Made by a program: the position numbers and the translations under genes. Positions 1-64,000 of a stretch of DNA of 64,000 nucleotides are shown here, in pieces. The stretch lies in NCBI GenBank assembly GCA_964036665.1, contig OZ038533.1:4078001-4142000 (forward strand), in the 5' to 3' direction. The first letter of the stretch is position 1, and every line of letters starts with the position of its first letter. Source of the stretch: Gordius sp. MW1. Lineage: Eukaryota > Nematomorpha > Gordioida > Gordea > Gordiidae. The notes beneath the pieces were generated by a model. That model was not told the origin of the DNA. It saw nothing but the letters and a program-made list of their open reading frames with translations, and made no database searches.

Positions 1-44
1 AAGGCTTTTTACAAATATTGTCTTTTTCTTTTCAAATTTTCCAG

Positions 45-118
45 TTGTGCTGATCGGGCTTGGGGCTCGAAGGACCAAGGACAAATTACTATTATTATAA
101 CTAAAATTATTTTTTAAC
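45..118 (+). CDS. possible MOGS exon fragment
   Basis: After a pyrimidine-rich tract and an AG ending at 44, a short GC-richer stretch reads (codons from 46) CADRAWGSKDQGQI and then TIIITKIIF before a stop at 116-118. It resembles the part of MOGS that reads [20 protein letters not shown] in the human protein, which should lie some 60-70 residues before the secure exon at 1819. Against it: no GT donor is visible before the stop, and the following 1.7 kb shows no exon for the missing residues. It could be a decayed exon, an exon with an unusual donor, or chance similarity. Confidence 0.3.
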
Positions 119-895
119 GCCCTTTAATGCTCTTGTAAAGAAATCTCTTAAAAATATTTCATATATAAAATTTCCCCACTTTGATTGCACTTATGAGGAC
201 TGGTCAAACAACCTCTTCATAACTCTTGTTCACAAAATTTAGCAATTTGGGAGGTGAAATAATAAATTATTGAAATTTTCTTTAAAAGGTGCAGCTCTAT
301 TAGCTTATCCAATCCTTAGAAACATCCTCACGCAACTGTAAGGTTGCCAAGGAATTATTGAACGTTCCTATTAATAATAAAAGACTCATCATTAATAAAC
401 ATATGAAAGCTATATTTTAAACATTGTTTGAAGGGAATCACTTCAAAATTATAGACAACTACTTGACGACAGATAGAAACACAACAGAACCTTGAAATCT
501 CAGAATGTTGATTATAGCATTGTGATCACCTTTTGATGCATATAACGATCAACTAGTTGGACATAAGCACAAATGAGACGTGAGAGTTATTTATAAAAAA
601 GAATGAGATCTCATCTTTTATTCAATTGACGCCTTTTCTAGCCCACCTATGTCAAATCTTGGAAAATTCACATAAAATTGAACGTGCAGATCTCTTATTA
701 TTAAAACCTCAATTTAAAAACAAAATCAAGCTATATTATATCTATTAAGTTCAATTTGCAATCGACCACATTGCATCTTTAGATGTGAACATTTTTTGTG
801 TTCAACTATTGAAGAAAGAGTAAAACTTGCCCAATAGCACGCTCTTTGTCAGAATTGTTAAATAAAAAATCAAAACTGTCAATAATGTAAGGCAT
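119..895. other. AT-rich noncoding stretch, probably MOGS intron
   Basis: No open frame, repeat or exon could be recognised. If the fragment at 45 is an exon this is intron; the residues missing between it and the exon at 1819 were looked for here and not found. Confidence 0.4.
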
Positions 896-1065
896 CATGA
901 GCGTAGCCAGAGGGGGGGGGGGCAGGGAGGGGCGACTGCCCCCCTCTAAATCCAAAATTTTTGGAAATTTATTAAAATTATGGCTAAGATTTTAAAAAAT
1001 GTTCATTTTGCTCCTCCCTAAATCATTATTATACCCATCTATATCCAATCCTGCCTACGCCCATG
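896..1065. mobile_element. 170-bp hAT-type MITE with perfect target duplication
   Basis: Ends are CATGAGCGTAGCCAG on the left and CTGCCTACGCCCATG on the right, inverted relative to each other. The element is flanked by identical 8-bp copies TAAGGCAT (888-895 and 1066-1073), which fixes both borders. The inside has a G run, a C run and no reading frame. Relatives lie at 55145-55314 (complete) and 58848-58996 (decayed), and a truncated piece at about 10687. The 8-bp duplication fits hAT; the family is known here only from its non-autonomous form. Confidence 0.85.
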
Positions 1066-1153
1066 TAAGGCATACATAACACGCATCTCCTGAGTTTTTT
1101 TTATTGAAGAATTAGGATGTTTCGAAAATTAATCGCTAAAAGACTAATACGAC

Positions 1154-1705
1154 TAGAGCTCTGCTAACTAAATTTTCTTCGGCCCGAGCCCGACGTCTCA
1201 ATTTTATAATAACCCCGAGTCTGGCCTGATTTTTATAATAAAAATTTTAATCAGATTTTAGATTTGACAATTATTTAATTATATGAATATTAAATAAATA
1301 TATTTGTTATTATATATAGTAAAATAAGGATAAGTTTTGTACCTAAAAATTCAATTTTACAGTAATAATCTAACTTTTTAAAAATAAGTTTATAAAAATA
1401 TTTACAAAAATATATAACTGATTGCAAAAATTTACAATTTTAATCAATAATTTTTTATAGACAGCTAATAGGGGATGGATTTTAAAAACCATATTATTTA
1501 TGCTGTGCGAACATGTTTTAAGTTTAACCTAGTTGGGTTGATCTAATAATTTTTGTAAAAGGTTAGTTTGCTTCTTAATTCGAGCTGGATTGAGTCGGGC
1601 TGCCCCATCACTCCAGGCTCAAGCCCGAGGCCATTTTATTAAATTTTCCCCTGCCCGGCTCAAAACTCTCTTGGGTCGGACTTGGACGGCCTATATTAAG
1701 CTCTA
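1154..1705. mobile_element. hAT-type MITE with TAGAG ends
   Basis: The left end reads TAGAGCTCTGC and the right end AAGCTCTA. Subterminal stretches are full of CCCGAGCC-type motifs, like the elements at 9304, 10371 and 58355. Flanks AATACGAC and GATACGAA share 6 of 8 bases, a worn 8-bp target duplication. The interior is AT-rich with no coding capacity. It sits just before the first secure MOGS exon. Confidence 0.65.
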
Positions 1706-1818
1706 GATACGAAGTCGTACCATTTGCATTTTCATAAAAATGACTCGAAAATAATTAATATTCCGCAATTCTATAATAAATTTAGTGTGAACCCTAACAT
1801 AACCATGTTATCGTTCAG

Positions 1819-2120
1819 ATAATTATACCCGAGAGGATTGGGTTATTTCGCGTTCAGCCTTGTCTAACCTAGTGGGCAGTATTGGTTTCTTCTCGGGTCA
1901 TTCATTGGTAGCTAAAGCGGGCACAGCCATGCCTAAACCCGAACCCGAAACTGGTAAAAAATCAAAGGGGGCCGCTAATAACGATCAGATTTACCCTTAT
2001 TTCTCTACCAATTTGTACACCGGAGTTCCAAGTAGGTCCTTCTTTCCGCGTGGCTTTTTGTGGGACGAAGGCTTTCATCAGCTTGTTGTGGCCAATTGGG
2101 ATCCCGACATTTCTGCACAG
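1819..2120 (+). CDS. MOGS: MOGS exon a (first secure exon)
   Basis: The acceptor TCGTTCAG precedes 1819 and the donor GTATTT follows 2120. The exon starts with two bases of a split codon and ends in phase 0. It covers [14 protein letters not shown], a lineage-specific stretch, then the highly conserved [15 protein letters not shown] block. Its true 5' boundary is less certain than its 3' one, because the preceding exon was not identified. Confidence 0.93.
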
Positions 2121-5100
2121 GTATTTAATTTAAAGTAAACGCTTTTAAAACTTATTTTTGCTGAAATACTGTTGTGGAAGACTGTTTAATTTAAAGGAAC
2201 TTTCATTGGGCATACGCATATAATCATTATGGTTGTAGATAAAAGCAATATCGGAATGTTTTCCAAATATTTTAATTGCTATGCAATTTATGGGCTCGCT
2301 TTTTGTTGTCCCCGTCCGTCCTCTAACGTTCTGACTCCGTCTTTCAACTTTCTGACTTGCTGGTTCAATACCTGGATAGGACAAAAAATTTTTTTTAATT
2401 AAGTTAATATTTTGTTCTTGTTAATACCATTGATAATATGATTTTTTGAACGTCCGCTGGCTACTGACTAATGAAAAAAATTTGGCCAATGTGAATCGAA
2501 ATTTTTTTATCCGTTTTTGAATTGGTATATTAGGTTAACATTGAAAATTACCCTATGCCCTCCCCTACAAGGGCCTATGCCTTTACTTATATGGGTTCGA
2601 ATTCCGGCTAAAGCAAATTCTTAATTGCTGGTTCGATACTCGGAGAGGGAAATTTTTTTTTTAAATTAAATTAATATGTTGTTCTAGTTAATACCATTGA
2701 TAATATGACTCGGTTAACATTGATAATTACCCTATGCCCTCCCCTACAAGGGCCTATGCCTCTTCTAATATGGGCCCCTGTGCCCCCTCCCCCTAGAAAA
2801 GCCTATGCCTCACTTAATGTGGGTTCGAATCCCGGCGAGGGCAAATTCTTAATTGCTGGTTTGATACCCGGAGAGGGCAAATTTTTTTTTTAATATTGTT
2901 CCTGTTAATACAATTGATTATATGACTTTTTGGCCCTCCGCTGGCTACTGACCAATGAAAAAAATGACCATTGGCCAAATTATAAATCGAATTTTTTTTT
3001 CGTTAATTGGTATATTGGCTTAACATTGACAATTGCCCTATGCCCTCTCCTACAAGGGCCTGGGTCCCTGTGCCCCCCTCAAGCCTATGCATCTATTAAT
3101 GTGGGTTCAAATCCCGGCCAGGGCAAATTCTTAATTGCTGGTTTTATACCCGGAGAGGGCAAAATTTCTATTTTTTTTAAATTAAATTAATATATTGTTC
3201 CTGTTAATACCATTAATAATGTGACTTTTAGACCGTGCTCTGGCTACTGACCAATGAGAAAATGATGAATTGCTATATTAGTTTAACATTGATAATTACC
3301 CTGTGCCCCTACAAAGGCTTATGCCTTTACTGATGTGGTTCGAATCCCGAAGAGGGCAAAAATTTTTTTTTTTAAATTAAATTAATATATTGTTCTTGTT
3401 AATATCATTGATAATATGACTTTTTGACCGTGTCCTGGCTACTGACCATTGAAAAAAAATGACCATTGGCCAAAGTATAAATCGATTTTTTTTTCGTCTC
3501 TTTTGTATTTATATCCTTTTTGACCGTCTCGTGGCTATTGACTAATGAAAAAAATGACCATTGGCTAAAATATAAATCGTTTTTTTTTCTCTTATGTATT
3601 TATAGCCTTTTTGACCGTGTCCTGGCTAAATAAAGAAAATGACCATTAGCCAAATTGTGATTTGAAATTTTTTTTTCCTTTGTTTTTGCTAATACCATTG
3701 ATAATATGACTTTTTGATCGTGTCCTGGCTGCTGACCAATGAAAAAAAATGATGATTGGCCAAAGTATAAATCTAAATTGTTTTTTTCGTTTTTTTTCGT
3801 CTCTTATGTATTTATATCCTTTATGACCGTGCCTGGCTACTGACCAATAGAAAAAATGACCATTGGTCAAAGTATAATTTTTTAAGAGTTTGACATTTTC
3901 CAATATATGATCATCATATCATTTATTTTTATTTAATAACTTAGAATTTTTTAGGTCAAAAGTTGTTTTATAAAAAAATATAAGTTACCGAAATAAAATG
4001 ACTCCAAACCTACCATATTATGTGAAAAGATTGTTGTTAAACTTCATCAATAAATTAACAACATAATTAAATATAAATAATACTTATTAAGTATTAATTA
4101 ATTGCTATGCAATTTATGGGCTCGTTTTTTGTTGTCCGTCCGTCCGTTGTCCGTCCGTTACCCTCCTATCTATTTGCATTGGGTATATTAGGTTATCGCT
4201 TTTTTAAATTAATACATGAGAAAGAGGTGCCCCACCCCTCATCTCTATCTCCCTCGCTGTGTTATTTTTTAAATTAATGCATAAGAGGTGCCCCACCCCT
4301 CATCTCTATCTCCCTCGGTGTGTTATATATAAGATTTGTTAAATTATCTATTATATAATAAACATAAATAAAAGTTGTTTACTTTTAATTGCTATGCAAT
4401 TTAACTAGTTATATAATAAACATAAATAAAAGTTGTTTACTTTTAATTGCTATGCAATTTAACTAGTTTTTTAGATAAAAGTTGTTTACTTTTGCTATGC
4501 GATTTAACTAGTTATATAATAAACATAAATAAAAGTTGTTTACTTTTTAATTGCTATGCAATTTAACTAGTTTTGGGGTTAGAATCCCGGAGTTTTTTTG
4601 ACTCTTATGATTGTTCTTGTTACTATCATTGATAATAAGAATTTTTGGCCGTCCGCTGGCTGCTGACCAATGAAAAAAATGACCATTGGCCAAAATGTGA
4701 ATCGAAATTATTATTTTCGTTTTTTTTTTGACTATTATGATTGTTCCTGTTTCTACCATTGCTATTATGACTTTTTGGCCGTCCGCTGGCTGCTGACCAA
4801 TGTTATATAATAAACATAAATAAAAGTTGTTTACTTTTAATTGCTATGCAATTTAACTAGTTTTTGGGTTAGAATCCCGGAGTTTTTTTGACTCTTATGA
4901 TTGTTCTTGTTACTATCATTGATAATAAGACTTTTTGGCCCTCCGTTGGCTGCTGACCAATGAAAAAATGACCATTGGCCAAAATGTGAATCCGAGTTTA
5001 TTTTTTCGTTTTTTTTTTGACTATTATGATTGTTCCTGTTACTACCATTGCTATTATGACTTTTTGGCCGTCCGCTGGCTCCTGACCGATGGAAAAAATG

Positions 5101-8100
5101 ACCATTGGCCAAAATGTGAATCGAAATTATTTTTTTCGTTTTTTTTTGACTATTATGATTGTTCCTGTTCCTACCATTGCTATTATGACTTTTTGGCCGT
5201 CCGCTGACTGCTGACCAATGGAATAAAATGACCATTGACCAAAATGTGATTCGAAAATTTTTTTTTCGTTTTTTTTTGACTATTATGAATTTATATCCAT
5301 TACCGTGTCCTGGCTGCTGACCAATGGAAAAAAATGACCATTGGCCAAAATGTGATTAGAAAATTTTTTTTTCGTTTTTTTTAATCTTATGAATTTATAT
5401 CCACTTTTACCGTGTGCTGGCTGCTGACCAATGGAAAAAAATGACCATTGGCCAAAGTGAGCATCAAAATTTTTTTTTCCGTTTTTTTGGCTATAATTGA
5501 CTTATAGAGTATCTGTTGGTACTGACCAATAGAGAAAAAGTGACCATTAGCCAAATTTTTGATTTTTTTAATTAAAAATTGTTCAAATTCAACAAAAAAT
5601 TTCTCCCAACAATTCTGCAAATTCTTAACATTGTGTTGTTTTATAATATAATGTTTGTTAGACCCATAATCTCTAAAGGCCATAAAAACTAATGTAATAC
5701 GCAACTAGATGCAAACACTAAATCTAACCCTAACCCTTGCCTATATTACATTTTGCCTTTATTACATTTTGCCTATAATGAAAAATTTGTATAAATAATT
5801 AATTAATCATTAGTCATTTAATACCCCCTATAGGCATTCTCGCCCCTTCCCACCTTTCTCGCCCATAAATTGCATAGCAAATATGATACATTTATACGAA
5901 GTACAGATGAGTCGTCCCCCCTTCCCTACCCCTCTTCCCTTCCCTTCTCCCCCTTCCCACGAGGGCCGAAGCCCCGAGTTTTATTATAACAAGCAATTTA
6001 AATGACCCTATGATTAGGAGGAAGCTTGATTCGCGGCAAAAGAACAAAAATTATTACACCTATAATTTTACCGGCCGAATATAACCACAGTCTAAACTCT
6101 AAAGAAAGACAATATATTACCTAAAGTCAGGTCTAAGGCAAATATTCGAAATTTGGACAAATACATTAATATATTTTTGTCAAGTTATTGAAAAATTCAT
6201 ATTTTTACACTACACTTATAAACATTATGATTCTTTGAAACATGTCATGGGACCCCTTTGGGTTACCCTTAAAACCAACGAGAAAATTATCTCGTCAAAT
6301 TCTTTTAAGTTCATCCCGCCTTAATTATAAGAAGCTATAAAAGCACTTTTCCTTCCATCCATCTCTTTCTACCGATCACTGTGTTGCTGTTTCATCTTAG
6401 ATATACGTCGCATATTTTAATCTAACCCATTTATCGATTTTTTAATTTACTCGGTTTATCCGTCCTTACAACGTTCTGACTTGCTGGTTCGATACCCGGA
6501 GAGAACAATTTTTTTTTAAAATTAATATATTGTTCTTGTTAATATTATTAATAATATGACATTTTAACCCTCCGCTGGCTACTGACCAATGAAAAAAATG
6601 ACCATTGGCCAAATTATAAATCGGATTTTTTTTTCATTTTGAAATTGGTTTATTAGGCTAACATAGATATTGACCCTATGCCCCCCCCCCTACAAGGGCC
6701 TATGCCTCTACTGATATGGGTCCCTGTGCCCTACAAAGGCTTCTCTACTGATGTGGGTTTGAATCCCGGCGAGGGCAAATTTTTTTTATTTTTTATTATT
6801 TAATTAATATATTGTTCTTGTTAATACCCTTGATAATATGACTTTTTGACCGTCCGCTGGCTACTGACCAATGAAAAAAATGACCATTAGCCAAAGTGAG
6901 ATTATATACTTAACCTTTTTATTTATTTATCTCATTCATCTTCACAAAAGATGTATTTTTCCCTTAATAAATTAAATTAAATAATACGATAGGCTACAAA
7001 AAGTGTTATTTCTATAATAGTTTAATAACCTTTTTGAGCTATCTTGTTAAAAATTGTCCAATGACAGTTTAAATTAATAAAAAGGGTTGCACAAAGCAAA
7101 TTATAAAATAGTGGGATGGAAAAAGGTTTTTATAAAATATTTGTAAGGATTTATGGCCTGCTGTTATACCTAGTGCCTTAAGTGCTTAAACGTCTCCAAA
7201 TCGAAAATATGGTGTTAGCGTAAAACTTTAACGAGTAAATAGGTCAACGATTATATAGTAGTCTTGGGGTCTAGATGACCCCACACCTTTTGTATAGTGG
7301 TAAAGGCCTAAAATTTGTGTGTTATTAATGCTGCATTTGGCTATGAAATTTACTAATGTCTTATTTGAAGAAAATACTTAATAGGCAATCCCCCGAAACG
7401 GGTCAACTTGTAAACCAAAAAAACTTATAAACTTTGGGTGCGACATAGATTTAAGTTTGTTGATTCTTTTAACTATATAATAATAACAAAAATTGTTTCT
7501 GCCGGGCGATATCAAATTTGAGCTAGTTGGATTTTGTGTCGTTTTTCTTTAAAATTTTTCCATCACTATTGTTTTATTTAGAGAAATGTTTTTCATAAAT
7601 CCTTATCGCACTCTAGGTTTTGGGTAGTTGGTTTGATTCTATGAATGCCAATGGCTGGATTCCCCGCGAACAAATATTGGGTCCCGAGGCTCGAGCTAAA
7701 GTCCCGACCGAATTTGTGGTTCAACGCGATGATAACGCCAACCCTCCAGCCCTGTTTTTGGCTCTAGACGTGCTATGGAATCTTTACGAAAAACGGGGCA
7801 CAAACCAAGATTTGGGCTACTTAAATCACGATTTTTGGGTCAAAATATTTCCTAGAGCCGTCACCTGGTAAAACGACCACGTTTATTACTTTGTGCTTTA
7901 AGACATTTTGCTAATTTTATTTATAATAATTTTTAAAATAAAGCTTAACCTTCCCTCCATGATTTGGATGGATAGATGAGCAATAAAACCAATTTTAGAG
8001 GGTCATTTTGACACCAAATAAATAAAATACCCTTTTAAGCAATTTATTACAATTTAAGATGGCCGCCCTACTTTCTCTTTTATTTAATTTGATTCTAGGT

Positions 8101-11100
8101 ATATAAAACATGTATCTCAAATTTGAAACGGTTTGAGAGGGTTCAACAGTAATTAAACTTCGGCCATTATGAGGTGACCACTCGTTAAATTATTTTTTAT
8201 TATTTTTTTTCTATGGAGATAGGTCTTACCTATTACTACAACAAGATTCTATGATTTGGGGGCCAATAACCTTAAATTTTATTAGGTATAGCGTCACGAA
8301 CCGATTTTTTCAAGGGTCGATTTTCGACCTTTGAGCGTTCACAACTTCAAAAGAAGAGGCTCAAATGAGCTAAAATTTTCGGAAATTAATAATTGTACTA
8401 GTTTTAACATTTCCACCAAATTTCACAAAATTCTGAGGAGGTTGGCCGAAGAAGGCGTTTTTATGATCGATTTGACATGGAATGTCCCTATATTTTATAT
8501 TTATCGCACATGTTTTTGAGGCAATTATACATGCTTTTCAATAGGTACGATTGGTTTAATCGAACCCAGACGGGTCTGGTTGCGGGTACATATCGCTGGC
8601 GTGGTCGTGATGCCTCAGCCGTAAGCCGGGGCGAATTGAATCCCAAAACATTGACTTCCGGCTTAGATGATTACCCTAGGCCGACCCATCCATCAGCACA
8701 AGAGAGACACGTAGACCTGCGGTGTTGGATGGCTATGGGGGCTCGAGTGCTGGCTAAGATTGCCGAGCATTTGAGAAATTTTAATGCTTTAGATTCTCAC
8801 GACGCTGCCTTAAAATCTAAAATCAGTAAGTTTTGGGTGTGATAAAGCTAGTAGTTTATGAAGTTATCACTCGTTTAGATTGAATTAGCTTCATGCAAAG
8901 ATACCTGAATCGCGAAATGTTTGAAGTATATAAGTTGTAAATTTTATTGAAACTACAATGCGCGAACTTAATCGAAATACTTTATATTCCTCAAATAATA
9001 TAATGAATTTTTCAAACATTTTTTTAGTTTAAATGCCCCTAGCTATATAACATGATAATTTTAATGTTTAAATATGTTCTTTTTAGATTTTTTTAAAAAA
9101 GAAAAGTTTTTCTTGGTTGAAAGTAGAAAATAAGTTACTGTAAAATTGGCACGGTTCATCAGAAAACCTATGAACACACTTAATGAACGACCTGTATTTT
9201 GCTAGGCGTAGTCGGATTCTGATCTTATATTTACAATATAATTTATGGTATTATGGCTTGAATAGCCGAACGAAACCCTGTTTTACTAGATCCCCCCCCC
9301 ACCTAGAGCCCTGCAATGTCATTTTTTTTCAACCCGAACCGACCCGACTCGAAAGCATTTAAATTTTTTCAACCCGAACCCGACCCGACCCGAAAGTAAA
9401 AAAAAGGTAATATTATAAAATTGATTTTAATGGATTTAAATGGCAACAAAACATGACAAAACGTTATATGTCTATCATTTCCGGGTCACATGCTAAATAA
9501 GATAGGTTATATATATAAAATCAATTAGTCTCTATTTAAAATTGCCTATAAATGGCCCATAGAGTATACTTTTAAGTTAATTGCGGCACTCCTAAATGTG
9601 GTTATTATTATTTTCTTCAAAATATTAACGAACCCGCAATTTTTTCACATATAAAATGCTTATATTCTAATTTTCTAATTAAAATGAGTTTGTCTGTATC
9701 AGGCAATTTTGATTTTAATGCTAATAACGGTTGTGGCAATATTGTGCCAAAATGAAAGGAGAAAATTTGATTATTATTTCAAAAACTCTTATTTTTTAAA
9801 TCATGTTTGTATAATATGATAAAATAATTTTATTCTAGTGTATAAGTTAGGCGGTAAAACAAGTTGAGACATCAATATTTAAAGAAGAAAAATGGGAATT
9901 AAGAAAATCATAAGTTTTGTGATATCAATTACATGTTCATTATAATTTAGCATCTATCAAGATATTTTACTTTTCTGAGTTTACAAATGCGCAATTCCAA
10001 AATTCAGATATAACTTAAAAAAATTAATTTAAATTAATGTATGAAATTAATTCATCATACATTTCGATATTAATTATAAAATATTATATAAAATAGCATT
10101 AATTTAAAAGATATGTCTATTATTTAATATAAAATTTAATGTTCAACCCGACCCGAGTTTTAAATTTTTCAACCCAAACTCGACCTCGGGTCGGGTTTCG
10201 GGTCACCCGTGCAGGGCTCTACCCCCACCCCCCTACCTTAAAAAATTAACAATTGACTTTTTTCCCCTAATGTTGGCACAGACTCCTAGTAACGCTGATA
10301 ACGGTAAATTGCTATATTTTTGTTATTAAACTATTTAGGTTACAACAAATAATCAATTTGAGACCCACAGTAGAGACCTGCACGGCCCGCGGACGGGCCT
10401 AAAAGCCCAGCCGGGCTTGACGGGCTTCTGAAATAGAACAACGGGCAGGGCCTGGACGGGCCTTAATATAACTTAACGGGCTCGGGCCGGGCCTAAATAT
10501 ACTTGAGGCCCGTTAAAAGCCCGTTACAAAATCAATTAGATTTAGTATAAATAAGGTGTTTTTATATTTATAATTATATGTATATTGAATTAACAAGGAA
10601 TGTTAAATTTTATTTCCATCTTAGTTCATTAATTCATCTATCTCAACCCGCATAATAAATGTTAAAGATATTTATACACGTGATCTCATGGGCGTAGGCA
10701 ATTTAAATTAGAGGTGGTGGCAGAGGTAGGGCAAAAAATATTTTTAAATTAAGAATTTTTGGATTTGGAGAGGGGGGGTCAGGCCCATCCTTGCCTCCCC
10801 ATTTATACCCTTTAGCAAAATTGAGTGAATTATTTTGTTATTATGTAAGATTATTAATTGATATGCTATTTATGGGGTCTTTGGTTATAAGTCCGTCCGT
10901 TAGTCCTGTCCAACTTGTAATTTTTCAATAAATGCCTTGGAGGCTTATACTTTTTAATGGCTGTGGACTTATGCTTCGGTAAAAAACTTTATTTTCTTTC
11001 GCAAATACACTATCTAATGACCGCTGATTGACATTTCTTTTTTCGACCTGGCCCGAGCCCAAATTTCATTATTGTTTTTGTGCCTGCCCGATTGATTATT

Positions 11101-14100
11101 ACCTCTATTTTTTCTTTGGGCTTGTCTAGGTTGTTGCTATATATCGGATAATTTCGAAACTGGCTAAATAATCCCTGAAAATTAATAATGATCGTTGCTT
11201 TTTATATATACACTCATTAACAAATTTAAAAACAAATTTTAAAAATTGTTTCTTCAAGTTACTTTTGTAAAATATCACTATTTTTCATTTTGATCAATAA
11301 CCTTAAGATTTAAAATGGTGTGGAAAAGCAAAGAAGCCACCTAACTGTAACTGTATTAAAAACATTATAACCTTAAATAAGAGTTTTAAAGTCTATTTGG
11401 CTTATGTAGATTTATGTCCTGAAATGCCACTTGTAAAAGAAATCTTTTCCTGTAGGTCGCCTTTTGAAAGATAAAAGATCTCGTCTGATCGGGAATTATT
11501 ATTAATTGCTATGCAATTTATGGGCTCGCTTTTTGTTGTCCGTCCGTTGTCCGTCCGTCCGTTACCCTCCCTATCTATTTGCATTGGGTATATTAGGTTT
11601 TCGATTTTTTAAATTAATGCATGAGAAAGAGGTGCCCCACTTCTCATCTCTATCTCCCTCGCTGTGTTATTTTTTAAATTAAGCATAAGAGGTGCCCCAC
11701 CCCTCATCTCTATCTCCCTCGGTGTGTTATATATAAGATTTGTTAAATTATCTATTATATAATAAAAACTCGGGCCTTCGGCCCTCGTGGGAAGGGGGAG
11801 AAGGGAAGGGAAGAGGGGAAGGGAAGGGGGGACGACTCATCTGTACTTCGTATAAATGTATCATATTTGCTATGCAATTTATGGGCGAGAAAAATGGGAA
11901 GGGGCGAGAATGCCTACAGGGGGGTATTAAATGCCTAATGATTAATTAATTATTTAAACAAATTTTCCATTATAGGCAAAATGTAATATAGGCAAAATGT
12001 AATACAGGCAAGGGTTAGGGTTAGATTTAGTGTTTGCATCTAGTTGCGTATTACATTAGTTTTTATGGCCTTTAGTGATTATGGGTCTAACAAACATTAT
12101 ATTATAAAACAGCACAATGTTAAGAATTTGCAGAATTGTTGGGAGAAATTTTTTGTTGAATTTGAACAATTTTTATTTAAAAAAATCAAAAATTTGGCCA
12201 ATGGTCACTTTTTCTCTATTGGTCAGTACCAACAGATACTCTATAAGTCAATGATAGCCAAAAAAAACGGAAAAAAAAATTTTGATGCTCACTTTGGCCA
12301 ATGGTCATTTTTTTCCATTGGTCAGCAGCCAGCACACGGTAAAAGTGGATATACATTCATAAGAGTAAAAAAAACGAAAAAAAAATTTTCGAATCACATT
12401 TTGGCCAATGGTCATTTTTTTCCATTGGTCAGCAGCCAGGACACGGTAAAAGCGGATATAAATTCATAATAGTCAAAAAAAACGAAGAAAAAGTTTTCGA
12501 ATCACATTTTGGCCAATGGTCATTTTATTCCATTGGTCAGCATCCAGCGGACGGCCAAAAAGTCATAATAGCAATGGTAGGAACAGGAACAATCATAATA
12601 GTCAAAAAAAACGAAAAAAATAATTTCGATTCACATTTTGGCCAATGGTCATTTTTTCCATCGGTCAGGAGCCAGCGGACGGCCAAAAAGTCATAATAGC
12701 AATGGTAGTAACAGGAACAATCATAATAGTCAAAAAAAACGAGAAAAAAAACTCGGATTCACATTTTGGCCAATGGTCATTTTTTTCATTGGTCAGCAGC
12801 CAACGGACGGCCAAAAAGTCTTATTATCAATGATAGTAACAAGAACAATCATAAGAGTCAAAAAAAACTCCGGGATTCTAACCCAAAAACTAGTTAAATT
12901 GCATAGCAATTAGAAGTAAACAACTTTTATTTATGTTTATTATATAACATTGGTCAGCAGCCAGCGGACGGACAAAAAGTCATAATAGCAATGGTAGAAA
13001 CAGGAACAATCATAATAGTCAAAAAAAAACGAAAAAAATAATTTCGATTCACATTTTGGCCAATGGTCATTTTTTTCATTGGTCAGCAGCCAGCGGACGG
13101 CCAAAAATTCTTATTATCAATGATAGTAACAAGAACAATCATAAGAGTCAAAAAAAACTTCGGGATTCTAAGCCCAAAACTAGTTAAATTGCATAGCAAT
13201 ATAAAGTAAACAACTTTTATTTATGTTTATTATATAACTAGTTAAATTGCATAGCATTAAAAGTAAACAACTATTATCTATGTTTATTATATAACAAAAA
13301 CTAGTTAAATTGCATAGCAAATAAAAGTAAACAACTTTTTATTATATAACTAGTTAAATTGCATAGCAATTAAGAGTAACCAACTTTTATTTATGTTTAT
13401 ATAATAGATAATTTAACAAATCTTATATATAACACACCGAGGGAGATAGAGATGAGGGGTGGGGCACCTCTTATGCATAGCAATTAAAAATAACACAGCG
13501 AGGGAGATAGAGATGAGGGGTGGGGCACCTCTTTCTCATGCATTAATTTAAAAAAGCGATAACCTAATATACCCAATGCAAATAGATAGGGAGGGTAACG
13601 GACGGACAACGGACGGACAACGGACAACCAAAAACGAGCCCATAAATTGCATAGCAATTAAAACATAGATAAAAGTTGTTTTTTAATTGCTATGCAATTT
13701 AACTAGTTTTGGGGTTAGAATCCCGGAGTTTTTTTGACTCTTATGATTGTTCTTGTTACTATCATTGATAATAAGAATTTTTGGCCGTCCGCTGGCTGCT
13801 GACCAATGAAAAAATGACCATTGGCCAAAATGTGAATCCGAGTTTATTTTTTCGTTTTTTTGACTATTATGATTGTTCCTGTTCCTACCATTGCTATTAT
13901 GACTTTTTGGCTGTCCGCTGGCTCCTGACCGATGGAAAAAATGACCATTGGCCAAAATGTGAATCGAAATTATTTTTTTCGTTTTTTTTTGACTATTATG
14001 ATTGTTCCTGTTCCTACCATTGCTATTATGACTTTTTGGCCTTCCGCTGGCTGCTGACCAATGGAATAAAATGACCATTGGCCAAAATGTGATTCGAAAT

Positions 14101-17100
14101 TTTTTTTTTCGTTTTTTTTTGACTATTATGATTGTTCCTGTTCCTACCATTGCTATTATGACTTTTTGGCCGTCCGCTGGCTGCTGACCAATGGAATAAA
14201 ATGACCATTGGCCAAAATGTGATTCGAAAATTTTTTTTTCGTTTTTTTTTTGACTATTATGAATTTATATCCACTTTTACCGTGTCCTGGCTGCTGACCA
14301 ATGGAAAAAAATGTCCATTGGCCAAAATGTGATTCGAAATTTTTTTTTCTTTTTTTAACTCTTATGAATTTATATCCACTTTTACCGTGTGCTGGCTGCT
14401 GACCAATGGAAAAAAATGACCATTGGCCAAAGTGAGCATCAAAATTTTTTTTTCCGTTTTTTTGGCTATCATTGACTTATAGAGTATCTGTTGGTACTGA
14501 CCAATGGAGAAAAAATGACCATTGGCCAAATTTTTGATTTTTTTAATTAAAAATTGTTCAAATTCAACAAAAAATTTCTCCCAACAATTCTGCAAATTCT
14601 TAACATTGTGATATATAATGTTTGTTAGACCCATAATCACTAAAGGCCATAAAAACTAATGTAATGCGCAACTAGATGCAAACACTAAATCTAACCCTAA
14701 CCCTTGCCTATATTACATTTTGCCTATATTACTTTTTGCCTATAAATGGAAAATTTGTATAAATAATTAATTAATCATTAGGCATTTAATACCCCCCTAT
14801 AGGCATTCTCGCCCCTTCCCACCTTTCTCGCCCATAAATTGCATAGCAAATATGATACATTTATACGAAGTATAGATGAGTCGTCCCCCCTTCCCTTCCC
14901 CCCTTCCCTTCTCCCCTCCCCCTTCCCACGAGGGCCGAAGGCCCGTGTTTTTACAATATTAATTGCTATGCAATTTATGGGCTCGTTTTTGGTTGTCCGT
15001 CCGTCCGTTACCCTCCTATCTATTTGCATTGGGTATATTAGGTTATCGATTTTTTAAATTAATGCATGAGAAAGAGGTGCCCCACCCCTCATCTCTATCT
15101 CTCTCGCTGTGTTATTTTTAAAATTAATGCATGAGGTGCCCCATCCCTCATCTCTATCTCCCTCGCTTTCGGGCGGGATCGGGTTTTAATTGCTAAGTTA
15201 AATTAATGCATAAGTATATCTATTCGTTTTTAAATTGGGTAACATTGATATTAATTGCTATAATTACCCTTTGCCCTTCACTACAAGGGCCTATGCCTCT
15301 ACTGATATGGGTCCCTGTGCCCCTCCAAAAGCCTATGCCTCTATTAATGTGGGTTCGAACCCCGGCGAACGTTCTGAAATGCTGGTTCGATTCCCGGAGA
15401 GGGCAAATTTATTTTTATTTTTTAAATTAAATTAATAGATTTTTCCTGTTACTACCATTGATAATATGACTTTTTGGCCGTCCGCTTGTTCTATTATTAA
15501 TTGCTATGCAATTTATGGGCTCGTTTTTGGTTGTCCGTTGTCCGTCCATGAAAAAAATGATCATTGGCCAAAATGTGAATCCAAGTTTATTTTTTCTTTT
15601 TTTTTGACTAAATTATGATTGTTCCTGTTACTACCATTGCTAATACGACTTTTCGGCCGTCCACTGGCTGCTGACCAAAGAAAAAATGACCATTGGCCAA
15701 AATGTGAATCCAACTTTATTTTTTCGTTTTTTTTTACTATTATGATTGTTCCTGTTACTACCATTGCTGTTATGACTTTTTGGCCGTCTGCTGGCTGCTG
15801 ACCAATGAAAAAAATGACCATTGGCCAAAATGTGAATCCAAGTTTATTTTTTCGTTTTTTTTATTATTATGATTGTTCCTGTTACTACCATTGCTATTAT
15901 GACTTTTTGGCCGTCCGCTGGCTGCTGACCGATGGAAAAATGACCATTGGCCAAAATGTGATTCCAAGTTTTTTTTTCGTTTTAGTTTTGACTATTACGA
16001 TTGTTCTTGTTACTATCATTGATAATAAGACTTTTTGGCCGTCCGCTGGCTGCTGACCAATGAAAAAAATGACCATTGGTTAAAATGTGAATCCGAGTTT
16101 ATTTTTTCGTTTTTTTTTGACTATTATGATTATTCCTGTTACTACCATTGCTATTATGACTTTTTGGCCGTCCGCTGGCTCCTGACCGATGGAAAAAATG
16201 ACCATTAGCCAAAATGTGATTCGAAAATTTTTTTTCGTTTTTTTTTGACTATTATGAATTTATATCTACTTTTACCGTGTCCTGGCTGCTGACCAATGGA
16301 ATAAAATGACCATTGGCCAAAATGTGATTCGAAAATTTTTTTTTCGTTTTTTTTTACTCTTATGAATTTATATCCATTTTTACCGTGTGCTGGCTGCAGA
16401 CAGATGGAAAAAAATGACCATTGGCCAAAGTGAGCATCAAATTTTTTTTCCCGTTTTTTTGGCTATCATTGACTTATAGAGTATCTGTTGGTACCAATGG
16501 AGAAAAAATGACCATTCGCCAAATTTTTGATTTTTTTAATTAAAAATTGTTCAAATTCAACAAAAATTTCTCCCAACAATTCTGCAAATTTTTAACATTG
16601 TGATGTTTTATAATATAATGTTTGTTAGACCCATAATCACTAAAGGCCGTAAAAACTAATGTAATACGCAACTAGGCAAACACTAAATCTAACCCTAACC
16701 CTTGCCTATATTACATTTTGCCTATATTACATTTTGCCTATAAATGGAAAATTTGTATAAATAATTAATTAATCATTAGGCATTTAATACCCCCCTATAG
16801 GCATTCTCGCCCCTTCCCACCTTTCTCGCCCATAAATTGCATAGCAAATATGATACATTTATACGAAGTAAAGATGAGTCGTCCCCCCTTCCCTTCCCCC
16901 CTCCCCTTCTCCCCTCCCCCTTCCCACGAGGGCCGAAGGCCCGAGTTTTTTTTTATTTACGTTTTTAACACATACAAATTGTAAAAAAATTTTACGGGCT
17001 CGGACTTATAATTTAGTATTTTAACGGGCTTGGGCCGGGCCGGGCTTTTAAATTTTTATTACAGGCGGGCCGACTGACCTAAACAGGCCCGTTGCAGGTC

Positions 17101-20100
17101 TCTAACCTACAGGATGGCCCGATGTATCTGTGTAATTTAATATTCATGGCTACCAAAACATCAGCTTTGTCAAGAATCTCACTATTTTAACACTCAGAGA
17201 AATTCTCTAGCAATTTTATCCTCATAATTAACTTTTAAATATTAATTCCCGATCAAGAGTTTAAAAATGGCGACTCTCTCTTAGAGTTTATTAATTGCTA
17301 TGCAATTTATGGGCTCGTTTTTGGTGCGTCGTCCGTCCACCAAGTTATTGGCGCCAGCTTTGTGACCTGGATATCCCGGGTTCAAGCCAGGGAGGGGACG
17401 AATTTTTTTTAATTTCTTTAAATTAAATTAATATTTTGTTCTTGTTAATACCATTGATAATATGAATTTTTGACCGTCCGCTGGCTACTGACCTATGAAA
17501 AAGATGACCGACCATTGGCCAAATAAATCGAAATTTTATTTTTCTTTGAATTGGGTATATTAGGTTAACATTGATAAATACCCTATGCCCTTTTGTACAA
17601 GGGCCTACGCCTCTACTGATATGGGTCCCTATGCCCCTACAAAAGATGCCTTTACTAATGTGGGTCCCTGTGCCCCTACAAAAGCCTATGCCTTTACTAA
17701 TGTGGGTTCGAATCCCGGACAGGGCAAAATTTCTATTTTTTTTAAATAAAATTAGTATATTGTTCTTGTGAATACCATTGTTAATATGACTTTTTGACAG
17801 TGTTCTGGCTGCTGACCAATGGAAAAAATGACCATTGGCCAAAATGTGATTTGAAAATTTTTTTTAGTTTTTTTTTGACTATTATGAATTTATATCCACT
17901 TTTACCGTGTCCTGGCTGCTGACCAATGGAAAAAAATGACCATTGGCCAAAATGTGATTCGAAAATTTTTTTTTCGTTTTTTTTGACTCTTATGAATTTA
18001 TATCCACTTTTACCGTGTCCTTGCTGCTGACCAATGGAAAAAATGACCAGTGGCCAAATTGTGAATTGAATTTTTTTTCCTTTTTTTTGACTCTTATGAT
18101 TGTTCCTGTTAATACCATTGACAGTATGACTTTTTGGCCGTCCGCTGGCTGCTGACCAATTAAAAAAAATGTCCATTGGCCAAATTTTATATATAACCTA
18201 AAAATTTATTATAGATGGTCTAACAGACAGCCAACTATGTAATATATATTTTTAACCTTATAAATGCATATTTTTTTTTTATTGGGTTAATATATTTCAT
18301 TTAATTAGATTGTGATTTCATAGAAAACCTAAAAAGTAATAGTTAAAAAAATATAGGTATTAGATTCTAATTTACGATACAATATATTGATAAAAACTAA
18401 CACAAAATTCGAAACCTCCTTCAAAGGTATAATCATAGCCCGTTCTTTCTAATTAAATTCAATCTACTATTAAACTATTAAAACACGAATTGTACTTTAT
18501 TAGATGGCGCGCGTAAGTTTATATAATTAGTAAAAATTTTCTACGTGTTATAGATATTACACCGCACGTGTGGCCGGGAAATGTCCGATATTTTTAAAAC
18601 GAAAAGGTATTTTAGGAATCTGAAAAGGCTATTTTACCCCTGGCCGCCCTGGGCACCTACGGGTAAAGTTTCGAGCGAATCGGGCGGGTAGTTGTAGAAT
18701 TTAGCCTTTTTTTAAAACTAAAAGGAATTTTTATTTTAGTTTTTTTTCTTTAAAATTAAATTAATATTATGTTCTTGTTAATACCATTGATAATTTGACT
18801 TTTTGACCGTCCGCTGGCTTCTGACCGATGAAATATATTGATTTTCTAAACATAAAACAGAACTTTATTATTTCATTATCTATATAAATAACATAATAAC
18901 TTCTACTATTTTAATACCTGCATGGTGTGACGGGTTATAGCGCACGGCTTGTAAACAGGGTGACCTGGATGTCCCGGGTTCAAGCTCAAGAGAGGGCAAA
19001 ATTTTTATTTTTTTTTTAAATTAAATTAATGTTTTGTTCTTGTTAATATCATTGATAATATGACTTTTTGATCGTCCCCAGGCTACTGACCAATGGAAAA
19101 AATGACCGTTGGCCAAATAAATCGAAATTTTTTTTCGTTTTTGAATTGGTTAACTTTGATAATTACCCTATGCCCTCCCCTACAAGGGTCTATAACTAAT
19201 TATTTTGCATTTAATACCCCCCTATAGGCATTCTCGCCCTTTCCTACCTTTCTCGCCCATAAATTGCATAGCAAATATGCTACGTTTATACGGAGTATAG
19301 ATGAGTCGCCCCCCTTTCCTTCCCCTACTCCCCTTCCCAGAGTTTTTAATTGCTATGCAATTTATGAGCTCACTTTCCATTTTGTTTTGTCCCGCTATTC
19401 GGTGTCTTGCACCTAGTGTCTTGTCACGCATTTATTTATTGATTGGTTTTCTCATCAAAATCAAACTAGTTTAGCACAAGAAATTTCGTGAGAATTATAT
19501 ATCATGAATATTACTATAGGCTCCGTGCTTAAAACTTACGATTCTGGCTCGAGGCTGGCCCAAGCCGCGGCCTACCTATCTGACTATAACGAATTGGTCC
19601 GATTGCATTGGTCGGACCCTGACTCGGCCTTTGCTGATTACGGAATACACACTCGATCTCACGTAGAATTACGGAAGGTACCGAATGAACCGAACAACCC
19701 GGGAGGAGCCGGATACCGAATAATTCGTTACGAACCGGCCCGACCCGCCCTGGGATTTGTGGGTCGTGAATGCTATGGGTACGTTAGTTTATTTCCATTT
19801 CTCGCCCTCCTCCTACCTTTCGACTCGCCCGCCCTCGCCCGACTCCTCCGGCACGACCTGAGGGACGAGACCTTGCTTTGGTCCTCTTACGGACTTAGGA
19901 GCCTCGCCCGTTCATCCGCCTCCTACTATCGCACCCCCAACACCGAACACGATCCGCCCTATTGGCGGGGCGACGTGTGGATCAACATTAATTACCTGGC
20001 CTTGAGGTAAAATTAGTTTTTTACAGGGGAGAGGGGTAGTTTTTAAGACCCGTGTGCCGATCCGAATACATCAGCCTAACTGCCTATAATTAAGTAAAAT

Positions 20101-20729
20101 TTTTGCGGTTGATAATTGTTTTAAACTATAGGTGATTCGTTTAAGAAATACTTTAGCTGTTTAATGTATCGTTTTAAAAGTTTTATCGTTGAAAGAACTA
20201 CCCAATTTAATTAAAAAAATTGTTTAGTGTCAACTTTACACTTACAGACCTGCGCCATTTTGAAAATTATATTTGTGATTGTTACAATGAAGTGTAAATA
20301 TTTTTCAAAATGCATTTATTAAACAAAGAATTCAAAAACATTTTTAATTTGACATTGGCTTAAATGAGATTTGTTTAGTAACATCTAAAAATTTAGCCAA
20401 CATAGAGAAGGAAAATCATTTTATCGCGTTTATAAAAAATTTATAGTTAATTTCTAAAATTTCCTGCTAGGGCACTCAAACATTACGCTTCCCTTACCCC
20501 CGAGAAGCGAGAGGGTGAGGCTGGAGGTGACGCCCTTCCCTTACACCTTGTGGCAGCCGAATTGTATGGTCAATTGCGCAGTAACTTGGTGCGCAACATC
20601 CTACGTCAATACAAACGTACCGGATATTTGTGGGAACATTACGACGATCGAGACGGGCGGGGCCTCGGCTCTCACCCCTTCACGGGATGGACCGCCCTCG
20701 TGACCCTCATAATGGCCGAAATATATTGA
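1819..20729 (+). CDS. MOGS: mannosyl-oligosaccharide glucosidase, GH63 (C-terminal 525 codons)
   Basis: Glucosidase I trims the outermost alpha-1,2-linked glucose from the Glc3Man9GlcNAc2 glycan on new glycoproteins in the ER. Coding join: 1819-2120, 7617-7867, 8545-8825, 19520-20006, 20471-20729. All introns are GT-AG and phases agree, giving 525 codons plus stop. Family marks in order: [102 protein letters not shown] and [10 protein letters not shown], ending MAEIY as human MOGS ends MAEDY. From family knowledge the acid and base residues lie in the LDDYPR and WEHY segments. Human MOGS is about 837 residues, so the N-terminal anchor and first third are missing from the window. Exons are much richer in GC than the introns and show no lesion, so the gene looks functional. 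Confidence 0.96.
2274..4099 (+). mobile_element. family X copy 1 (Helitron/Helentron-like, non-autonomous)
   Basis: It starts at the X palindrome AATTGCTATGCAATT followed by TATGGGCTCG and repeated GTCCGTCC. Inside are several short modules, each a tRNA-like T-arm (GGTTCGAATCCCGG or close), a poly-T/AAATTAAATTAATAT stretch, TTGTTCTTGTTAATACCATT and then CTGGCTACTGACCAATG...TGACCATTGGCC. The module recurs at about 2440, 2700, 2890, 3210, 3420, 3600 and 3720 with different lengths lost. No protein is encoded. The copy is replaced at 4100 by the start of a second X copy, so its own 3' hairpin is missing. Confidence 0.6.
4100..5979 (+). mobile_element. family X copy 2, with both ends
   Basis: The 5' palindrome AATTGCTATGCAATT lies at 4100 and the 3' hairpin region GAGGGCCGAAGCCCC-GAG ends near 5979. 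In order: GTCCGTCC repeats, an AAGAGGTGCCCCACCCCTCA duplication, a ~57-bp tandem built on the same AATTGCTATGCAATT palindrome (4380-4570, again near 4840), an array of ~125-bp CCAATGG...CCATTGG units (4640-5560), a unique tail with TAACCCTAACCC, and a pyrimidine-rich stretch. An inverted, nearly identical copy lies at 11768-13659. Bordering bases are T on each side, as expected of Helentron-type insertion, but no Rep/helicase is present, so the class is inferred. Confidence 0.65.
6465..6900 (+). repeat. partial family X module
   Basis: It begins at GTCCTTACAACGTTCTGACT, has two tRNA-like B-box pieces (GGTTCGATACCCGG; a diverged second) and two CTGGCTACTGACCAATG...GACCATTGGCC motifs. Both X termini are absent, so this is a fragment. 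Confidence 0.6.
7617..7867 (+). CDS. MOGS: MOGS exon b
   Basis: The acceptor CACTCTAG is followed in phase 0 by [15 protein letters not shown] and the block [12 protein letters not shown]. It ends after TG of a split Trp codon, with donor GTAAAA. The codon is completed by G at 8545, giving TWYDWF across the junction, as in human HAWFSWL. Confidence 0.96.
7868..8544. other. MOGS intron, 677 bp
   Basis: AT-rich, GT...AG, with no repeat or RNA recognised. Confidence 0.85.
8545..8825 (+). CDS. MOGS: MOGS exon c
   Basis: The acceptor TTCAATAG lies before 8545. The exon carries [23 protein letters not shown] (LDDYPR at about 8663-8680) and [17 protein letters not shown], all strongly conserved in GH63. 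The donor is GTAAGT, a perfect consensus. One base of a Ser codon is left over and completed by the exon at 19520. Confidence 0.96.
9304..10221. mobile_element. 918-bp hAT-type non-autonomous element with perfect 8-bp duplication
   Basis: The ends are TAGAGCCCTGCA and TGCAGGGCTCTA (inverted). Identical 8-bp flanks CCCCCACC (9296-9303 and 10222-10229) mark the insertion. Next to each end are clusters of CAACCCGAACC/GACCCGA motifs, probably transposase binding sites. The middle is AT-rich without a reading frame. A 133-bp deletion derivative with the same ends lies at 58355-58487. Confidence 0.9.
11504..11767 (+). mobile_element. family X 5' end, truncated
   Basis: Palindrome AATTGCTATGCAATT, TATGGGCTCG, GTCCGTCC repeats and the AAGAGGTGCCCCAC duplication, then an abrupt change into an inverted X copy at 11768. 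Confidence 0.6.
11768..13659 (-). mobile_element. family X copy, inverted orientation
   Basis: Read on the minus strand it starts with the palindrome at 13659 and ends with the GGGCCGAAGGCCCGAG hairpin at 11768. Between them are all modules of the copy at 4100-5979 in the same order: GTCCGTCC, GTGCCCCACCCCTC, the ~57-bp palindrome tandem (13160-13420), ~125-bp CCAATGG units (12190-13160), TAACCCTAACCC and the purine/pyrimidine tract. The long frames reading [18 protein letters not shown] and similar are tandem-repeat translations, not proteins. Confidence 0.65.
13684..14947 (+). mobile_element. family X copy, forward, head-to-head with 11768-13659
   Basis: It begins 25 bp after the inverted copy ends and repeats its content in mirror order: ~125-bp units at 13790-14500, TAACCCTAACCC, pyrimidine tract and hairpin GAGGGCCGAAGGCCC. 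The two form a 2.5-kb imperfect palindrome centred near 13672. The ~57-bp tandem and GTCCGTCC segment are mostly missing from this copy. Confidence 0.65.
14961..16945 (+). mobile_element. family X copy, forward, complete ends
   Basis: The 5' palindrome is at 14961 and the 3' hairpin GGGCCGAAGGCCC-GAG ends at 16945. It has a tRNA-like stretch (15250-15400, GGTTCGAACCCCGG), a second internal palindrome start at about 15497 that looks like a nested copy, and ~125-bp units from 15560 to 16500. It abuts the preceding X copy with only AT bases between them. Confidence 0.65.
17293..19343 (+). mobile_element. family X subtype copy, duplicate of 21777-27641
   Basis: It starts with the X palindrome, then GGTGCGTCGTCCGTCC and a tRNA-like piece CCCGGGTTCAAGCCAGGGAG. 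It contains ~125-bp units (17460-18180), about 1 kb of otherwise unique DNA (18180-18900), a second tRNA-like head at 18919-18997 and the pyrimidine tract. Base-by-base it parallels the copy at 21777-27641 with scattered differences. Here the terminal hairpin is deleted: the tract runs CTTCCCAGAGTTTTT. At 19349 another X palindrome begins but is cut short before the MOGS exon. Confidence 0.7.
18919..18997 (+). repeat. tRNA-derived SINE-like head inside family X
   Basis: GACGGGTTATAGCGC resembles a D arm with an A box; CCCGGGTTCAAGCTC carries a B box (GGTTCAAG) in a T-arm-like hairpin. The acceptor stem does not pair, so it is not a functional tRNA gene. A duplicate is at 27199-27277. Confidence 0.55.
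19520..20006 (+). CDS. MOGS: MOGS exon d
   Basis: It begins GC, completing a Ser codon from 8825. It encodes [10 protein letters not shown], the FADYGIHT motif (human FADFGNHT), [18 protein letters not shown] and [20 protein letters not shown]. It ends with AG of a split Arg codon before GTAAAA. Codons are much richer in G+C than surrounding DNA. The segment [18 protein letters not shown] is a variable insert compared with human. Confidence 0.96.
20471..20729 (+). CDS. MOGS: MOGS exon e (last exon, stop TGA)
   Basis: The acceptor TCCTGCTAG precedes 20471. The exon reads [16 protein letters not shown], then [36 protein letters not shown] and [15 protein letters not shown], ending at TGA 20727-20729. 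The WEHY glutamate is in the position of the GH63 base. The end matches human MOGS almost residue for residue. Confidence 0.96.
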
Positions 20730-21776
20730 CCTCCCCCCTCGGCCCCGCCCCTTTTTGTTTATCCTTTTGTTTACACAATTTTGGGCCAATATTTTTAACC
20801 GGACCAATGCGAAAAAATATGAAAAAAGAAAAAGTGCGAATTATAAATGTTTTTATATCATGCGATTTGATCGAACTTGTTTAGTCAATTTTTAGTGACA
20901 TATTTTTGCACCTTTATAAAATGATCACTTTGTTTCGCGTTGCGAAACTTATTATTATTCATTCGTCCAATTTTTACTTTTTATAGTTTCCCAATTTATT
21001 ATTTATCGAAAAATAATATGATAGATGTTCATGCTTTCTTTTTCCTTGTTTATTTCGCATTTTTTTAAAGATTATAATCATTTCAAGTTATGGAAAGAAT
21101 GGTGAAACATTCTGACTTTTAAGATATAGATAAGTAAGAGATCAATTTGTAAGGAATGAATATACAGTTGTCGCCATCATTTCTTTGTTTATTTTTTGTT
21201 TTGATGCCTTTGGATTGTTAGCACCCTGAAAGGTCTATTTGTTTTTTGCTTGCACTCATCATCATGCCTTAGGGCTTCCTTCCTTCTACGTCCACATGTG
21301 TTCTGTCCGCATCTGGAGACATAAATATAGTTGTTAAGTTGTGATATGCTCCATCTTGGATGTAAACATGTATATTGCATATGTGCCTTGACGCTTAAGC
21401 TACTAGATCTATCGGTAAAATACGTGAGGGACTAAGTTGTAACTAGTATTGTGTTAAAGCCTTAGACTATATAGATAGACTGCTCATGCCATATGTTGCA
21501 TATGGGTAATTGTGTGTCTAATTTTCCTCCTTGTTGAAGAGTGTATTTGGTGTATTTTAACCGTGTAATTTTGCCCTATAACAGTCGATTTACCTTCCTC
21601 ACTAGTTTATAAATTAAAAAAAAACGTCAATAAATTAATATTTTACAAAATATTGATGGCACTATATTATTAAACAAACTTTAATCGCAGTTTTTACATT
21701 TTTAATCTTTATGTATTTTTTAAATGATATTTATTTTAAAATGCTGTTTTTGATATCTACCCACTTTAATATTTTT
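20730..21776. other. 3' flank of MOGS with one dispersed repeat
   Basis: AT-rich. At 21465-21585 it contains TAGATAGACTGCTCATGCCA, ATGTTGCATATGG, ATTGTGTGTCT and GGTGTATTTTAACC in order. These recur with changes at 59231-59585, directly upstream of the THAP exon, so it is a copy of the same element's 5' part. Nothing else is recognised, and no convincing polyadenylation signal could be chosen. Confidence 0.5.
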
Positions 21777-22270
21777 AATTGCTATGCAATAGTGTTGTAA
21801 AAACGGCTGGCTGGTTTTTCCCAGCGTATTGCTAAGCTTAGTTGTTGACGTTTATTTTCACCCAGCCTTATCAGTGTTAGGTGAATTTTCTTGGGAGAGC
21901 TTTGGCGTTTGGCGTTTTTGTAAAAAAGACCTAAAGCGTTCTGGGTGAATGTTTCGGGGTGACCTTTGGCGTTTAGGTTTGGGTGTATTAAACACCTAAA
22001 GGGTGTGGGTGGATAATATTATTAACCTTTTGGTTTGGTTTTGGTAGTTTGGGGTGGGGCAAGCAAATATATCAATTTTAGGTAATAAACTTTAAATTTA
22101 AGAAAATAAAAATAGTTATATCATGACGTCACTGAGTTAAAACTTTTCCCATTGTGACGTCATAATGAAAAATATTATAATTTATAATCTAATCTCTAGT
22201 AAATTACAGTTAATTATTATGCTTTGCTTATGCTGCATTATAGAAGTAATGTTTTATTTATGAAAAAAAG

Positions 22271-23213
22271 ATGGCTAAAATCCGTTTAATGATTTCAAAA
22301 ATTATTTTTTAGACATGCCAAAAATTTTATAAAAATTTATAAAAGGTGGGAAATTTCGCTTTGTAGAATCTTCTATATAGATGGCTAAAATCTGTTTAAT
22401 GATTTCAAAATTTATTTTTTAGACATGCCAAAAATTTTATAAAAATCTATAAAAGGTGGGAAATTTCGCTTTATAGAATATTCTATAAAGATGGCTAAAA
22501 TCTGTCTAATGATTTCAAAATTTATTTTTTAAACATGCCAAAAATTTTATAAAAATTTATAAAAGGTGGGAAATTTCGCTTTGTAGAATCTTCTATATAG
22601 ATGGCTAAAATCTGTTTAATGAATTCAAAATTTATTTTTTAGACATGCCAAAAATTTTATAAAAATCTATAAAAGGTGGGAAATTTCGCTTTATAGAATA
22701 TTTTATAAAGATGGCTAGAATCTGTTAAATGATTTCAAAATTTATTTTTTAGACATGCCAAAAATTTTATAAAAATTTATAAAAGGTGGGAAATTTCGCT
22801 TTGTAGAATCTTCTATATAGATGGCTAAAATCTGTTTAATGATTTCAAAATTTATTTTTTAGACATGCCAAAAATTTTATAAAAATTTATAAAAGGTGGG
22901 AAATTTCGCTTTGTAGAATCTTCTATATGGCTAAAATCTGTTTAATGATTTCAAAATTTATTTTTTAGACATGCCAAAAATTTTATAAAAATTTATAAAA
23001 GGTGGGAAATTTCGCTTTGTAGAATCTTCTATATAGATGGCTAAAATCTGTTTAATGATTTCAAAATTTATTTTTTAGACATGCCAAAAATTTTATAAAA
23101 ATTTATAAAAGGTGGGAAATTTCGCTTTGTAGAATCTTCTATATAGATGGCTAAAATCTGTTTAATGATTTCAAAATTTATTTTTTAGACATGCCAAAAA
23201 TTTTATGAAAATT
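22271..23213 (+). repeat. FB1 left arm: nine 110-bp units
   Basis: ATGGCTAAAATCTGTTTAAT starts recur at 22271, 22381, 22491, 22601, 22711, 22821, 22927, 23037 and 23147. One unit is 106 bp and the last is cut short. Two unit types alternate at first (TTGTAGAATCTTCTATATAG and TTATAGAATATTCTATAAAG), giving a 220-bp higher-order repeat, and then only the first type continues. Confidence 0.95.
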
Positions 23214-23894
23214 TATTTAAATATATATTTTTTAATTTTCTGCCTCAGCCAGGTGGTAACAATTTTTCTGAACATTTTAATATGGTTTAACTTTATAATT
23301 TACACATTTGCTAAGCAGATTAATTGCGATTAATCACAAAATTTAATTTCAAATATATTTTGAATTCCTCGGCTCTTGTAAAAGATAAAGACTTATTAGT
23401 TATATAATGTCCCTTTTATTTTATATTTGTAGTAGTGTTGTAAAAACGCCAGCGTATTGCTAAGCTTAGTTGTAAAGTTGTAAACAAGCTAATTAATATT
23501 CCTTAATCTCAGCATTTTACCCCTCTTTATGACAGAGCTTATGCGTCCGAGCACATATGGTAGCTATATATTTTTTATGATCCTTATAAGCATTGTAAAC
23601 GCGAGGTCTAAGTCAACAGAATAGCATGATATGCTTTTTGGAAATGCCTTATTTATTTTCTTAACACTTGAGAGGTTGGGTCAAAAATGCTAACACGGAT
23701 GGTATTTGGGGTAATAATTAGAATTACCCCAAACTTTAAATAGCTATAACTTAGATATTTTATAATATAAATTTGTCAAAATTTGCAAGGATAATATTTC
23801 AACTCTTATACGTTCATTAATATATTAATTTGCCTATTCAAGTGGTTTAAATTTTATGCCTATAATTAGAGCAAACCTGAGGCAGAAAATTCAA
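23214..23894. mobile_element. FB1 core with an orphan foldback end
   Basis: Two stretches are shared with the FB2 core: about 23320-23425 (with TTTGAATTCCTCGGCTCTTG) and about 23566-23650 (with TAAGCATTGTAAACGCGAGG). Between them, at 23433, is TAGTGTTGTAAAAACG plus GCCAGCGTATTGCTAAGC, a lone copy of the foldback terminus. No reading frame was recognised. Confidence 0.75.
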
Positions 23895-24640
23895 AAATAT
23901 ATATTTAAATAAATTTTAAAATTTTTGGCATGTCTAAAAAATAAATTTTGAAATCGTTAAACAGATTTTAGCCATCTATATAGAAGATTCTACAAAGCGA
24001 AATTTCCCACCTTTTATAAATTTTTATAAAATTTTTGGCATGTCTAAAAAATAAATTTTGAAATCATTTAACAGATTTTAGCCATCTTTATAGAATATTC
24101 TATAAAGCGAAATTTCCCACCTTTTATAGATTTTTATAAAATTTTTGGCATGTCTAAAAAATAAATTTTGAAAACATTAAACAGATTCTAGCCATCTTTA
24201 TAAAATATTCTATAAAGCGAAATTTCCCACCTTTTATAGATTTTTATAAAATTTTTGGCATGTCTAAAAAATAAATTTTGAATTCATTAAACAGATTTTA
24301 GCCATCTATATAGAAGATTCTACAAAGCGAAATTTCCCACCTTTTATAAATTTTTATAAAATTTTTGGCATGTTTAAAAAATAAATTTTGAAATCATTAG
24401 ACAGATTTTAGCCATCTTTATAGAATATTCTATAAAGCGAAATTTCCCACCTTTTATAGATTTTTATAAAATTTTTGGCATGTCTAAAAAATAAATTTTG
24501 AAATCATTAAACAGATTTTAGCCATCTATATAGAAGATTCTACAAAGCGAAATTTCCCACCTTTATAAATTTTTATAAAATTTTTGGCATGTCTAAAAAA
24601 TAATTTTTGAAATCATTAAACGGATTTTAGCCATCTTTTT
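23895..24640 (-). repeat. FB1 right arm: seven 110-bp units, inverted
   Basis: GCCATC marks fall at 23971, 24081, 24191, 24301, 24411, 24521 and 24630. Private variants of left-arm units recur at mirror positions: TCTGTCTAATG, GAATTCAAAA and GCTAGAATCTG of left units 3 to 5 appear inverted near 24403, 24280 and 24187. Confidence 0.95.
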
Positions 24641-27600
24641 TTCATAAATAAATCATTACTTCTATAATGCAGCATAAGCAAAGCATAATAATTAACTATA
24701 ATTTACTAGAGATTAGATTATAAATTATAATACTTTTCATTATGACGTCACAATGGGAAAAGTTTAAACTCAGTGACGTCATGATATAACTATTTTTATT
24801 TTCTTAAATTAAAAGTTTATTACCTAAAATTGATATATTTGCATGCCCCACCCCAAACGACCAAAACCAAACCAAAAGGTTAATAATATTATCCACCCAC
24901 ACCCTTTAGCTGTTTAATACACCCAAACCTAAACGCCAAAGGTCACCCCGAAACATTCACCCAGAACGCTTTAGGTCTTTTTTACAAAAACGCCAAACGC
25001 CAAAGCTCTCCCAAGAAAATTCACCTAACACTGATAAGGCTGGGTGAAAATAAACGTCAACGCTTGCAGGCGACCAATAGAAACCCTTGGTTTTTTACAA
25101 CACTAATGCAATTTATGGGCTCGTTTTTGGTGCGTCGTCCGTCGTCCACCAAGTTATTGGCGCCAGCTTTGTGACCTGGATATCCCGGGTTCAAGCCAGG
25201 GAGAGGACGATTTTTTTTTTTAATTTTTTTAAATTAAATTAATATTTTGTTCTTGTTAATACTATTGATAATATGAATTTTTGACCATCCGCTGGCTACT
25301 GACCAATGAAAAAAATGACCATTGGCCAAATAAAGCGAAATTTTTAATTGCTATATGCAATTTATGGTATTTTTTCGTCTTTGAATAGGTTAACATTTAT
25401 AATTACCCTAGCCCCCTTTCCTACAAGGGCCTACGCCTCTAATGATATGGGTCCCTGTGCCCCTTACCAAAGCCTATGCCTTTACTGATATGGGTCCCTG
25501 TGCTCCTTACCAAACCCTATGCCTTTACTAATGTGGGTTCGAATCCCGGAGAGGGCAAAATTTTTTATTAATTTTTTAAATTAAATTAATTAATTGTTCT
25601 TGTTAATACCATTGATAATGTGACCTTTTGGCCGTCCGCTGGCTACTGATTAATGAAAAAAATGACCATTGGCCAAAATGTGTATCGAAATTATTTTTTT
25701 CGTTTTTTTTTGACTATTATGATTGTTCCTGTTACTACCATTGCTAATGTGATTTTTTGGCCGTCCGTTGGCTGCTGACCAATGGAAAAAAATGGCCATT
25801 GGCCAAAATGTGTATCGAAATTATTTTTTTCGTTTTTTTTTGACTATTATGATTGTTCCTGTTACTACCATTGCTATTGTGACTTTTTGGCCGTCTGTTG
25901 GCTGCTGACCAATGGAAAAAATGACCATTGGCCAAAATGTGATTCGAAAATTTTTTTTTGACTATTATGAATTTATATCCACTTTTACCGTGTCCTGGCT
26001 GCTGACCAATGGAAAAAAATGACCATTGGCCAAAATATTCGAAAATTTTTTTTTAGTTTTTTTTTGACTATTATGAATTTATATCCACTTTTACCGTGTC
26101 CTGGCTGCGGACCAATGGAAAAAAATGACCATTGGCCAAAATGTGATTCGAAAATTTTTTTTTCGTTTTTTTGACTCTTATGAATTTATATCCACTTTTA
26201 CCGTGTCCTGGCTGCTGACCAATGGAAAAAATTGACCATTGGCCAAATTGTGAATCGAAATTTTTTTTCCGTTTTTTTTGACTCTTATGATTGTTCCTGT
26301 TAATACCATTGATAATATGACTTTTTGGCCGTCCGCTGGCTGCTGACCAATGGAAAAAAATGACCATTGGCCAATCAAAATTTTTTTCCGTTTTTTTTGG
26401 CTATCATTGACTTATAGAGTATCTGTTGGTACTGACCAATGAAAAAAAATGACCATTTGCCAAATTTTATATATAACCTAAAAATTTATTATAGATGGTC
26501 TAACAGACAGCCAACTATGTAATATATATTTTTAACCTTATAAATGCATATATATTTTTTTATTGGGTTAATATATTTCATTTAATTATATTGTGATTTC
26601 ATAGAAAACCTAATAAGTAATAGTTAAAAAAGTATAGGTATTAGATTCTAATTTACGATACAATATATTGATAGAAACTAACACAAAATTCGAAACCTCC
26701 TTCAAAGGTATAATCAAAGCCCGTTTTTTCTAATTAAATTCAATCAATTATTAAACTATTAAAACACGAATTGTACTTTATTAGATGGCGCGCGTAAGTT
26801 TATATAATTAGTAAAATTTTCTACGTGTTATAGATATTACACCGCACGTGTGGCCGGGAAATGTACGATATTTTTAAAACGAAAAGGTTTTTAGGAATCT
26901 GAAAAGGCTATTTTACCCCTGGCCGCCTTGGGCACCTACGGGTAAAGTTTCGAGCGAATCGGGCGGGTAGTTTCAGAATTTAGCCCTTTTTTAAAACTAA
27001 AAGGAATTTTTATTTTAATTATTTTTCTTTAAAATTAAATTAATATTATGTTCTTGTTAATACCATTGATAATTTGACTTTTTGACCGTCCGCTGGCTAC
27101 TGACCGATGAAATATATTTATTTTCTAAACATAAAACAGAACTTTATTATTTCATTATCTATATAAATAACATAATAACTTCTAATATTTTAATACCAGC
27201 ATGGTGTGACGGGTTATAGCGCACGGCTTGTAAACAGGGTGACCTGGATATCCCGGGTTCAAGCTTGGGAGAGGGCAAAATTTTTATTTTATTTTAAATT
27301 AAATTAATATTTTGTTCTTGTTAATATCATTGATAATATGACTTTTTGATCGTCCGCAGGCTACTGACCAATGGAAAAAATGACCAGTGGCCAAATAAAT
27401 CGAAATTTTTTTTTCGTTTTTGAATTGGTTAACATTGATAATTACCCTATGCCCTCCCCTACAAGGGTCTATAACTAATTATTTTGCATTTAATACCCCC
27501 CTATAGGCATTCTCGCCCCTTCCTACCTTTCTCGCCCATAAATTGCATAGCAAATATGCTACGTTTATACGGAGTATAGATGAGTCGCCCCCCCCCCTTC

Positions 27601-27641
27601 CCTTCTCCTACTCCCCTTCCCACGAGGGCCGAAGGCCCGAG

Positions 27642-29350
27642 TTTTTTATTTACCTTTTTAAAATTATTTAATTTGAGAAAATTACTAATTTCTATATGCT
27701 CACAACGTTACAATCCTCGTTTAAAATGGTGTCTATTTAGTCTAAGGTTAAAGCACGTTATTTTAGAGATGCGCTTCCGGACCCTTTCGCACTCTTTCCC
27801 TCTCCTTACTTCGCAAGCAACTTACTCCCTCCTTACCATATATATGTTTTCGCCACTCTTGCAATTAACTTTGCACCTTTTTATAATTTGGTTGTTGTCA
27901 AAAATTTGTCGATTTTTTTTGCTAGGATACTAACAATTTTAAAAAAGCAAAAATAATATTTAATTTTTTAGAAAATAAACTATCAAAATTATTCATTCTA
28001 TTTTTTCCCCAATTTCATAATGTATATGTTTTATATAAAAAATGTAATAACTAAATTATTTTTAAAACAACTTTAAAAAATATTTCATTCAAATATCTTA
28101 CCAATTGTAATGTATTTTACAATTCAAACTTAAAAATTACCAGTTTTTTAATTCAATATTCCTCGCAATAATTTTAAAGTTTCGGCCACGTTTTTTAAAC
28201 ACAATATTTGGCAAAAAATTGACAAATTTCGGACAAAAACCACCAAATAAAAAGGTGCGAAGTTCAAAAGTTAATAGTAGGGCTTAATCAATTTTTAATA
28301 CTTTAAAAATATTAAATCCTGCCCCTTAATTGCAGGCTTTGGTTCTATTGCAGAACTAGCTTATAAAAAAAGTTTTTTTTGAAGTTTGAGTTGTTGATAT
28401 TTTATGATAAATGCCTAAAATAAACTTAAACCGTAAAAATTGAACTAGAAGTCAGGCTTTCGATTTCCTTATTTTTAGTGACATAAATCATCAAATGTCA
28501 AACTTATAATAATATAAAACCACCAAAATCGGGTTTAAATCTGCTTAAACCCAACGCTGGCAATTCCAGAAACCTTTGAAATGGTCATTAAAGCCTAAAC
28601 ATTTCGTTAATCTTATTGTCTTTAAAATAAGTGTTGAGCCTTCAGGTACATTTTTTATTTCATTAATAATAATTATGTATGTTTCAATCATTTTAAGACG
28701 GCTATTTCATCTTGGTTCAAAACACAAATGAATGGACTGGCTTAGTTTATTTAACAACCTAGCGTATATCATTCCTTTTAAATCCGTTAGCTATAAGAAG
28801 TAGGTTTCTTTTTGATCTATTTAACATAAAATAGGTGGGAGAGTAAAAATAGGGTGGAAAGAATGAATGTTTAACATAATTTTCATCTAAAAATTTATTT
28901 CTGGTATCATTAAAGCCAAAAAACAGTGAAATTATTTTATAATGTAATCTGAAGAATCTTTTAATCTAATAATAAGGTAAAAGCTTAAATTGTGTACTAT
29001 CACTAATAAAAAGAATTTAGTATTAGTAAAAAAATTCAAATCACAATTAATTAATTTAAATACCCAATTTTTTAATATACATTGAAAGACTTTACAACCA
29101 ATATTTTGGCATAATTAAAGTCTAGGATGTTACTATAAACAAGTGTAAAAAGGTTTTATTGTATTATACAAATAGTAAATAGTTAATAATAATTTAAATT
29201 TGGCAACCAATTACTGTTTAAAATATAAATTTTGTCAGTAGTCAAATATTAAAAGCATTTTTGCTTTGTTTCTCTCCTATTATGTCAATAATATAGAAGA
29301 CTGACAACCCTATCTCCATGTAAGGGTTAATAAAGTGTAAAACATTTGTG
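27642..29350. other. AT-rich intergenic DNA
   Basis: No gene, repeat family or RNA recognised. It separates the interrupted X copy from the 3' end of the RNF4-like gene. Confidence 0.6.
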
Positions 29351-30720
29351 CTAAATATGTAATAAATGAATTTGATTTCTTCTGAGCTTTGTCCGGCACA
29401 TGGGGCAATTGTTTCCTTGTGAAAATGCTGTTAAAATGCAAACTCGGCAAAATATATGTCCACAAATTGTTGACATTATGGCATTATTTTCTTGTTGTAA
29501 TATCTGCAAAAACAAAAAATTGTAAAATGATTAATATACAAACTCTTATATATAAATATCTTTTTCCCTTGATGATGCACCTCTTTGGCCTTATACCACA
29601 TAAGATATTTAGGCTTTAAAAATAATATATATTTAAACTGGCATGCCCACACATAACTCTCACAAAAAAATTAAAACATGTGACATGCTAGAGATTTACT
29701 AATAATTAAAAACAATTCTATTTATGATATATTTTCATGTAAATACGATAGAAGTTGAGGCCACTATGATAAAAAATAATATATTCATGTCAATTGATCA
29801 TTAAATACTCACACTTTGATGGTCTTCTAGACATACACCACATGAGATAACATTTGAAATTTTAGGAGCATCCCTGCTATATTTGAGATGATATTTTAGT
29901 AAAAATATTGTAAACCAATTGACACAAATTTATAAAAAATTGTATTTACTTCAAAATTGGCTGTGAAATTTTATTTGATAATTTAGGTAAAACCTCTTCT
30001 TCGCTCTCATCTTTATACATAGCAATTTACAAATAAAAATAATATTTATAATTACCTGAAATTGTTTGTTCAGAGGAATGAGCTGATTCATTTTCATTAT
30101 TATCTGAATTTTGAGCAGAAGAAATGACTGCTGATTCATAGATGGATTCATCACTGAAATCAGTATCAAGCTCCACATCCGAGTTGTCATGTATTGATGA
30201 TTGTTCAAGTTCCATATTTTGATTGTCGGAATTTACAGAAATGCTATCGCCACTTGTTTCATATTCAATATTTCCATCATTCACATCATAAGTATCTTCA
30301 TCAATGGCACTTTCTTCAGCTGAGTTATCAAATATAACTTCGTCATTTGAATCACTATAGTCATTAATTGAAGCTTGTATAGAAGTATCAGACTCGTCAG
30401 ATGTTGATGAGTGGACGTTGGTAGAACATTTACCTTAAAAATATAATCCTACAATAAAAAAAATACATATTGAGATGCTGGAAGCTTCATCTTCAATACT
30501 TGACTGCGATAAAGCTTCACAACTAAATTATACTATATTGCCAAAAACATTTAAAACTACTTGTCACATATACCCTCTTGAGTGAGGGATGATTGATCTG
30601 AATCATCAGATGTATCATACATTTCAGAATGCTACAGAGTAAATGATAATACATATATTTATATACCTCAAAACTAATCATAGTAGCTTTCTTATTAACT
30701 GTAATAGTGAAAGCAGGCAT
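29351..30720 (-). CDS. RNF4-like SUMO-targeted RING E3 ubiquitin ligase, complete
   Basis: Six exons on the minus strand, in transcript order: 30720-30667, 30631-30574, 30433-30056, 30010-29950, 29873-29813, 29503-29351. All introns are GT-AG, phases match, and the total of 765 bases gives 254 residues plus TAG. The ATG at 30720 follows a likely 5'-UTR intron (TTTTATTAG just before it). Residues 19-183 are Ser/Asp/Glu-rich with short hydrophobic patches in acid (VIFD 70-73, VELD 124-127, AVIS 139-142) that could bind SUMO. The C-terminal C3HC4 RING has C195, C198, C218, H220, C223, C226, C237 and C240. The last 14 residues, RTKLRRNQIHLLHI, parallel the RNF4 ending. RNF4 puts ubiquitin on poly-SUMO-modified nuclear proteins; that role is inferred. 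It could be another acidic RING protein. Confidence 0.85.
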
Positions 30721-31113
30721 CTAATAAAACGATTCGGGTACATTTGCTAACTGCTCAAACGCTTCATAATAGCGCATTTTGGTACATATTCAAATTATAA
30801 AATTATGAAATTAAGGTTATATAAACAACATTTTTTGAATAATTAAAAATAGTGGTTTTTATAAAACCTTATTTAAATGTTATAATATAAGTAAGTATAG
30901 GTGTAAGAGTATAATATTAAAGCATAATAAGCTATATTTTTTATATTGATAGATAATTTATTCACTCGACAGCTGATCGCGCGAAAAAAATAGAGCGGTG
31001 TATAGACCATCTATAAATTCTCTGTATTTCTTTGTAGTGCTTGATTAATTAAACAAATTTTCTTAACTAAAATTACAATAAAAAGCTTCAATTCGTCTTT
31101 CTATACCTGAAAC
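30721..31113 (-). other. upstream region of the RNF4-like gene
   Basis: The 393 bp between the start codon and foldback 2 should hold the promoter and 5' UTR. A GC-richer patch, AGCTGATCGCGCG, lies at about 30970-30983. No TATA-type or other control site could be assigned. Confidence 0.35.
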
Positions 31114-31575
31114 TAGTGTTGTAAAAAACCAAGGGTTTCTATTGGTTGCCTGCAAGCGTTGGCGTTTTTTTCACCCAACCTTTTCAGTGTTAGGTGAATT
31201 TTCTTGGGAGGGCTTTGGCGTTTGGCGTTTTCGTAAAAAACACCCAAAGCGTTTTGGGTGTTTTTTTAGGGCACCTTTGGCGTGTAGGTTTGGGTGTATT
31301 AAAGAGCTAAAGGGTTTGGGTGGATAATATTATCAACCTTTTGGTTTGGTTTTGGTCGTTTTGGGTTGGGCATGCAAATATATCAATTTGTTTATATTGT
31401 TCATCATATTTGTGTATTTAGATTTAGGTAATGAACTTTTAATTTAAGAAAATAAAAATAAATGTATCATGACGTCACAATCTAGTAAATTCAGTAAATT
31501 ATAGTTAATTATTATGCATTATAGAAGTAGGGAGTGAATCAATATGTTTTATTTATGAAAAAAAAATTTGTGAAG

Positions 31576-32645
31576 ATTTGCCCCCCCCCCCTTTATTTTT
31601 TACCCTCTTTCTGATCCGGGGGAGAGGCGGGGGGGGGGGCAGGGGGGTGTTTTGCCCCCCTCCCCTAATTTTTTACCCTCTTTCTGATGCGAGGGAGAGG
31701 GGGGTGGCAGGGGGTGTTCCCCCCCAATTTTTTACCCTATTTCTGATGGGGGGGAGAGGGGGGGCATGGGGGGTGTTTGGCCCCCCCCCCTATTTTTTAT
31801 CCTCTTTCTGATGTGGGGGAGAGGGGGGAGGGCATAGGGGGTGTTTTGCCCCCCCCCTAATTTTTTACCCTCTTTCTGATCAGGGGGAGAGGGGAGGGCA
31901 GGGGGGTGTTTTGCCCCCCCCCCTTATTTTTTACCCTCTTTCTGATGTGGGGAGAGGGGGGGGGCAAACCCCCCCCCCCCCCCCTAATTTTTTACCCTCT
32001 TTCTGATCAGGGGGAGAGGGGGGGGCATGGGGGGTGTTTTGCCCCCCCCCCCAATTTTTTACCCTCTTTCTAATGCGGGGGGAGAGGGGGGCATAGGGGG
32101 TGTTTTGCGCCCCCCCTAATTTTTTACCCTCTTTCTGATCAGGGGAAGAGGGGGGGCATGGGGGGTGTTTTGCACCCCCCCCCCTATTTTTTACCCTCTT
32201 TCTGATGTGGGGGAGAGGGGGGGGGCATAGGAGGTGTTTTGCCCCCCCCCCCCAATTTTTTATCCTCTTTCTAATACGGGGGAGAGGGGGGGGGGGCATA
32301 GGGGGTGTTTTGCGCCCCCCCTAGTTTTTTATCCTCTTTCTGATCAGGGAGAGAGGGGGCGGGGCATGGGGGGTGTTTTGCCCCCCCCCCCTTATTTTTT
32401 ACCCTCTTTCTGATGTGGGGGAGAGGGGGGGGGGGCAAAGGGGGTGTTTTGCCCCCCCCCCTAATTTTTTACCCTCTTTCTGATCAGGGGGAGAGGGGGG
32501 CGGCATGGGGGGTGTTTTCCCCCCCCCCTTATTTTTTACCCTCTTTCTAATGTGGGGGAGAGGGGGGCATGGGGGGTGTTTTGCCCCCCCCCCGAATTTT
32601 TTACCCTCTTTCTGATGCGGGGGAGAGGGGTGCAGGTGGGGTGTT
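31576..32645 (+). repeat. FB2 left arm: about 16 G/C-run units
   Basis: Each unit is TTTTTACCCTCTTTCTGATG or a near match, then GGGGGAGAGGGGG, GGCATGGGGGGTGTTTTG and a run of C. Units vary in run length, with GATCAGGG and GATGYGGG types alternating. The open frames here are proline/glycine-rich by-products of the runs. Confidence 0.93.
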
Positions 32646-33790
32646 TTCAATAAATAGAAAACGATTATAAAGTGAGATTCATCTGGCCTTTCGAGAGCAG
32701 ATTTTGAATTCAATCCTTCAGTTAAAAATTAATATTTTAATTCATTCTAAATTAATGACAGCTAACAGATCACCCTCTAAATATAGCCGGCAAATACTAA
32801 TTTTAATCACAAAATTTAATTTCAAATATATTTTGAATTCCTCGCCTCTTGTAAAAGATAAAGACTTATTAATTATATAATGTCCCTTTTATTTTATATT
32901 TAAACTATATTTTCAATATCAGAGAACGGCATCCCGCGCGACTCGACATATCACCACTCCCATGTAGCATGTACATGTTCATGTACTAATCCACCCTCTC
33001 TCTTCCTTCTCTCGTTGCAATGCATGCGCAAAACCAGATTTAAACCTATCAGATTTAAGTTAAGTACTAAACTAAAATAAAAAAATCATGGCACAACAAG
33101 GCATGGTGTGGCGTGGACTGGCTAGGCTCTTTATTACATCATTTACATTCATTTCTTTTTAACGTACAACATATCAAGGTATGTAGAAGTTGCGAATAAT
33201 AAATGAAAATTAAACTTTTTTTTATTATGTCAACTACTAATTAAGTCATAAGCAATTAGAAAATTAAGTTTCTTATTAAATAATAAGTAAATTAAGATGC
33301 TTAACTCATTTTTGTTACTCAGAAAAGTCCGATATTTTTTATGATCCTTATAAGCATTGTAAACGCGAGGTCTAAGTCAACAGGACGTAGAGTGTTGGTG
33401 CCTTGTGAAAGCATAATAATTAATAGCATGATATGCTTTTTGGAAATACCAAGTTTTTCCATTAAATGCCCAGATAACTTAAATAGTAAAACTTACTTAC
33501 CCATGATGGCAAATTTTTTTAAACTGGTAAAATTTCATATTAATATTATATTTAATAATACAGCTTATTTCCTAAATGAAGTTAAATTAAAAAAATTTAT
33601 TTTAATTGATATAGTATATTAAGTCAATTGTTGACCGCAAATCTTCAAAAATATATTTTCGAATATTAAAAAATCTTTGTCATATAATAAGTCTATTTTA
33701 AAAAAAAAATATTAATTTTAATAGAAAATGTTGATTATGACATTTGTCACCACTGTGACAACAAAAATTGACAAAAACATTTTGAAAGGG
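32646..33790. mobile_element. FB2 core
   Basis: It contains the FB1-core segments near 32810-32908 (TTTGAATTCCTCGCCTCTTG) and 33330-33445 (TAAGCATTGTAAACGCGAGG). The remainder differs from FB1. A frame at 33341-33622 is AT-rich and unsupported. Confidence 0.7.
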
Positions 33791-35725
33791 TTAAAAAGGG
33801 CTTTCCGGCCCCCCCCCCGGGTGAGAAAGAGAGTGAAAAATAAGAAGAGGGGCGATTCACCCCCCCCCCCCTCTCCCCGGCATCAGAAAGAGGGTAAAAA
33901 ATAAGGGGGGGGGGCAAAACACCCCCCATGCCCCCCTTCCCGGGTGAGAAAGAGGGTAAAAAATTAGGGGGGGGGGGGACAAAACACCCCCCATGGCCCT
34001 CTCTGCCCCGCATTAGAAAGAGGATAAAAAATTAGGGGGGGGGGGGGCAAAACACCCCCTGCCCCCCTCTCCCTCGCATCAGAAAGAGGGTAAATAATTA
34101 GGGGGGGGGCAAAAAACCCCCCTGCCCCCCCTCTCCCCCCCCCCCCCCCCCCCCATCAAAAAGAGGGTAAAATATTAGGGGGGGGCAAAACACCCCCCTG
34201 CCACCCCCCTCTCCCTCGCATCAGAAAGAGGATAAAAAATTAGGGGGGGGGGGCAAAACACCCCCTGCCCCCCCTCTCCCTCGCATCAGAAAGAGGGTAA
34301 AAAATTAGGGGGGGGGGGCAAAAAACCCACTTGCTCCCCTCTCCCCCGCATCAGAAAGAGAGTAAAACATTCGGGGGGTGGGCAAAACACCCCCCTGCCA
34401 CCCCCCTCTCCCTCGCATCAGAAAGAGGATAAAAAATTAGGGGGGGGGGCGAAACACCCCCCTGCCACCCCCCTCTCCCTCGCATCAGAAAGAAGATAAA
34501 AAATTAGGGGGGAGGGGGGCAAAACACCCCCCTGCCCCCCTCTCCCCCGCATCAGAAAGAGGGTAAAAAATTAGGGGGGGGGCGCAAAACAGCCCCCATG
34601 CCGCCCCCCTCTCCCCCTGATCAGAAAGAGGGTAAAAAATTAGGGGAGGGGGGCAAAACACCCCCCTGCCCCCCGCCTCTCCCCCACATCAGAAATAGGA
34701 TAAAAAATTGGGGGGGGGGGGCAATACACCCCCCATGCCGCCCCCCTCTCCCCCTGATCAGAAAGAGGGTAAAAAATTAGAAAACACCTCCTATGCCCCC
34801 CCCCCTCTCCCCCACATCAGAAAGAGATTAAAAAAAAGGAGGGGGGGGCACAAACACCCCTCATGCCCCCCTCCTTTCCCCCTGATCAGAGAGGGTAAAA
34901 AATTAGGGGGGGGGGCGCAAAACGCTCCCTATGCCCCCCCTCTCCCCCGCATTAGAAAGAGGTTAAAAAATTTGGGGGGGGGGGGCAAAACACCCCCCAT
35001 GCCCTTCCCTTTCCCCCACATTAGAAAGAGGGTAAAAAATATGGGGGGGGGGCAAAACACCCCCCATGCCCCCCCCCTCTCCCCCTGATCAGAAAGAGGG
35101 TAAAAAATTAAAGGGGGGGGGGCAAAACACCCCCTATGCCCCCCCCCTCTCCCCCACATCAGAAAGAGGGTAAAAAATAAGGGGGGGGGGCAAAACACCC
35201 CCATGCCCCCCCTCTCCCCCTGATCAGAAAGAGGGTAAATAATTAGGGGGGCGGCAAAACACCCCCCATGCCCCCCCTCTCCCCCACATCAGAAATAGGG
35301 TAAAAAATTGGGGGGGGGGGGGCAAAACACCCCCCATGCCCCCCCTCTCGACCTGATCAGAAATAAGGTAAAAAATTGGGGGGGGGGGCAAAACACCCCC
35401 CATGCCCCCCCCCTTTCCCCACATCAGAAAGAGGGTAAAAAATAAGGGGGGGGGGGCAAAACACCCCCTATGCCCCCCCCTCTCCTCCGGATCAGAAAGA
35501 GGGTAAAAAATTAGGGGGGGGGGCAAAACACCCCCTCTCCCTTGCATCAGAAAGAGGGTAAAAAATTAGGGGGGAGGGGGGCAAAACACCCCCCTGCCCC
35601 CCCCCCCCGCCTCTCCCGCGGATCAGAAAGAGGGTAAAAAATAGGGGGGGGGGCAAACACCCCACCTGCCCGCCGTTCTTCCCCAGGTGAGAAAGAGGGT
35701 AAAAAATAAAGGGGGCGGGCAAATC
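33791..35725 (-). repeat. FB2 right arm: about 28 G/C-run units, inverted
   Basis: AGAAAGAGGGTAAAAAATTA marks recur about every 65-75 bp with pure C and G runs of 6-20 between. The arm is nearly twice as long as the left one, so one arm has expanded or the other shrunk. Confidence 0.93.
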
Positions 35726-36197
35726 TTCACAAATTTTTTTTCTCATAAATAAAACATATTGATTCACTACCTACTTCTATAATGCATAATAATTAACTAT
35801 AATTTACTAAATTTACTAGATTGTGACGTCATGACACATTTATTTTTATTTTCTTAAATTAAAAGTTCATTATTTAAATCTAAATACACAAATATGATGA
35901 ACAATATAAACAAATTGATATATTTGCATGCCCAACCCAAAACGACCAAAACCAAACCAAAAGGTTAATAATATTATCCACCCAAACCCTTTAGCTCTTT
36001 AATACACCCAAACCTAAACGCCAAAGGTGCCCCAAAAAAACACCCAAAACGCTTTGGGTGTTTTTTACGAATACGCCAAACGCCAAAGACCTCCCAAGAA
36101 AATTCACCTAACACTGAAAAGGTTGGATGAAAAAAACGCCAACAACTAAGCTTAGCAATACGCTGGGAAAAACCAGCCAGCCGTTTTTACAACACTA

Positions 36198-36823
36198 CCT
36201 GAAACTATGAAATCTCCACCTATATGCTTGTGTATTGAAGTATTGCTAATTTCAATTTGTGCTCATGAACTTCAGGTTAACAAATACAATAAAATCAAGT
36301 TTAATTGTTATCTACATTGTTTTGTATTGTTTTACAATTAATCAAATTATAAACCCATTCAACTGCAGCATTAATTCATTCAAAAACTCATATTATTTCT
36401 AAAGGATTTATTCAATTACCACCAGCAGCAAGAATTATATATCATGAGGATGCATAAACCAATGCTAGTTATTCCAGATATACCTCACATTTGCACAATA
36501 TATTTATTATCAAATTCTACTTTGAAATATATTTTAATATCTCTTAACTACTATCAGAGGATGTTTACAAACATTTTATGATGCTTTCCATAAAAGGTAA
36601 GCAATTTATACCCTACAAGTTTTAATATGACCTTTGGTGAATCCTTTGAGCCATTTTTTTCAATATCATACAATTAATAATACATTTCCCATATACTCTT
36701 TTGTATTATTAAACTTGCAAAATTCTTATAAATCATACAGCTTTAAAATTTAAAATGATCCCAACTTTAGTATCAATTGTTCAACTTATCCTCTTATAAA
36801 TCAAGTTTTTTTTTATCCCACAT
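36198..36823. other. AT-rich intergenic DNA
   Basis: No feature recognised apart from the 8-bp target duplication of FB2 at its start. Confidence 0.6.
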
Positions 36824-38120
36824 ATGTTAATCTTTAAACCCCTATGCCCAACTTGTAAGCGACGAATATGCCTTGATAAACACAATTTTTTTTGGATTCA
36901 TGGCCCTGTGTCTTCAAGGTGCCCTTCTTCTGGCAAATTACCTCCAACCTGCTTACCAATTCCACCCCTGGCTTCTAACTTTGAAGAGGCTCCCCTATTG
37001 CCAATCCTTAGCCCTGTCATCCCCCCAGCCTTACAATGCTCCCCACTAATTAATCAACCACCTGACTTATCTTGGAGCAATTCTTTTTTAACAAATTCAT
37101 TTCCTAATACTATCTCTAGAATCCCAAGAGGAGCCAGACCTTTCATTCAACAATCTCTGCTAAATTTATTCACTTCTATTATCAAAACCCCTTATAACTT
37201 AACTAATTGGGACAAACTTTTTAAATTTCCATATCATATCCTTTATGTTAGGGAACCTAATGAACATAATTTATCAAGTCTCATCAAGGAATCCCTTCTG
37301 TGTTTTAATACTGATGTTCACATTACAGGCACAAGCAAAACAAAACCCTTTCCACTGGAATTCTCAATTAACCAAACTGCCAAGCACATCTCAAATAAAA
37401 TCCATAATTTTAACCCAAAAAGTGCCCTTAGAGCTTTTTATGATAACAACTCAATAGCCCCTTGTTGCCCTGACTCTTATAGGGAGCTTAATCAAAAACA
37501 CCCACCAGCATCCTCAGCCAGTAAATTCCCCACATCTCTATCATCAATAGTGCTTGAGTCTTCAGACATCCGCGAAGCCCTTAACTCCTTTCCTTTGGAC
37601 TCCGCAGCTGGACTTGACAGATGGCGCCCAGTATATCTACAAGATTTACTCAATTTAAATAATTTAAATACTGAACCTCTTTTAAATTCTATTACTTCTT
37701 TTTGTAATATCATTGTTAATGGAAAATTTCCTCATGAAATCATCCCTATTTGATTCGGTGCAAAACTAATCGCCATCAAAAAAACCGGATAACTCAGTTA
37801 GACCCAATGCTATTGGAAGCCTTTTTCGCCGTATTATATCTAAGATACTCTGCAAACTCATAAAACCCTCCTTGTCCGCTAAGCTCTGCCCTCATCAACT
37901 CGGCTTCGGAATTAAAGGCGGCTGTGATGCTGGCCGGATCACATTTCAAAATATTTCTACCGAGTCCTGCTTTGTTAAATTAGATTTCGCCAATGCTTTT
38001 AACAGTATTGGAAGAGAAACCCTTATTAACATTTTTTTAGCTGAATTCCCACAATTTTTAAATTACATTTTATTAAGCTATGGTTCTACAACCAAGCTTC
38101 GATTTCTAAGTTATATATGA
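36824..38120 (+). pseudogene. decayed reverse transcriptase of non-LTR (LINE) type
   Basis: The first frame, 36824-37753, starts with a zinc-finger-like CPTCKRRICLDKH...HGPVSSRCPSSGKLP and ends in an RT N-terminal stretch with LNSFPLDSAAGLDRWRPVYL. The second frame, 37872-38120, continues with HQLGFGIKGGCDAG and motif A VKLDFANAFNSIGRE. The catalytic YxDD block and the rest of the protein are missing, and the frame is broken between the two pieces. Such RTs with an HGP/RCPGSG finger occur in many invertebrate LINEs. The clade was not determined, and no terminal repeats were found. Confidence 0.7.
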
Positions 38121-38786
38121 TCTTATTAAAAAAGATAAAATTGAAAAACACCTGTAATCTTTTAGAGGAAATTGATTTAAAAAAGCATCATTTCATAAGA
38201 AACTTTCAAAGGTATTTTAATTAATGCACCTTAATTTTAAATTTATATTAACCCTTGCCATTTATATTATAATCTTTAACATCAATTTATTTATTAGTCA
38301 ATCTTATATGAAAATTAGTCTATTAGCTATGAAAAATTTAATGCAGCTAAATAAATTAAAAAGGCAAACAGAAGAAATCAATACATTTTTAATCCAATAC
38401 CAAAATTTTGTAAGAAATTTTTTTACTTATAGATGGCATCTTTGTCTAACCTTTGTTATATGGGACAAAGTAAATTCACAATTGGAACAAGAGAAAAAGA
38501 TAATTTCTTAAATATAGTTAATAGTATATATGTCTTATTATAATGTATTTATATATCTTAAAAATTATTGTCATTAGTGTTTTTAATAATTCAACACTTT
38601 ATCTAAAGTAGCCATACTAAATATTTGAAATGAATTGATTAAAACATTGGGTTTGCTAAGAGGTAGTCTTTAAGACTTTAAATGTGTTAAAATATTTTGC
38701 TTCATAGGTCTACACTAATTTGTTATTTTGTTTTGTTTCTGAGGGTTAGACATAATAGAGGATGCAATAGTAGCTACATATATTAA
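38121..38786. other. AT-rich stretch
   Basis: One frame (38224-38511) is rich in Ile, Leu and Asn codons as expected from base composition, and I recognise no family. It may be LINE 3' sequence. Confidence 0.4.
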
Positions 38787-39230
38787 ATAGTAATATTGTT
38801 CATATCCAATGTTTAAAGAGGCCTAGCAATGGATCCATGATTATCAACTAGATATTTGATAAGTCAAGTAATTAGATTAAAATATAGCTTACAAATATGG
38901 GATGTGGGAATGGTTGAAGAAGATATTGCACTGCACCTATTTTCTTCCCTAGCTATATTAAATACATCTAGAATACATTAGTGATGAATTTGTATTCAAC
39001 TAACTTATATAATTAATTTACTAGTAATATTGTTCATATCCAATATTTGTTGAGGTTCAGCAATGCATTTATAATTTGGATAAGATATACTAGCAGTAAT
39101 GTTCATATCTAATATTTGTTGAGGTTCTGGAATGCATCCAAAATTTGGATAAGCTAAACTAGCAGTATTGTTCATATCCAATATTTGTGGAGATTCAGCA
39201 ATGCATCCATAGTCTGGATAAGCTATATAT
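38787..39230 (+). repeat. tandem repeat, about 70-80-bp units
   Basis: AATATTGTTCATATCCAATA followed by TTTGTTGAGGTTCAGCAATG and TGGATAAGCTATAC recurs near 39020, 39090 and 39165, with a more diverged unit from 38790 separated by unrelated DNA. The units are not coding. Confidence 0.8.
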
Positions 39231-39306
39231 AAAATAACTGCAAATAATTATAAACTAAAATAGGTTTTTTTCTTTGGGATAAAATAAATTTAACATTAGA
39301 CATTCA

Positions 39307-39561
39307 CGGGACCGGGTCAAAATAGCAGAAAAAAACAGCAAAATTGGTCAGAACTGGTCAGATCAAGATTGGTCAGGAGGGTTAAGGTTTGGGTTAGTGT
39401 TTTAGGTCAGCGTTTTAGGTTAGGGTCAGGGTTAGGATTAGATGCACATCAAATTCCCTCCCCATTTGAGATTTAATTCTAATATATTGAATATCTAAAA
39501 TCTTGTTCTGACCAGTTCTGACCAATTCTGCTGTTTTTTTCTGCTATTTTGACCCCGATTC
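39307..39561. mobile_element. 255-bp MITE with about 45-bp inverted ends
   Basis: GGGTCAAAATAGCAG plus AAAAAACAGCAAAATTGGTC at the left is mirrored at the right (GACCAATTCTGCTG and CTGCTATTTTGACCC). Flanks GACATTCA (39299-39306) and GACATTTA (39562-39569) differ at one base. The middle has repeated TTAGGGT/GTTTTAGGT motifs. The superfamily is unclear; 8 bp would fit hAT. Confidence 0.75.
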
Positions 39562-39674
39562 GACATTTACACTTGAAAAATTTAAAACAAACGGTAATAT
39601 CAGCCGCGTTCTGATGTTTATGTAAATAGGTGAGTTTTGGTTAGAATAGGTGAGTATAACTGATGAGTAGTTGG

Positions 39675-40867
39675 TACGCCTCTGGGAAATATTCGAGATT
39701 CGATTCAGATTCGAATTCGATTCGAAATTTCGAATCCGTATGTGTAAGTTTTGAATCGAATATTTACGCTGCTAAGATGCGAAAATCCGAATCGAATCCT
39801 TGAAAAAATAGAATTTTATTTTTAATTTAATTAAAATAGACTATACTCGAATATTTAGCTATTTTTATCTTACCGCATTTTAGTTATTTTTCCTGCTACA
39901 ATTTGAAAAAGTTTAATTTAATATTTTTCAAATTTACATAAGTTATGGAGAACGAGGATCCATCGGGATCACAATTTAATTAAATTATGGACTACCGGTA
40001 TATTATCAACCAGGCATAGAAGATCATGGGCAAAATGGCCAAATAGAAAATTGAAGATATATGGCATTCAATAAGAAGATAGTCTTATAAGCGAGTGTGG
40101 CCGATTTAAGGCTCAAAATTTGAGTGTTTATCGCCAGTACATAGCATATCGTATAAAGAAATTAAAGATGACTTGGAAACTTCTACAGGAATAGGAAGTC
40201 AGCCAGATTTTGTATTAACTAGCAAGGTATCAATACTGGATCGGCTATTAAGAGCTTCAAGGCGAAGTCTTCATTGGAGACATTTTTGCACAAACCACGT
40301 GTGGTCTCCAATGTTGAGCCTTTACAATGGTAAAAATCGTATCAACGTCGTTTTCCAGATATCCAAAAATTAATAAAAAAATCTTCTCTTTATACCTGGA
40401 TCATTTATTTCCTTGCGAAATATTATTTTCGACGGAACCAATTCATTGACTAAACACAAGCAATCGTTTAAGGATGAAAATGTTAGTAAAATAATTTGCC
40501 TTTTGGCTAAAAACGGTTCTTGATTGTCTTATACCGGTTCTTGATTGTCTTATACAAATCGCCATAGTTTTTTGTTCGCCTTTAATATTTTTATTTTTGA
40601 TGTGTGTATTTTTTTAAATATATTTCAAAAAAAAATTTCAAATGTATATGCAAATTAAAAATCATAGTAGCCTTTTTAATGTGTTTTCTAATAATAAGAA
40701 AAACGTAAATTATATTCGAATCGATTTCGAATCCTTAATTTTTTTTCGAATCGAATTCGAATCTTCATTTTAATATTCGACGTATCTCGAATCGAACATT
40801 TTGTTTGAAAAAAAATTCGAATCCGAATAGAATACCAAAAATATTCTATTTGAAATCCAGAGGCGTA
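39675..40867 (+). mobile_element. hAT element derivative with TTCGAATC subterminal repeats
   Basis: The inverted ends TACGCCTCTGG and CCAGAGGCGTA are perfect over 11 bp, with identical 8-bp flanks GTAGTTGG (39667-39674 and 40868-40875). Many GATTCGAATCC-type motifs lie next to each end. At 40395-40523 broken pieces of a hAT transposase C-terminus can be read (FPCEILFSTEP in one frame, KDENVSKIICLLAKNGS in another). Most of the transposase has been deleted. Confidence 0.88.
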
Positions 40868-42774
40868 GTAGTTGGCAATTGAGCATGTAGGAAGAAAGAG
40901 GCTTGCAAATTGAGAAATACTTCAAGACGGGACAGTACGGATTCGGTGAAGTCTCGAGAATATGAGGTATGGTGATCCGTAACTAGCCAGCCCATCAGTA
41001 AGACATACAGTTGTATTAAAAAAATACATACATACATACAGCGATATATTATTTAAACAATGAAAGAGTTTATATATCTGCGAGAGAAATCCTCACAAAT
41101 CTACTATTCTTCTAGCCAATCCCTCTTAATTATGGCTAAAATTTCCACACTTCCCGGCGCCCTTTAAAATACAATATTAAAGATTTTTCGCACATTTTAA
41201 TTTGTCATACTATTTATCTATTTTAGGTAGTAATTTTTAATAAGAAGTGAAAGAATAATTTCAAAACATTCTACCCTGATGTAGTTATAGTAGTAAGTAT
41301 GCAATATATTTGGTTGTATAAGTGTGTGTGCTGATAAAAGATTGTGTAATGCACCGACTGTAGAAAACGCAACTTTTTGCTGTTATGTGAAAATAATTTG
41401 TCTGCTAATCTAAACGCACATATTACAAGATTGTTCATAAGCTCCCATGCAAGCAACAAGAACATTTTTAGCTTAGAAAGGTTTAATGCATCTGCGACAT
41501 GCCCTGTTGATATTTTCACGATGCGCGATTTGCAAAGCATTGTTTAATTTACTTTGGTAACATAAATTGGTAAGACGAGTCAAAACTGAGGCACGTGCGA
41601 TGGCATTTCTGGCATATCATCCTCTGACAAATAATTATGACTGAATGATGGGTAAAAACAAATTTTAAGTTTTTAACTTTTAGATTTAATAAATGGCGTT
41701 AAATGTCTCAAATAGAGCAATTTTTACGTTTTTAAAGGCGTTCCCTCGGTTTCTAACTTATATTTAATAATAACTAGCTGTGCCCGGCCAAGCGTTGCTA
41801 TGGCTGAGTTATTATTTGGCTAAATAATTGGTACCTATCGGAAATATATCAAAGAATTTGAGTAAGCTGAAGGAGAGTTTATGATGTGAAAAAAAATATT
41901 TTTATATTATACAAATAAATATTAACTTAATAGGAAAAGGCATTATTATTAATTAAATAGATTTATAAGTATACTTATTAAGTAGCGATGCTTAGCGATA
42001 ATATGCATATGATGGGTGACAAAAGTATTTATAAACCACTAATATACAAAAGTCAATGTTAATTTTTGATAATGCAGAGAAAAATTTTGAAATACTCAAA
42101 ATGTACAATTGTTTAGCGTTACATCTCTATCATAATTAAATGTCAGATAACGGGATGGAATCACAAATATTTGTAAACCTAAGTTAGACGGAATAATTGA
42201 GAAGCATAAACGCGTCTTTCCTTACCTGCAAGCAAACATGCTCACTTAGCTGATCACGATGCTAATGATGATCTAAAATTGGGTAAAACGATTCTAGCAA
42301 ATTCCCTTATGATGTCACTAAATTTAAGGGATAATGAGGGAACAGAATTCGTCCTGAGTTCAGATCAACGACTATATTTGCACCCTCAAAGTTTAGCTAT
42401 AAATGGAAGAATATCTACTCCGATCAATCGCATTTCACGTATTACACCGTGACGCGAATTTTTTATTGTTAATTATACCGTAGTTATATAACGCCACAAA
42501 AGTAGATAGTCAGGCACCTATTTAGTCAGCTGGCAAGTTCGAAAAAGCATTGGTAATGTTTGCCTAGGGTATTTTTCGCAAAGCTTGCAATGATTCATTC
42601 CAATAAAAAAGATTGGCATTAAGAAGAATGTACAAGCGATAACATTTATAGAAGTGGTGTGAGGCTTTCATATTGCTAATATATTAAATTTGTATATTTC
42701 TTACCTATTTTCTTAGATAAAAAAAGCCTTCTCATTTAGGGACTTTAGCTCTAACTTTCCTCATACCTTTAGGG
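40868..42774. other. AT-rich intergenic DNA
   Basis: There is a short (CATA)n tract at 41027-41040. At 41781-41812 CTGTGCCCGGCCAAGCG followed by TTGCTATGGC resembles the tail of a widespread invertebrate repeat. No gene was recognised. Confidence 0.45.
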
Positions 42775-44977
42775 CAGGGGTAGGCAACGCGGCGCCCGCG
42801 GTAGCCATGGCGCCCCCGATCGATTTTTAATGCGCCCTTGCTGGACTAATGTAAATGTATGATATGAGCGTATCTAATAACACGCACGTATTTTTTGTTA
42901 GTGTGTGATCGTATTTCGAATAGACCACGCGTAGACAGTGCATTTAAAGCTACCAAGTATTCCGAAATAATTCTTTTCTTTCAAAGCCCTTCATGGATAA
43001 ATGTAAAATAAAAAGAACATATTATTTGAACGATGAATGGGAACATCTATATTGTTTCGTTGATTACAATACAATGGGATATGTATTTGTTTGTTGTGTA
43101 ATAATAGTGTTGCGATTCCCAAGAAAAGTAATATTGAACGACATTTTAAGACCGTTCATAAAAATTTTGATAGTGACTATCCAATAAATTCTGAAATTGG
43201 AAGAAAATTATTTCTTTAAAATCATCAAGAACTAACCAGTAAAGTTTTTTTACTAAACCACTGCAACAACATAAAGCAGCAACGATCGCGTCATATAAAT
43301 TATCGCATTTGCTAGCTAAGAATAAAAAACCATTTACGGAGAATTTGTGTAAGAAGCCATGTTAGAAGCTGCTGATTCACTTTTTAAAGAATTTAAAAAT
43401 AAAAAGGAAATAGTTTCAGCTATAAACACGTTGCAATTATCAGCACGAACTGTTATTAGAAGAATTGAAGTAATTGCGAAGAATTTGGAGGCAGAATTAG
43501 CATGAAATGGAAAATTGTATTTTCTTTTCGTTACAGATGGATGAATCGACAGACGTGACAAATATATCACAATTAGCAATTTGCGTGAAGTTGGTATTTT
43601 CTGATTTTACGACAAAAGAAGATTTCCTTAAAGTTCTGCCATTAAAGGGAAGCACCAGAGGAGAAGATATCTTTTCTACTATTAAAAAGATATAACAGAT
43701 GTAAAATTACCTGTACAAAAGTTATTGTCGATTACAACAGACGGGGCATCAGCGATGACTGGTAAGAAAAAAGGATTTATTGCCATATGTAGACAGGACT
43801 CTTTATCACCGAAATTTATTTATTATCATTGCCTCATACATCAGTAAATGTTATCCGCAAAAACAATCGGTTTTCAACATGTATTTACGATAGTAACAAA
43901 AATTATTAATTCCATAAGATAGCTATGCAACACAGATAGTTTAAATTACTATTAGAAGATGAGGACGTTCAGTTCACAGATCTTCTTTTACATACTGAAG
44001 TGAGGTGGCTGAGCAGAGGTAAAATACTTGAGCGTTTTATCATGCTTTTGCCACAACTAAAGGAATTTATTGCATCAAGAGGCGAATTTTACGAGCAATT
44101 AGAAAATAAGGATTGGCTAATCGACCTCGGATTACTGACAGATACAAAGGCAAAGTTGAATGAATTAAATTTAAAAATACAAGGGAAAAATCAGCATATC
44201 GCTGACATGATTAGTGCAGTAAATGCATTCAAATGCAAGTTAGTGTTGAAATCCCATTATTGAAAAATCATTATCACATTTCCCTAATATAAAATATACT
44301 GTTGAGAGTTTAAATTTGAATAATGAAAATTTTACTTTTACATCATATTTAGAAATTATAGATATGCTAATAGAAGAGTCTTCTAGATTTGAAGATTTTG
44401 CAGCATTAGAACCCGTTCTAAGATTTTTCATAAATCCTTTCAATGTTACTGAAGATGATGTCCTTTAAATAGTTTCAGTGTATTTCGAGCTTCATAATAT
44501 CGAAGACCTAAAACTATAAATAATAAACTTGCAAAGTGATATTATTTTAAAAGCGCATAGTAATGATAAAACGTTTTGGAACTTAGTCGATGAAAATAAA
44601 TATACTATTTTAAGGAAATGTGCGCTAAAAATTTATTTATATTGTGCAACAACATACAATTGCGAGTCTTTGTTTTCAAATATGAAACATTTGAAATCAA
44701 ACTACCGAACAAAGCTTACTGACTCACATTTAGATAATTGTTTAAGGACCGGGAACTCCAAATATATCCCCAATTATAAGAAATTAGCTGAAAATATGGA
44801 CACCCAAGTTTCACACTGTATTATATGTATCATTATGTATGACACCAACAAAATAAAGTTATAAAAAATCTGTTTTTTAAATGCCTATTTATACCTGTCG
44901 ATTATCTGTAAAATATGCGCCCTCGGTGAATTTCAAATTTAGTATTGCGCCCTTAAGGAACAGGTTGCCGACCCCTG
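42775..44977 (+). mobile_element. hAT element, ZBED/SCAND3-like transposase, copy A
   Basis: The ends are CAGGGGTAGGCAACG and GTTGCCGACCCCTG, with identical 8-bp flanks CTTTAGGG (42767-42774 and 44978-44985). Transposase remnants on the plus strand: a BED-finger-like region near 42993-43187, then MDESTDVTNISQLAICVK (43531-), LPLKGSTRGEDIFS, RWLSRGKILERFIMLLPQLK (44002-) and the C-terminal dimerisation part CESLFSNMKHLKSNYRTKLT (44661-). Several stops and frameshifts break the frame, so it is inactive. Copies B and C are relatives in the opposite orientation. Confidence 0.93.
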
Positions 44978-44993
44978 CTTTAGGGCTTTAAAG

Positions 44994-45405
44994 CAGGGGT
45001 TTTTCCCGAACCCAACCGGGTAAAACCTGATGTTTTATAGAACCCGAACCCATTTTTAAAAATACCCTTAAAACCCGAACCCAATGAATACAAATAAGGG
45101 TTCGGGTTTTTAATTCAAAAATATATTGTAAATTGAATATCTCAGTTTTCTCTATCATGACAATGTAACGAAAACCATACCATTGTAATTTCAATATTTT
45201 TATGTTTCCGGCATTTTTCATTCATTAATCGATACTAATTATCTCAAGAATTATTTGTAAGTATTATATATATAATTGATATAATATAATTTCTTGAACC
45301 CGAACCTGTACCCGAAATCAATTCCTTAAACCCGAACCCGATTTCAAAATTTATGCCAAACCTGAACACGAACCCGATTTTATTTTGGGCGGGTTCAAAC
45401 CCCTC
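44994..45405. mobile_element. 412-bp hAT-type MITE with CCCGAACCC repeats
   Basis: The ends are CAGGGGTTTTTCCCGAACCC and GGGTTCAAACCCCTC. Perfect 8-bp flanks CTTTAAAG (44986-44993 and 45406-45413). GAACCCGAACCC motifs are clustered at both ends. It starts one target duplication away from copy A: CTTTAGGG and CTTTAAAG are directly adjacent. Confidence 0.88.
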
Positions 45406-45413
45406 CTTTAAAG

Positions 45414-45898
45414 CTTAAACGAATATTAGGCGCCATAATTATTAATCTCATGAAATAAGTTTGCATTTCTGCCCCATGCCGAATGCTTTGATTGGTGCAC
45501 CTGAGAATTTCAAATAAACGGGTGAACATATTAAGTAGAGTGCTTACTTTTTTTACATACAGCGCTGTATGTAAAATAACATGTTTTTATCAGAAATGTA
45601 AAAAGGGGTTAAGGAGTTAAGATAGATAAAAATTAATTAGATTTTATATTGAACGTTTATGAAATGTATTTAGCCCTATGACTATTTTTAATGAATTAAA
45701 TCCGTGTCCAAAAGTTATCAACATATCCTTGTAAATTTAGCCATAAAATCATAAATTTAACAATTCCAATTTTAGCCGTCGATCATTAAAATATTATATA
45801 AGATAAATTAAAACCAATTCTAGTCAAACTAGTAAATTATTAAGTAAAGCATCTTTAAAGACTTTAAATATATAATTAAAAATCACTACGGTATAGAT
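45414..45898. other. AT-rich spacer between hAT elements
   Basis: Nothing recognised. Confidence 0.6.
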
Positions 45899-48037
45899 CA
45901 GGGGTCGGCAACCTGTTTGTCCTTAAGGGCGCAATACTAAATTTGAAATTTACCGAGGGCGCATATTTTACAGATTATCGACAGGTATAAATAGGCATTT
46001 AAAAAACAGATTTTTTATAACTTTATTTTGTTGGTGTCATACATAATGATACATATAATTCAGTGTGAAACTTGGGTGTCCATATTTTCAGCTAATTTCT
46101 TATAATTGGGGATATATTTAGAGTTCCCGGTCCTTAAACAATTATCTAAATGTGGTCAGTAAGCTTTGTTCGGTATTTTGATTTCAAATATTTTATATTT
46201 GAGAACAAAGACTCGCAATTGTATGTTGTTGCACAATATGAATAATTAAGCGTACATTTCCTTAAAATAGATACTTATTTTCATCTATGCGCTTTTAAAA
46301 TAATATCACTTTGCAAGTTTATTATTTCTAATTTTAGGTCTTCGATATTATGAAGCTCGAAATACACTGAAACTATTTCAAGGACATCATCTTCAGTAAC
46401 ATTGAATGGACTTATGAAAAATGTTAGAACGGGTTCTAATGCTGCAAAATCTTCAAATCTAGAAGAAAACTCTTCTATTAGCTATCTATAATTTCTAAAT
46501 ATGATGTAGCGGTAAAATTTTCATTATTCAAATTTAAACTCTCAACATTATATTTTATATTTGGGAAATGTGATAATGATTTTTTCAATAGATGGGATTT
46601 CAACAACACTAACTTGCATTTGAATGCATTTACTGCACTAATCATGTCAGCGATATGCTGGTTTTTCCCTTGTATTTTTAAATTTAATTCATTCAACTTT
46701 GCCTTTGTATCTGCCAGAAATCCGAGGTCGATTAGCCAATCATTATTTTCTAATTGCTCGTAAAATTCGCCTCTTGATGCAATAAATTCCTTTAGTTGTG
46801 GCAAAAGCATGATAAACCGCTCAAGTATTTTACCTCTGCTCAGCCACCTCACTTCAGTATGTAAAAGAAGATCTGTGAACTGAACGTCCTCATCTTCTAA
46901 TAGTAATTTAAACAATCTGTGTTGCATAGCTCTCGATCTTATGGAATTAATAATTTTTGTTACTATCGTAAATACGTGTTGAAAACCGATTGTTTTTGCG
47001 CATAACATTTACTGATGTATGAGGCAATGATAATAAATAAATTTCGGTGATACGGAATCCTGTCTACATAAGGCAATAAATTTTTTTTCTTACCAGTTAA
47101 TTGACAATAACTTTTGTACAGGTAATTTTACATCTGTAATATACTTTTTAATAGCAGAAAAGATATCTTCTCCTCTGGTGCTTCCCTTTAATGGCAGAAC
47201 TTTAAGGAAATCTTCTTTTGTCGTAAAATCAGAAAATACCATCTTCACGCAAATTGCTAATTGTGATATATTTGTCACGTCTGTCGATTCATCCATTTAT
47301 AGCGAAAAGAAAATACAATTTTCCATATCATTAACTAATTCTGCCTCTCTCCGCAATTACTTCAATTCTTCTAGTAACAGTTCGTGCTGATAATTGCAAC
47401 GTGTTTATAGCTGAAACTATTTCCTTTTTATTTTTAAATTCTTCAAAAAGTGAATCAGCAGCTTCTAACATGGCTTCTTTCACAAATTCTCCATCTGTAA
47501 ATGGTTTTCTATTCTTAGCTAGCAAATGCAATAATTTATATGACGCGATCGTTGCTGCTTTATGTTGTTGCAGTGGTTTAGTAAAAAACTTTACTGGTTA
47601 GTTCTTGAAGATTTTAAAAAAATAATTTTCTTCCAATTTCAGAGTTTATTGGATAGTCACTATCAAAATTTTTATGAACGGTCTTAAAATGTCGTTCAAT
47701 ATTACTTTTATTACACAACAAACAAATACATTTCCCATTGTATTGTAATCAACGAAACAATATAGATGTTCCCATTCATCGTTAAAATAATATGTTCTTT
47801 TTATTTTACATTTATCCATGAAGGGTTTTGAAAGAAAAGAATCATTTTGGAATACTTGGTAGCTTTAAATGCACTGTCTACGCGTGGTCTATTCGAAGTA
47901 CGATCACACACTAACAAAAAATAGGTGCGTGTTATTAGATACGCTCTTATCATACATTTACATTAGTCCAGCAAGGGCGCATTAAAAATCGATCGGGGGC
48001 GCCATGGCTCCCGCGGGCGCCGGGTTGCCTACCCCTG
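45899..48037 (-). mobile_element. hAT element, ZBED/SCAND3-like transposase, copy B
   Basis: The same ends as copy A in inverse orientation (CAGGGGTCGGCAACC at 45899, GGTTGCCTACCCCTG at 48023-48037) and perfect 8-bp flanks GTATAGAT (45891-45898 and 48038-48045). The longest transposase piece, 47008-46478, is 176 codons and reads LLHTEVRWLSRGKILERF and GEFYEQLENNDWLIDLGF. Upstream pieces at 47531-47331 and 47296-47090 include MLEAADSLFEEFKNKKEIVS and MDESTDVTNISQLAICVK. The frame is broken several times. It lies just beyond the 3' end of NOM1. Confidence 0.93.
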
Positions 48038-48273
48038 GTATAGATATTAATTCAGCCATGCATAGCAAAGCCAAAACGTCCTCTATAATTAAAATATAAT
48101 TTAACAAACTATTTAAATTACCACTTGCTATAAAACTCATTTTTGACAATTCTAACAGAGTCTAGGTCAAAAGAGAAATAAGTTCATAATATCCAATATC
48201 TCTAAAACAAACACTTAAGTATATAATATATTTCAGAATGTATAAGTTTTATCGAATTACAAATAATGATAAT

Positions 48274-51200
48274 TTATAAATTTTCCGTTAATTCTTCTAT
48301 TTCATTCCATCGAGATTTGATGCATTCGAAATTTTCATTCTGAGATAAGTCGCCCGTTTCGTCTAACACAAAATGTCGAACAAATAGGCGCAAACTCTCG
48401 TAAATGGCGCGAGATTTTGGAGAACGCGCGATTTCGACGAAAAGCGCATCAACAACACCCTTTTGCACTTTATCATTGGAAGCGTTGCTCAATAATTCCA
48501 ACAAAATTTCCCGAATTAATCGAGTCGCTTTGGGACTGAGGTTTAAGAAGTCGATTTTCTGAGGGTAAACAAAATCGAGAAAAAATAGTAATTTAGTAAT
48601 ATCAATAACATGATAGTTTGGATACAATTCAATATCATACTAATATTTAGTAAATTTTAAATGAAATATATATAAATCAAGGTGAAGCATAAAACTTGTA
48701 AATACTTTTAAAATGAATAAGGCGATAGCTCGTTTTAGCAGCAGATCGCTGATGAATTTGGATAAATTAGTGATTTGAAAATCTTTTAAGGATTCTACGT
48801 TTGCCATTTTGTCCCACATCGAAAATTCGCACAAACGCTAATGGTAAAATATTATTTTTGAGTCGCTAACAATTTAAGCACGATTTAACTAAAGTTCATC
48901 ATTAAACGCCGTTTAAAGAATCAAAACTTAGAACCCTAAATGAGGAAACCCACTGAAAAAGTTCTTTTTAAACTCGACCTTAAAGGAAAATAAAAAAAAG
49001 AAAATCGAATAAACATAAGCTTAGAACAAATATATAAAATCAAAAACCTCTAGATTATGTCATGCAAAAAGTATCATGGAAGCGCTTTTTATCCATCCTA
49101 ATTAATCCTTTTAAATTTCTTACTATTTAATAATCACTAAATTAATATAATAACAAATTTTATATAAAAAATCAAGATAAAATTCGTATTAAAAAACCCT
49201 ATAATCTCGGTGTGTCAGGCAAAATTTAGCGGTCAAATGGGCGTAAAAGGGGTTATAATTTTTTTCCAAGCAGCAAGACTGCAGGATGACGTTGAATATT
49301 TCGCGCTCGTTGAGCGAATTCTTTTTGTAACCGAGCCCTAAAAGGTTGTGGTGTGCGGCGAGAAAATCGTTGGAAGACATCAAAGTGGCGAAGATCGTGC
49401 GTCTGATTTGGGTATTCATACCGTGTATCTTAGCCAATTTTTCCATCTCAACCGTCAAACTTGCCACTGTTTCTATGAATTTTATTTCAATTTATAATTT
49501 GTGCCAAAAAAATTTTTTTTTCATTTAAATGATAAAATTTAAATTAGGACACATTTTATTATGGGCGAAGATTAAAATTTGTTTACTTATTTTATTCCGA
49601 ACATACAAGTAATTTTTTAGCCACCTTTTTTAAAAGTTGAATAGGCACAAAAATATTTATGACGATTATAGTTACATTAAATCGCCAAAAAAATAAAGAC
49701 ACGCGTTAAGCAGTGGTAATTAAAACGGTGATACCGCTATAAAAATTCTACATATATAGATAGTAGGTAAGTCAACTTCAGCAAATTATAATGCAGCGTT
49801 GTTAAAAGACCTAGGTTTGTTTAGTCTACTACCTATGGTTCTACTAAGACTACCGGCCGACTCTGTCCGTTTTTCAAATTTCGACTCAGCCTAGAGGAGG
49901 TCGATTAAGATAAACAGACCAAAATTTTTTTAGTCCTTTGGTCAGTTTAAATTAAGTCGATTAAACAAAAAAGGTCTTTTTCAACACTAGTGCACGGTAA
50001 GAACGAGCACACATCCGATACGTAAAAGTCTTAGATTTGAACCTTAAAATGCAATAACCCGTCTCAACAGGTTATTATCATTTGTGAGGGCTGCGGTATC
50101 CTGCAAGTTGTTACAAATGCCATACTTACAATTTTTATTACAGCGTAACCTGTCAAGTCTTGATTTAAATCGTCAAACTTTTATTGGCCACGCTTTTTGT
50201 TACAAAGCGAATCACAGGGTAATAAATCTAAGTATACACAAATTTTTGGTGTTTAGTTTTCTAGTTGAGTTTGGCCTCACCTTAACATTACCCCCCAAAA
50301 TAATACATTTAAACCAATAGCCTATGGAGGGAGCATCGCCTATACTATCATCTACCTTTTTACATTTTTATAAAATAATTTCAATAAACATAAGCACAGG
50401 CCTTATAAAATAGGTAAAAAATTTGCCGTTAACATAAAACTTACACGTCGAATTTGAAGTTAAACAAAGGTTGCCTTCTTTACAGAATTATGATATGAAC
50501 CTAAAGAAAAGATGTCGTTTTTCAAGGCCCAATTATTAAATTTCGAGACACATGACTCTAGTTATATGATATCCGTCTGTAATGTTGTTATACTTTTTAC
50601 TATTATCACGATAACTTTATATGATAGAAAGGTTAAGAAAATCTTTGAAGCAAACTTCATAAACGCACTCCAATACTATTCATAAACACTTCTATCATTA
50701 TATGCGGTTTGTTAATATTTTAAAGTAGATACCCCATATAGGATTGCGGCAATTAACTTAAAACCTTTCTCTAACTAGCGCCATCTATAGCCAATTTCAA
50801 ATTGAGACTAGTTTCCTTATATATATATATACATATCATCCCCATCTTTTTTAAGCGTTTATCGTGAAAAAAGCACACCAAAAACTCATCTTTGACACTC
50901 AATTAGTAAGTACCTGTCAATAAATAAAAAAACATCATATAAAATGTGCAAACTTTTCGCGCTCGTATTTTCACGTTCGAGGGCTTTAGGGGCTGCTACT
51001 ATATTGGGCGTGCTTTGTATGGCCGCACCCACTATCCACCATTTACCCACGCCATTTTTATGGCTCGACAATAAGTCTCGGTACCTCATATTTAGCTCGG
51101 CCCCTTCGTAATGAGCACTAGTTCCACCCGAGGCTTTGTTATTAGTCCTCCTCGATAAACTTGGAAATGAATGAAAAATTTAATATAAAAAATATTTATA

Positions 51201-54200
51201 TCTTGAAACTTGAAAAATAGTAAAATTTATAAGTTCCAAAATTGAGACCTTTTATTTGTTTTACTTGTACCGTTTTTTATGCTTTTAGCTAACAATAGAT
51301 AATATAAATGAGTGAATAAATATTTAACCGAGTAAAAAAATCGATAATTAACCACCATGTGATATCGATTGAAGTGACATATATTCTGTAAACTAAGGAA
51401 ATCTGATAATTTTAGACCTATAAATTTACAAATAAACAGCGTTAATTCAAAAAATAAAATGCAATCATCATTTATATAAAACAGGCAAAGATTCAGCTCA
51501 AATTTATTAATGGCAAACCTATAAAATTAAACAAACAAAATAAAAAACGATTGAAATTACTTTCTCAGTATTTTAAGGTATGAATCGAGTTGGTCAACTT
51601 CATAACCGGGGATCTTTTTGAAATTATTGTTTTTCAAAGCGGTCAAAATTTCCATCATGAACTTGACGCGGCCAGAATCGGTAGTAGATGAATCGTCTGG
51701 AACTTTATTGACAAATTTTAGATAGGAAATGATAATCAAACTATTTAATAAATGCAAACTATCTTTTATACTATTCTTCTTATAAAATTTTTCTATCAAA
51801 AGTTTTAATTTTTGATATCTAGAATTGTTTGAATTTAAATAATTTAATGTCAGCCCGTTGGTCAATTTTAGTTAGGAACAGATATAGAAGTAGTTTCATT
51901 TTTAAATATTTATAATTAGAAATCAATAAGCTAATGATAAATGTGATTAACACGAATTTCTAATTGAGTGCAAGGTAAGTAAATTTTAGATATAAATGTA
52001 GGACGTCATATTGTTAAAATAAGTTCCTTTATAAGTAATTATAATAGATTAATTAAATTAATAATTTAAACTCATATTTTTAATATATAATAAAAGCAAA
52101 TTTGTCGTCTGCTTTGTAGTTTTGCAAAAATTCCCATAAAAACAATACTTTTAACTTAATTTAAAACAAGGAGGCTACCTAGTTTTAAGCATTCCAATTC
52201 AAACTGTTGCAAAGTTTTAGCTCTTTTTAAATGTAAGTCAAAATATTGTATATTATTATGAAATTTCAAAGTATACCAATCTCAAGAATCAAATGATTTA
52301 AGTTATTGAAATGCTTTAAAAAGTATTTTAATATAGTTCTAACCTGAATCTTGATGTAGAGACAATTCAACTGACACGTGATTAGCTGATTTGGCATGGA
52401 TGGATTGAATAATCTCCTTCATGGAATTAGGATTGGCTCTGCGCAAACTAGGCCCACAGTTTTTAAGTATAGTTATGATGAGCTCCAGGTCGATTGTGCC
52501 ATATTGATCTATGAGTTCTTTCAGGATGTCATATATGATAACGCTGTCGCAAATCTAACTCGGAGCATAAATTTTAAAATTAAATTTAAACAAAAATATA
52601 TTTAGAATATCGTTATTTAAACCAATTTTTTCATAAATTTTAAACTTTCAAAAATAAGCAGGACAGCTCTAAAAATTGGTGGATAGAGTCATGAAATATA
52701 CCTTGAGATTTAGAAAGTGTGATAGTAGAGTAATTATATTGTGAAGTGGGCCCTTTTTGGTGGTATAATCGTCATTGCTATGAGCCCGATATTTTTGATC
52801 AAACAATACAGCCATATTTTCCAAGAAAAAGGCACCTGCAGATATAGGTATAAAATGATACGAAATAAATATATAAACTATTATACTTCTACATAGCAGA
52901 TTTATTAATATTTATATTAAGCATAAAATTTTTTTATAAATGGCCAAATATTTCCAAATTCATGTATTTAAGACATAATAATTCTTTTTTTTTACCAATC
53001 TCTAAACCAATTCGACTTGCAAGAGCTGCTAATAGTAAGGCATGTTCAGCAATCATGCGAGAAGTCAATTTCCATTGCACAAGGAAAGTAGATTTAATGA
53101 TTTCTAGAATGTATTTGTTAACTTCATGCCTACTATTAACATCATACAAAGCCTCTAACTTTTCCAAGCAGTAATGAACTGTTTGTTCAGTCAATCTATA
53201 ATATATTTAAATGGCAGCATAAGATAAAATGGAATTTCAGATGTAAACCTGTTAAAAACACCTTTAATTGATTTGTACAATGTAGAAGGTTTATCTACAG
53301 TTTCCTCAATCGATTCTTTACTGGTATCTTTATCTATAAAATCATGTGAAATCATTGTTGCTTGTTCTTTTTCATCTGAAATAACCAATCTTCCATAAAT
53401 GTCCTCTTTCTTTTTCTTACCATCTATTTTTTTAATTAATAAAAGTATGTACTGAGTATTTTATAATGCATATTTATAAAATTCCCTAAAAATAAGCATA
53501 AGAATCAAAATGTAAAAGTATACATACATATAGAATATTTTATATTAATAGAGATAATTTTTAATACAAATTATATAAAAAATAACCTTTTATAAATTTT
53601 TGAGAACAATTAATATCATTGGTATTTAAAATTTTCTTTTTTGTTCTTTTATTATTTGTAAGTTTTAATGGTGGTTCAGAATCACTTTCTTCAGTTGAAT
53701 AACTTTTTAGTTTTAAATTTGCAGGATTATCATTATCCAAATCTAAAATTAGATAATATATAAAAAAATTGATATGACTTTTCACCCTTTTACTTTGACA
53801 GTTATTTTGTTTATCTTTGTCATATAATGATTTGTCCTCATGATCACACAATTCTAATAAATCTATAAATATAAATAAATTATCGCAGAAAAGTATTTTA
53901 GGATTATAATATGGAAAAGTTTTAATTAGAGTATAAAAAATATTAACTTTAATATTATGTGAACATGTATTTACAATCAAGTCCATCCATTTTGAAAGAT
54001 TTTGGTATAAATGATGCCGACTTAGATTTATTTCTTCTATTAAAATGAAGCTTTTTCCCCAGGGTTTTGATGATCTTATCTTCATATTTGGTATTAAAAT
54101 TATCCTATGCATAAAACAAATATGAAATCTAAATATTAATTTGCCAAATTACAACTATATACATTACAACTTTATCAAGATAATCTTTATAATAGTATGC

Positions 54201-54286
54201 ATTAAAAAAATTCATACCTTTGTATTCATTTTTCGCGAACCGTCTTCATCATTAATTACTTTATTTTTACTTTTCCTTACCACCAT
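48274..54286 (-). CDS. NOM1: NOM1/Sgd1-like nucleolar MIF4G-MA3 protein, complete
   Basis: Thirteen minus-strand exons, in transcript order: 54286-54218, 54104-53975, 53862-53794, 53742-53587, 53423-53249, 53195-52996, 52835-52702, 52554-52344, 51696-51561, 51159-50954, 49466-49198, 48837-48706, 48558-48274. All junctions are GT-AG, every split codon closes, and 2172 bases give 723 residues plus TAA. Residues about 50-67 read SFIPKSFKMDGLDY, the family's N-terminal mark; EDIYGRL at 148-154 precedes the MIF4G domain (about 180-400: VFNRLTEQTVHYC, RMIAEHALLLAALASRIGLE, VIIYDILKELID, ALKNNNFKKIPGYE); GKWWIVGA follows; the MA3 domain is about 496-610 (MNTQIRRTIFATLMSSNDFL, LEKNYNPFYAHLTAKFC, CEFSMWDKM). 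NOM1/Sgd1 acts in small-subunit ribosome biogenesis in the nucleolus and binds eIF4A-type helicases. Human NOM1 is about 860 residues, mostly longer at the N-terminus. Confidence 0.95.
49467..50953. other. NOM1 intron 10, 1.5 kb
   Basis: The longest NOM1 intron, GT...AG on the minus strand. It is AT-rich with no identified repeat; a frame at 50084-50320 on the plus strand is unsupported. Confidence 0.7.
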
Positions 54287-54649
54287 GTGTATCAATTAAA
54301 TTGCAAGTCACAAAGGGACATCTCATTATGATATTACAGGTGGTAAGATTTGGGTAAGATTAAACTAAGAAATTACGCAAAGAGAATTCTATATTCCAAA
54401 AAACAGTAGCACATGTTTAAAATTAAATTACATGACTTGCAGCCTAACAATCTATCTTTAAACCATGGCTAGAGTTAGAAAATATATAGTAAACTAAGTA
54501 AAAGGGTTAATTTGAAGTGTGACTACTTTTATTAAATGAAGAATGTCTATAAGTGCATTTCATTATGTTTAAAATCTGAAAATGTGTACCTGCTAATACA
54601 ATATTTAGACACGATTTGAGTATTGTAGGAAATGGTGTATACTTGTTAC
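54287..54649. other. NOM1 upstream region
   Basis: The 363 bp between the NOM1 start codon and the hAT element at 54650 should hold the promoter. No motif could be assigned. Confidence 0.4.
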
Positions 54650-56979
54650 CAGTGGCGTAGGTAGGGGGGGGGGCCCCTAAGAGCAAAAACCGGGCCCCAT
54701 GGGCCCCCCCCCCCAAGGAGAAAAATTTTGGGCCCCTGGGCCCCGTAAGCCATTTTTTTTTATTTTACCTCAATTAAGAAAAAATATGAAGATTATAATT
54801 ATCTTTGAATATAACTTTTAATTATAATATAAAGCCTATATATTTGTTTAATAAATGCAATTTCAACGGTTAATAGCCTTATATTAACTTTAAATGATAT
54901 TAGAAATGAGGATCACTATCAAATTCTCTATAATAAGGCGAGAGATTTAGCTTCAATTTTTGATTTAGTACCTTATAAACGTATAAAAAATCAAAAAATT
55001 ATGACACTTTTGACTCTTTTGAATCCACCAATTCATTAATGGATTTCGAAATTGATTTATATTATCCTATCATCGATAGAATAATAGCAGAATTAAACCT
55101 AAGATTTTCGTAAATTATTTGTAATCTATATAGGTCCAAGGTTTCATGGGCATAGCCAGAATTTGAATAGAGGGGGGCAATAATGATTTAGGAGGGGGCA
55201 AAATGATTGTTTTTTCAAATTTCAGCCATAATTTTAATAAATTTTAACAAAATTTTGGATCCCAGAGGGGTGCGGCCGCCCCTCTTTGCCCCCCCCCCCT
55301 TGGCTAAGCCCATGGAAGGTTTGAATCATTCAACCCCTTTTTTGCGATAAATCTCTTTTATCAGAAGTAATTAACCATTATGAATTAAAACTGCAAGATG
55401 CCGAAATAATAATGACAAAAAATTTTGTAAATAAAATGCAATGATATTTTTTCACTTACTAAAATTTTGCCCTCAATAGAATAATTTTAACTATCCCAGT
55501 AACTTCATGCTCATGCGAAGGATCGTTCTCATTGCTAAAATGGATTAAAAATATCTTCATCACAATTGGACAAGATAGGTTATCTTCCTTAGCTTTATTG
55601 AGCTTAGAACATGACTTTATAAAACTTATTCCCCCGGATGATATAATAAATTCGTTTGCAACATCGAGTAAAAGAAGTAATGAACTACTATTAAAAAACT
55701 AATTTTAATATTTTATGAAAAATTATTTGGGCTTTTAAACTTGTTTTAAACTTTTTTACACTTTCAAAATATATTAATATTATTAAATTTACGAAAATTC
55801 CATCCTGGATTCAATTTGATTGTCCATCTCGCATGCTTATTGTTTAACATATTTTGCATATTTTTATGTACCACATGCACATATAAAGCCAATGATTTTC
55901 CAAAAAATATTTTGGACACCATTATTCCTCCTTTATTAGTGATATCCCATCAAAAGTTTGATAAATTAATTAATAACAAATTCCGGAATTTTGTAGACAA
56001 TAACGCATCAAAACTTGCAAGGAATAAAAATCCACAAAAAATTCCTTTTGGTGTACCATTGGATTCAACAAAATGTACACAAACGCTAAGTTGTTCTGTG
56101 CATCTCATATCTCTAATTTCATCTAAAATTATTAAGTAAAAATTTAATTCATTTTGACAGAATATTTTAAGGTTCATTTAGCCGTTAAATTTAATTTATT
56201 AGTTCATTTAAATTTTTAGGTGCTGGAAAGGGGGGGGGGGGGGGGGGTTGTGCAAATATATCTATAATATCATCAGGGGGAATAACTTCTAAATACTCTT
56301 CTCCAACGAATTTTAATTTCATAATTAATTTCTTTTATATTTTATGTTATAATTACGCCTTTTGAGGATCTAGCCTTAAAAAAGGCTTTTAAATGTTCTC
56401 ATTGTTTTCCTGATATAAATGCTGCCTGAAAATGCTGCCAATATTGCATATGTAAAATTAAAATTTGTTATATATATGGCCAGATTTTTTGGGATTGTGG
56501 CAATAAAATATCTTTATAAAAACTTTGTATGGTTTTTTTACTATTTGTATTATTTTTCAAAATGTCAACGATTTCTTGTCAATATGACCGTTCCACTTTG
56601 TGCCCTTACAATTCATTTATACAAAAACTTATTATACCAAGTGAAATTTTCTATATTGTTTCAACTACATTACTTAGTTTTAATGAATAAATTTTATTTA
56701 TTTATGCCCTATAAACATGAGGGTCTAAGACATACAAGCGTGATGCTATTAGAAAAAATACACAAAGTAGTAGCGGAATTTTAAGTTTGTCCAACGTTTA
56801 TGAGGGAAAATTTTTTCATTTGCGTTTGACCCATGGTCATATCCAGATAAGGGGAAGGGGCAAAACATGATTTTTTTTAATTTTTAAGGGTTTTATTAGT
56901 TAAAAAACTTTTTGTTCCCCCCCCCCCATGGCTTGACCACCTCAGTCCCCCCAAGGCAAAAAGGCTAGCTAGGCCACTG
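54650..56979 (+). mobile_element. hAT element with TTF/DUF4371-type transposase remnants
   Basis: The ends CAGTGGCGTAGGTAGG and GCTAGCTAGGCCACTG are inverted. Flanks CTTGTTAC (54642-54649) and CTTGTTGC (56980-56987) differ at one base. Plus-strand transposase traces are FEIDLYYPIIDRIIAELNLR (about 55048-55107) and a C-terminal part CSCEGSFSLLKWIKNIFIT, DRLSSLALLSLEHDFI (about 55508-55700), typical of the hAT dimerisation region of ZMYM1-like transposases. Frames are broken and large parts are missing. A MITE (55145-55314) has jumped into it. The downstream frames (55816-56139, 56419-56784) were not recognised. Confidence 0.85.
55145..55314. mobile_element. 170-bp hAT-type MITE nested in the hAT at 54650
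   Basis: The ends CATGGGCATAGCCAG and CTTGGCTAAGCCCATG are of the same family as 896-1065. Flanks CAAGGTTT and GAAGGTTT agree at 7 of 8 bases. It interrupts the transposase region, so it is younger than its host. Confidence 0.8.
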
Positions 56980-56987
56980 CTTGTTGC

Positions 56988-57689
56988 GTCAATTACAATT
57001 TTGCTTGCGGCATATTACTTAGGTCTTGAAACTTAACTGACTCATTCACATCACCTTACTACTTCGCGACGTTAATTGACCAATCACATATAGCTCGCGG
57101 ATTCACCACTAAATGTAATTGATTTATTCAATTAATTCGCGATTATATAAAGGCGTTTAAAACACTTCTTCACTACTTACTTTTCTCTCAAACGTTTCAC
57201 TTTAATTGGATATATAATCAAAGTATTTATTACTTTATTTACTTCCTGATATACTCATTATGTCAATTTCAAGCAAATAAACGTGATTCACATTATTTGA
57301 TGCAACCATATATACAAGCAACTTTTTATTTACCTGATAATAATCCTTTACTTTTTTCCAAAATATACACATGTTAATAAATATTACAGTAAATTGAAAC
57401 ATTCTATGAAATAATTTACACTATTAACAAAAGTTAAAAAGGAAAATAAATTACCAAATATTTTAAGGGGGTCAAAAAGGTTGTTTGATAACTAATTATA
57501 TTTGCAGGGGTGTAAAAACAATTTAAAATGTTTATTTGATATTAAATATATTACATTTACGCCATAATCGCAATATTAATCCCTGAGTGTTATAATTAAT
57601 ATAAACGAAAATGATTTCTTCTTCCTAGAAAATTTTACTAATATTAACATATGAAATAAACAGGGATCAAAATTTTCGAAGAAAAATAA
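56988..57689. other. AT-rich intergenic DNA
   Basis: Nothing recognised. Confidence 0.55.
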
Positions 57690-58240
57690 GTAAAGTTTAT
57701 GACACAACGGAACCTCGACGGCTAACAATTGACCACATACATCTGGGCGTCGTTAGGTTCTAAATACTCAACCCATTGTTTCGCCTCTTTACAGTATCTT
57801 CTTTACTTTCACCCGCATAATAAAACGATATCTCATCTAGAAGTAGCCAGAAATATATTCGCCACCCCAGGTCGCGCAGGCCGCTATCATCAGACATCGG
57901 CGCCGACAAAGACATCCGCAATAAAACTTAAGGTAAAAAGATCCAACCAAGCGTACCTTGCATGAAATGCAGCACCGCCTACCATAATTACCTGGAAATC
58001 AACTCCATGACTGGTAACCTTGTACTTATCTACGAATGGATTGTATATCATCTAACCACATACGACGTTCCGTGAATTTACCAAACATATAAATTACATC
58101 ATACTCAACCTGCAAAAATAAGTGCTGTCCCAGAGACTCCGACATCATCCAACCTACTTAAAGGTGATATGGCGAATAGACCAAACATGTCATTATGGGC
58201 GTTAAGCTTCTAAATATAAATGAGCCAACACGGGTTTAAC
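57690..58240 (-). pseudogene. decayed coding-like stretch of unknown family
   Basis: This 550-bp island has clearly more G and C than its surroundings. On the minus strand it gives short protein-like runs in more than one frame, such as HNDMFGLFAISPLSRLDD, VIYMFGKFTERRMWLDD and HGVDFQVIMVGGAAFHARYA, interrupted repeatedly. I do not recognise the family. It could be a broken host gene copy or a fossil insert of outside origin. No exons with good splice sites were found. Confidence 0.35.
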
Positions 58241-58354
58241 GTGCGTGCAGGCAACACTAAATCCATACCTGGATCATGGCTTACACACACTGTTCTATAC
58301 AAGCAAAATTCCTTCGGGCTTGACCCTAAAGTTCTTTTGCACCGGCATCCACAC

Positions 58355-58487
58355 TAGAGCCCTGCAAAGTCACTTTTTTGAACCCGACCCGAAGGCGTTT
58401 AAATTATTTCAAACCGAACCCGACCCCAAAGCGTTTTAAATTTTTCAACCCAAACTCGACCCCGCGGGTCACCCGTGCAGGGCTTTA
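58355..58487. mobile_element. 133-bp hAT-type MITE, perfect 8-bp duplication
   Basis: The ends TAGAGCCCTGCA and TGCAGGGCTTTA, with GAACCCGACCCGA motifs inside, match the termini of the 918-bp element at 9304-10221. Flanks ATCCACAC (58347-58354 and 58488-58495) are identical. It is nearly all subterminal sequence. Confidence 0.88.
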
Positions 58488-58847
58488 ATCCACACTGGCC
58501 ACTTGAACTAGTTACTTTTTTAATATTCTGAACTTGAACTTTACAATATAAATGAACTAGTTCATCATAAAAATTATTATTTAAAATGAATTTATAAGTT
58601 TGATTGTTTTTATTAACAAGAATTACACACGATTTCAACGAATTTTTTGACATCAAGCAGAAAATCACCATGAAAATTGTAAAATTTAATACTATTTCAA
58701 TCCGTAGCTCTATGCCATCTAGTTAATCTAATATATTTTTGCATGCATCATACACAATCATTTAGAAATAAACCTCTATTATAATTTTTTTTTGATTAAA
58801 CACGCCTTTTTAATATGATAGAAAACAAGAACACTCGAGCCTGTTTT

Positions 58848-58996
58848 CATGACCGTAGCCAAGAGGGGGCAGGGAGGGGCCGCTGCTCCCTTTATATCCA
58901 TTTTTTTTGAAATTTATTAAAATCATGACTAAAATTTCGAAAAATGATCATTTTGCCCCTCCTTAAATCAGTAATGCCCCTCTCTAATATGGCTGT
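58848..58996. mobile_element. decayed MITE of the CATGnGCGTAGCCAG family
   Basis: The left end CATGACCGTAGCCAAG and the interior (GGGGGCAGGGAGGGGC, TTTATTAAAATCATG, CATTTTGCCCCTCC) match 896-1065. The right end is worn away and no target duplication can be read. Confidence 0.6.
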
Positions 58997-59270
58997 ATTA
59001 TTGTCAGTAAGATTCATTTATTTAATTTTTGTGGTTTATATGCGAAAAATTGAGAGGAAGAGTATAGAATTTTGAAGGCAATAAATTCAATATTGCCACT
59101 AGATGCAGAAAATGTTAACCCTCATACTTAAAATGGGTTAAATTTCCTAAATATCAGATGTGATAACTCCAATAAATAAATCATTGAAAACTTTATAAAA
59201 CTTATGAATACCTCATTTCATATATACATCTAGATAGACTGCTCTTGCCATATGTTCCATATGGTATTGT

Positions 59271-59524
59271 GGTGCCCTATCAACTCGCCGAAAACAATCT
59301 TGCCGAATTCACCCTGGGACATTAACGATTATTTCCCCATTATCATAAAGAAGGCCCTAAATTAAGTCTCTTTTATAATAATTATCAATTTTATTATAAA
59401 AAATACCTAAAAATATAAGTTTAATCCGAAATTGAATGATTAATATGCTTTTTTGTTGAAGGACATTTTTTAACATTGGGACATTCAATTCGGCAAGATG
59501 GTTTTCGGCAAGTTGAGGGCCACC
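59271..59524. mobile_element. 254-bp MITE with about 40-bp inverted ends
   Basis: GGTGCCCTATCAACTCGCCG and AAAACAATCTTGCCGAATTC at the left are mirrored by GAATTCGGCAAG-like (CAATTCGGCAAGATGG) and TTTTCGGCAAGTTGAGGGCC at the right. It interrupts a repeat whose uninterrupted version is at 21480-21520, which gives the empty-site sequence (ATATGGGTAATTGTGTGTCT). The flanks TATTG and TAAATTG suggest an imperfect target duplication. Confidence 0.75.
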
Positions 59525-59582
59525 GTAAATTGTGTGTCTTATTTTCAGCCATTTTAAAGATTACATCTGGTGTATTTCAACT

Positions 59583-59883
59583 ATGACATTTTGCGCTGTT
59601 CCATTTTGTTCCAGCAGAAAAACTCGGGATAAACAATATTCTTTTTATAAGTAAGTACTATTTGTTAATATATATCATATTTTTTTACAATCTTAGGTTT
59701 CCAATGAAAAATCCCCAGCTTCTTAAAACATGGATTCATAAGATAAAAAGGAAATTCCAACCAACAATCAAGACTAGAGTAGGCTCTTATCATTTTACCA
59801 GGTATGTGTTCTATCCAACTTCAAAAAACTACCATCAATTGAGAGAAGATGCCATTCCAACAATTTTTGACTTTCCAGCACAG
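59583..59883 (+). CDS. THAP-domain protein, first two exons
   Basis: Exon 1 59583-59650 starts at ATG and leaves two bases; exon 2 59697-59883 begins after TCTTAG with G, closing a Lys codon, and ends before GTAAAC. It encodes a complete THAP-type domain of about 85 residues: C4-x4-C9, then FYKFPMKNPQLLKTWIHKIK, HF, and the closing DAIPTIF. THAP domains bind DNA through a C2CH zinc site; here the usual third ligand Cys (VCSxHF) is Gly (VGSYHF). Later exons are not seen before the hAT at 60196. About 150 bp upstream is a dispersed repeat, so it may belong to a P-element-like transposon rather than a host gene. The Gly may mean decay. Confidence 0.7.
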
Positions 59884-60195
59884 GTAAACCTAAATCATTA
59901 TTAAGATTATTATTTACAAAACTTAATATTATATTATTTATTCATATTTTAATAATTTGTAACAAACATTTTTAATTCGCCTATTAAGACAAGATAAATT
60001 GCTCTTTCATAAAAAGGTCAATTAGATGAATTTTATTATTATTATATATAGTATAATTTAATTTAAAGAAATGCAGGACATTTCAGTTTTAAGCCTTTAT
60101 ATAGCTATTTCTATCATCTATTCCTAATAATTGTTTGAATAATAATTATTATTTAATTAATATATAAAATTTTAGCTTAATATGTCCCTCTAAAG
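59884..60195. other. AT-rich stretch, intron or flank of the THAP unit
   Basis: Nothing recognised. Confidence 0.5.
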
Positions 60196-63100
60196 CAGGG
60201 GTCGGCAACCTGTTTGTCCTTAAGGGCGCAATACTAAATTTGAAAATCACCGAGGGCGCATATTTTATAGATAATCAACAGGTATTAATAGGCATTAAAA
60301 AACAGATTTTTCATAACTTTATTTTGTTGGTGTCATACATAATGATACATATAATTCAGTGTGAAACTTGGGTGTCCATATTTTCAACTAATTTCTAATA
60401 ATTGGGGATATATTTAGAGTTCCCGGTCCTTAAACAATTATCTAAATGTGAGTCAGTAAGCTTTGTTCGGTATTTTGATTTCGTTTCATATTTGAAAACA
60501 AAGACTCGCGATTGTATGTTGTTGAACAATATAAATAAATTTTTAGGGCACATTTCCTTAAAATAGTATATTTATTTTCATCGACTAAGTTCCAAAACGT
60601 TTTATCATTACTATGCGCTTTTATAATAATATCACTTTGCAAGTTTATTATTTCTAGTTTTAGGTCTTCGATATTATGAAGCTCGAAATACACTGAAACT
60701 ATTTAAAGGACATCATCTTCAGTAACATTGAATGGATTTATGAAAAATCTTAGAACGGGTTATAATGCTGCAAAATCTTCAAATCTAGAAGACTCTTCTA
60801 TGCAGAGCTGTTAAAGTTACTTTACCTTAGTAACTAGTTAAGTTACAGTTACTTTCACAAAAAATGTAACTAATTACAGTTACATTTTTCAAAATGTAAC
60901 TGATTACAGTTCCTGTTACATACCTGATGGAACTAGTTACAACTAGAGTTACTTTTGTAAATTTGGAAAAACGATATTTTTTTATATTATTCATTTAAAC
61001 ATTTGTAAAAAATCAGAGGGTAATAAATGATGTATCGATTTCAATGTTATTTTCTATAATGTCATCTAATAAGCTGGTCTGCTTTTCACTGAAAATTAAG
61101 AATAAAGAGGCTTAACGGGGGCCCTAGATGGTAGGGGTACATTGAAATTAATGAAAAGTTTCTTCAATTTAGGGAAATTATTATATATTAACAAATCATT
61201 ATTATTCCAATTGATAAAAGTGTGAATGCACTCCTGAATACTTGCCGACTTTAAAAGACTGAAAAATTTCAACGTATTAGGTTCAACTGGGTCCTGTCTT
61301 TCCTCATAAAGTGTCTTCTTTAATTCTCTTTTCAACACGGATCCCACAGTTAACTTGTTTTAAAAATTGGATTTATAATGAAGGATAAGATGACTTTATC
61401 CACCATAACTTTACTACATAAGTGGTTAGTTTGGTTTGCTGACTACCTGTTGACTTAATATCTTTGATTTTTTTATATTTATGGGTATGTATTATCTAAA
61501 AAATAATAATCAAGGTTTAAATAGTTACTTTTACGTGCTTCCATAAATTTGTAGTGGTATTTAGAGGAGCTGATATTTACTTTAGGGCTGCACAATTTAC
61601 TTAGTAATATCATCTTCTTGGTTTCTTTCTTTATCAAAAAAAATCACAAAAAGGGGCCAGGGAGTTTTCTTTTGTTTCATGTTAAAATAAAATAATACAA
61701 GCTAGATAATAAAAAAATATCATAATTCCAATAACCTTCATTAATATTGTATTGTATTATCGGTAATTTATCCAATGGCTTAATTACCAAAATTTAGAAA
61801 TTTTGGTTCATCAAAAATCATATAACACTATAGGTGATGAAAATCTCTTTTGCGCATTTATAAGGATGGGCTATTTTTTATCAAAAAATAGAAAGAAATC
61901 AATAATTATTCATAAAATAATTTTTAAATGGCCAAAAATCCAAATACCAAACATTTTAAACTCTTAGCCAAAGTTTTACCTGATAAAAATATATCCTTTC
62001 TAAAAATTTTGCACATTTCTTAATTTCTTCGTTCAAAATCTTTGCAGATATAAATGCTAATTTAAACTAAATAATAAATTTGAATTATTATTTTAATAAC
62101 ATTTGTTAATTTTATTATAAGTAGTTTATCAAATGGCCAAATGATCAAAATTTAAATTTAGAGGTTGGGCAATAATTATAAGATTTTTTATGTTGATAAA
62201 AATCTCTTTTGCACATGTATAAAAAAAGGTATTTTTACAAACCAGTTGATAGGACATAATAAATTAAAATTTATTAAACGTTAATTTAGATGGCTGAAAT
62301 AATTACAAAATATTACATTTTTTACCTGCAAATAAATAATATATAAACTTTTTAATCAAAATTTTAAATTTGTCAATTATTATAATTTTTTGGTTTTAAA
62401 CTTTGCAGATAAGAATACAATGTACTAAAATAATACTTTATATAATAGTAATAATTTACTGATAGGATGGACTATCTATTCGAAATTCAAATTTGATCCG
62501 CGAAGAAAATTTAAGTTTAAAGTGATTACCACAAACTAGACGTGTAATTTTAATGTTTAATTTAAAACAATTTAATAAAAAGTAACTGTAACTTTAGTTA
62601 CACAGTTACTGAAATAATGTAACTAACTACAGTTACAGTTACCCTGAAGTAAAAGTAACTGGTTACAGTTACTTTACTGAAGAAAAGGAACTAGTTCCAG
62701 GAACTAGTTACATGTAACTAGTTACTTAACAGCTCTGTCTATTAGCTTATCTATAATTTCTAAATATGATGTAAAAGTAAAATTTTCATTATTCAAATTT
62801 AAACTCTCAACAGTATATTTTATATTTGGGAAATGTGATAATAATTTTTTCAATAGATGGGATTTCAACAACACTAACTTGCATTTGAATGCATTTACTG
62901 CACTAATCATGTCAGCGATATGCTGATTTTTCCCTTGTATTTTTAAATTTAATTCATTCAACTTTGCTTGTATCTGTCAGAAATCCGAGGTCGATTAGCC
63001 AATCCTTATTTTCTATTGCTCGTAAAATTCGCCTCTTGATGCACTAAATTCCTTTAGTTGTGGCAAAAGCATGATAAAACGCTCAAGTATTTTACCTCTG

Positions 63101-64000
63101 CTCAGCCACCTCACTTCAGTATGTAAAAGAAGATCTGTGAACTGAACGTCCTCATCTTCTAATAGTAATTTAAACAATCTGTGTTGCATAGCTATCTTAT
63201 GGAATTAATAATTTTTGTTACTATCGTAAATACATGTTGAAAACCGATTGTTTTTGCGGATAACATTTACTGATGTATGAGGCAATGATAATAAATAAAT
63301 TTCGGTGATAAGGAGTCCTGTCTACATAAGGCAATAAATCCTTTTTTCTTACCAGTCATCGCTGGTGCCCCGTCTGTTGTAATTGACAATAACTTTTGTA
63401 TAGGTAATTTTACATCTGTTATATACTTTTTAATAGTAGAAAAGATATCTTCTCCTCTGGTGCTTCCCTTTAATGCTTCTTTTGTCGTAAAATCAGAAAA
63501 TACCATCTCCACAAAAATTGCTAATTGTGATATATTTGTCACGTCTGTTGATTCATCCATCTGTAGCGAAAAGAAAATACAATTTTCCATACCATTTGCT
63601 AATTCTGCCTCTCTCCGCAATTACTTCAATTCTTCTAGTAACAGTTCGTGCTGATAATTGCAACGTGTTTATAGCTGAAACAATTTCCTTTTTATTTTTA
63701 AATTCTTCAAAAAGTGAATCAGCAGCTTCTAACATGGCTTCTTTCACAAATTCTCCATCTGTAAATGGTTTTTTATTGTTAGCTAGCAAATGCGATAATT
63801 TATATGACGCGATCGTTGCTGCTTTATGTTGTTGCAGTGGTTTAGTAAAAAACTTTACTGGTTAGTTCTTGAAGATTTTAAAGAAATAATTTTCTTCCAA
63901 TTTCAGAGTTTATTGGATGTCACTATCAAAATTTGTATGAACGGTCTTAAAATGTCGTTCAATATTACTTTTCTTGGGAATCGCAACACTTGTATTATAC
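60196..64000 (-). mobile_element. hAT element, ZBED/SCAND3-like transposase, copy C (runs off the window)
   Basis: It begins CAGGGGTCGGCAACC at 60196 like copy B and follows it with small differences to the window end; its other end lies outside. Transposase pieces on the minus strand: 63789-63553 (MLEAADSLFEEFKNKKEIVS), 63620-63267 (MDESTDVTNISQLAIFVE), 62961-62722 and 60693-60442 (C-terminal). A different hAT (60803-62737) is inserted in it. Several breaks make it inactive. Confidence 0.9.
60803..62737 (-). mobile_element. hAT element nested inside copy C
   Basis: The ends are CAGAGCTGTTAA and TTAACAGCTCTG (perfect 12 bp), with dense GTAACTAGTTAC-type motifs beside each end. The right flank TCTATTAG matches the empty site seen in copy B (CTTCTATTAGC); the left flank is the same with two bases lost (TCTATG). 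A minus-strand piece at 61347-61096 reads FPKLKKLFINFNVPLPSRAP, a hAT C-terminal signature. The remainder is AT-rich with no transposase left. Confidence 0.85.

Follow-up and report, generated by a model that had tools for sequence, protein, structure and literature searches.

Foldback elements with related ends and unrelated mirrored arms in Gordius sp. MW1: subfamilies of a probably hAT-mobilised family

Introduction

Several superfamilies of transposons include elements whose inverted ends are long and repetitive. By description, the foldbacks FB of Drosophila and TU of sea urchins are like the elements treated here, with arms of tandem repeats and variable middles. To our knowledge, there is no settled account of what keeps such arms mirrored or of the origin of new ones.

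The closest precedents are Galileo and Tetris. Galileo of Drosophila mojavensis belongs to the P superfamily, generates 7-bp target duplications and has subfamilies that are groups in one TIR phylogeny; according to PMC3573991, it also has long, internally repetitive inverted ends, several subfamilies per genome, unequal repeat numbers between arms, core sequence recruited into the inverted repeats and chimaeric copies, all features that recur here. The present elements differ from Galileo, as described there, in having three arrays, unrelated to one another, within ends that are related; one of the arrays also occurs with other tips. Tetris/DAIBAM (Drosophila virilis) is likewise a non-autonomous foldback with a flanking domain and tandem repeats in its arms; Tetris has tips in common with a MITE, repeats suggested to stem from a duplicated element segment, and 8-10-bp duplications. 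It differs in that the text consulted (PMC4079207) describes a single array type (220 bp) and no arm transfer between different tips; its authors suggest a Mutator affiliation. The Drosophila hAT MITE Mar (PMC3517528) resembles the present elements in its 8-bp duplications, short tips and non-autonomous nature, and differs in its length (about 610 bp), its 11-bp TIRs and its duplication consensus nnnTAnnn (Buster), which is unlike the pattern found here.

The window, a stretch of 64,000 nucleotides of Gordius sp. MW1 (contig OZ038533.1, positions 4,078,001 to 4,142,000), contains two foldbacks, FB1 and FB2. We hold with moderate confidence that they represent two subfamilies of one non-autonomous foldback family, probably mobilised by a hAT transposase, in which arms have rarely been replaced and from which one arm and core module has passed to another transposon, FB4.

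Structures of FB1 and FB2

A sequence-only reading of the window had noticed that the two elements share ends and core fragments and have unrelated arms. This observation is real: the tips are the same, the ends are related, core segments are held in common, and the mirrored arrays are unrelated. The features are as follows.

21790..25105, plus strand: FB1, whole element, 3316 bp, tip A left and tip B right
21790..21848, plus strand: FB1 tip A, starting TAGTGTTGTAAAAACGGCTGGCTGG...
21851..22267, plus strand: FB1 left end (end1)
22269..23216, plus strand: FB1 left arm, 8.7 units of 110 bp
23217..23905, plus strand: FB1 core, with block 1 (23330-23428) and block 2 (23568-23648), both common with FB2
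about 23436-23473: partial inner copy of tip A in the FB1 core
23917..24636, minus strand: FB1 right arm, 6.6 units of 110 bp, inverted
24638..25054, minus strand: FB1 right end (end1), inverted
25054..25105, minus strand: FB1 tip B
31106..31113: FB2 target duplication CCTGAAAC, 8 bp, left copy
31114..36197, minus strand: FB2, whole element, 5084 bp, tip B left and tip A right
31171..31560, plus strand: FB2 left end (end2), then TTTGTGAAGATTTGC, interpreted as the beginning of a former unit of the 128-bp type
31577..32647, plus strand: FB2 left arm, about 15-16 G/C units of 65-67 bp
32649..33830, plus strand: FB2 core, comprising c2l (32649-32802), block 1 (32803-32901), c2m1, block 2 and c2r
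33332-33383 and 33422-33450: FB2 core block 2, common with FB1
33451..33830, plus strand: FB2 core segment c2r, read as a relic of an older 128-bp arm unit; homologous to the FB3 arms and the FB4 core
33863..35723, minus strand: FB2 right arm, about 28 G/C units of about 68 bp, inverted
35743..36130, minus strand: FB2 right end (end2), inverted
36140..36197, minus strand: FB2 tip A
36198..36205: FB2 target duplication CCTGAAAC, 8 bp, right copy

The inverted arms match at 97% identity in FB1 (21844-22355/24550-25061) and at 94% in FB2 (31158-31600/35701-36143); array units are 94-95% alike in FB1 and 78-81% alike in FB2, where the repeat analysis gave G/C units of 67-68 bp in about 16 and 28 copies. 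Between FB1 and FB2, the ends can be aligned over their whole length; 9.4% of the aligned sites carry substitutions, and there are several indels. The ends do not prove dissimilar, the outcome that had been named as refuting the earlier reading. The cores have 99 bp (98%), 52 bp (100%) and 29 bp (97%) in common, in the same order. The outer inverted sequence of the earlier reading stands for the ends, which in alignment are inverted and nearly identical on the left and right of one element; it does not stand for the outermost ~55 bp, which are not inverted copies but two distinct tips, A and B, similar only over about the first 13-14 bp. These tips (TAGTGTTGTAAAAA) are common to FB1 and FB2 and characterise a TAGTG-tipped family (tip sequence TAGTGTTGTAAAA). 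The two elements lie in opposite orientations within the window. FB2 is flanked by its perfect duplication, and the flanks of FB1 have only ATGCAA in common.

Copies in the genome and target duplications

Exact matches in the genome number 249 for tip A and 154 for tip B; the reversed-pattern control gave 0 matches, so these counts are not due to chance. The tips of FB4 give 112 exact matches, and those of an abundant MITE 804. Of 26 assembled FB1/FB2-type elements, 19 lie between exact 8-bp target duplications, one more has a match at 7 of 8 positions, and 6, including FB1 of the window, have no matching duplication. (For the FB2 type, eight loci were sampled along their list rather than taken as its top eight.) The corresponding figures are 3 of 4 exact and 1 at 7/8 for a third subfamily, FB3, and 5 of 7 exact and 2 at 7/8 for FB4. 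In 22 duplications entered by hand, T occupies position 2 in 17 and A position 7 in 12. Long inverted tandem-repeat arms around a non-repeated core, and discrete mobile copies at many sites, mark the elements as foldbacks.

Superfamily

The transposase is probably of the hAT type, as the 8-bp target duplications suggest. hAT tips fit YARNG, and hAT elements prefer targets of the form nTnnnnAn; the tip TAGTG fits YARNG, and the FB4 tip CATAG does not. The duplications are one base longer than the 7 bp of Galileo and do not agree with membership of the P superfamily. Mutator-type (MULE) foldbacks have target duplications of about 9 bp (8-10), a range that includes the 8 bp seen here. In a by-eye comparison, none of the hAT dimer-domain matches (150 scored out of 3413 candidates) lay within 10 kb of the A tips listed for C1-C3. 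Frames were inspected for an autonomous partner in copies L009, L025, L032, L038, L039, L046 and L047; six of these frames, taken from the first four copies, gave weak Pfam matches only and no transposase domain. The best of these Pfam matches is a weak one to FLYWCH (22.0 bits against a cut-off of 23.6), in a 95-aa frame within a core insertion of L038.

FLYWCH domains are present in some Mutator-like elements. This sub-cut-off match, together with the attribution of most described foldbacks to Mutator (discussion of PMC4079207), would favour a Mutator-type (MULE) family instead of hAT; we consider this unlikely in view of the 8-bp duplications, the TAGTG tip and the bias towards T (position 2) and A (position 7), which are themselves candidate hAT features only.

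FB3 and relics of an older arm

FB3, first recognised here, has arms of 128-bp units inside ends of its own type (end3). Its arm unit is homologous to c2r, a segment present in 1-3 copies in FB2 cores; the local score of the 128-bp unit against the FB2 core is 159, and the maximum in 60 shuffles is 42. In copy L107, an end2-like end passes directly into a c2r unit, exactly at the point where the G/C array of FB2 starts, and this array begins inside an old 128-bp-type unit. Since c2r is homologous to the FB3 arm unit and the G/C array starts within such a unit, FB2 looks, on sequence comparison, like a replaced-arm element that retains relics of an older arm. For the 110-bp unit, neither the FB2 core nor the FB3 parts tested contain a homologue that scores above shuffles.

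The earlier proposal that an array arises from a short seed and comes to be present on both sides fits the correspondence between the FB3 unit and the 1-3-copy segment of FB2. The 660-bp copy L088 carries a single 128-bp unit; it was considered as such a seed and rejected, since a deletion derivative fits better.

FB4: G/C arms between unrelated ends

G/C arms and the c2r core segment also occur between the unrelated ends of FB4, an arrangement that the first reading had not foreseen. Eight FB4 copies were read across the middle, and six of them combine a c2r core with G/C arrays; two short copies, L116 and L117, lack c2r, and L117 has one array only. Of 13 sampled FB4 tips, 11 lead to G/C arrays. 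The junction between c2r and array is common to FB2 and FB4, over 168-179 aligned bases with 90-95% identity. In a tree of c2r copies (FB3 limited to three per element, with 42 of 81 matches kept), FB4 copies group with 10 of 20 FB2 copies (support 89), and the clade of FB4 alone has support 58. The FB4 end, its G/C-like inner part aside, matches nothing in the FB1-FB3 elements read, and the FB1-FB3 ends match nothing in the FB4 loci.

The shared junction and the c2r tree point to the passage of a G/C arm and core module, which would have run from the FB2 lineage to FB4. The opposite direction, with FB4 as donor of arms and core and the TAGTG family as recipient, for example by a nested insertion that lost its own tips, would suit a compact and common element and the start of the FB2 array inside an older unit, as expected of an insertion. 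It is nevertheless improbable: c2r is homologous to the arms of FB3, whose tips are TAGTG, the c2r copies of FB4 group within those of FB2, and nothing in the FB1-FB3 elements read matches the FB4 end in its outer portion.

Are arms swapped?

Array follows end type in the 91 readable of 106 scored termini: end1 with 110-bp units in 38, end2 with G/C units in 36, and end3 with 128-bp units in 17. The remainder are L027 (degraded tip, 110-bp-type array); L071A, L074 and F3_C2_3885kB, whose ends were missed in scoring and which have the expected arm in other readings; the MITE L077; L039, L046, L079, L087, L099, L086 and L110, which lack an adjoining array; the deleted L088; L107 with its c2r unit; and L082, an ambiguous terminus with G/C units whose end is nearest end1 at only 80% and falls with the G/C group in the end tree. 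The 74 ends of this tree separate according to arm type, and A and B ends are intermixed. The 128-bp clade has support 100; the 110-bp clade and the G/C clade, to which L107 belongs, have only 69 each. Free arm swapping is not supported, given the end-array rule.

The sequence-only reading had proposed a family that swaps its arms and fills them through a templated process; taken further, this would mean repeated swapping or refilling, element by element. Mirrored arrays count in favour of this, as do chimaeric cores: at least four FB1-type cores have G/C units inside 110-bp arms. These copies also partly answer to the outcome named in advance as refuting the reading, a continuous arm with both units, but they are chimaeras and do not show an ancestral arm. 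Among 16 elements with 110-bp arms, 4 have their own partner as the nearest opposite arm, and own-partner arrays are closer than under random pairing (permutation p=0.012); for G/C (p=0.29) and 128-bp arms (p=0.08) the excess is not significant. Copying between sides is thus weakly indicated for the 110-bp arms, and repeated refilling, given the end-array rule with its one ambiguous case, is very doubtful.

The ends give a similar picture. Differences are 1.74% within own pairs against 1.89% in other pairings for end1, and 1.07% against 1.16% for end2 (permutation p=0.011 and 0.049, a tiny effect); strong within-element homogenisation is rejected, as the two ends of one element, with about 7 differences in 415, are hardly closer than ends of different elements. 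Copies differ in how the core is oriented with respect to the tips, 11 against 4 for FB1-type cores (9 against 4 without two incomplete copies) and 2 against 4 for FB2-type cores. The block-1 tree (99 bp) does not resolve core exchange between FB1 and FB2.

The least probable reading, in which G/C-run repeats exist freely in the genome and several transposons captured or regenerated them independently of one another, can appeal to the ease with which G/C runs slip and to another small foldback beside L016 with similar units and other flanks, but independent capture leaves the FB2/FB4 junction match unexplained and is unlikely for this pair; it may apply to the foldback beside L016.

Proposed history

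For a family with rarely replaced arms, the following course can be proposed. The tips would be recognised by a transposase supplied in trans, leaving everything inside them free to change; the earlier idea that the ends alone are recognised agrees to this extent with the related ends and the three different arrays, that of FB3 included. Arms would be tandem arrays grown just inside the ~450-bp subterminal end, and their replacement, a rare event, would mark the birth of a subfamily. The older 128-bp arm may persist as FB3; in the FB2 lineage, the G/C array would have begun inside an old unit, of which 1-3 copies would remain in the core as relics. With two inverted arms, recombination, conversion and error-prone gap repair may keep the sides alike over long times, and may also flip cores and splice pieces between elements. 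One such splicing event could have handed the G/C arm and core module to FB4, a transposon with unrelated tips.

Significance

In view of the end-array linkage, the apparent relics of a 128-bp arm in FB2 and the G/C arms and core shared with FB4, tips, arms and cores look like separable modules that are seldom replaced. One genome here holds a natural series: a sequence present as a core segment (FB2), as full arms (FB3), with a second array inside the old unit (FB2), and as a block between other tips (FB4), so that sequence data can test in which order these events took place. Tips, arms and interiors need not share one history, and arms and cores are therefore unreliable for classifying transposons. 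We tentatively regard mirrored arrays as transferable parts, such that an arm and core block may be re-ended by other tips and tips may take new arms. If true, each foldback family would be a network made up of tips, arms and cores, in which old arms surviving as core relics would record the order of their replacement.

The elements in the window

The two foldback elements that a sequence-only reading had recognised in the window are real, and richer than was stated; their positions, inverted arms, tandem arrays and common core blocks are all borne out. The genome searched is the 211.8-Mb assembly of 12 contigs, in which the window is G000:C7:4078001-4142000. The exact elements are:

21790–25105: FB1, with arms of 110-bp units
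31114–36197: FB2, in the opposite orientation to FB1, with arms of G/C units

Both start with TAGTGTTGTAA and finish with the complement of TAGTGTTGTAA. The outer sequence had been described as inverted; its outermost ~55 bp are instead two different tips, tip A (..CGGCTGGCTGG..) on one side of the element and tip B (..CCAAGGGTTTC..) on the other. The ~450-bp-class subterminal ends are termed end1 in FB1 and end2 in FB2. A partial inner copy of tip A lies inside the FB1 core.

Two pieces of a ~430-bp MITE, which carries the tip of another transposon (FB4, see below), flank a 5.9-kb block containing FB1 (window 21472–21780 and 27643–27711). Because these pieces overlap by ~9 bp in MITE coordinates, it looks as if the block had been inserted into the MITE. 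Several further arrays, with units of ~107 bp and ~130 bp, occupy window 3420–18099 and 25593–26290.

Arms and ends

The genome also contains a third subfamily, FB3, with the same tips as FB1 and FB2 (tip A 90–94%), related ends (end3), and mirrored arms made up of 128-bp AT-rich units. Three of its four complete copies have perfect 8-bp duplications.

Arms belong to subfamilies, each end type occurring with one array type wherever both could be classed. In total, 106 termini were scored in five sets: 30 loci that match the FB1 end best; eight loci picked along 40 listed FB2-end matches; 20 of ~57 listed B tips present in neither top list; 31 A tips, selected by eye, near which no exact B tip is listed; and 17 further ends from assembled elements. 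Likeness to the ends in the window governed the choice of the first two sets, but not of the third and fourth. End and array are both classifiable in 91 termini, which are not independent insertions (~79 elements stand behind them, some contributing both ends, and one terminus is counted twice, locus L001 being the window's FB1): end1 with 110-bp units in 38, end2 with G/C units in 36, and end3 with 128-bp units in 17. Locus L082 has G/C units next to an end whose closest match is end1, at 80% only, and which the end tree places as basal in the G/C group. The remaining 14 termini are unscorable or show something else.

A probable relic of an older arm

The FB2 core contains, on one side, a segment, c2r, present in one to three copies and homologous to the FB3 128-bp unit (score 159; maximum in 60 shuffles, 42). 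At locus L107, an end2-like end passes into a c2r unit at TTGTGAAGATTTGC/GGTCA; the FB2 G/C array starts at TTTGTGAAGATTTGC/CCCC. On the simplest reading, the G/C array would have arisen within an older arm of the 128-bp type, of which c2r in FB2 would be the remnant.

G/C arms between other tips

FB4 was recognised from five G/C arrays distant from the listed tips and chosen by eye. Its tip, CATAGACTAGATAGACTGCTCATT, has 112 exact matches in the genome. FB4 also has an end of its own, of ~105 bp, after which the first G/C-like unit follows. The FB4 outer end has no match in the FB1–FB3 loci or the window except in one flank of locus L088, and the FB1–FB3 ends and tips have none in the FB4 loci. 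In six of the eight copies read through the middle, the core is one c2r fragment (87–89%) with G/C arrays; the short copies L116 and L117 have no c2r, and the array of L117 is single. Among seven copies with both tips, the 8-bp duplication is exact in five and matches at 7 of 8 bp in two. G/C arrays also lie behind 11 of 13 further FB4 tips sampled; the other two (L125, L127) belong to the ~430-bp MITE, which shares this tip but has no G/C units.

FB2 and FB4 have the c2r-to-array junction in common (168–179 aligned bases, 90–95%). In a tree of 42 copies of c2r or the 128-bp unit, half of the FB2 copies (10 of 20) group with FB4 (support 89); the joint FB2–FB4 clade has support 90 and FB4's own clade 58. 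The arm–core block has probably moved once between different tips. Taken together, the tree, the shared junction and the FB3 evidence favour, albeit not decisively, the FB2 lineage as donor and FB4 as recipient. A separate small foldback with units of G/C runs and different outer sequences is found at L016 3000–3467.

Probable chimaeras and inverted cores

At least four FB1-type elements have G/C units in their core, which in one of them (L091) run on into the FB2 core parts c2l and c2m1; these elements are read as chimaeras. The orientation of the core relative to the tips varies, at 2 vs 4 in FB2-type elements and 11 vs 4 in FB1-type ones (9 vs 4 once two are set aside: E_C6_5075k, whose core is partial, and E_C5_10374k, for which the A tip lies beyond the stretch). 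Such flips are the expected product of recombination between inverted arms. In some FB1-type copies (L006, L049), core part c1a and shared block 1 occur on both sides; the mirrored arm therefore extends into the core.

Two regions may reflect duplication on a larger scale. In G000:C2:5564918-5659096, tip A strands alternate at spacings of ~15.8, 19.5 and 21.5 kb and two copies are nearly identical, a pattern suggestive of a large inverted segmental array. L018 and L019 (G000:C8:13081889-13090610), an FB1-type pair 5.25 kb apart whose members agree closely in anatomy and have identical bases beyond tip A, are probably a segmental duplication.

Possible copying between the two sides

The two sides have not diverged from each other: A and B ends are intermixed in the end tree, and neither the 18 elements compared for end1 nor the 6 for end2 show a site fixed by side. 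The ends of FB1, FB2 and FB3 diverge at ~9–25% of aligned sites. Ends are barely closer within an element than between elements (end1, 1.74% vs 1.89%; end2, 1.07% vs 1.16%). An array's nearest relative is its own partner in 4 of 16 cases for 110-bp arms (p = 0.012), 2 of 6 for G/C arms (p = 0.29) and 2 of 4 for 128-bp arms (p = 0.08). Arm lengths are mostly unequal, with equality in 2/19, 0/6 and 0/4, respectively; in the 110-bp group, left and right lengths correlate (Spearman 0.60, p = 0.006). The earlier proposal that arms are filled by a templated process has weak support, the own-partner excess being significant in the 110-bp arms and not in the other two types. As the sides have stayed together, yet ends are little closer within elements than between them and the own-partner excess is partial, copying from side to side seems to occur over subfamily time scales, and in some of the elements, rather than as a constant refill.

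Copy number and superfamily

Exact tip patterns number 249 for tip A, part of them within FB1 cores, and 154 for tip B; the reversed-pattern controls have no match in the genome. Perfect 8-bp target duplications flank 19 of 26 assembled FB1- or FB2-type elements, and one more matches at 7 of 8 bp. The six without a matching duplication are two with no match, L037, the window's FB1, one element whose A end is outside the stretch, and one with tip A on both ends (FB1-type L005/L030, G000:C5:17496744-17500269). In 22 duplications entered by hand, position 2 is T in 17 and position 7 is A in 12. Tip and duplication are compatible with the hAT rules for tips and targets. hAT dimer domains are abundant in the genome (150 matches scored among 3413 candidates), but comparison by eye of those 150 with the A tips listed for contigs C1–C3 gave no case of the two within 10 kb of each other; a hAT assignment of the family is therefore likely rather than proven.

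In L038 (2897–4987), ~2 kb of other sequence interrupts an FB2-type core; it includes a frame of 95 aa whose match to FLYWCH is weak and falls just short of the cut-off. Some proteins of a kind regarded as hAT-like had no hAT domain in Pfam; a recent horizontal transfer is possible, or the host may be an arachnid.

Relation to known foldbacks

Galileo has repeat-bearing inverted ends, subfamilies, core sequence recruited into arms and chimaeric copies (PMC3573991); repeat-bearing inverted ends, subfamilies, chimaeric copies and an arm reaching into the core recur here. Tetris arms carry 220-bp tandem repeats; the element also has a flanking domain and tips in common with a MITE (PMC4079207). 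Similarly, an abundant MITE here shares the first ~20 bp of tip A, and a MITE-type pattern has 804 exact matches in the genome; L077 (G000:C1:23024900-23026258) is a ~200-bp MITE with this tip pattern, tip-A-like at both ends. Several unrelated arrays per family, an old arm persisting in the core as a relic, and an array common to different tips do not appear in the parts of the Galileo and Tetris descriptions consulted. Among the titles listed in searches of open-access papers, none reports such features. Overall, these are modular foldback transposons in which tips, arms and cores each have a history of their own and the replacement of arms is rare.
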